This document shows positions 1 to 32,737 of a DNA stretch of 32,737 nt, piece by piece (positions within the stretch are counted from its first letter, which is position 1; each line of letters starts with the position of its first letter). The notes under the pieces are model-generated. The model ran no database searches. It worked only from the letters and a program-made list of their open reading frames with translations, and was not told where the DNA came from. A program made the translations under genes and the position numbers. Origin of the DNA: Arthrobacter sp. (GTDB lineage: Bacteria; Actinomycetota; Actinomycetes; Actinomycetales; Micrococcaceae); the NCBI RefSeq assembly GCF_031179385.1, contig NZ_JAPSHV010000020.1:1-32737 (forward strand), in the 5' to 3' direction.

Positions 1-74
1 AGTAGTCAAGCTCGTCCGCCGGATGACTACGGATCGAAGCCTCAGCGAATACTGGTCGTTGGAGCGTCGTACAT

Positions 75-1400
75 CTACCCCTTCGTGGTCGCGCTTCCGT
101 AGTCCCGGATGAAAGCATTGGTTCGCCGGATCCAGTCCTTGTTGGACCACATCGGGTGATGCGGCGCCGCGTTGGATCCCAGCACCATCCCCCAGACGCC
201 CTGCTCCAGCGCTACCCGGATACCGTGTTCAGCGAGTTCCCGCCCTATCGGACCCTCCTCAAAGTTCCCGTTCAGCGGCGTGTAACCGATCCAGCCCTCC
301 CCGATGAGTGCCGGAATCTGCTGCCACCGCGCCCACCCGGCAACCGCAGTCACCCGCGACTCGATCTCGCGGCGCATGACCTCCCGGTAGGTGCCGTACT
401 CGTTGTACAGCCAGGTGTCCCAGGCATCGGCATCCACCCAGTCGTACCCGTACACCATCTGGTCCGTTACAACCGTGGCCTGGTATTTCCACTCCGCCGG
501 TCGCCCATACTCGGCCGGTGTCGGCGCATCCGGGTTCAGCAGCGCCTGCAACTCAACATTCGGAAAACCGGCGCTCCTTTCGGACCTGATGTCTATCCGC
601 TTCTGCAACGCATCGAGCACGCCGTAGCTGTAGATGTGGAACTGGGCGGCACCGAGCCCATCCGGCAGCTGATGCATCGTGAGGTGTGGAGGCTTCCCGA
701 AGCTTGCGGTAATCAGCAGGTCCGGATGCTGTTCGCGGAGGCGAAGGACCGCCGCACTGCCGCCGTCGTGCAGTGCCGGCAGGATCGAGAAGTCCACTTC
801 GTTGTGCAATTCCACCAGTGCAATCTGCTCCCGGTAGCCTGCGTCCGTCACCGCGGTAATGAGCCGATGCCATGCCTCAGCCAAGACGGTGTATCGATCC
901 TGGATCGCCACCCGGTCGATAGCCCGAAACCACTCCTCCGACCGGGCGAACGCGGGGCTCTGCTGGAACTCCCAACTGGCCAGCAGGACGACGAGTCCGT
1001 GCCGAGCAGCCGAGTCGAATAACTCCTGGAAACGGTCATGCAAGTTGATGGTGTAACCGCCCGGCGTGTCATACCAGCGGGTACGCTCCCCATAGAACCC
1101 TCCGCCCGGCGCAGCGCCGAGACCCTCGATCTCCAGCGACCGCGCCATCTGATCCAGGCCAAGCTCCCCAAAGAGCAGCAGCGGTGCCGCACAAATGCGG
1201 ATGGCGTTATAGCCAAGCGCCGCGGTCTCAGCACACGCTGCGTCGAGATCCGCGTATGGTCCGCCCGGTTCCGCTCGCGTGTACCAGGAGAAGTCCCACA
1301 GACAGATCGTCAGCCGGTCCGGAAGGTGCCCGGGAATGGGTCCGGTCAGCGTGGAGTCAGTGGAGTCGATCGTCCCTGACCCCAGATACCGCTCGTTCAT
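75..1400 (-). CDS. Cellulase-like glycoside hydrolase (clan GH-A fold)
   Basis: Probable cytoplasmic glycosidase of 441 residues with no signal peptide. The protein reads as a TIM-barrel hydrolase of the cellulase-like family: an early strand TICLWDFSW (31-39), an Asn-Glu pair in LVELHNEVDFS (N200, E201) where clan GH-A enzymes carry the acid/base, and IGEGW (E368) near the C-terminus where the nucleophile is expected. The start ATG overlaps the TGA of the upstream DUF5107 gene by four bases (ATGA), so the two are translationally coupled and probably act on the same glycan. No carbohydrate-binding module or secretion signal is visible, which fits a role on imported oligosaccharides. The family assignment and catalytic residues are inferred from motif positions; the substrate is unknown. 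No gene is supportable in bases 1-74. Confidence 0.72.
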   Translation of the reverse strand: MNERYLGSGTIDSTDSTLTGPIPGHLPDRLTICLWDFSWYTRAEPGGPYADLDAACAETAALGYNAIRICAAPLLLFGELGLDQMARSLEIEGLGAAPGGGFYGERTRWYDTPGGYTINLHDRFQELFDSAARHGLVVLLASWEFQQSPAFARSEEWFRAIDRVAIQDRYTVLAEAWHRLITAVTDAGYREQIALVELHNEVDFSILPALHDGGSAAVLRLREQHPDLLITASFGKPPHLTMHQLPDGLGAAQFHIYSYGVLDALQKRIDIRSERSAGFPNVELQALLNPDAPTPAEYGRPAEWKYQATVVTDQMVYGYDWVDADAWDTWLYNEYGTYREVMRREIESRVTAVAGWARWQQIPALIGEGWIGYTPLNGNFEEGPIGRELAEHGIRVALEQGVWGMVLGSNAAPHHPMWSNKDWIRRTNAFIRDYGSATTKG

Positions 1401-4400
1401 CGTGTGATGCCTTCCCTTATGCGTAGGTTTCGTCCCTGCTCGCCGAGCGCCCTCAGCCTGCCAGCCAGCAAGTCCTGTTCTGCCTCCGGCTTCCGTGCGA
1501 AGAGCAGCAGCTCGGGCAGCGACGTGGCGAAGTAGTCCACGTGCGGGCCCACGGCTTCCAGTTCAGCGGCCCGCGCCTCAAGCGCAGCCCACACGTCCGA
1601 TGCTCCCTCCGCATCGCCCAGGCGGGCGTGCGCGACACCCCGCCAGTAGTCCTGCTCATCGATCGCGCGCCCGACGGCGAACGCACGGTTCCGCGCGCAT
1701 GCTCGTATCAGTGCCTCCCGGGCCCTCTCGTTGTCCCCCGTCGCTTCAAGCGCTTCACCAAGCAGCACGTATCGCTGAGCGAGGATGTCTGCTGGATGGC
1801 GCCCCTCGGAAAGGTTGAGCGGTGCCTCGATGCCTGCGGCTAGAAGCTCCACCGCTGCGGATGGATCGGTTGCGATCAGGGAGCGCGCAACGGCGAGGGA
1901 CGCGCGGTCGTAGGCGGCAAGCGCCTGCCCTTCTCCACCCTCGAAGGGCTGGAAAGTGCGCTCCTGCATGATCACCAGAGCCTCCTCCGAACGGCCCACG
2001 TCGACCAGCAAATTCACGTAGTGCAGGGTGAGATCATCACGGACGAGTACTCCCGGACAATACTGTTCGATTGCCGGCAAGCGCGCTGCACGCGGTTCGT
2101 CAGCGAGTTCGGCGAGCAGTGCCCGCTCGAAGACCAATCGAGGATCTCCCGGACGAAGGGTCAGAGCGTGGTCGAAGAAGCGCGCAGCGTCCGCCATCGA
2201 TCCGTTCCCGTTGACCTCTGCGATGGCAGCGTTTCTCCACGCCACGGCGTCGGTTGAACCCAGGCGCCGCGCCTGCCCAAGTGAACGGCCGGCCTCGTCG
2301 ATGCGTCCGGCGTCGATGAGCCAGGCGCCCAGGAGGGCATGCGCCACCGGGTCTTCCGGTTGTGCAGTGACGGCTGCCGTCAGCGCATCGTATTCGTCGA
2401 GGCCTGATGGGAAGGCAAAGGTGGTGTCCGACGCGCGGGCCTCCGCCCTCTCGTCCGATGCCTTGCCGCTTTCTCCAACGGCATCAAACCACAGTGCCCG
2501 GAGATAGTGCCGCAGGGGCTCCTGATTACCGAAGGTGCTCAGCGTCGATGTCAGCGGTTGGGCGGTGAGGGCAAAAGCTGTGTCACGATCACCGAGGCGC
2601 CACAGTTCGCATGCCACGGTGAGGACCGTTCGCGGGTCGAGCGGCGTCAGGCCATGGGCCAGTGCCTGCGACACAGGGTCCAGCGGGTCGTCAGCAAGGC
2701 ATCGTTCCAGGAGCTCCGCCGCTTCGGTGTCCCTGCCGATCTGACGCAACGCAAGGATCATTAGGTGCCGCGGGCCAGGGCTCAGCAGGTCGTGAGCTTC
2801 GGCGATACGGGCGGATTCAAGGGCTTCCAAGGACTTTCCGGCCCGGAGTGCGATGCGCGATGCGCCCAGTCGTGCCGAATGCACCCAGGCCTTATCCCAG
2901 GCGGCCTTGCCGAACAAGACGCCCGCATCATCTAGCTGCCCCGCCCGCTCGGCCAAAAGCCCAAGCCGGTAGTGCGCCTCGCCCGTTGGCGGATTGAGGT
3001 TCCGACGGGTCAGCCTCGCAAGGGCCCGCTCATAGAGCTCGCGGGCCTCCCCGTACTGACCACGGCGGTGGTGCCAGTCACCCAGGGCAAGGCAGGCGCG
3101 GTGATCGTGTGGATCGCGGTCGAGAATTTCCTGGAAGTACGGGGCAGGGGATCGGGTGGGATGCCGGTATTGCTGCAGGTGCGTGCCCGTGATGTAGAGC
3201 TCGTCGCTTGAGGACACATCCGCCGGCAACGGCGGCTCGGTAGCAACCCACGGTTCGGGGGTATCGGTGGATGCGGCGGAAACCGTCCACCTGATCAGTT
3301 CGCCGCCGTCGTGGAAAACCTGCAGCGTGAGCCCGGGGCCGCCGTCGTCGTCGAGCATGACAGTGGAGGTGAAGGGGGCGCCGGGCGCCAGGGTAGCGCG
3401 CGTCTCCCACAGCACTCGCCCGTCCCGCTGCAGGACAATCCGCGCGTCGTCGAGAGTCCTCGCGCTGGAAACGCCAACCGTCACCTCCGGAGAGCCGGCC
3501 CGGGCCTGCAGCGAGACGGCAAGGTTGCGGGTGGCTTGGTGCGCTGGGCCGATGGCGTGGATGGGATACCAGAACTGGCTGAAGGTGCGCGTCTCGCCCG
3601 GGGCGAGGTAGCTGAAGTCCGGCTGATTGTCAGTGAAGACGCCGGCCATGAGCTCAACATACGGACCGTCGGTGTCTGTCAGGAGCCTGTCCCAGGCCTG
3701 ACCGACGGCACCGGTGCCCCAGGTCCACTGCTTCTTTCCCGGGGCGATCGAGCGGTCAGCCCAGTGGATGAAGCCTGCTTGCGCGCGGTGGTCATACCCG
3801 CCGAAGAAATCGTCCTGGGTGTCGGTGATCATGTACGAGGTGGGGACGGGAATGTTGCCGTAGAAGTCGATGCGGTCAGCGTCCGGGTTGGTGTCGCTCA
3901 CCAGGGCCGGGTAGTCGACGCCGTAGTACGGCCTGTCTGCACGGGGAAAGGCGGTGATGGCCCGGCGTGCGTGATCTGCAACGTAGTTGACGTCCGTCGG
4001 GAAAAAGGACTGGTATTCCTCGTGGACCCGTGCTGCAACGTTCGCCCACCACAGGAACGTCTGCGGCATGTCGGTACGGTTGTAGAGCCGAACTGCCACC
4101 TCGATCACGGAGCTGTCTGGGCGGATCCGTATTCCGTGGCTTCCCCTCATGCGCTGCAGTGGGTCTAGATCGCTTTGCCACACGGTCACGGTTCCGTCAT
4201 CAGAACGCTCGACGGCGGTCTCCACCGGCAGATAGGTACCCGGACGGTGGTGCTGCGGCCAGTTGAACTCCACTCCGCCTGAGATCCAGGGACCGGCCAG
4301 CCCCACCAGGGCAGGTTTGATGACGTTGTTGCGATAGAAGAAGTCGTAGTCGTTGGTCTTGTCATAACCGATGTGGATGCGTCCGCCGAGCTCAGGCAGG

Positions 4401-4690
4401 ATCATCAGCCGGATCCACTTGTTCTCAAGATGGATGGCCTGCCATAACCGCGGCTTCTTTGTGGTGGAGATCCGGTCGGTAAACGGGATGGGGTAAACGC
4501 GGCCGCTCGAGCCCTGATACACCCGGCGGTCCAGGAACAGCGGATACTCGTCCGGTGCCTCGGGCTCGTAGGTGTCAATGGAAACAGCTTCGCTCCAGCA
4601 GGCCACACCGCCGTCGTCAAGCAATGCCCGCTGATCGGCAGGGGCTGGAGGAAGGGTAATCGAGCTCTTGGCGTCATTGGCTAGGGTCAC
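1397..4690 (-). CDS. DUF5107 domain protein with C-terminal TPR repeats
   Basis: Large cytoplasmic protein of 1097 residues. The N-terminal third (about 45-390) matches the DUF5107 pattern, a galactose-mutarotase-like beta-sandwich: LPELGGRIH (98-106), and GVEFNWPQHHRP (139-150) with paired histidines. Residues from about 500 to the end are helical TPR-like repeats rich in ALGDWHHRRGQYGEARELYERAL-type units (ellipsis of similar repeats follows). The start is GTG at 4690; no good Shine-Dalgarno lies upstream, and a possible -10 (TAGAGT) sits so close that a leaderless transcript is plausible. It is followed, with a 4-base overlap, by the cellulase-like gene and faces the AraC regulator. Family members commonly occur beside glycoside hydrolases, so a carbohydrate-active or glycan-binding role is likely, but the reaction is not something I can assign. 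Confidence 0.75.
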   Translation of the reverse strand: MTLANDAKSSITLPPAPADQRALLDDGGVACWSEAVSIDTYEPEAPDEYPLFLDRRVYQGSSGRVYPIPFTDRISTTKKPRLWQAIHLENKWIRLMILPELGGRIHIGYDKTNDYDFFYRNNVIKPALVGLAGPWISGGVEFNWPQHHRPGTYLPVETAVERSDDGTVTVWQSDLDPLQRMRGSHGIRIRPDSSVIEVAVRLYNRTDMPQTFLWWANVAARVHEEYQSFFPTDVNYVADHARRAITAFPRADRPYYGVDYPALVSDTNPDADRIDFYGNIPVPTSYMITDTQDDFFGGYDHRAQAGFIHWADRSIAPGKKQWTWGTGAVGQAWDRLLTDTDGPYVELMAGVFTDNQPDFSYLAPGETRTFSQFWYPIHAIGPAHQATRNLAVSLQARAGSPEVTVGVSSARTLDDARIVLQRDGRVLWETRATLAPGAPFTSTVMLDDDGGPGLTLQVFHDGGELIRWTVSAASTDTPEPWVATEPPLPADVSSSDELYITGTHLQQYRHPTRSPAPYFQEILDRDPHDHRACLALGDWHHRRGQYGEARELYERALARLTRRNLNPPTGEAHYRLGLLAERAGQLDDAGVLFGKAAWDKAWVHSARLGASRIALRAGKSLEALESARIAEAHDLLSPGPRHLMILALRQIGRDTEAAELLERCLADDPLDPVSQALAHGLTPLDPRTVLTVACELWRLGDRDTAFALTAQPLTSTLSTFGNQEPLRHYLRALWFDAVGESGKASDERAEARASDTTFAFPSGLDEYDALTAAVTAQPEDPVAHALLGAWLIDAGRIDEAGRSLGQARRLGSTDAVAWRNAAIAEVNGNGSMADAARFFDHALTLRPGDPRLVFERALLAELADEPRAARLPAIEQYCPGVLVRDDLTLHYVNLLVDVGRSEEALVIMQERTFQPFEGGEGQALAAYDRASLAVARSLIATDPSAAVELLAAGIEAPLNLSEGRHPADILAQRYVLLGEALEATGDNERAREALIRACARNRAFAVGRAIDEQDYWRGVAHARLGDAEGASDVWAALEARAAELEAVGPHVDYFATSLPELLLFARKPEAEQDLLAGRLRALGEQGRNLRIREGITR

Positions 4691-4697
4691 ACAAGCA

Positions 4698-4737
4698 ACT
4701 CTAGGAATTCAGTTGATGGTTCACCATGGCACATAAT
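4698..4737. promoter_or_regulatory. Divergent promoter region with small inverted repeat
   Basis: Only 52 bases separate the DUF5107 start from the AraC-family start. The interval contains the inverted repeat ATGGT-TC-ACCAT (4716-4727). A -10-like CATAAT lies at 4732-4737 for the plus strand. For the minus strand a TGGTGA / TAGAGT pair (4726-4721 and 4703-4698, 17-base spacing) can be read. The repeat overlaps the putative minus-strand -35, a plausible place for the AraC-family protein to bind. All of this is pattern reading only. Confidence 0.3.
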
Positions 4738-4742
4738 GAGGC

Positions 4743-5645
4743 ATGCATGGACGATCCGATTCCGAAGAGCCCATGGTCGAGCGGGCAACCGGCTTTGATC
4801 ATCAGCGTCTGGTGGTGGTGCCCCGGCCCCTGATTCGGGATGCGCTCAGCCGCCCGGTTACCCGGCGGATGGTCGTCACCGATGCCGGCTTCTTTCCCCG
4901 TGCTGAAAGCCATGGACGGCGGCGCCCGTCAGGAGCGCCCGAGACAATCGTCATGCTCTGTGTTGCCGGTAGTGGCTGGGTTGAGGTCGGTGGCGTCCGG
5001 AGTCAGGTTGAGAAAGGGACGGCAGTAGTCCTCCCCGGAAACACGGGGACACCGCACGCGTATGGAGCATTGGCTCAGAATCCCTGGACCATTTGGTGGT
5101 GCCATGTGAGGGGAACAGATGTGCCCGAAATCATTGGGGAAGCCGGCATCAGCGAGGAGCGGCCCCTTATTGGGCTCGTCGCCGTCGACCGGCTTACCGC
5201 GATACTCGACGAGATTGTCACCGATCTCGAGCGGGATCAGTCGCCCGCCCGCCTCATCGCAACATCCGGATTGGCCTGGCGCCTGTTGACCCTGCTGGCC
5301 GTCGACCGCCGATCCCCGGAGCGCGGCGCACCGCTCGAACAGGCGATGCGGTTCCTGGAAGAGCGTATCGACGGAAGCATTCGTGTTCCTGACCTTGCAG
5401 CCCTGGTCGGGGTGTCGTCGTCACAACTGAGCAAGCTTTTCCGGGAAGCGACAGGCGGAGGGGTGCTGGCACACCACCTTGCCCTCAAGATGGCGCGCGC
5501 AAGGCTGCTGCTGGACACCACCGTCCTGTCGGTCGCGCAGGTGGGACGCGCGATCGGCATGGACGATCAGTTCTACTTCTCCCGGCAGTTCCGGCGCGTG
5601 CACGGGCTGAGCCCCACCGCCTATCGGGCCGAGCGCAAAGGCTGA
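4743..5645 (+). CDS. AraC-family transcriptional regulator
   Basis: One-component sugar-type regulator, up to 300 residues. The N-terminal half is a cupin-like sensing domain (segments such as GTAVVLPGNTGTPHAYGA near residues 92-109). The C-terminal about 95 residues form the double helix-turn-helix, with VPDLAALVGVSSSQLSKLF for the first and the signature FYFSRQFRRVHGLSPTAYR in the second. The ATG at 4743 would lie about where the CATAAT-driven transcript begins; a second in-frame ATG at 4773 preceded by GAAGAG is an equally good start and loses ten non-conserved residues. It is divergent from the DUF5107 gene and convergent with the ABC operon, so it most likely activates one or both in response to the imported sugar. 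No terminator is evident in 5646-5694. Confidence 0.85.
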   Translation: MHGRSDSEEPMVERATGFDHQRLVVVPRPLIRDALSRPVTRRMVVTDAGFFPRAESHGRRRPSGAPETIVMLCVAGSGWVEVGGVRSQVEKGTAVVLPGNTGTPHAYGALAQNPWTIWWCHVRGTDVPEIIGEAGISEERPLIGLVAVDRLTAILDEIVTDLERDQSPARLIATSGLAWRLLTLLAVDRRSPERGAPLEQAMRFLEERIDGSIRVPDLAALVGVSSSQLSKLFREATGGGVLAHHLALKMARARLLLDTTVLSVAQVGRAIGMDDQFYFSRQFRRVHGLSPTAYRAERKG

Positions 5646-5694
5646 CACTGACGACGTCGTACTCCATATGAGCCTTCGACGCGGGCGGGGCGAC

Positions 5695-6561
5695 CTATCC
5701 CTTGCTTGCCCCAGCCGTAAGATCAGCTCTCCAAAAGCGTTGAAGTCCGATCATGAGCGCCACGAGGAGGACCACCGACAGCGCCGAACCGGTGACAACG
5801 AGCTGGTAGAACATCGGGTCCCGCTGAGTCTGGGAGTTCCACAGGGTCAGTCCGAGTGTCAGAGGGAAGGTTTTCGTCTCATTGAGCATGACCAAGGGGA
5901 GCAGGTAGTTGTTCCAGATGGTGACGAACTGGAACAGGAAGATCGTCACGAGTGCCGGCGACATCATGCGGGTCGCTATCGCCGCAAAGATTCTCAGGTC
6001 TCCCGCCCCATCGATGCGTGCGGCTTCGATGATCTCATCCGGCACTGCGGCGTTTGCATGGATTCGTGCAAGGTACACGCCGAAGGGACTCACCATGCTG
6101 GGTAGCAGGACTGACCAGTAGGTGCCGGTGAGGTCCACTGCATTGAGGAGGAAGTACAGAGGGAGAGCGATGACTGTAGCAGGAACGAGCACTCCACCGA
6201 GAATGATCGAGAACAACAGCTCCCGCCCGGCGAAGGCATACTTGGCGATCGCATAGCCGCAGGCGGCCGATAACGCCGTTGCGACCAGCGCACCGACCGC
6301 TGAGTAGAGGACGCTATTCAGCACCCAGGCGGTGAAGATGCCGCCGTCCTGGGTGAAGACGTTCCGGAGATTTTCCCAAGCCTGCGGTGAGTTCGTGAAC
6401 CACAGCCCGAAACTGCTGAAGAGCTCCCCCGGGCTCTTGGTCGCTGCAACAAGGACCCAGAGGATCGGCAGCAGGAAGTACAAGGCGGCGATCACGAGCA
6501 CGCTGTTGACTGCGATCGAGCTCGTCAGGGGCGGACGGATGCGTTGATTCTGGCTTACCAC
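5695..6561 (-). CDS. Carbohydrate ABC transporter permease (MalG type)
   Basis: Inner-membrane subunit of a CUT1-type sugar importer, 288 residues with six hydrophobic segments. The EAA loop that docks the ATPase is visible (EAARIDGAGDLRIF) about 100 residues before the C-terminus. I start it at GTG 6561, which overlaps the end of the upstream permease by seven bases; the longer open frame to 6849 is an arginine-, proline- and histidine-rich shadow of that permease. The chosen start gives the normal MalG length. It is the last gene of the three-gene importer operon, and no ATPase follows, so the importer presumably uses a shared MsiK-type ATPase encoded elsewhere (known for actinobacterial CUT1 systems; inferred here). 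Confidence 0.88.
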   Translation of the reverse strand: MVSQNQRIRPPLTSSIAVNSVLVIAALYFLLPILWVLVAATKSPGELFSSFGLWFTNSPQAWENLRNVFTQDGGIFTAWVLNSVLYSAVGALVATALSAACGYAIAKYAFAGRELLFSIILGGVLVPATVIALPLYFLLNAVDLTGTYWSVLLPSMVSPFGVYLARIHANAAVPDEIIEAARIDGAGDLRIFAAIATRMMSPALVTIFLFQFVTIWNNYLLPLVMLNETKTFPLTLGLTLWNSQTQRDPMFYQLVVTGSALSVVLLVALMIGLQRFWRADLTAGASKG

Positions 6562-7535
6562 GCGCGGTTTCCTTTGCGGTTCACGAGCCGGAGGAATCCG
6601 AAGGAGAAGGCGAAGCCCAGCACGGCGACGATCACTGCCATAGCTGCGGCAAGGTTCGGATTGCCCTGGGAGAAGGACTGGTTGTACGCGGCGAGGTTCG
6701 GCGTGTAGTCGGAGCTGATCGCTGTAGTCAGGGGACGCAGGACCAGGGGTTCGACGAAAAGCTGCAGGGTCCCGATGATGGTGAAAACGGTGACGAGGAT
6801 GACGGAGGGGCGCACGAGGGGCAGCTTGATCCGCCACGTGATGGCCCATTCCGAAGCCCCGTCAATCTTCGCTGCTTCGAACAATTCGGACGGGATCGCG
6901 TTCAGCGCCGCGATGAGGATGAACATGTTGTAACCGGCGAAACCCCACAACGCGATATTCGCGATGGCGAACAGAATGCTGTTCGTGTCCAATGGGTTCA
7001 CGCTGATGCCTGCGGCCGACAGGACCTGCAGGATCGGACTCGTTGCCGGGATATAGAGGAAGCCCCAGAGCAACGCGGCAATCACTCCAGGCACGCCGTA
7101 AGGAATGAAGAACACAACACGAAAAAGCCGGGGGAACCGTGCACTAGCCGAATCGATGAGCAGAGCGAGCCCGACGGCTGTCACCACCATGAGCGGCACC
7201 TCGATGGCGGCGAATGCGAGCAGCCGTCCGAGGCTCGCGACGAATGAGGGATTGCTCAGCGCCGCCGCGTAGTTGTCGAGGAAAACAAAAACCTTCTCAG
7301 GAGCCCCGAATCCAAGTCCTGATGCCTTCGTAGAAAACAGGCTGTCGCCGATCGCATAGACGATGGGAGCGATGAAGAACGCAGCAAACATGGCAGCGAA
7401 GGGCGTTACCAAAACCACCAAAGCCAGGTTGGGATGCCGCCTAGCCTTACCTCGAGGTGTGGTTACTTCGTGATTTCGAGATGTTGGGGCAGCGGCGGGG
7501 CGAGTAACTCGCCCCGCCGTTCGGGTCTGGCTCAA
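6555..7535 (-). CDS. Carbohydrate ABC transporter permease (MalF type), TTG start
   Basis: Inner-membrane subunit of the same importer, about 326 residues with six membrane spans and an EAA loop (EAAKIDGASEWAITW). No ATG or GTG lies in frame near the first membrane segment. The best start is TTG at 7535, whose bases overlap the TGA of the binding-protein gene (TTGA), with AAGGGA eleven bases upstream. The product begins LSQTRTAGRVTRP (initiator Met) and has a 40-residue cytoplasmic tail before the first span. A strong GC palindrome lies inside these first codons. Overlaps upstream and downstream show a tightly coupled operon. Confidence in the function is high, in the exact start moderate. 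Confidence 0.85.
   Translation of the reverse strand: MSQTRTAGRVTRPAAAPTSRNHEVTTPRGKARRHPNLALVVLVTPFAAMFAAFFIAPIVYAIGDSLFSTKASGLGFGAPEKVFVFLDNYAAALSNPSFVASLGRLLAFAAIEVPLMVVTAVGLALLIDSASARFPRLFRVVFFIPYGVPGVIAALLWGFLYIPATSPILQVLSAAGISVNPLDTNSILFAIANIALWGFAGYNMFILIAALNAIPSELFEAAKIDGASEWAITWRIKLPLVRPSVILVTVFTIIGTLQLFVEPLVLRPLTTAISSDYTPNLAAYNQSFSQGNPNLAAAMAVIVAVLGFAFSFGFLRLVNRKGNRAW
7493..7519 (-). promoter_or_regulatory. GC-rich hairpin at binding-protein/permease junction
   Basis: A 27-base palindrome with 13-base arms (CGGCGGGGCGAGT and ACTCGCCCCGCCG) around one central base; in RNA a stem of 11-12 pairs with a 3-5 base loop could form. It starts 12 bases beyond the stop codon of the binding-protein gene and lies within the first codons of the MalF-type permease if that gene starts at TTG 7535. 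No U tract follows. Such hairpins behind malE-type genes are known to stabilise the upstream message or reduce downstream expression; that role is inferred. Confidence 0.6.
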
Positions 7536-8863
7536 TTGACCGAAATTCCCTTGTCCTTGAGCGCACTGCTCATTTCGTCCTGGGTTTTGTCGTAGGCGTC
7601 TGTCAGCGGGGTTCCACTCTCGACCGCACTCTTCACGTTGTCGCTGAGGGATGCAAAGAGTGTCGAGGACAGAGGAGGCCACTTCCAGGAGTTGTCGACA
7701 TTCTTGTCGGACTCCGCAAACACATCCCAGATGTCTTGTCCCCCGTAGAAGGCAAAGACTTCAGGATCATCCTGGAGGGAAGCGATAGACGCCGTGTCGG
7801 CAATAGCCGGCCAGCCTGCCCCGACGCTCGTCAGGATGCTGACGCTTTCGGGATCTGAGTTGAGCCAGGCAGCGAATTCAGCGGCCTCCTTCGGATTATC
7901 CGACCCCTTGAGCACAGCGCTCGCGGAACCACCAGCCCACGTTGCGGAGACATTCTCCCCGGCCTTCCACTGAGGCACCGCGCCCACAGCCCACTGCCCG
8001 GCGGTGTCGGGAGCAGTACCGCGGAGGATAGCGTCAGCCCAGGATCCGGAGATCCAGGTGACGACGTTGCCGCTCTGGATGTCTGCATTCCATTCGCTCG
8101 AGAAGTCCGCTTCGATCTTGACGAGATCCTCGTCAATCATCTTCTGCCAGAACTCTGCGACCTTGAGAGTTTCGTCATCGTTGATGGTGACCGTCCACGC
8201 ATCGTTCTCTGGCGTGAACCAGTTTCCGCCGCCTTGCTGGGACAGACCAATCAGCCAAGGAGCCTGGTTGAAGGCGAACGCGGTGATGTAACGGTCAGGG
8301 TCCGAAGCCCGAATCTTCTTCGCGGCTTCGTAGTACTCGTCCCAGGTCGTTGGGTACTCAATGCCCAAGGAATCAAAGATGTCTTTGCGGTAGAACTGAC
8401 CGAGGGGTCCGCTGGCTTGCGGAACAGCATAAACGCTGTCATTGAAGACGCCGGTCTGCCACTGCCAGGGAACGAACTTCTCCTCCTGGTCTCCGACATA
8501 CTCAGTGATGTCTTCAAGTGCATCATTGACCAGGAAGTCCGGGATGGCGTCGTACCCAAGCTGAACGACGTCGGCGGGGTTACCGGCCTGAACCGCCGAA
8601 AGCATCTTCGCGTACCCGCCGTCGGGACCCGCCGTGATGGTTTCCAGCGTAACGTTCACCTCGTCCTGAGAATCGTTATAGGCGTCCACAGCCTGATCGA
8701 TGTTCGGCACCCAGGACTGGAAGGTGATATCCACGGGGCCTTCCTGAGCAGCAGGAGCGCTTTCACCTCCAGGGCTACTGCAGGCTGCGAGGCCGCCGGC
8801 TAAAACGATGATTACCGATGCGGCCAGCGCCGACCGTCGGCCCGAGGAATGGTTGCCGAACAT
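7532..8863 (-). CDS. Sugar-binding lipoprotein of ABC importer
   Basis: Extracytoplasmic solute-binding protein of the MalE (family 1) type, 443 residues. A lipoprotein signal is clear: basic RR at 9-10, hydrophobic core, lipobox LAAC with Cys28. The mature part has the usual two-lobed pattern, with aromatic-rich stretches (QAPWLIGLSQQGGGNWF, TWISGSWADAIL) typical of oligosaccharide binders. The ATG at 8863 is preceded by AAAGGAG at a spacing of 5; the seven-residue longer frame lacks such a site. It is the first gene of the importer operon, with a good promoter upstream and a hairpin just downstream. Proximity to the cellulase-like and DUF5107 genes suggests an oligosaccharide ligand, not identifiable from sequence. 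Confidence 0.9.
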   Translation of the reverse strand: MFGNHSSGRRSALAASVIIVLAGGLAACSSPGGESAPAAQEGPVDITFQSWVPNIDQAVDAYNDSQDEVNVTLETITAGPDGGYAKMLSAVQAGNPADVVQLGYDAIPDFLVNDALEDITEYVGDQEEKFVPWQWQTGVFNDSVYAVPQASGPLGQFYRKDIFDSLGIEYPTTWDEYYEAAKKIRASDPDRYITAFAFNQAPWLIGLSQQGGGNWFTPENDAWTVTINDDETLKVAEFWQKMIDEDLVKIEADFSSEWNADIQSGNVVTWISGSWADAILRGTAPDTAGQWAVGAVPQWKAGENVSATWAGGSASAVLKGSDNPKEAAEFAAWLNSDPESVSILTSVGAGWPAIADTASIASLQDDPEVFAFYGGQDIWDVFAESDKNVDNSWKWPPLSSTLFASLSDNVKSAVESGTPLTDAYDKTQDEMSSALKDKGISVN

Positions 8864-8872
8864 ACATGCTCC

Positions 8873-8885
8873 TTTGCACTGCAAA
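8873..8885. promoter_or_regulatory. Inverted repeat TTTGCA-C-TGCAAA over the ribosome site
   Basis: A perfect 13-base inverted repeat between promoter and start codon of the sugar-binding lipoprotein gene, overlapping the AAAGGAG ribosome site. It resembles half-sites of sugar-responsive repressors such as LacI-family proteins. In RNA the five-base stem could also partly mask the ribosome site. The binding protein is not known. Confidence 0.35.
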
Positions 8886-8913
8886 ACAGGGGATCATTTG
8901 TACCGATGCGCTA

Positions 8914-8941
8914 AATCTAGGTGTGCACAGCGGTGGAGCAA
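8914..8941 (-). promoter_or_regulatory. Putative promoter of the sugar importer operon
   Basis: On the minus strand, TTGCTC (8941-8936) and TAGATT (8919-8914) are separated by 16 bases, a reasonable sigma-70-type pair. Transcription would begin near 8907, giving a leader of about 45 bases before the ATG at 8863. The inverted repeat at 8873-8885 lies inside that leader. Confidence 0.35.
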
Positions 8942-9036
8942 CATAGCGATATGAGCCTTCCCTATGGACGATCCGCTAAACCTTCGAGGCACAGACGAGG
9001 CCTGAGCATGGATGACCACCCGTTCTGGGACGCAGA

Positions 9037-9078
9037 AAGGGCTGGCCACCCCGGAGGAGTCCGGGACAGCCAGCCCTT
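9037..9078 (-). terminator. Strong terminator of the P450 operon
   Basis: A two-tier hairpin: outer arms AAGGGCTGGC and GCCAGCCCTT pair over ten bases, and inside them CCCGGA pairs with TCCGGG around a short CTCC loop. It lies 17 bases after the stop of the MHS transporter gene and ends in TTTC on the minus strand, so it fits a factor-independent terminator with a short U run. Being nearly symmetrical it may also stop plus-strand read-through. Confidence 0.8.
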
Positions 9079-9094
9079 GACGGAGTGGGAGAGC

Positions 9095-10477
9095 CTAGGC
9101 GCCAGCCCTTTCGAAGGCCGGTTCGCGGCGCTTGTCGAAGACCGTGGCCCCGACTTCCTGCTCCGCCTGATTATCGATGGACAAATCAATCCCCTTGCGG
9201 TCCCGAAGAATGAGGACCGCAATCGTGGAAAGCACGGTCATGCCCAACAGGTACAGCGACACGGACGCGCTGGTTCCGGTGTTCTGGATCAGCGCCTGCG
9301 CGATGGTTGGGGCAAACGCTCCGCCGAGGATGGCACCAAGAGCGTAGGAGATGGATACTCCCGAAAAGCGCACGGATGCCGGGAAGATTTCGCTGTACCA
9401 GGCGGCCTGCGGACCGTAACTCAGCCCGAGTCCAATGGTGAAGAGGCCCAGCGCCACGTACAGCAGCGGCAACGATCCCGTGTCGATGAGCCAGAACAGC
9501 GGGAAGACCATCAACGCCTGCGAGCCAAAACCAATCAGGTAGGTCTTCCTGCGCCCGATCTTGTCGGCCAGGAACCCGGAGATGAAGGTGAAGATGAACC
9601 ACATCGCAGCGGCGAACGTGATGGCCAAGAGTACGTCGGTGCGGTCCAGCCCAACCTCTGCCGTCGCGTAGCTGGGAATGAACCCTCCGGTCGCCATGTA
9701 ACCGGCAGCGTTGTTTCCGGCGAAGACCAGGGCGGCCAGGAGGACCAACAGCCAGTGCTTGCGGAACAGTTCAGCTGCCGGAACCTTGGTCTGCTGCTTA
9801 CGGGCCGCAATTTCCTCGAAGACGGGTGACTCATCGACCGCACGGCGGACCATGTAGCCCACGGCGATCAGGACGATACTCAGGAGGAAGGGAACCCTCC
9901 AACCCCACTCGATGAACGCCTCGCCCGGGGAAACCCAGCCGGTCATGACGGCGGTGACCCCTGAGGCAAGCAACATGCCGAGCGGGACGCCGAGCTGGGG
10001 GAAGGACCCTGCACGGCCCCGGCGGTCGCGCGGTGCGTGTTCGACGGCCATGAGGACGGCGCCGCCCCACTCACCTCCGGCGGAGATCCCCTGCAGGATC
10101 CTCAGCAGCAGCAACAGGATCGGCGCGAGGACGCCGATACTTTCGTAGGTGGGCAGAACGCCGATCAGCGTGGTTGCCGCACCCATCAGAATGAGCGTCA
10201 GCACCAGCATCGGACGTCGGCCGATCTTGTCCCCGAAGTGTCCGGCAAGGAATGCTCCCAGCGGCCGGAAGAGGAAACTGATACCTACGGAAGCGAACGC
10301 CAGCAGAAGACCGATGGATTCACCGGCGGGCGCGAAGAAGACCTGTGCGAAGACCAACCCGGCGGCCGTGGCGTAGATGAAGAAGTCGTACCACTCGATG
10401 GTGGTGCCGACTATTGTGGCGAACGCGACGCGCCGTTGCGTCGCCTTCGACGCGGCAGCTGCCGATACTGCGGACAT
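9095..10477 (-). CDS. MHS-family MFS transporter (metabolite:H+ symporter)
   Basis: Inner-membrane proton symporter of 460 residues with twelve predicted spans. The start FATIVGTTIEWYDFFIYATA, the loop 2-3 motif GDKIGRRPM, the ISAGGEWGGAVLM segment and the second copy ADKIGRRKTY are hallmarks of the metabolite:H+ symporter family (shikimate, citrate, ketoglutarate, proline/betaine carriers). The start ATG has AGGAGAAA directly upstream. It is the last gene of the P450 operon, 57 bases after the reductase gene, and is followed by a strong terminator, so it most likely imports the P450 substrate. An organic acid, aromatic acid or betaine is expected from the family; the exact ligand is unknown. 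Confidence 0.88.
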   Translation of the reverse strand: MSAVSAAAASKATQRRVAFATIVGTTIEWYDFFIYATAAGLVFAQVFFAPAGESIGLLLAFASVGISFLFRPLGAFLAGHFGDKIGRRPMLVLTLILMGAATTLIGVLPTYESIGVLAPILLLLLRILQGISAGGEWGGAVLMAVEHAPRDRRGRAGSFPQLGVPLGMLLASGVTAVMTGWVSPGEAFIEWGWRVPFLLSIVLIAVGYMVRRAVDESPVFEEIAARKQQTKVPAAELFRKHWLLVLLAALVFAGNNAAGYMATGGFIPSYATAEVGLDRTDVLLAITFAAAMWFIFTFISGFLADKIGRRKTYLIGFGSQALMVFPLFWLIDTGSLPLLYVALGLFTIGLGLSYGPQAAWYSEIFPASVRFSGVSISYALGAILGGAFAPTIAQALIQNTGTSASVSLYLLGMTVLSTIAVLILRDRKGIDLSIDNQAEQEVGATVFDKRREPAFERAGA

Positions 10478-10534
10478 GTTTTCTCCTGGGATGAACGGTG
10501 AATGAGGTGGATGCGATTGGTTTCAGGATTGGTA

Positions 10535-11773
10535 TCAGGCTGCGGCGAGAAGGGCGGCCCGTGCGTATTCCTTCAGGCTGAAGCCGGCCACTGCCGCTTC
10601 GGCGGGATCCGGTCCACGACCGGCGGCAAGCAGCTTGCGCGCTGCCATGTGGTCGGCCGGCGCGTTGACGGATTCAACCGCTACAAGCTGACCGTCGCGG
10701 TAGCAGAGGACTGAAAAGGCGGCGGCACCCGGATTCCCGATGACTACGACGTCGTCGTCCGCCTGGGCGATACCGGCCATCTGCAGGCGCAGCTTGCCCT
10801 GCGTCGACCAAAACCAGGGAACATCCGTGTAGTTCGTCAGCGTTCCGAGGATGGTCTGGGCTGCATGGCGACCGTGGGCCGCTGCGTTCTGAACGGACTC
10901 CAGTCGGGTGACAGCCCCGGTATGGACGCTCGGGTAGCTGGCGCAGTCCCCGATAGCGAGGATCGAGGGGTCCGAGGTCCTCAGTGTGGACTCGACGAGG
11001 ATTCCATTCTGCGTCTGGAGTCCGGCGCGGGCGGCGATGTCATCATTCGGTACGACGCCGATACCCACCACCACAAGGTCAGCCGGGTACGTAGTACCGG
11101 CAGTTGACACTGCAGCACCGACGCGGCCGTCAGGACCGACGTCGAAATGGTCGATACCTTCATTGAGCCGCAGTTGGATGCCACTCTCCTGGTGCTTCCG
11201 TGCAAACCATTCCGCCGTCGTCGGAGTCAGCGCCCGTCCCATCGGCCGCGGGGCGAATTCCAGGACTGTGACGGAACACCCGTGGGCGTGTGCTGCTGCT
11301 GCGAATTCGAGCCCGATGAAGCCGGCACCGACAACCACCACGTTCCGTGCCGTGGCCAGCGCACTGTGCAGAGCCCGGGCATCCTCCAGAGTCTTCAGGC
11401 CCCGTACACCCTCCAGTGTTGCGCCAGCACACGCCAGCTCGCGGTTGCGTGCGCCGGTGGCGAGAACCAGGTGCTCGTAATTAAGGACCGATCCGTCCGA
11501 GAGCGTGACCGTGCTGGCGTCCCTATCTATGTCCGTCGCTCTCACGCCCGCTCTCAGGTCAATGTCCTTGTCCTGATAGAACGACGGCGTGCGCAGGGGC
11601 AGCGGCTCGGGATTCCCTGAAGCAGCCAGGTAATCCTTGGAGAGGGGCGGGCGCTGATAGGGAAGCTCCGGCTCGTCCTCAATGATGATGACTGGTTTGG
11701 TGTACCCACCGGAACGGAGCGAATCGGCGACCTGGAGGCCGGCATGGCCTCCCCCAATAATGACAACGCTCAC
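10535..11773 (-). CDS. FAD-dependent ferredoxin reductase
   Basis: Flavoprotein of 412 residues that passes electrons from NAD(P)H to a [2Fe-2S] ferredoxin. Two nucleotide-binding folds are visible: GGGHAG (7-12) for FAD and VVGAGFIGLEFAAAA (around 150) for NAD(P)H. The segment LPYQRPPLSKDYL is typical of putidaredoxin- and rhodocoxin-reductase-like proteins, and ILAIGDCA marks the second FAD contact. The start is GTG, three bases after the ferredoxin stop codon, with AGGTGTAGG upstream. Position between ferredoxin and transporter in one operon makes it the dedicated reductase for the neighbouring P450. Confidence 0.92.
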   Translation of the reverse strand: MSVVIIGGGHAGLQVADSLRSGGYTKPVIIIEDEPELPYQRPPLSKDYLAASGNPEPLPLRTPSFYQDKDIDLRAGVRATDIDRDASTVTLSDGSVLNYEHLVLATGARNRELACAGATLEGVRGLKTLEDARALHSALATARNVVVVGAGFIGLEFAAAAHAHGCSVTVLEFAPRPMGRALTPTTAEWFARKHQESGIQLRLNEGIDHFDVGPDGRVGAAVSTAGTTYPADLVVVGIGVVPNDDIAARAGLQTQNGILVESTLRTSDPSILAIGDCASYPSVHTGAVTRLESVQNAAAHGRHAAQTILGTLTNYTDVPWFWSTQGKLRLQMAGIAQADDDVVVIGNPGAAAFSVLCYRDGQLVAVESVNAPADHMAARKLLAAGRGPDPAEAAVAGFSLKEYARAALLAAA

Positions 11774-11776
11774 GGC

Positions 11777-12100
11777 CTACACCTGTCCCTCAGGGATGTC
11801 GACGACGATGCCGTCCAATTCCGTGCTGACGCGAACCTGGCAGCCCAAACGGGAGGCGTCGGTTCGTTCGGCAGTGGTGCAATCGAGCATCTCCTCTTCG
11901 TCCTCGCTGATGTCGGGCAGTGCATCTGCAAACTCGGGACGGACGTAGACGTGGCAGGTGGCGCACATCGCCTGTCCCCCGCACTCCCCCACGATGCCGT
12001 TTACGTTGTTGGCGACTGCGGCGCGCATGAGGGACGTGTTGTCCTCCACGGTGACGGTGTCGGACTGGCCGCTGGGCTGGACATAGGTGATGGTAGGCAT
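11777..12100 (-). CDS. [2Fe-2S] ferredoxin, putidaredoxin/adrenodoxin type
   Basis: Soluble electron carrier of 107 residues. The cluster ligands are C40, C46, C49 and C87 in CGGQAMCATCHVYV and the later LGCQV, the CX5CX2CX37C pattern of vertebrate-type ferredoxins that serve class I P450s. C74 is an additional cysteine not expected to bind the cluster. The ATG at 12100 is preceded by AGGAGAA; an upstream in-frame extension to 12511 merely shadows the P450 gene. It lies between the P450 and the reductase and should shuttle electrons between them. Confidence 0.93.
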   Translation of the reverse strand: MPTITYVQPSGQSDTVTVEDNTSLMRAAVANNVNGIVGECGGQAMCATCHVYVRPEFADALPDISEDEEEMLDCTTAERTDASRLGCQVRVSTELDGIVVDIPEGQV

Positions 12101-12150
12101 GGTTCTCCTGAAGGAATGGTGAGTAGGAAGGGGACGCCGTGTGAGCCGGG

Positions 12151-13467
12151 CTAGTCCCAGAGGACCGGCATCTTGATCAGGCCACGGAACACCCAACCGG
12201 CGTCGACCGCCGCGTTGTCGGGGTCCAGGCGCAGACCGGGGAGTCTGTCGAAGAGGGCGGGCATAGCAACCTGCGCTACCTGTGCCCGTGCAATCCACGT
12301 GCCGGCGCAGAAGTGCTGACCGCCGCCGAAACCGAGGTGCGGCTTCTTGGCCCGGTGGATGTTGTACGACTCCGGATCCACGAATACTGCCGGATCCCGG
12401 TTGGCGGCGCCGAGCACCACACCGAGCCGAGCGCCTTCGGGGATACGCACGCCTTCGAGGACTGTCTCGCAGGTTGTCTGGCGCGGGTACATGCCGATGG
12501 GCGCGACCCAACGCACGGATTCCTCGAAAGCCGTAGCGTGCAGCTTCGAGTCAGCCACGACATCCGCGAGTTGGTCGGGGTGGGAGAGCAATGCCCAGAC
12601 GGTGGTCGCGAGGACATCGCGCGGTTCATTCAGCCCACCGCCGATGGTCATCTTCAGGTTTGCCCTGACGGACTCGAGCGGAATCGGCAAGGAGGCCAGC
12701 CCCGAGAGGAGGGAGTGATCGGGGTTCTTCAGCAGGTACGGGATCATGTCATCGATTGCCGCGTCCACCTCGGCTGACGCGGCCTCGCTCTTCGCCCACA
12801 CGTCCGCGTCATCGGCGTAGTTGCCGGTTCCGTCGATCATCGACTGGCTCCAGCGCTGCAAATCTTCCTGCGTGGAGTTGTGGAACCCGCAGATCAGTCG
12901 GAGGTTCTCGGCCGCATAGGGTGCTGCGTAATCCCAGACGAAGTCCGCTCCCGGCCCCTTGGCGACGAGCTCGTCGAGGTACTTCCGGTTGTTCTCCTCG
13001 AAGATGGCGGCCCAATGCTTCTTGATCGTGCCCGGCCGGAGCGTGCTGCCGTAGGAGTCGCGGTCCACCTTGTGCTCCGGATCGTCCTTGCGGAGCATGG
13101 AATGCCCCATGGCGCGCTTCATCAGGGAGCCCGTCTCATTGGCAGAGAAAACGTCCGCGTCCTGTTCGATGGCGTGGCAGGCGGCGTAACTCGTCACCAT
13201 GTAACGGTTGACGGCCGGGACCCAGTGCACTGGCGCCTCTTCGCGCATCCTCCGGTAGATCGGGAATGGGTTCCGGTGGAGTTCGGGGATCGTGACCCAG
13301 TCGGCGACAGGCGGGTCAATGGGCGCCTCGGTGTTCTCCGCAACGCTGCCGGACCCTACGTGGTCGGCGGGAAGGGATGCCAACACCGCAGCGCGTTCGG
13401 TAGGGTCCGTGGGCAGGTTCCCGCTGAAGGGACATGCGGCGGTCTCGGATGGCCCCTGGACATTCAT
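12151..13467 (-). CDS. Cytochrome P450 with atypical I-helix
   Basis: Heme monooxygenase of 438 residues, soluble bacterial type. Visible motifs are EESVR (E316-R319, the ExxR pair), FGGGQHFCAG (heme ligand C387) and, in the I helix, IGGGLNEPRD (275-284). Aligned with P450cam, N280 and E281 replace the usual Asp-Thr proton-relay pair, an unusual oxygen-binding arrangement. The ATG has AGGAGATC upstream. It heads an operon with its ferredoxin, reductase and an MHS carrier, and faces a LysR regulator, the layout of a substrate-inducible catabolic P450, possibly an O- or N-demethylase of a small acid. The CYP family and substrate cannot be named from sequence alone. Confidence 0.93.
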   Translation of the reverse strand: MNVQGPSETAACPFSGNLPTDPTERAAVLASLPADHVGSGSVAENTEAPIDPPVADWVTIPELHRNPFPIYRRMREEAPVHWVPAVNRYMVTSYAACHAIEQDADVFSANETGSLMKRAMGHSMLRKDDPEHKVDRDSYGSTLRPGTIKKHWAAIFEENNRKYLDELVAKGPGADFVWDYAAPYAAENLRLICGFHNSTQEDLQRWSQSMIDGTGNYADDADVWAKSEAASAEVDAAIDDMIPYLLKNPDHSLLSGLASLPIPLESVRANLKMTIGGGLNEPRDVLATTVWALLSHPDQLADVVADSKLHATAFEESVRWVAPIGMYPRQTTCETVLEGVRIPEGARLGVVLGAANRDPAVFVDPESYNIHRAKKPHLGFGGGQHFCAGTWIARAQVAQVAMPALFDRLPGLRLDPDNAAVDAGWVFRGLIKMPVLWD

Positions 13468-13514
13468 GGCTGATCTCCTGCACTGAGCGACATTGCTGAT
13501 GGATTCAGTGTGGC

Positions 13515-13528
13515 CTGACTCATATCAG
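13515..13528. promoter_or_regulatory. Dyad CTGA-N6-TCAG in P450/LysR divergent promoter
   Basis: The 112-base AT-richer gap between the divergent P450 and LysR genes holds CTGACTCATATCAG, an inverted repeat with four-base arms, and further CAG-containing half-site-like words nearby (ATTCAG, AATCAG). LysR-type proteins usually bind short dyads in such shared promoters. No confident -35/-10 pair could be chosen. Confidence 0.3.
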
Positions 13529-13579
13529 CAGGTAAAGTACAAGAATCAGGGCTATATCCACGGTTTGGGTGAGGTGTTC

Positions 13580-14485
13580 ATGGCACGGTATACGCTCCGG
13601 CAACTGGAGGCGTTTGTCGCCGTAGCTGAACAAGGCAGCCTCACCTCCGCTGCGGAGAAGCTCCATGTGTCCCAGTCAGCCATTTCCGGTGCCATCAACA
13701 ACCTTGAACGCGTCTTCGGCGCACAGCTGACCATTCGCCGTAAGGCTCATGGAGTGACCCTTACCTCCGCCGGAAAGTACGTTCTCGACCGGTCGAAAGG
13801 CCTCCTGAACGCGGCGTCGGACCTCGAATTACACGCCTCCGACGCTGGGACCGAACTGCGGGGCGCCCTTACACTCGGCTGCTATCGCACGCTCGCGCCC
13901 ACCGTGCTCGCTGGCCTCATCGACCAGTACAGCCGGCTCTACCCACTGGTGGAGCTCGATTTCTTCGACGGACCACAGTCGGAGATTCAGGAACGGGTCC
14001 TCGCAGGCCGGCTGGATCTCGCAGTCGCTTACGACCTGGGGCTGCCCGCCGGGCTGCAGCGCAAGCGCCTGTACGAGGCTGCGCCCTCCATCGTGCTGGC
14101 AGCGGATCACCCGTTGGCGTCCCGGCCTTCCCTTGGGTTGAACGATGTGGCCGATGAACCGATGATCCTGCTGGACGTGAATCCGAGCCGCGAGAACACC
14201 ATGATGATGTTCTCCAGCGCCGGGCTGCAGCCCAATATCCGGTTCCGCACAACGGACTACGAGGTCACACGGTCGCTGGTCGGACGCGGGATGGGCTACG
14301 CAATCCTGATTCAACAACCGGCAGCGAATCAGACCTACGAAGGCCGCCCGCTTGTAGTCCACCCCATGACACCGGTCATTCGAACCGTCCCGGTCTCGAT
14401 CGTGTGGCCGGGCTCCGTGACGCCCTCCCAGAGCGCTGCCGCCATGGTGGCGCTTGCCTCCGAGCTCTACGCCGATGCCGGCTGA
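13580..14485 (+). CDS. LysR-family transcriptional regulator
   Basis: DNA-binding regulator of 301 residues. The N-terminal winged helix-turn-helix is clear: YTLRQLEAFVAVAEQGSLTS followed by AAEKLHVSQSAISGAINNLE. The rest is the periplasmic-binding-protein-like effector domain. The ATG at 13580 follows GTGAGG at a suitable spacing; the open frame extends 29 codons further upstream but those residues are unlike the family. It is divergent from the P450 operon across a 112-base promoter region, so it very likely controls that operon in response to its substrate. A hairpin at its stop codon separates it from the GH43-like gene. Confidence 0.92.
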   Translation: MARYTLRQLEAFVAVAEQGSLTSAAEKLHVSQSAISGAINNLERVFGAQLTIRRKAHGVTLTSAGKYVLDRSKGLLNAASDLELHASDAGTELRGALTLGCYRTLAPTVLAGLIDQYSRLYPLVELDFFDGPQSEIQERVLAGRLDLAVAYDLGLPAGLQRKRLYEAAPSIVLAADHPLASRPSLGLNDVADEPMILLDVNPSRENTMMMFSSAGLQPNIRFRTTDYEVTRSLVGRGMGYAILIQQPAANQTYEGRPLVVHPMTPVIRTVPVSIVWPGSVTPSQSAAAMVALASELYADAG

Positions 14486-14498
14486 TTCGCAGCCGGCA
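14476..14498 (+). terminator. Hairpin at the LysR stop codon
   Basis: TGCCGGCTG and CAGCCGGCA form a perfect nine-base stem around ATTCG; the LysR TGA stop lies at the loop edge. No U tract follows, so it is a GC-rich terminator or attenuator of the kind common in actinobacteria. Its position argues that the next gene starts downstream, at GTG 14520. Confidence 0.55.
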
Positions 14499-14519
14499 GC
14501 GTCTGAAAGACTGACTCCC

Positions 14520-15500
14520 GTGACTCCATCCCATGCTGCTTCCGCGGACACAACCCATAACGACGACGACGCCTCCCAGCGCTGGCTCTTCGCCTACTTC
14601 ACTCCCGAGACGGAGAAGGAAGGCGAGCAGGTCCGCTTCGCCGTAAATTCCGGCCCGGATGCAAGGACGTGGATACCCCTCAACGATGGCAACCCCATCC
14701 TGATCAGCGACGTCGGCGAGCGCGGCGCGCGGGACCCCTTCATCTTCCGCGACCATACGCGTGACAAGTTCGTTGTGCTCGCCACCGACCTGCGCGTTGC
14801 GACGGACGGCGACTGGGACCGAGCCGAGCACCGCGGCAGCCGGTCAATCCTCGTGTGGGAATCCGAGGACCTGATGACGTGGTCCGGCCCGCGGCTCGTC
14901 CCCATCGCCCGTGAGGACGCCGGCAACGCCTGGGCCCCGAAAGCCTTCTGGTCCATAGAACGGGACGCCTGGCTGGTGTTCTTCGCGTCATCGCTTCCGG
15001 GCATCGGTGAGGCAGGAAGTGATTACCAGCGCATGTTCGTCACCGAAACGGCCGACTTCGCCAGCTTCAGTGCACCCGTCCTGTACCTGGACCTCGGCAA
15101 GTCCGTCATCGACGTGACCTTCCTGCAGGTGGGCCAGTGGTGCTACCGCTTCTCCGCAACCTCCCGCCCCGCGGGGAGCCCCGAGGATGACGCTTTCGTG
15201 TTCGTTGAACGCGGCCGCAGCCTGCTCGACCCTGACTTTGAGCCCTGGGTAGTAGCCGCCGGAAAGGGGGACATCAGGCAGGGCGAGGGTCCCGCCGTCG
15301 TCCTGCCCTCCGACGGTTCCGCACCGTTGCTGCTGATCGACGAATTCGGGCTGAGCGGCTATCACCTGTTCGAAGCCGCTGACCCGGAGCTGCGGGAATG
15401 GAAGCACGTGCACGACGCCGTCCTGCCGCCCCGTGCACGCCACGGCTCGTTGCTGGCGATCACCCCTGAGGAACACGCACGGCTTCTGCGACGCCGATGA
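14520..15500 (+). CDS. GH43-like five-bladed beta-propeller glycosidase
   Basis: Cytoplasmic protein of about 326 residues resembling GH43 arabinofuranosidase/xylosidase-like proteins. Visible family features are the GEQVRFAVNSGPD opening strand, the GARDPFIFRD segment, LATDLRVA followed by GSRSILVWESEDL, a SVIDVTFL strand and QGEGPAV, whose Glu is the likely general acid. The usual WAPE motif reads WAPK (K141). I chose GTG at 14520 because a hairpin covers the LysR stop; ATG at 14475 or 14454 inside the LysR gene are alternatives. The protein lacks a signal peptide. It stands alone here, and its substrate, or even its retention of activity, is uncertain. Confidence 0.68.
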   Translation: MTPSHAASADTTHNDDDASQRWLFAYFTPETEKEGEQVRFAVNSGPDARTWIPLNDGNPILISDVGERGARDPFIFRDHTRDKFVVLATDLRVATDGDWDRAEHRGSRSILVWESEDLMTWSGPRLVPIAREDAGNAWAPKAFWSIERDAWLVFFASSLPGIGEAGSDYQRMFVTETADFASFSAPVLYLDLGKSVIDVTFLQVGQWCYRFSATSRPAGSPEDDAFVFVERGRSLLDPDFEPWVVAAGKGDIRQGEGPAVVLPSDGSAPLLLIDEFGLSGYHLFEAADPELREWKHVHDAVLPPRARHGSLLAITPEEHARLLRRR

Positions 15501-15503
15501 CCC

Positions 15504-15521
15504 CTGCCAACGTCCTGGCAG
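15504..15521. terminator. Short hairpin between convergent genes
   Basis: CTGCCA and TGGCAG form a six-base stem around ACGTCC in the 22-base gap between the converging GH43-like and DUF368 genes. It could act on both transcripts. There is no U tract, so this is a modest prediction. Confidence 0.4.
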
Positions 15522-15522
15522 A

Positions 15523-16461
15523 CTAGGCTGGCTTGTGCGCCCGTCGGCCAAGCAGCCACATCAGGATGACCACCGATACTCCTGCCACAGCCGCGGTCAG
15601 AGGGCCTGCCCAGGCGCCGGGCTCTGGGGCGAGCAGCGCTGTGTCATCTTGCCAGGGCCAAAGAGCGCGGACTGAGCCAAGGATCAGACCGGTAGCGATC
15701 AGGAGCGTAGGGACTTCGTGTTCGCGCAGGAGGTACGCGAGGAGCCGGACCACGGTCACAAGCCCCAGGAATGCGCCGGCGCCAAAGAGCGCGATGTAAG
15801 CAAGATCCCTGGAGCTGACGGCTTCCAGAGTCGGTTCGTACATGCCCACCGTGAGCAGGACAAACGACCCGGACAGCCCGGGAAGTACGAGCGCCCCAAC
15901 CGCTGCCGCTCCACTGATGACGAGGATCCACCACCGCGGCTCGTCGACCTGTAGGGCCGGAATGCCAAGGAAGAGAAACGTAAGCGATGCGACTGCCAGC
16001 ACCACGGCCACGTTGCGGACGTGGCGACCTGGCTTTGCCGATGTCGCTTGACGAACCATCGACGCCGGTACCAGCAGACTCGCGAGAACCATGCCGAAGA
16101 AGAGCGCCCGCGCCAGGACGGGTTGTGTGTCAACGAAGTGGTGAAGCGGTCCGGCAAGGGTGAGGAGAGCGACCACCATGCCGGCAACCAGCGGAAGGAC
16201 GAGCACCCACTCGACCTGCTTGAGGTGCTGCAAGGCTGACCCGACGCTGCGGCGACGTACCAGCGACGCGACACCATGGACGGCATGGTTCGCTGAGCGG
16301 ATCAGCCGCTCATAGATTCCAAGGACCAACGCCATCGTGCCGCCGGAGACTCCGGGAACGAGTTCCACGAGACCGATCACGGCCCCCTGGAGGAGAGCAG
16401 GGATGAGTCGCAACCACCCTCTGGTAGGAACAGGAGCGCTGGGTACCGGAAGGGAAGTCAT
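15523..16461 (-). CDS. DUF368 membrane protein (undecaprenyl-phosphate translocase family)
   Basis: Polytopic membrane protein of 312 residues. Two family signatures are present: GLVELVPGVSGGT near residue 35 and a second inverted-repeat-like ALVLPGLSGSFVLL near residue 200. DUF368 proteins (PopT) have been shown in other bacteria to recycle the lipid carrier undecaprenyl phosphate across the membrane for cell-wall synthesis; I infer the same here. The ATG at 16461 is chosen because the longer frame runs through the PspC gene; AAGGG is directly adjacent, so the ribosome site is poor. A decayed second copy lies at 29862-30125. Confidence 0.85.
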   Translation of the reverse strand: MTSLPVPSAPVPTRGWLRLIPALLQGAVIGLVELVPGVSGGTMALVLGIYERLIRSANHAVHGVASLVRRRSVGSALQHLKQVEWVLVLPLVAGMVVALLTLAGPLHHFVDTQPVLARALFFGMVLASLLVPASMVRQATSAKPGRHVRNVAVVLAVASLTFLFLGIPALQVDEPRWWILVISGAAAVGALVLPGLSGSFVLLTVGMYEPTLEAVSSRDLAYIALFGAGAFLGLVTVVRLLAYLLREHEVPTLLIATGLILGSVRALWPWQDDTALLAPEPGAWAGPLTAAVAGVSVVILMWLLGRRAHKPA

Positions 16462-16522
16462 CCCTTCAACGGTAAGTGCAAGGAGCCGATCGGCCTGAAT
16501 CGGAGCCGGCGTGCGGTGGCGG

Positions 16523-16708
16523 TCAGCCGCTGGACTTGGGCAGGATGATCCACAGGATGATGTAGACCAACTCGCCAATGCCTACCAGTCCGAAGATGAT
16601 GAAACCGATCCGGACAAGCCACGTGGGCAGGCCGAATCCGGTTGCGATAGCCGCGCAGACTCCGGCTATCAGTTTGCCGTTACGGGGACGTACCAGTGTG
16701 CCAGCCAT
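16523..16708 (-). CDS. PspC-domain membrane protein
   Basis: Small protein of 61 residues consisting of a single PspC domain: an N-terminal KLIAGVCAAIATGFGLP segment, typical of the family, followed by a hydrophobic span ending in WIILPKSSG. PspC proteins belong to the phage-shock or envelope-stress response and sit in the membrane. The gene precedes the DUF368 gene on the same strand with a 61-base gap, so the two may be co-transcribed as an envelope-maintenance pair. Confidence 0.85.
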   Translation of the reverse strand: MAGTLVRPRNGKLIAGVCAAIATGFGLPTWLVRIGFIIFGLVGIGELVYIILWIILPKSSG

Positions 16709-16830
16709 GCGGCGACTCTACGCCGGTCGGGGACCCTGCGGAACCCCGCTCTTCAGACGTCGCGAGCGTTCTATCGGCCGGTTGCTAGTGTGACCAAGGT
16801 GAGTGAAGCGGGCCCTAGGTCAACCGGGCA

Positions 16831-17565
16831 ATGAGCGAAGTCCGTATCGGAACCTCCGGCTGGAGTTACGACCACTGGAACGGCGTCTGCTACCCGCATG
16901 GGACACCGCCGGCGAGACGGCTGGACCACTACGTGAGCCGGTTCGACACGGTGGAGCTCAACGCCAGCTTCTACCGCTGGCCGCGCGACGCGACGTTCGC
17001 CGGGTGGCGGCGTCGCCTTCCGCCGGGGTTTGCGATGTCCGTCAAAGCACCACGCGGACTGACGCACGGTAAGAAGTTGTACCAGCCGGAGGTCTGGATC
17101 GAGCGGATCGCCCGCTGCTGGCACGAGCTTGGTGACCGCCGCGCCGCCCTCCTCCTTCAACTCCCGCCATCCATGGAGCGCGACGACGCCCGCCTCGACT
17201 ACTTTCTCACCCACCTGCCGTGGTGGATCCGGGTAGCGGTCGAGTTCCGTCATCCGAGCTGGGATGACGACGCCGTGTACGCGATGCTCGAACGCCACCA
17301 GGCCGCGTACTGCGTGATGAGCGGAGCAGGGCTCCCCTGCGTCCTGAAAGCGACAGCTCCCTTTGTGTACGTTCGGCTGCACGGACCGGATCACGGGCAT
17401 CTTTACGCGGGCTCGTACTCGGACGCCGACCTTCGCTGGTGGGCGGACCGTATTTCGGAGTGGCACAGTTCCGGTCGGGACGTCTACGTGTACTTCAATA
17501 ACGACGGCGCCGGCCACGCCGTGCGGAATGCGGAGACTCTGCGCGCGTTGGTGGGCAAACCCTGA
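16831..17565 (+). CDS. DUF72 (YecE-like) protein
   Basis: Protein of 244 residues of the DUF72 family, a TIM-barrel fold of unknown biochemical function. Characteristic segments are IGTSGWSYDHW at the N-terminus, VELNASFYRWP, FAMSVKAPRGLTH, LLLQLPPSM, VAVEFRHPSW and the C-terminal VYVYFNNDGAGHAVRNA. The length is normal for the family and no residue of the recognisable motifs is missing. It stands alone, divergent from the PspC gene across a 122-base gap and convergent with the catabolic operon. No function is offered. Confidence 0.9.
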   Translation: MSEVRIGTSGWSYDHWNGVCYPHGTPPARRLDHYVSRFDTVELNASFYRWPRDATFAGWRRRLPPGFAMSVKAPRGLTHGKKLYQPEVWIERIARCWHELGDRRAALLLQLPPSMERDDARLDYFLTHLPWWIRVAVEFRHPSWDDDAVYAMLERHQAAYCVMSGAGLPCVLKATAPFVYVRLHGPDHGHLYAGSYSDADLRWWADRISEWHSSGRDVYVYFNNDGAGHAVRNAETLRALVGKP

Positions 17566-17662
17566 TGCCCGGTGATGCTGGAGCGCGAGAGCAGAAACCG
17601 TTAGCCTGAACGCCCTCTCCCCGAAAACGCCCTGGGGTAGGAGCGGCTCAGCAGCCCAACAA

Positions 17663-18580
17663 CTATAGCGAAACGGGGTCGGTGATTATGCTGTAGTGCT
17701 CCGGACGTCGATGCTGTGAGAAGTTGAAGACGTCACGTCGGTATCGGGTGACCATGTCGAGATCGATCTCAGCGGTAACGAGCTCATCGCCCATTGTGCG
17801 CGCGGTGGCGACGATTTCGCCGGACGGCGCAATTATGGCACTTCCGCCTATTTGGCAGACGCCTTCCTCAGTGCCTGCTTTTGCTGTCCCGATAACCCAC
17901 ATGGCGTTCTGGTAAGCACCCGCCTGCATAGACAGGTGGTTCTGAAAGTCCACTAGCCTGTCGCTCTCAGGCAAATGAGGTGTCAGCGCGGGGGTGTTGT
18001 ACCCAAGGCACACTACCTCTGCCCCTCGGAGCGCCATCACCCGATAGGTTTCCGGCCATCGTCGGTCATTACAGATAGCCAAACCAATTTCTGCATTGCC
18101 CCATCGACGCACCCCGAATCCAAGATCTCCTACTTCAAAGTATCGTTTCTCAAGGTTTTGGAACGGTGCACCCTCCTGCTTCAGCTCGAACCCCGGCAAA
18201 TGAATCTTCCGATACTTATGGATGACTTCGCCGAGTTCATCAACCAGCACCGCGGTATTGAAGAACCGGTTCGCTGCTGTACGTTCGGCATATCCAAGGA
18301 CGAAAGCCACTTGCAGCTCGCTTGCGGCGTCAAAAAGCCCTTGAGTTTCCGGTCCAGGCAAACGGGTCTCGTAGAAGGTGAGAAGTTCGCTTCGGTCACG
18401 TACGAACCAATGAGGGAAAAAGGGAGTTAGCGCCGCTTCCGGGAAGACGACCAGTTGAGCTCCTTCAGAGGCAGCGCTTTCCAGTAACTTGATAAGCCTT
18501 GCCACGGTTTCCGCCTTAGTCGCGGAACGCGGAATCGGCCCGAGTTGAGCGGCCGAGACAGTGAGCGCTCTACTCTTCAC
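17663..18580 (-). CDS. Carbon-nitrogen hydrolase, N-carbamoyl-D-amino-acid hydrolase-like
   Basis: Nitrilase-superfamily amidohydrolase of 305 residues. The catalytic triad is intact: E48 in VVFPEAALTPFF, K125 in HKYRKIHLPG and C170 in ICNDRRWPET. The motifs FYET.LPGP, FQNLEKRYFE.GDLGF, GYNTP and LSMQAGAYQN closely follow the Agrobacterium N-carbamoyl-D-amino-acid amidohydrolase, which converts N-carbamoyl-D-amino acids to D-amino acids, CO2 and ammonia. The start is GTG, 27 bases after the aldolase stop, making this the last gene of the sugar-acid operon. No hydantoinase is nearby, so the natural substrate is probably not a hydantoin product; a carbamoylated or acylated amino-sugar acid is a reasonable guess. 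Confidence 0.85.
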   Translation of the reverse strand: MKSRALTVSAAQLGPIPRSATKAETVARLIKLLESAASEGAQLVVFPEAALTPFFPHWFVRDRSELLTFYETRLPGPETQGLFDAASELQVAFVLGYAERTAANRFFNTAVLVDELGEVIHKYRKIHLPGFELKQEGAPFQNLEKRYFEVGDLGFGVRRWGNAEIGLAICNDRRWPETYRVMALRGAEVVCLGYNTPALTPHLPESDRLVDFQNHLSMQAGAYQNAMWVIGTAKAGTEEGVCQIGGSAIIAPSGEIVATARTMGDELVTAEIDLDMVTRYRRDVFNFSQHRRPEHYSIITDPVSL

Positions 18581-18607
18581 TCCAGCCTGCTAGTGATCAT
18601 GATTTCG

Positions 18608-19225
18608 TCATGCCCCTGCCCCGATTCTGTCGGCGAGTATTCCGCTGATCAGATCCAGTTGACGTTCATCCGCGAGGGCAGAACCGACGGCAACAGTTCG
18701 GGCACCGGCCTCGAGGAACGCGGCAGCATTCGTGGCGTCTATCCCCCCGGTAGCTACAAACTTCACGGCGGGGAAGGGGCCTTGCATCGCTTTGAACCAG
18801 TCCGTACCCAACACGGAGGCAGGGAAAGCTTTGACCACGCTGCAACCAAGACGGACGGCTCCCTGTACTTCGCTGGGAGTGGAGACACCCGGCAGATGTG
18901 GCATTCCGATCTCGCGGCAGAGCCTGACTACTTCTTCATCCAATCCCGGTGCAACAGTGAACGCCACTCCAAGTTCCCGGCTTCGCCGGACCTGCTCCGG
19001 GGTGATCACGGTACCGGACCCAACAACCTTCCCTCGCTCTGCTCCTGCTTTGACGACTGCTTCCAGGGAGGGAACAGCGTCAGGCGATTGGATGGGCACT
19101 TCCACCAGGTCGATGCCCAGATCCCAAGCCCGCGACGCGAGCTCCACGGCACGCTTGGCCTCCATGTTCCGGAGGATCGCCATGACGGGTTGTCCTTCGA
19201 TGAGAGTCTCTACTTCAGCTGACAT
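18608..19225 (-). CDS. KDPG/KDPGal-type aldolase
   Basis: Class I aldolase of 205 residues that splits a 2-keto-3-deoxy-6-phospho-sugar acid to pyruvate and glyceraldehyde 3-phosphate. The Schiff-base lysine is K132 in VVKAFPAS and the proton-relay Glu is E42 in VEVPIQSP. That last motif is closer to the IEIPLNSP of the phosphogalactonate aldolase DgoA than to the EVTLRT of Eda, so the galacto epimer is possible. ATG at 19225 (AAAGGA upstream) overlaps the end of the kinase gene by 11 bases. Immediate coupling to a KDG kinase makes the two-step pathway almost certain. Confidence 0.9.
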   Translation of the reverse strand: MSAEVETLIEGQPVMAILRNMEAKRAVELASRAWDLGIDLVEVPIQSPDAVPSLEAVVKAGAERGKVVGSGTVITPEQVRRSRELGVAFTVAPGLDEEVVRLCREIGMPHLPGVSTPSEVQGAVRLGCSVVKAFPASVLGTDWFKAMQGPFPAVKFVATGGIDATNAAAFLEAGARTVAVGSALADERQLDLISGILADRIGAGA

Positions 19226-20249
19226 GGACAGGTCCTTTCGGTATGAATGACCTGAGGTCATCCAGATGGCTGCTGCTCAGCGAAATGCCGGCCCAGTCTT
19301 CGGGCCCCACATCGCTGAGGGACAGAATTGACTTTGCTGGCGGAAGGGCCGGCAAATCGCTGACATGTTGCAGGGTGAGACCAGCCATCAGATGGCCCAA
19401 CCGAAGAGCCCTCGGCACACCCAGGCTTCGGACCATTCCTGAGAGGAACCCGGCTGCGAAGGCGTCCCCCGCGCCCACGGGATCCACTACTTCAGCTTTA
19501 AGCGCCGGCTCGAATGTTGCGCGATCTGCGGCGAAGTGGGTGGCCCCGATTGCCGCGTCCTTCACCACTAGGTGAGGGACGTCAGGCAGGATATTGCGCA
19601 CATCTTCGGCCCGCGGGGTGTCCCAGAGGGCCTCGGCTTCGTCCCGGCCGACCACGACTATGTCCGCGCCGCGAGCCAGTTCGAGCAGGCGCGGCGCCGC
19701 TACAGCGGTGTCCCAGAGCGCAGGCCGGTAGTTGACGTCGAAACTGACCTGGACTCCTGGAACCTCACGCTCGATGATCAGGCGTTGCATAAGCGCGTCG
19801 GCCGTTGTGGACAGGGCGGGCGTAATTCCTGACACATGGCACAACGACCGCCGTTCCAGGTTCAGGGAAAGGAGGTCCTCCGGACCCATCGCCGATGCCG
19901 CCGATCCGGACCTGTAGTAAAACACACGGCTTCGGTCGGCTTCCCTATTTTTAAGGTAGATGCCTGTGGATCGCGTGCTGTCGACGACGACAGTGTCCAG
20001 CTGCACCCCCCGGTCCCGGAGGAAATCAATGATGATGCGCCCGAAAGGATCGTCACCCACCCGACTGAACCATTCGACGTCGTGCCCCAAGTGGGCCAAC
20101 CCGCTGGCCACGTTGCTCTCAGCCCCACCGACGTGAATCCCCACGTGGCTATTTTCCTCCAGCGGACCATCATCGGCGGTAAGAAGCACCATGGTCTCGC
20201 CAAGGCACAATAACGGCGGAGGACTACCTTCAGGACTCAAGTTCGTCAT
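19215..20249 (-). CDS. kdgK: 2-keto-3-deoxygluconate kinase (PfkB family)
   Basis: Cytoplasmic sugar kinase of 344 residues. GGAESNVASGLAHLG (41-55) is the substrate-binding segment, YYRSGSAASA (111-120) and DVNYRPALW (171-179) are hallmarks of KDG kinases among PfkB proteins, and DPVGAGDAFAAGF carries the catalytic Asp D262. It phosphorylates KDG, or its galacto epimer, to the substrate of the adjacent aldolase. The ATG at 20249 is preferred; the open frame up to 20576 overlaps the ATPase gene in another frame and has no kinase similarity. It is preceded by the ATPase gene with 28 bases between, so import and metabolism share one transcript. Confidence 0.9.
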   Translation of the reverse strand: MTNLSPEGSPPPLLCLGETMVLLTADDGPLEENSHVGIHVGGAESNVASGLAHLGHDVEWFSRVGDDPFGRIIIDFLRDRGVQLDTVVVDSTRSTGIYLKNREADRSRVFYYRSGSAASAMGPEDLLSLNLERRSLCHVSGITPALSTTADALMQRLIIEREVPGVQVSFDVNYRPALWDTAVAAPRLLELARGADIVVVGRDEAEALWDTPRAEDVRNILPDVPHLVVKDAAIGATHFAADRATFEPALKAEVVDPVGAGDAFAAGFLSGMVRSLGVPRALRLGHLMAGLTLQHVSDLPALPPAKSILSLSDVGPEDWAGISLSSSHLDDLRSFIPKGPVHVS

Positions 20250-20277
20250 GCTGCTATTCCAAGTTCTGTTCGGGCTG

Positions 20278-21456
20278 TCAGCTGGAAGCCATCTGCGGGC
20301 TGTCGTCGAGCAGCTCCCCGCTTTCCGTGGAATACCAGAGGACGTCGGACGCGTCGAACGAAACAGAGCACAGCTGGCCGTGTTCGAGGCGGACGTCGCC
20401 CACCAGCTTGGAGTAGAAAAGGTCTCGGGATGCTCGCGCACCGACCTCCGTGGTGTGGTCCTCAGAGCCGAACTTGAAGCCGACCACCGTCTCCGAACCC
20501 AAGTGCTCCACGGTGATGACCCGTGCAGGATAACCGCCCGATCCAGCCTCCGTATGTACCCGGACCTTCTCCGCACGGACTCCGAGATGTGCTTTTTGGG
20601 CTGCAGTGACTTCGGGTGGCGCGAATGAGAGGTCGTTGCCGAACATGTCAGCCTTGGTGCCGTGAATGTCCACAGGGATCAGGTTCATCGGCGGGGAACC
20701 GATGAATTTGGCGACGAACGTGTTGGCCGGCCGGTCATAGATCTCCTTCGGTGTGCCGTACTGCTGGACCAGTCCGTCATTGAGCACGATGATCCGCGTT
20801 CCCATGGTCATCGCTTCGACCTGGTCATGCGTGACGTAGACAAAAGTCTTCTGCACGCGATCGTGCAAGGCGGATATCTCGGCCCTCATTTGGGTCCGAA
20901 GTTTCGCATCGAGATTGCTCAGCGGCTCGTCCAGGAGATACAACGCAGGCTCGCGAATCAGTGACCGGGCCACCGCGACACGCTGCCGCTGGCCGCCCGA
21001 GAGCGCCTTTGGCCGGCGGTCAAGGTAGTCAGTCAGCTCCAGCATTTCCGCTACATCAGTGATCTTCGCTGCAATGTCTTTTCGGTTCATCAACGCACGA
21101 CGCGCGAACCCGCCGACCACCGGAATATGGTGCCACCATTTGAAACTGTCCATGATCAGAGGGAATCCGATGTTGGCCCGTACGCTCATGTGCGGGTACA
21201 GCGCATACGACTGGAAGACAAAGGCGATATTCCTCTTCTTGGGCTCCAGGTCGTTTACAACCACTCCATCAAACTTCAGCTGCCCCTGGGAGATGTCCGT
21301 CAGGCCTGCGATCATTCGAAGCATCGTGGACTTTCCGCAGCCTGAGGGGCCGAGGAGAACCAGGAACTCCTTATCCGGAACCGTTGCATCAAAGCCTTGA
21401 ATCACGGTGTTACCCGCGAAATTCTTGCTGACGCGGTCAAATTCAATTGTTGGCAT
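20278..21456 (-). CDS. Sugar ABC transporter ATPase (MalK/UgpC type)
   Basis: ATP-binding subunit of 392 residues for the importer encoded immediately upstream. Walker A is GPSGCGKST (36-44), the Q loop VFQSYALYPHMSV, the signature LSGGQRQRVAVARSL, Walker B LYLLDEPLSNLD and the switch His VYVTHDQVEAM. A MalK-type C-terminal regulatory domain follows. Between the Q loop and the signature there is an extra stretch of about 15-20 residues (FKWWHHIPVVGGFARR) not present in E. coli MalK. The start lies four bases after the permease stop. Having its own ATPase distinguishes this importer from the one at 5695-8863. Confidence 0.93.
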   Translation of the reverse strand: MPTIEFDRVSKNFAGNTVIQGFDATVPDKEFLVLLGPSGCGKSTMLRMIAGLTDISQGQLKFDGVVVNDLEPKKRNIAFVFQSYALYPHMSVRANIGFPLIMDSFKWWHHIPVVGGFARRALMNRKDIAAKITDVAEMLELTDYLDRRPKALSGGQRQRVAVARSLIREPALYLLDEPLSNLDAKLRTQMRAEISALHDRVQKTFVYVTHDQVEAMTMGTRIIVLNDGLVQQYGTPKEIYDRPANTFVAKFIGSPPMNLIPVDIHGTKADMFGNDLSFAPPEVTAAQKAHLGVRAEKVRVHTEAGSGGYPARVITVEHLGSETVVGFKFGSEDHTTEVGARASRDLFYSKLVGDVRLEHGQLCSVSFDASDVLWYSTESGELLDDSPQMASS

Positions 21457-21460
21457 GGAA

Positions 21461-22297
21461 CTATCCCTTTACTGATCCGGCGGTTAGCCCGGAAACGATC
21501 TTGCGTTGCATGAGAAGGAAGAAAACAACAGCCGGGATGGTGAATACCAGGGCAGCGCTGAAAACGGTGTCCAGCGGCGTCGAGAATTCACCGATGAAGG
21601 AGGCAAGGCCTGTGGAGGCAACCCATGACGACCTGTCCTCGATGAAGGTGGTCGCAAACAGGTACTCATTCCAGCCATCGAAAAAGGTGATGACCGCGGC
21701 CGCCGCCATAGAGGGTGCAACCAACGGGACAACCATCACCTGGAGGATGCTCAGAGGGCTGCAGCCGTCGACCCTGGCGGATTCCTCGAGTTCATATGGA
21801 ATGTTGTCGATCGCCGATTTGAGGATGAAAAGAGCTACCGGCATAGCGAATGCTGTGTTCACAAGGACGAGTCCGTGCAGCTGGTTGAGCAGGCCCAGCG
21901 CCGCGAACAACGAGTAGAGCGGCACAACCAGCAATGCTTCGGGAAGCATCTGCGTGGCGAAGAAAAGGAAACCCATGGGTCCTTTGCCGACGAACTTATA
22001 GCGGGACAGGGCATAGGCGCCCATCGTCGCCATCAGAAGGCTCAGGAGTGTTGTGCCGAACGCCACGAAGGCTGAGTTGGCCATCCAGCGAAGGAACGGG
22101 GTGTCAGTGGTGAGTACCGAGAATACCTGCAGGCTGCGGGAGAAATCAGGGACGAGATTCTGTCCCCCCTGGAACAAGACATCGGTTGGGGTCATCGCTG
22201 TGTTGATGATCCAGTAAAGGGGGAAACCTGCCAGGCAGGTCAGCAGCAACGCGAGCAGCGCCCGGATCCCTGTGCCCAGGCGACGACGACCGATCAT
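21461..22297 (-). CDS. Carbohydrate ABC transporter permease (MalG type)
   Basis: Membrane subunit of 278 residues with six spans. The EAA loop reads LEESARVDGCSPLSILQ, in the normal position before the last two spans. The ATG overlaps the stop of the MalF-type permease by four bases (ATGA), and the ATPase gene begins four bases after its own stop, so all importer genes are translationally linked. Ligand is inferred from the operon: a sugar acid that feeds KDG metabolism. Confidence 0.92.
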   Translation of the reverse strand: MIGRRRLGTGIRALLALLLTCLAGFPLYWIINTAMTPTDVLFQGGQNLVPDFSRSLQVFSVLTTDTPFLRWMANSAFVAFGTTLLSLLMATMGAYALSRYKFVGKGPMGFLFFATQMLPEALLVVPLYSLFAALGLLNQLHGLVLVNTAFAMPVALFILKSAIDNIPYELEESARVDGCSPLSILQVMVVPLVAPSMAAAAVITFFDGWNEYLFATTFIEDRSSWVASTGLASFIGEFSTPLDTVFSAALVFTIPAVVFFLLMQRKIVSGLTAGSVKG

Positions 22298-23241
22298 GCG
22301 TTCGCTCCGTTCTGCTTGTTGGCGCGCAATTCGAGCACGAAGTAGATGGCTGTGACGATTAGTGACAGGACAAGCCCCAGCATGCCGATTGCGGCAGCCA
22401 CGCCGAGCTGGCTGTTGTTGAATGCCTGCCGGTAAACGTCGATGACAATCGTCGTCGTCGCATCTACGGGACCACCGCCGGTGAGCAGCCAGATGATTTC
22501 GAACCGCCTGAATGACCAGATGGTCATCAACAAGCCGACGACGCGCAGGGTGGGCATCAGGAATGGTAAGACAACGAGCTTGAAGGTGCTGTAACTACCG
22601 GCTCCATCGACTCTTGTGGCCTCATAGAGGTCCTCCGGCACGGACTGCAGGGCGGCCAAAACCACGAGCATCACGAAGGGCGTGACCTTCCATACGGTGG
22701 CGACAACCACCGAGAACATGCCGTAATCCGGGTCTGTGAGCCATCCGCGCTCCCCTAGGCCCAAGGCGGTTGTGGCCGCGTTTGCTACGCCCGAGGAGTC
22801 GTTGTAAATCCAGCGAAACACCAGGACGACTGCCACTGTGGGCACAGCCCAGGGCATGACCATGACGGCCCGTGCCAACGTACGCCCGGGAAACTTGCGA
22901 TTGATGACAAACGCTGAGATTGTTCCCAGGGTGAGGGACGCGACGACGGTGAAAGCTGTATAGACAAGCGTGGTGAGGACAGACTTGAAGAAAGCGCCAC
23001 TGCCCAGTAGCCGCTCATAGTTCTCGAAGCCAATATAGGTACCGCCGGTCGGATTGAGGAGACGCGTGTCGGTGAAGCTCAGGTCTAGGCCCTTGAGCAG
23101 GGGAACGACAGCGAACAATACGAGGTAGAGCACGGCCAGCCCGATGAACAAGTAGGGCGTCCAGCTGAAGCGTCTGCGCTTGTTCCTGGGTGGCGGATCC
23201 GCGGTTGGAATACGGTCTCTGGTTGGGGCGTGGGTAGTCAT
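22294..23241 (-). CDS. Carbohydrate ABC transporter permease (MalF type)
   Basis: Membrane subunit of about 315 residues with a 35-residue basic cytoplasmic tail and six spans. The EAA loop is LYEATRVDGAGSYSTFK. ATG at 23241 is chosen; a 20-codon longer frame runs into the hairpin that follows the binding-protein gene. GAGAGA upstream is a weak ribosome site, consistent with lower expression than the binding protein. It pairs with the MalG-type subunit that overlaps its stop codon. Confidence 0.92.
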   Translation of the reverse strand: MTTHAPTRDRIPTADPPPRNKRRRFSWTPYLFIGLAVLYLVLFAVVPLLKGLDLSFTDTRLLNPTGGTYIGFENYERLLGSGAFFKSVLTTLVYTAFTVVASLTLGTISAFVINRKFPGRTLARAVMVMPWAVPTVAVVLVFRWIYNDSSGVANAATTALGLGERGWLTDPDYGMFSVVVATVWKVTPFVMLVVLAALQSVPEDLYEATRVDGAGSYSTFKLVVLPFLMPTLRVVGLLMTIWSFRRFEIIWLLTGGGPVDATTTIVIDVYRQAFNNSQLGVAAAIGMLGLVLSLIVTAIYFVLELRANKQNGANA

Positions 23242-23261
23242 CGATGAGTTCTCTCGATAGG

Positions 23262-23299
23262 GCAGGGTGTCCGGTCGGCACTCCCGGCGGACACCCTGC
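23262..23299 (-). promoter_or_regulatory. Intercistronic hairpin between binding protein and permease
   Basis: GCAGGGTGTCCG and CGGACACCCTGC form a perfect 12-base stem with a 14-base loop in the 65-base gap after the binding-protein gene. No U tract follows on the minus strand. It is placed to protect the binding-protein message from 3' decay or to reduce read-through into the permeases, as known for mal operons. Confidence 0.65.
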
Positions 23300-23306
23300 A
23301 CAGAGG

Positions 23307-24584
23307 CTAGGGAGCCAGGTTCTCAGCTTGTTGCTGGGCTGCGTCCATGGCCTCTTGGGCGGAGATGCCTGTGGTCAGCATCCGCTCAACCTGAGTCAGG
23401 ACGATGGTGCGGACCTGCGGGGTCTGCGTTTCAAAACCCGGGATGACGACTGACGACGAGTTATCGAGTTGCTCGTAGAACGCTTCGATCCAGGGGTTTG
23501 CCTCAACCAGTTCTGCGGGAGCCTCGACGTCTGTGGCGATGCCTGACGGGAACAAAGCCTCGACGAAGGTGGACTGCGCGTCAGCGGTCATCATCCATTT
23601 GATGAAGTCCTTGGCGAGCTCCTTGTTATCTGAATTCGCATTGATTCCGATAGCAAATCCGGCATAGGCGGAGCCGCCGCCCGGGAATGGCAGGGTTGAG
23701 GCAGAGACCTCTGAGGACTCGACACCGTCCCCTGAAACCATGGTGAGGAGAGCTGAAGAGTTGTCGATCACCATGCCGACCTCACCGGCTGCGAACTTGC
23801 TGCGGTAGGTAGAAGCGTCGTCGCCGACACCGAAGCCACCTGAGTTATAGGCATTGAGGTACGCATCCGCCGCGGCGACATTTTCCTCGCTGTTGATGGT
23901 GAGGTTTTCGCCGTCCGACCACGCACCACCGAACCCGTAGACCCAGTTGCTGTAGTCAGTCCACCAAGGTGCTTCTTCATTGAGCTGGTGACGGACGACG
24001 AAACCGGTCTTCCCTGTTTCATCTTGAATCGTTTTGGCCGCGCTGGCCAGTTCTTCTGCTGTGCCCGGAGGTTCGACGCCGGCCTCGGACATGATGGTGT
24101 CGTTGTAGAAAAGCGCGTATGGCACTGCCTCCCACACCAGACCCAGTTGTTCACCTTCGAACTGGTAGGTCTCATTCGACGGACGAAGTGCTTCTTCGCT
24201 CTCCGGGTCAAGGATTCCGTCAAGGGGTTCGAGCGCACCGGAGGCCGCAAGCTCCGGGAAGAACGGATCGGGGATGATCATGATGTCCGGGCCGCCTCCC
24301 GATCCAATCTGGGTGCTGACCGTCTTTTCGTAGTCGGCCCGGGTGATCTCCTGGGTCTCGATGGTGGCGGCAGGGTTGACAGTTTCGTACTGCTTCACAG
24401 CAGCCAGAATGTCCTCGCCCCGGCCGGGCTCCAGCCACTGCCAATTGGCAAAGGTGAGCGTTCCGCCTTCTTCCGCCGCCGGGCCGTCGTCCTGTGCTCC
24501 CCCGCCCCCGCCGCTACAGGCCGTGAGAGCCAGCGCAAACACTGCAAGCGACGCCGCGTTCTTCATTACTGATTTGTTTTTCAC
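23307..24584 (-). CDS. Sugar-binding lipoprotein of ABC importer
   Basis: Family 1 solute-binding protein of 425 residues. The signal is a short basic start, hydrophobic core and lipobox LTAC with Cys23, followed by a glycine-rich tether. Mature sequence features such as LTFANWQWLEPGRGEDIL and NWVYGFGGAWSDGENL are typical of sugar binders. GTG at 24584 is chosen because AGGAG stands six bases upstream; the internal ATG at 24566 would still leave a usable signal. It is the first gene of the seven-gene operon, under a promoter that carries TGTTGCA motifs. From its partners the ligand is expected to be an amino-sugar acid or a precursor. Confidence 0.92.
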   Translation of the reverse strand: MKNKSVMKNAASLAVFALALTACSGGGGGAQDDGPAAEEGGTLTFANWQWLEPGRGEDILAAVKQYETVNPAATIETQEITRADYEKTVSTQIGSGGGPDIMIIPDPFFPELAASGALEPLDGILDPESEEALRPSNETYQFEGEQLGLVWEAVPYALFYNDTIMSEAGVEPPGTAEELASAAKTIQDETGKTGFVVRHQLNEEAPWWTDYSNWVYGFGGAWSDGENLTINSEENVAAADAYLNAYNSGGFGVGDDASTYRSKFAAGEVGMVIDNSSALLTMVSGDGVESSEVSASTLPFPGGGSAYAGFAIGINANSDNKELAKDFIKWMMTADAQSTFVEALFPSGIATDVEAPAELVEANPWIEAFYEQLDNSSSVVIPGFETQTPQVRTIVLTQVERMLTTGISAQEAMDAAQQQAENLAP

Positions 24585-24606
24585 TAACGACTCCTGGTTG
24601 TGCACC

Positions 24607-24625
24607 TGTTGCAACACGTGTTGCG
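24607..24625. promoter_or_regulatory. TGTTGCA-type operator upstream of importer operon
   Basis: TGTTGCAACACGTGTTGCG contains the perfect 10-base palindrome TGTTGCAACA, the overlapping 14-base palindrome GCAACACGTGTTGC (24611-24624) and two TGTTGC half-sites in direct order. It lies just downstream of the predicted -10, where a repressor would block transcription. The same word recurs before the deacylase gene (26267-26300), next to the IclR-family regulator, the best candidate to bind it. Confidence 0.55.
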
Positions 24626-24634
24626 GTATATGCC

Positions 24635-24663
24635 ATATTGTCAGTGCCGACGATTTTTGTAAA
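24635..24663 (-). promoter_or_regulatory. Putative promoter of the sugar-acid importer operon
   Basis: On the minus strand TTTACA (24663-24658) and CAATAT (24640-24635) are spaced by 17 bases; transcription would begin near 24628. The word CTGACAAT, which overlaps the -10, also occurs upstream of the deacylase gene at 26323-26330, another hint of shared control. Confidence 0.4.
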
Positions 24664-24683
24664 TAGGGCTGGTCGTTCTGGCT

Positions 24684-26267
24684 CTAGCGGCGGCGGACTG
24701 CCCTCCCGGGCACAGCAGCAGTACGTGCACCGCGCTCGATTGTGGCTACGCCGTTGACGAACACGTGATGGACACCTTCCGGCGCGACTTTCGGACTGTC
24801 ATAAGTGGCCAGCGACGCTATGCGTTCCGGATCAAAAACCACAAGATCCGCCCAATTGCCTTCCGCGACAACACCACGGTCCGTCAGGCCCAGACGCCGT
24901 GCAGGACGGGACGTGGCGTGAAGCACGGCTTCCTCGAGGGTGAGGACTCCGAGCTCGCGAACGTAGTGCCCGAGAAACCGGGGAAAAGTGCCCCATCCCC
25001 TGGGATGGGGCTTCTCACCCACCAAGATTCCGTCACTGCCGACGGTATGGGCTTTGTGGCGCATGACGGATCGGACATTTTCCTCATTGCCCACCTGCAC
25101 CAGACACCCAGCACCGAATTTGTCAGCGAGAAGTAGATTTAGGAACGCATCTCCGGCAGGCACACCAGCTTCCGCTGCGAGTTCGTCAATCGTCTTCCCC
25201 ACTGCATAGGCGTTTCGTGGGTTCTGCGTGGATGCGATGACGATGGTTTCCCAATCCATGGGGACGCCATGATGTCCATCCGACCCCTCGACTTCGATCT
25301 CGTGCAGAATCCGAACCCTCGCAGCCGGATCATTCAGCAGCCCAGTCAGTGCATCAGTGCCGCCTTCATGGACCCAGCTCGGCAACAGGGCAGCCAGGTA
25401 CGTCGCGCCGGCCAGATAGGGGTAGGCGTCCAAGGTGATATCCAGACCGTCGGCCATCGCCCGATCTAGGGCGGAAAGGACCTCCGACGCGCGGCCCTTG
25501 TTTTGGGGAAAGTTGATGTGGCAATGCGCCAAGTGAAGCGGCACTTGGGCCCTGCGGGAAATCTCGATGCAGTCGACGTATCCCTCGACCACCTCAGCTC
25601 CGTAATTGCGGTGATGCGGGCAGTAGTACCCGCCAATCTGCCGCACTGCACCCAGTGCGTGAACGAGCTCCTCGTCTGATGCGTACATGCCGGGCGTATA
25701 GGTGAGACCGGTGGACATCCCCATGGCCCCATCCATCAGGCCCTCGGCGACCAACGCTCGAATCTGCTCCAGCTCGTCAACGGTCGCCGGACGGGCCTGG
25801 GTGCCCATGACGTTCATCCTGACAGTCCCGTGCGGAACCAGAACGGCGACATTCACGGCACAACCCTTATCAACCTCGGCAAGGTACTGTGCGATGCTGC
25901 GCCAGGCATAATCCAGGTCGGGTTTCCCATTCCATCCGGCTATCTGCTCCCGGGTCACCGCCATGACGTCATCACTTACCGGTGCGTACCCGAGCCCGTC
26001 CTGGCCCACAACTTCCAAAGTAATGCCCTGTGCCACCTTCGAGACATGCTCGGCATCTGAAAGGACAGCTAGGTCGGAATGCGCGTGCATATCGATGAAG
26101 CCCGGAGCCACGATCATTCCGGTGACATCCAGGTCTTCACCTTCGGCAGCGCTTCCCGGCTCCAGGATGCGCACGATTCTTCCGTCCTTAATCCAAACAT
26201 CCGCGCGATAACGCGGCCCACCCAGGCCATCGATCACTGAACCGCCACGCAGTATCAAACCGGCCAT
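24684..26267 (-). CDS. N-acyl-D-amino-acid deacylase-like amidohydrolase
   Basis: Metal-dependent amidohydrolase of 527 residues, D-aminoacylase family. Visible sites are HAHSD (H61, H63), PHHRNYG (about 218), LHLAHCH (245-250), and GSDGILVGEKPHPRGWGTFP with the catalytic Asp near 412. The family's usual GNCG motif, whose Cys bridges the zinc, reads GQDG here (D90), so metal binding or specificity may differ from true D-aminoacylases. The ATG at 26267 has only a weak ribosome site and overlaps a TGTTGCA word. It lies upstream of the importer operon and is divergent from the IclR regulator. D-glucosaminate is itself a D-amino acid at C2, so N-acyl-D-glucosaminate is an attractive substrate. 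Confidence 0.85.
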   Translation of the reverse strand: MAGLILRGGSVIDGLGGPRYRADVWIKDGRIVRILEPGSAAEGEDLDVTGMIVAPGFIDMHAHSDLAVLSDAEHVSKVAQGITLEVVGQDGLGYAPVSDDVMAVTREQIAGWNGKPDLDYAWRSIAQYLAEVDKGCAVNVAVLVPHGTVRMNVMGTQARPATVDELEQIRALVAEGLMDGAMGMSTGLTYTPGMYASDEELVHALGAVRQIGGYYCPHHRNYGAEVVEGYVDCIEISRRAQVPLHLAHCHINFPQNKGRASEVLSALDRAMADGLDITLDAYPYLAGATYLAALLPSWVHEGGTDALTGLLNDPAARVRILHEIEVEGSDGHHGVPMDWETIVIASTQNPRNAYAVGKTIDELAAEAGVPAGDAFLNLLLADKFGAGCLVQVGNEENVRSVMRHKAHTVGSDGILVGEKPHPRGWGTFPRFLGHYVRELGVLTLEEAVLHATSRPARRLGLTDRGVVAEGNWADLVVFDPERIASLATYDSPKVAPEGVHHVFVNGVATIERGARTAAVPGRAVRRR

Positions 26268-26321
26268 GTTGCATCACTTCGCATTCTCGTTAATGTTGCA
26301 TATGCTGCACATACGTGTGCA
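26267..26321. promoter_or_regulatory. TGTTGCA repeats and dyad in deacylase/IclR divergent promoter
   Basis: The 91-base gap between the divergent deacylase and IclR genes holds two direct copies of ATGTTGCAT (26266-26274 at the deacylase start and 26293-26301), the palindrome GCATATGC (26298-26305) and the dyad TGCACA-TACG-TGTGCA (26306-26321). Together they could support cooperative binding of the regulator and autoregulation. A TATATA and the AAGGGG ribosome site lie on the IclR side. Confidence 0.5.
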
Positions 26322-26358
26322 AAATTGTCAGAGCGCGATCAGTATATAAGGGGTCTAC

Positions 26359-27093
26359 ATGTCTCAGGCAGTCCAGAGGGCTATCGAAATTTTGGAGTTC
26401 CTGTCAGAAGGGCCCAGAAGTCTCAGCGAGACGGCGAGGCGTTTCGATGTCCATCGCTCTACGGTTCTTCGACAGCTCCAGACCTTCGAAGACGCCGGAT
26501 TTGTGCTGCGCAGGGCAAATGGCCACTACAGCATCGGCCCCAAGGTCATCTCCATTGCGCAACAGGCTCTGGACGGGCTCGACCTGCCCGCAGTCGCGCA
26601 TGATGAGCTTCGCAAACTGCAGGCTAAGACGGGGAACACCATCCACCTTGCGCAACTGGTGGAATCTACGGTCATGTACGTCGACAAAGTGGAAGGCCGG
26701 GACAGTGTGAGGATGTATTCGCGGATCGGCAAGACAGTCCTGCCGCACTGCACCGGCGTTGGTAAAGCCATTTTGAGCCAACTCCCCTCCACCCGCCGGG
26801 ACACCATCCTCGCCAATGCAGAATGGACAGGGTTCACGCCCCAGACGATCACCTCCCGCCCGGCACTCGATGAGCAACTTGACCTGATCCGCTCCAGAGG
26901 CTGGGGTGTCGATGACGGCGAGTTCGAGGACTTTGTGAACTGCATCGCGGTGCCGGTCACCAACTCAAGCAGGAGCATTGTGGGCGCAATCTCGCTCACT
27001 TCCATAAAGGTTGTGGCCACACTGGATGATCTGATGACCCATCTCAACGACCTTCAGAGCACCGCCTCCAACATCTCCCGTCAACTAGGTTGA
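26359..27093 (+). CDS. IclR-family transcriptional regulator
   Basis: Regulator of 244 residues: an N-terminal winged helix (QAVQRAIEILEFLSEGP, then LSETARRFDVHRSTVLRQLQ, residues about 3-60) and a C-terminal IclR effector domain with the typical RIGKTVLPHCTGVGKAIL and GWGVDDGEFEDFVNCIAVPV segments. AAGGGG stands five bases before the ATG. It heads the plus-strand operon with the PLP enzyme, RidA and oxidoreductase genes and is divergent from the deacylase. IclR-family members such as KdgR control KDG pathways, so a KDG-type intermediate is a plausible effector. Confidence 0.93.
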   Translation: MSQAVQRAIEILEFLSEGPRSLSETARRFDVHRSTVLRQLQTFEDAGFVLRRANGHYSIGPKVISIAQQALDGLDLPAVAHDELRKLQAKTGNTIHLAQLVESTVMYVDKVEGRDSVRMYSRIGKTVLPHCTGVGKAILSQLPSTRRDTILANAEWTGFTPQTITSRPALDEQLDLIRSRGWGVDDGEFEDFVNCIAVPVTNSSRSIVGAISLTSIKVVATLDDLMTHLNDLQSTASNISRQLG

Positions 27094-27110
27094 TTCCTTC
27101 GAAAGGCACC

Positions 27111-28238
27111 ATGGGCATCTATTCAGACCTCGGCGTACCACCTGTCATCAATGCCGCAACGACGTTCACCGCCCTCGGCGGGTCCCTTATGCCCGACGAA
27201 GTGCTGGACGCCATGCGTGATGCCGCCGGATCTTTCATCGATATGCACCAACTTCATCTCGCGGCCGGCAGACGCATTGCCGAACTGACAAGGAACGAAG
27301 CCGCCTATGTGACCTCAGGCTGTGCTGCTGCACTAGTGCTCGTCCTCTTGGGCATCCGCACCAAGGGCGACCCCAGCGTCCTGCGTGATTTTCCCGGCAG
27401 GGAGCATGCACCAAGCGAGGTGATCATGCATGCCGCGCACCGCATCCCCTACGATGCGGCCATAGCCCTGTCCGGAGTCACCGTGCGGCAGATCGGCAAT
27501 ATCCAACAAACGTTCGAATGGGAGCTGGAGGCGGCCATTACGAAAGAAACGGCAGCCGTGCTCTACGTCGCCGGTCCGCACCTGCCGCAGGTCGCGCTCC
27601 CGCTGCCCGAAGTGGTGCGCATAGCCAAATCCCGGGGAGTTCCGGTGATTGTCGACGCGGCCGCTCAACTTCCGCCGGTGGAGAATTTATGGCACTTCAC
27701 GAGAGATCTAGGTGCTGACATTGCGGTCTTTTCGGGTGGCAAGGCCCTACGGGGTCCTCAGGCGAGCGGACTCATGGTCGGCAACCCGGACATCATCGAG
27801 GCCGCCCGGCAGAACGGCGCTCCCTTTCAGCGCTGGGCGCGTGCAATGAAGGCAGGCAAGGAAGAGATAGCTGGCCTGGTGGCCGCCGTCGAGCGCTTCG
27901 TGAATCTTGATCACGCGGCGTTGCACGAAGAGTGGCAGGCCACCGTCGATGCGTGGGCGCTGGCGCTTGCCGACCTTCCCGGCGCGATCCTCCAACCGGA
28001 ATTGCTCAATGAGGCCGGTCAACCCGTCCCCCGCCTCTATGTCGGTATACCAGACAGCTCGCGGGCCTCGCGCGTACTAGCCGCTTTGGATGGTGCGGCG
28101 CCTCGGATAGCCGTACATCCAGATAAGCGCAACGGATCGGCATACGGCTTCTGGATCGGGCCGGACCTCCTTCAGGACGGCGAAGCCGCAATTGTGGAAG
28201 AGAAGGTACGGGAAGCCGTGCGTGGCAGCAGAGACTGA
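27111..28238 (+). CDS. SelA/DgaE-like PLP enzyme, probable amino-sugar-acid ammonia-lyase
   Basis: Fold-type I PLP-dependent enzyme of 375 residues. PLP contacts are visible: TSGCAAAL (68-75, phosphate cup), VDAAAQLPP (D182, pyridine nitrogen) and FSGGKALRGPQASG with the Schiff-base K211. The overall pattern (VINAATTFTALGGS at the start, FSGGKALRGPQ) places it with the SelA-like group that includes D-glucosaminate-6-phosphate ammonia-lyase DgaE, which makes KDG-6-phosphate. The neighbouring KDG kinase suggests that here the unphosphorylated amino acid is deaminated to KDG. ATG at 27111 has GAAAGG upstream; the TTG at 27090 that overlaps the IclR stop is less likely. Confidence 0.82.
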   Translation: MGIYSDLGVPPVINAATTFTALGGSLMPDEVLDAMRDAAGSFIDMHQLHLAAGRRIAELTRNEAAYVTSGCAAALVLVLLGIRTKGDPSVLRDFPGREHAPSEVIMHAAHRIPYDAAIALSGVTVRQIGNIQQTFEWELEAAITKETAAVLYVAGPHLPQVALPLPEVVRIAKSRGVPVIVDAAAQLPPVENLWHFTRDLGADIAVFSGGKALRGPQASGLMVGNPDIIEAARQNGAPFQRWARAMKAGKEEIAGLVAAVERFVNLDHAALHEEWQATVDAWALALADLPGAILQPELLNEAGQPVPRLYVGIPDSSRASRVLAALDGAAPRIAVHPDKRNGSAYGFWIGPDLLQDGEAAIVEEKVREAVRGSRD

Positions 28239-28291
28239 CCGAAGTATCCGAGCACTTATCCGCATCAATCAAACTCAACAGGAGAATCATC

Positions 28292-28672
28292 GTGAGCAAG
28301 AAGGCAATCACCATTTCTAACGCTCCGGCACCGGCTGGACCTTACAACCAGGGAATCGTTGCAAATGGTTTCCTCTATACGGCGGGCTTCGGTCCGCAGA
28401 ATCCGGCCACAGGCGAGGTGCCCGAAGGTGTTGCGGCGCAGACCCGTCAGGTCCTGCGAAACATCGAAGCAGTCCTCACCGAAGCCGGCGCCACCTTCGC
28501 CGACGTAGTCAAGGTCACCACGCACCTGCAGCACCTCAAACGGGACTTCGCAGAGTACAACGAGGCCTACATGGAGTTCTTCCCGACCCCATACCCCGTG
28601 CGAACGACCGTTGGGTCGGATCTCTACGACATTCTCGTAGAGATTGATGTCGTTGCCGCGCTTCCCTCCTGA
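28292..28672 (+). CDS. RidA-family enamine/imine deaminase
   Basis: Small trimeric-type protein of 126 residues of the RidA/YjgF family. The key arginine is present (R104 in YPVRTTVG, matching R105 of E. coli RidA), as is the glutamate in VEIDVVA (E118). RidA proteins hydrolyse the reactive enamine/imine released by PLP-dependent dehydratases and ammonia-lyases. Its place 53 bases after such an enzyme suggests a dedicated role in completing the deamination to the keto acid. The start is GTG, with AGGAGA seven bases upstream. Confidence 0.92.
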   Translation: MSKKAITISNAPAPAGPYNQGIVANGFLYTAGFGPQNPATGEVPEGVAAQTRQVLRNIEAVLTEAGATFADVVKVTTHLQHLKRDFAEYNEAYMEFFPTPYPVRTTVGSDLYDILVEIDVVAALPS

Positions 28673-28692
28673 TTAGGTCCGGGGCATTGACA

Positions 28693-29760
28693 GTGAGCGC
28701 GAAACCGGCGGCCCGCACCGAGCCCCTACGGATCGGGATTATCGGCGCCGGCACCATGGGCCGCAAACACGCCGGCATCCTCGGTCGAAACGGATCGGCG
28801 ACGCTCGTCGCTGTCGCCGATCCGGCAACAACTGCCCTTGCGGAGGAATACGGCGTCCCCTGTTTCGCCGAGCACCAGACGCTGCTTAGTTCGGAGAAAC
28901 TGGATGCGGTGATCATCGCCAATCCGAACGGGTCCCACGTTGCGACGGCGCTGGATTGCCTGAGCGCCGGTGTGCCTGCGCTTCTTGAGAAACCGATTGC
29001 AATCTCCTACTCGGAAGCTGCAAAGCTGGTCAAGGCTGCTGACTCCGCAACCACTCCAATTCTGATGGGACACCATCGGCGGCACCATCCGGCGGTTGAA
29101 GCTGCACACGGCCTCATCGCCAGAGGAGAGCTTGGTGACATCGTGGCTGTCAGCGGCACCTGGCTCACCAAGAAACCGGACTCCTATTTTGACCAGGCCT
29201 GGCGCAGGATGCCCGGTGCCGGCGTCATGCTCATCAACCTGGTTCATGATCTGGACCTCTTCCGTCATCTCTGCGGAGAGATCATCTCTGTGCAGGCAAA
29301 GACGAGTAGCGCCGCCCGCAAGCTAGCGGTGGAGGACACCGCTAGCGTCATTGTGGAATTCGAAAGCGGCGCATTGGGCTCATTCATCATCTCCGACTCC
29401 GCAGTCGCACCGTGGGGCTGGGATCAGGTGACCGAAGACGATCCGGCCTTCCCCTTCAATCCCTCGCTGTCCTGCTACCGGATAGCCGGCACGCGCGCCG
29501 CACTCGAATTCCCTCAATTGGCAAAGTACTACTACCAAGGGATTTCGGACTGGAACCACCCGCTGTGCATGAGTTACCAGGCCACGGGCATGGGAGATTC
29601 ATACTCTCGACAGCTTGAGCACTTCATCGAGGTGGTCCGCGGCAGTTCCCCTCCAGCCGTAAGCGTCATGGACGGGGCTCAGTCACTCGCGGTTGTGGAA
29701 GCGGTCAGAGAAGCGGCACTGACCGGCCGCACGGTTCAGGTTTCTGATATCACCGGCTAG
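28693..29760 (+). CDS. Gfo/Idh/MocA-family oxidoreductase
   Basis: NAD(P)-dependent dehydrogenase of 355 residues. GIIGAGTMG (15-23) is the Rossmann nucleotide site, LLEKPIA the catalytic EKP segment and GVMLINLVHDLDLF contains the family's active-site His. Members oxidise hydroxyl groups or the anomeric carbon of sugars, inositols and sugar acids. GTG at 28693 is favoured over TTG at 28687 because GGGG stands eight bases upstream. As the last gene of the IclR operon it might oxidise the free amino sugar to the aldonate or remove an epimer; which one cannot be decided. No terminator is evident after it. Confidence 0.88.
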   Translation: MSAKPAARTEPLRIGIIGAGTMGRKHAGILGRNGSATLVAVADPATTALAEEYGVPCFAEHQTLLSSEKLDAVIIANPNGSHVATALDCLSAGVPALLEKPIAISYSEAAKLVKAADSATTPILMGHHRRHHPAVEAAHGLIARGELGDIVAVSGTWLTKKPDSYFDQAWRRMPGAGVMLINLVHDLDLFRHLCGEIISVQAKTSSAARKLAVEDTASVIVEFESGALGSFIISDSAVAPWGWDQVTEDDPAFPFNPSLSCYRIAGTRAALEFPQLAKYYYQGISDWNHPLCMSYQATGMGDSYSRQLEHFIEVVRGSSPPAVSVMDGAQSLAVVEAVREAALTGRTVQVSDITG

Positions 29761-29861
29761 TGCCGATGGGATGACCTTTCGGAGCGTCCGGCACCCGGAA
29801 GCAGTCGGGTCACCACACGTGGCCCCGGCGACACCGTGGCGAGCCGCCAGCGCGAGGCAAC

Positions 29862-30125
29862 GGCTTCGGCTCCGGAGCGAGCAGCGACGTCTCATTCTGC
29901 CAGGGTCAGAGTACTCGGACGGATAGAAGGATGACGTCGATGGCAACCAGAAGCGTGTGTGCCCGGGTGTTTGCTCAAAAGGTGGGCAAGAATCCGGACC
30001 ACCGTCCAACCGCGGCGCCGGCCCCGAACAGTGCAATATAGCCAACGTCCTTGGAGCTGACGGCTTCCAGCGTGGGTTCATCCACGCACGCCGCCGGCAC
30101 GACGAACGACCCTGAGAGCCCCGGC
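29862..30125 (-). pseudogene. Decayed internal fragment of a second DUF368 gene
   Basis: This stretch aligns, base by base with small gaps, to about 15618-15885 of the intact DUF368 gene. Nearly identical words include GGAGCTGACGGCTTCCAG, GGCGCCGG, GCGAGCAGCG and CAAACGACCCGGACAGCCC (here CGAACGACCCTGAGAGCCC). Net loss of a few bases and the lack of both ends show it is a non-functional remnant of roughly 88 codons. Its orientation matches the intact gene. Whether it is a diverged paralogue or an old duplication cannot be told by eye. Confidence 0.72.
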
Positions 30126-30336
30126 CCAGGGCGGCATCCCGCTGAGCGACTCCCAGATCGGCCAACTCAAGGACATCTGCTCGAAGACCGAGGCGGCGTT
30201 CCTCCTCTAGCGGGTAGATGAACCACGTTCCCCAGGTGCTGACGATGAGATGGCGTGTCGCAGCGCAACACGCCGCGGAATGGCTCCGAATGCGGCAGAA
30301 CCCGGGGGATCCGGCCCGGCGACATAATGACGTACT
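30126..30336. other. Non-coding remnant region
   Basis: No intact gene is supportable from 29761 to 30336. After the DUF368 fragment a short plus-strand open piece ends at TAG 30208-30210 and would encode a C-terminus GGIPLSDSQIGQLKDIC followed by SKTEAAFLL; it has no start and I do not recognise it. Bases 30211-30336 and 29761-29861 show no recognisable coding, RNA or repeat feature. The region looks like a graveyard of fragments at the edge of the catabolic island. Confidence 0.5.
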
Positions 30337-30987
30337 TCAGCTTGGGCGAGTACTGATTCGCGAACGCAAGACCGGCACACCCGGGCCGTCCAGCGCGTCG
30401 AGGTAAGCTGACCGGCCAGCCATCGCCATGACGAGGGCCAGTGTGGACCCGGTGACCAGGCTTCCCGCCCCCTCAGTAAAGGGTCCGTCGTCGGATTTCA
30501 ACCTCAGGCCCCTGACAAGCGTTCGGCTGTTGACGGCGAAGTTCCGACTCGCGAAGAACGCTGCCACTGGGGTCAGCGCCTCAACGCGAGGTTCCCGGGT
30601 GAGCCCGAGCGGCTGGCGGATGTCCTGTGCGTGCACAACCACCTCGCCCAGGAACGCTGCGATGTCAGAAGTCGGTGCGATACGGCTGTCGATGACGGCG
30701 CGGAACCGGTTCAGCGTTTCAGTGGGAGTGTCTCCCAGCTGCTCCTCCAGCCGGCGCTGGTTGTGTAGGTGGGGACGGAAGCCGGCACCGATCATGCTGC
30801 GTATCCACTGCCACTGCCCAAGGCTTGCTGCTGCCGTCAGGTGAGCGACCACTTGTTCCACATCCCATTCCCCGCACAACGTGAAATGGCACCATTGCTC
30901 GCGCGTCAGGCCGGCCAGGTCCTCAGCCAGGGCAACCCGCTCCGCGAGCATCAGCTCCCACAGTGAGTCGATCGACCTCTCGGTCAT
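30337..30987 (-). CDS. Maleylpyruvate isomerase-family (mycothiol-dependent) protein
   Basis: Protein of 216 residues of the DinB-like maleylpyruvate-isomerase family found in mycothiol-producing actinobacteria. The three metal ligands expected from the Corynebacterium enzyme are visible: H49 in VEQVVAHL, and E115 with H119 in GEVVVHAQDIRQPLGL. Length is shorter than true MDMPI (about 240), and the C-terminal SCP-like domain is missing or reduced, so the reaction is uncertain. The ATG at 30987 is preferred over an ATC/GTG-containing ten-codon extension. It follows the MFS gene with a 51-base gap and may be co-transcribed with it. Confidence 0.78.
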   Translation of the reverse strand: MTERSIDSLWELMLAERVALAEDLAGLTREQWCHFTLCGEWDVEQVVAHLTAAASLGQWQWIRSMIGAGFRPHLHNQRRLEEQLGDTPTETLNRFRAVIDSRIAPTSDIAAFLGEVVVHAQDIRQPLGLTREPRVEALTPVAAFFASRNFAVNSRTLVRGLRLKSDDGPFTEGAGSLVTGSTLALVMAMAGRSAYLDALDGPGVPVLRSRISTRPS

Positions 30988-31038
30988 AGTGTCTCGTTCC
31001 TCCGTCCGTACGATCACCCCGATGCTGGGGATGAGGCC

Positions 31039-32307
31039 CTACTGCCTGACTGTTTTCTGCCAGCCGCTCAGAAGCAACACGGCGCAGGTGAACCATATGG
31101 CGCCGGCGGCGCCTAGAGGGGCGGCGATGAAGCCGGCAGCCAGGGGCATCACCACTTGCCCTGCCCTGTTCCCGGTCAGGCGCACTGCAAGGGCAGCACC
31201 TCTCCAAGCCGGCGGTACGGACATGGATACCAGCGTCATAGTAAGCGGTTGTCCCAGGCCGAGGCAGAACCCGCCGAGGACGAGCAACGAGGCTGCCAAC
31301 CAGAACTGATCTATGAACAACGGCGGAAAGATCAGCGCGAGTCCCGAGCCGTACAAGCTGATCAACAGCAGTGCGCGCGAAGACAATAGCGTGGAAAGCC
31401 ATGGGATCAAGACACGGGAAAGTATTGAAGCCATGGCTCTGATCGCCAGCATCAGACCCACTTCAGCTGGTGAGATACCTGCCCGTTCTCCGACCAGTGG
31501 CAGGAAGGCTGTCAGTATGTCGAGCATTGCGAGCAGCGCCAGAGATGCCAGCATGTGGGAGGGCACTCCCCGTACTTTCAAAACGCCGGTTAATGTGGCC
31601 GGAGTGACAGATCCGTCCGGATTGAGAAACTTCTGCTCCGTGGGAACTTCCTCCGGTGAACGTTCCTCGGCTGAGCCGCTCTTGCTGCCTGAATTGGTGT
31701 ACCTGCTGCCCAGGCGACGGCGGAGCAGCATGAGCGGCGCCGCTATTGCTGATAGTGCTGCGCCGACCCAGAGCGCAGCAGCGATGTTTTCTTCGCGGTC
31801 CGCCGCGTCGACACCGATCTCGGTCCCTAGCAAAGTACCGCCGATAAGAGGGCCAACAAGTTGTCCTGCAGAGTACGCGGCCGTGAACCATCCGAATCCT
31901 GTGTTCAGTCGCCCCGGGGGTGAATAGCGGGCAACAGCTGTTTGTCCCGCGATGGTGAAGACGAGGTGGCCCAGACCAAGCACTGCACTGGCCACGGCTA
32001 CCAGCGGTATGTTGGACGCCATCGCTAGCCCGGCACCCCCTAGGGCCAGTAGCCAGGCGCCGCTGGCAACGAGCCAGCGAAGGTCCGGAATCCGATCGCT
32101 GATGCGGCCGAACCACAACGCCGTAATGAGTGGGACCAGAGCGTACGCGGCTGTCACGAATCCGAGGATCGTCGGGTCTGCGCCCAGTGAGAGCAGTTTG
32201 TATGTAGTTACGGGCCGTATGACATTCAGTGCCGTCTGGGTGAAAAGTGCTCCTCCAACCAGTATCCAAAGCCACGTCCAGGACGTTCTGCGCGGGGCTG
32301 GTGTCAC
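31039..32307 (-). CDS. MFS transporter (drug/metabolite efflux type)
   Basis: Membrane carrier of 422 residues with twelve predicted spans and a hydrophilic central loop of about 45 residues (rich in Ser, Glu and Gly). The loop 2-3 motif is degenerate (GRISDRIPDLRW), and PLIGGTLLG-type glycine pairs resemble the antiporter motif of efflux pumps. The start is GTG, whose GTGA overlaps the stop of the upstream FCD fragment. The substrate is not predictable. Confidence 0.85.
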   Translation of the reverse strand: MTPAPRRTSWTWLWILVGGALFTQTALNVIRPVTTYKLLSLGADPTILGFVTAAYALVPLITALWFGRISDRIPDLRWLVASGAWLLALGGAGLAMASNIPLVAVASAVLGLGHLVFTIAGQTAVARYSPPGRLNTGFGWFTAAYSAGQLVGPLIGGTLLGTEIGVDAADREENIAAALWVGAALSAIAAPLMLLRRRLGSRYTNSGSKSGSAEERSPEEVPTEQKFLNPDGSVTPATLTGVLKVRGVPSHMLASLALLAMLDILTAFLPLVGERAGISPAEVGLMLAIRAMASILSRVLIPWLSTLLSSRALLLISLYGSGLALIFPPLFIDQFWLAASLLVLGGFCLGLGQPLTMTLVSMSVPPAWRGAALAVRLTGNRAGQVVMPLAAGFIAAPLGAAGAIWFTCAVLLLSGWQKTVRQ

Positions 32308-32591
32308 TTCGGGCCGGTCTGAGGCGCTATGGTTAGGGTTACGCTGCCAATCGCCCTCAGCGCTTCATCCCCTGCGCCCGTCACGTGGCAGAAGGCATGG
32401 TTACCGGCTGCCTCAGAATCGCTTCCAGCGATGAGCTCCACGAGGACTTCATGCTCGGCCAGGGTCGTAAGCCGTCGGTGTTCACTATTGTTGGGGAACA
32501 CGTGGTACCCCTCCATCTGACTTGTTACCTGTTCATTCAGCCGGGCTGCCCAGGAGTTGGCCGCGATTCGCGCCACTTCAGCGTGAAGCAT
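32304..32591 (-). pseudogene. C-terminal FCD fragment of a GntR/FadR-type regulator
   Basis: An open frame of 95 residues that resembles only the last half of an FCD effector domain: NSWAARLNEQVTSQMEGYHV followed by LAEHEVLVELIAGSDSEAA and AFCHV, where FCD proteins carry two of their three metal-binding histidines. The DNA-binding winged helix and the first FCD helices are absent. A GGAAGG site precedes the ATG by eight bases and the stop overlaps the MFS start (GTGA), so it may still be translated. It could be a truncated regulator or a short sensor-only protein; I favour truncation. Confidence 0.5.
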
Positions 32592-32611
32592 CTTGCCAGG
32601 CCTTCCTAATA

Positions 32612-32737
32612 CTAGGAGGCCAGATACCGTCCGGGCCGATGGTTCAGCGCGAGGATGAGATTCAACATGACCACTCCGACGCCGGAGACAAGGGCGGTCA
32701 TGGGCGGGACCACAAGCATCGATGCCAGCACGACGGC
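32612..32737 (-). CDS. C-terminus of a membrane protein (runs off the window)
   Basis: Reading inward from the window edge on the minus strand gives 41 residues ending in TAG at 32612-32614. They form one hydrophobic span (VVLASMLVVPPMTALVSGVG and VVMLNLILAL) and a basic tail NHRPGRYLAS, the pattern of a transporter or other polytopic protein end. The family cannot be named from so little. It lies 20 bases upstream of the FCD fragment. Confidence 0.5.
   Translation of the reverse strand, partial: AVVLASMLVVPPMTALVSGVGVVMLNLILALNHRPGRYLAS

Follow-up and report, generated by a model that had tools for sequence, protein, structure and literature searches.

The window analysed here is a 32,737 nt stretch of contig NZ_JAPSHV010000020.1 of Arthrobacter sp., in which twelve genes lie between positions 17663 and 29760, eight on the minus strand and four on the plus strand. 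The minus-strand genes begin with DAA (24684..26267), encoding a D-aminoacylase-like N-deacylase (Amidohydro_3, 3.9e-35), and continue with an ABC importer made up of a solute-binding protein (SBP, 23307..24584; PF01547, 1.5e-33), two CUT1-type permeases (PERF, 22294..23301, and PERG, 21461..22297; both PF00528) and a MalK/UgpC-type ATPase (20278..21456; family match). These are followed by genes for a PfkB-family KDG/KDGal kinase of approximately 344 aa (KDGK, 19215..20249; NF040938, E 2e-50, under its cut-off), a KDPG/KHG-type aldolase (18608..19261; PF01081, 4e-38) with a start at either 19261 or 19225, and an accessory 305 aa protein resembling N-carbamoyl-D-amino-acid hydrolase (NIT, 17663..18580; CN_hydrolase, 5.9e-57). 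The plus strand carries an IclR-family regulator (26359..27093; IclR_C, 3.4e-41), a DgaE/SelA-like PLP enzyme predicted to be an ammonia-lyase (27090..28238; TIGR01437, 1.1e-55, under its cut-off), a RidA-family enamine/imine deaminase (28292..28672; PF01042, 1.7e-30) and an accessory Gfo/Idh/MocA dehydrogenase (28687..29760; PF02894 and PF01408). The kinase probably starts near 20249 and not at 20576; a 453 aa reading would overlap the ATPase gene. The SBP, in a frame open from 24617, probably starts near 24584 and has a lipoprotein-like N-terminus by eye. Its nearest PDB entry is the acarbose/maltose-binding protein GacH, and that of KDGK is the 2-keto-3-deoxygluconate kinase 1v19 (4.1e-45). 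None of the twelve genes passed an NCBIfam cut-off; all families named in the initial annotation were matched by profile or structure searches, which bears out the gene set and its assignments.

Eight loci contain PLP relatives with at least approximately 62% identity to the window enzyme (the window, L006, L007, L008, L009, L010, L012 and L093). Within the fetched stretches, DAA, IclR, RidA and the KDG kinase are encoded near the lyase in all eight, and an aldolase in seven, with none found in L009. The association of deacylase, PLP enzyme, RidA and kinase on which the initial annotation depended is thus kept in every close PLP locus, and is not chance. Of the original twelve-gene neighbourhood, a module of six genes proved to be conserved (DAA, IclR, the SelA/DgaE-like lyase, RidA, KDG kinase and KDPG aldolase), with the D-carbamoylase and the dehydrogenase outside this core: within the flanks that were fetched, NIT adjoins the cluster in just 2/7 PLP-type loci, and the dehydrogenase gene is present in 2/5 loci with a judgeable flank. 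In the scan of genome contigs a DAA match was found in just 7/80 loci, most distant PLP relatives having no DAA nearby. Arthrobacter sp. H5 (G028) lacks the ABC genes at its cluster and encodes DAA and KDGK in a single frame of 873 aa.

The closest structures to NIT are D-carbamoylases (E 1.3e-101), with which the PE, KYRK and CNDRR blocks align. Alignment to 1erz places in NIT the catalytic Glu/Lys/Cys residues and CNDRR block of N-carbamoyl-D-amino-acid hydrolase, an activity that is predicted here. We also considered D-carbamoylase as a conserved partner of the cluster and rejected it: the matches close to PLP relatives in two Gemmatimonadetes loci (L053 and L065) seem, on visual inspection, to reflect general synteny. 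The earlier suggestion of a carbamoylated substrate depends on this infrequent neighbour. One related D-carbamoylase does occur in Arthrobacter sp. H5, in another operon that pairs a deacylase with a deaminase.

The window lyase matched the DGL structure (PDB 7lc0) at 1.3e-37 and TIGR01437 with 168 bits. PMC9529869 assigns roles in DGL to the PLP lysine, to His163 as proton donor, and to Arg332 and Arg346 in phosphate binding. The window enzyme resembles the DGL described there in sequence family, PLP lysine, proton donor and Arg301, and retains Lys218 and His164. The PLP lysine is kept in 95/95 distinct aligned sequences, window included, after matches with less than 60% coverage or with stops had been left out; among the eight close loci His163 and Arg301 (DGL numbering) are each present in 8/8. 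In contrast, Arg332 is present in 0/8 and Arg346 is replaced by Asp in 8/8, and no arginine counterpart of either was found in the 95 sequences, 14 and 15 of which, respectively, are gapped there. The window counterparts of Arg301, Arg332 and Arg346 are Arg315, His343 (Asp345 by HMMER) and Asp359. Retention of the Lys/His pair together with loss of the phosphate-binding arginines suggests that the lyase acts on an unphosphorylated acid. The window also differs from the DGL system in having no PTS and in a kinase step that would follow deamination.

Structure matches place DAA closer to D-aminoacylase (1.5e-80) than to PpOngB (3.3e-61). Its active site was mapped using AfDam residue numbering; the correspondence to OngB is therefore indirect, running through AfDam. 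The window DAA keeps His218, His248 and Asp412, and Asp90 occupies the Cys metal-ligand position, where Asp is found in 33/33 rows of the clade (four rows were dropped from the tree for poor fit or off-clade placement). DAA thus departs from the subtype V site of OngB, Cys/His/His with a catalytic Asp, and we predict an Asp/His/His metal site. PpOngB (PDB 9kb1) is likewise a D-aminoacylase-like amidohydrolase, and of the residues given in PMC12017989, equivalents of His68, His70, Tyr194, His222, His252, Tyr285, Asp368 and Arg379 are kept in DAA, whereas, through AfDam, Cys97 corresponds to Asp, Glu226 to Tyr, Lys254 to His and Ser290-291-292 to Gly-Ala-Thr. The OngB sugar-hydroxyl ligands Glu226, Ser290 and Ser292 accordingly become Tyr222, Gly287 and Thr289 in DAA, with Gln298 outside the mapping.

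A D-aminoacylase-like deacylase, a PLP deaminase, RidA and a KDG kinase are also encoded together in the ong pathway of Pseudoalteromonas prydzensis (OngB, OngC, OngD, KdgK and OngR), which has been shown experimentally (PMC9537276) and has an additional kdgA gene in Vibrio, Klebsiella and Serratia. The pathway logic, in which N-deacetylation is followed by deamination of the unphosphorylated acid to KDG, with a RidA partner and a KDG kinase, was already known. Compared with ong as described there, the window has a DgaE/SelA-like deaminase in place of fold-III OngC, an ABC importer and IclR regulator in place of an SSS importer and MurR/RpiR regulator, a deacylase that belongs to another clade and has Asp where the Cys metal ligand would be, and no GH20 (OngA) in the cluster. 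Our literature search, covering titles and abstract openings, turned up no account of such a pathway from actinobacteria. A DgaE-like gene near IclR and RutC-family genes is also predicted in chitin-related clusters of Natrarchaeobius (PMC12343721); that system differs in being archaeal, in CE14 deacetylation before C1 oxidation and in a kinase acting on glucosaminate.

A sister cluster, frequent in Micrococcaceae, also has kinase, aldolase, IclR and RidA together with a deacylase of the same clade, but its deaminase is D-serine-dehydratase-like (DSD), of the OngC kind. We fetched 20 Micrococcaceae loci belonging to the sister DAA clade: DSD, KDGK, IclR, RidA and aldolase are all encoded in 18 of them, and a GntP match (weak in one locus) is present in 16. 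The six fetched PLP-type loci have no DSD match; the mixed locus L010 has one. In genome G402, which carries the PLP cluster, a search for DSD at E 1e-15 gave no match. The two cluster types have in common a TTGCR-N5-YGCA promoter motif, which suggests related inducers. It is present in 7/7 PLP-type divergent promoters, the set on which it was learned, and, after widening by one letter (to [TC]GCA) ahead of the test, in 21/21 DSD-type promoters examined, against 11 matches in 384 kb elsewhere; the 21 were taken for having a DSD as well as a KDGK match (L168 was left out, L171 not included, and L165 is nearly identical to L169). In the window, putative operator copy 1 (26296..26309, plus strand) lies in the divergent promoter and copy 2 (24601..24614, minus strand; TTGCR-N5-TGCA) upstream of SBP, the latter at the same position in 4/4 ABC-bearing PLP-type loci, window included. 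By themselves the two window matches are weak, as 8/100 shuffles reach two, and they match on one strand only, whereas DSD-type sites match on both. No inverted repeat was found in the window promoter at the search settings, the motif having come from comparison of orthologous promoters.

The interpretation that we favour, at a probability of roughly 65%, is that the genes form an inducible operon that breaks down an N-acyl-2-amino-2-deoxy-D-aldonic acid by a non-phosphorylative route. The acid is most likely N-acetyl-D-glucosaminate (GlcNAc1A), and the deamination step is carried by an enzyme non-homologous to the OngC-like deaminase; the sister cluster seems to fulfil the same function through an OngC-like deaminase and a GntP permease. 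The ABC importer would take up the acid, and DAA, judging from its family and active site, would strip the N-acyl group. The lyase may then eliminate NH3 from the deacylated, unphosphorylated acid and so form a 2-keto-3-deoxy acid, with RidA handling the enamine or imine; by analogy with their families, the KDG kinase and then the KDPG aldolase would yield pyruvate and glyceraldehyde 3-phosphate. The IclR protein presumably governs both operons through the observed motifs. The non-phosphorylative route is supported by the conserved linkage, the deacylase-kinase fusion, the lost arginines and the sister cluster with its OngC-type deaminase, GntP and sometimes GH20. The shared promoter motif, the PLP cluster of G402 without a DSD match and the order of steps known from ong also speak for the favoured reading. 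Of the initial proposal, deacylation and deamination feeding KDG kinase and KDPG aldolase are retained; its "oxidative" and carbamoyl elements are not. Set against this reading are the lack of a visible GlcNAc1A source, the proximity of DAA to D-aminoacylase and its mapped differences from OngB, the maltose-type SBP, the two genes (NIT and the dehydrogenase) that the scheme leaves without a step, the co-occurrence of both deaminase types in G289 and G313, the distant PLP relatives unlinked to DAA, and a further DSD in G028.

A bolder version, which we put forward tentatively, is a second, independently assembled actinobacterial pathway. Its deaminase would be the first lyase of the SelA/DgaE fold to act directly on an amino-sugar acid that carries no phosphate, and its deacylases would form a clade with an Asp/His/His metal centre. 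The substrate would be an acid other than GlcNAc1A (a galacto epimer, or an N-carbamoyl form processed by the D-carbamoylase), while the family would also have a cluster for GlcNAc1A. Also unlikely, and slightly more so, is the same pathway acting on N-acetyl-D-galactosaminate or another epimer or N-substituent, leaving N-acetyl-D-glucosaminate to the DSD-type cluster. The presence of both types in G289 and G313 could reflect two substrates (deaminase replacement within the one genus of G289 is not supported, tblastn locating the DSD gene at L010/L094), and strong GH20 matches adjoin the DSD type in 5/20 loci and the PLP type in none. Furthermore, AfDam position 252, whose OngB equivalent is a carboxylate ligand, is occupied by His in all seven DAAs of the PLP type, but by Thr in the 22 rows that represent the DSD lineage of Micrococcaceae. 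The single promoter motif of both types argues against a different acid, as does the aldolase, which scores 155.1 bits with the Eda model versus 135.5 bits with the KDPGal aldolase model, both under cut-off.

Much less probable is scavenging of N-acyl- or N-carbamoyl-D-amino acids, in which DAA and the D-carbamoylase would free D-amino acids, the PLP enzyme would deaminate D-Ser- or D-Thr-like products, and the sugar genes would be mere neighbours. The closest relatives of DAA and NIT fit such a role, OngC itself also deaminates D-Ser and D-Thr (PMC9537276), and operons of this kind exist: in Arthrobacter sp. H5 a run on G028:C52 comprises matches to a Cys-type deacylase, a further DSD (46%) and a D-carbamoylase, and there neither the motif nor any of the sugar genes looked for is present. 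However, that strain keeps the window-type cluster as a separate locus, the KDG kinase accompanies the deacylase in 8/8 PLP-type or mixed and 18/20 DSD-type loci (fused in one), NIT is seldom adjacent, and DAA is unlike AfDam at 5/15 mapped positions in all seven PLP-type rows. A phosphorylated route, in which the kinase acts first and the lyase then cleaves an amino-sugar-acid 6-phosphate as Salmonella DgaE does, is the least probable of all: the lyase family is DgaE-like and such an order is predicted in Natrarchaeobius (PMC12343721), but the phosphate arginines are missing, KDGK is closest to KDG kinase, and the ong pathway did not process phosphorylated GlcNAc1A (PMC9537276).

On the preferred GlcNAc1A reading, direct catabolism of oxidised amino sugars, so far described for marine Gammaproteobacteria, would, if confirmed, have a related route frequent in Micrococcaceae, marked by a distinct promoter signature and by the use of either of two deaminases. 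It would show how, in nature, one enzyme has taken the place of another at a single pathway step, and yields the residue-level hypothesis that loss of two arginines lets relatives of phospho-sugar lyases act on a free sugar acid. C1-oxidised chitin products would then be cross-fed substrates for bacteria without evident LPMO or chitinase. The window genome (92% complete) contained no AA10 LPMO and no GH20, and its GH18 matches were below cut-off, none convincing, so the acid would come from outside or from some other reaction. The "oxidative island" of the initial annotation is not supported, and the idea that the organism oxidises chitin with an LPMO of its own was rejected for this genome. 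No local GlcNAc1A source is visible, since AA10 LPMO was found in 0/5 PLP-bearing Micrococcaceae genomes and GH20 was absent also from G028 and G402.

LPMO is mentioned as background in a paper on chitin and Antarctic Arthrobacter (PMC13106269). Across the family, the DAA clade is present in 7/12 LPMO-bearing genomes versus 42/383 others (Fisher p 1.5e-4, kinship ignored), these 49 genomes having been counted by hand at at least 48% identity with PLP-type ones included; we give this link little weight, as p ignores kinship and the clade is absent from 5/12 LPMO-bearing genomes. An LPMO gene lies approximately 15–40 kb from the cluster in G150, G166 and G194, three genomes that belong to a single genus, and in the stretches read for two of these (L180 and L182) its neighbours look housekeeping-like by eye.

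The region from 17663 to 29760 carries twelve genes, eight running leftward and four rightward, and gene positions together with Pfam and NCBIfam matches confirmed both the gene set and the family labels of the initial annotation. No NCBIfam cut-off was passed by any of the twelve, so their substrates cannot be read from these models. Three leftward genes have likely starts at about 20249 (KDG kinase), about 24584 (solute-binding protein) and 19261 or 19225 (aldolase). The island itself is thus confirmed and its first interpretation partly supported: judging from gene content and residue patterns, we put at roughly two in three the probability that the cluster is a non-phosphorylative operon for an N-acyl amino-sugar acid, most likely N-acetyl-D-glucosaminate.

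The DgaE/SelA-like PLP enzyme is rare: five of the 395 family genomes have it at E 1e-50 or better, and seven of 394 in the class at E 1e-60 (the window's own included in both). A scan of genome contigs gave 87 relatives, 80 of which were retained, and those of at least ~62% identity represent eight loci: the window, L006, L007, L008, L009, L010, L012 and L093. The D-aminoacylase-like deacylase (DAA), PLP enzyme, RidA and KDG kinase, whose co-occurrence the initial annotation had proposed to check, are kept together at all eight, as is IclR; the aldolase is present at seven (not found in L009). Seven of these loci contain no gene for the D-serine-dehydratase-domain deaminase (DSD) of a sister cluster and are termed PLP-type, L010 (Arthrobacter sp. 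HY1533) being mixed. Below ~62% identity the linkage to DAA fades, with a DAA match at only 7 of the 80 scan loci, one of them from Chloroflexi with a Cys-type enzyme. ABC genes lie between DAA and KDG kinase at four of the seven PLP-type loci, a D-carbamoylase adjoins the cluster at two of the seven within reach of the fetched flanks, and a Gfo/Idh/MocA gene is found at two of the five with a judgeable flank (L007 and L009 end too soon). The Acidimicrobiaceae locus L011 (54% identity) combines the PLP gene with RidA, KDG kinase, aldolase, ABC genes, an SDR and an MR_MLE enzyme, and a DAA match is absent from the fetched locus. MR_MLE (enolase superfamily) genes adjoin PLP relatives in L011, L012 and L108, and SDR genes do so in L011 and L108, as though a parallel entry by way of a sugar-acid dehydratase travelled with the PLP enzyme. 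A different context is seen in L106 (genome G645), where a PLP relative (52%) comes after an ABC-ATPase-like ORF and adjoins a glutamate-dehydrogenase-family gene.

Excerpts of the study of the reference lyase (PMC9529869; numbering on 7lc0) give His163 as the C3 proton donor and, from manual docking, place the substrate phosphate near Arg301, Arg332 and Arg346. The PLP lysine, assigned as Lys213 from the SGAK motif, is kept in all 95 distinct aligned sequences (window included), His163 in 13 and Arg301 in 35; Arg occurs at neither 332 nor 346 in any of the 95 (gap in 14 and 15, respectively). All eight close loci have His163 and Arg301, none has Arg332, and all have Asp for Arg346. Near 332 the alignment can shift by two residues, with MAFFT placing His343 there and HMMER Asp345, an Arg in neither case; a Lys or Arg lies near this position in Arthrobacter and is missing from Nocardiopsis. 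Since Arg332 and Arg346 are lost and the catalytic Lys and His163 kept, the close group would act on an unphosphorylated substrate. In the known ong pathway for GlcNAc1A of Pseudoalteromonas, phosphorylation first was tested and unproductive, according to excerpts of PMC9537276, which supports a kinase acting after deamination.

The best match of DAA was D-aminoacylase (1.5e-80), followed by N-acyl-D-glutamate deacylase, an unnamed amidohydrolase (9g5m) and, after these, the GlcNAc1A deacetylase PpOngB (3.3e-61). PpOngB residue roles come from excerpts of PMC12017989, and its positions were transferred indirectly, by way of the published AfDam alignment and an offset of two residues (one at the Cys). 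On this basis the window enzyme retains the catalytic Asp (412) and the two metal His (218 and 248), as well as His61, His63, Tyr190, Tyr282 and Arg423. In contrast to PpOngB, Asp90 replaces the Cys ligand, Tyr222 replaces Glu226, His250 replaces Lys254 and Gly-Ala-Thr replaces Ser290-291-292, so DAA is not an OngB. The Asp and Tyr are present in all 33 rows of the DAA clade. At AfDam position 252 the seven PLP-type rows carry His, as do four rows of other families; all 22 rows of the Micrococcaceae DSD lineage have Thr there. This lineage (100/99), which includes the DAA of HY1533, stands apart in the tree from the seven PLP-type rows, which group together (94/92, just under the tool's star). 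L168 (G237) holds a clade member without the cluster. Ala is aligned at its catalytic Asp position, which may point to a different function or to a local misalignment.

Of the 395 family genomes, 68 contain a DAA match at E 1e-80 or better; 49 of them do so at 48% identity or more (hand count), and three of these (the window's, Arthrobacter sp. H5 and G402) are of PLP type only. Eighteen of 20 sister loci, fetched mostly from the top of the DAA match list, have aldolase, DAA and DSD divergent from KDG kinase, IclR and RidA; the exceptions are L171, which begins inside the cluster at a contig edge, and L168. Sixteen of the 20 have a GntP-family permease match nearby (weak in one case), and five, all of one genus, have a strong GH20 match. 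For the DSD protein the nearest match is D-serine deaminase 3gwq (2e-60), a member of the group to which the fold-III OngC is distantly related in the excerpted account of PMC9537276. Taken as a set, GntP, GH20, deacylase, OngC-type deaminase, RidA, KDG kinase and KDPG aldolase form a close counterpart of the ong cluster. Searching with the DSD protein found no match in G402 at E 1e-15, one distant match (39%) on a different contig in the window's genome, and one 46% and one distant match in H5. The simplest reading of loci of one type is that one deaminase was replaced by the other. Arthrobacter sp. AQ5-06 has a full DSD cluster in addition to its PLP-type cluster, and HY1533 a DSD cluster adjoined by a PLP-SDR-RidA module; both types in one genome leave room for two substrates. 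A DSD relative (34%) adjoins GH20 on another contig in Nocardiopsis trehalosi. At L181 (G194; about 500-8000) the tblastn matches to IclR, DAA and GntP each fall into two pieces; the sister cluster here looks broken, through decay or an assembly error.

Comparison of the seven PLP-type loci revealed a conserved TTGCR-N5-TGCA core in the DAA/IclR divergent promoters, with a second copy directly upstream of the solute-binding protein gene at all four ABC-bearing loci. Widened to TTGCR-N5-YGCA and tested on 21 DSD-type loci, the motif lies in the KDG kinase/DSD divergent promoter of every one, both strands matching, against 11 hits across the remaining 384 kb. In the window alone its two matches are unremarkable (8 of 100 shuffles reach two). 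From gene linkage we infer that the IclR protein binds the motif.

In H5 (L006:6546-9167) DAA continues in frame into KDG kinase, giving a single 873-aa reading frame with both domains where relatives have ABC genes, the ABC block being absent from this locus. The frame links the first chemical step to the third; it may encode a genuine bifunctional protein or reflect a recent deletion. A second H5 operon (L184, about 6442-10257) has the 46% DSD flanked by a Cys-type deacylase (35%) on one side and a D-carbamoylase match (48%) on the other; other cluster genes are unmatched and the promoter motif is absent from this run, which is likely an ordinary N-acyl/N-carbamoyl-D-amino-acid operon. D-carbamoylase and deacylase do therefore travel together, lending some weight to the earlier remark on two amide hydrolases. 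The same operon adds slightly to the case for general scavenging of N-acyl/N-carbamoyl-D-amino acids and takes slightly from the amino-sugar-acid reading; it also marks the window-type cluster as a separate thing within the same genome, and we regard such scavenging as very improbable. The window's D-carbamoylase-like protein aligns with D-carbamoylases over its full length with catalytic blocks kept, and an N-carbamoyl acid is a possible second entry substrate. Among NCBIfam models the window's Gfo/Idh/MocA protein matches inositol 2-dehydrogenase best, then archaeal UDP-GlcNAc 3-dehydrogenase, both below cut-off; its best PDB match is an unnamed dehydrogenase (3q2i).

The proposal of an oxidative island found no support in this organism's genome. 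No AA10 LPMO match was found in the five PLP-bearing Micrococcaceae genomes, and searches for GH20 found none in the window's genome (3.2 Mb in 233 contigs, 92% complete), H5 or G402; HY1533, AQ5-06 and N. trehalosi do have GH20. For GH18, AQ5-06 has a partial match above cut-off, and the window's genome has a single match below cut-off. The window's bacterium thus seems not to be a chitin degrader, and would use acid made by others.

Elsewhere in the window, 9095-14485 encodes a cytochrome P450, a pyridine-nucleotide-disulphide (ferredoxin-reductase-type) protein, an MFS sugar-type transporter and a LysR regulator, with no visible link to the island. The segment 75-8884, with a DUF5107/TPR protein, a cellulase-like protein, an AraC regulator and ABC permease and binding-protein genes, is probably another sugar-uptake locus on the same contig.
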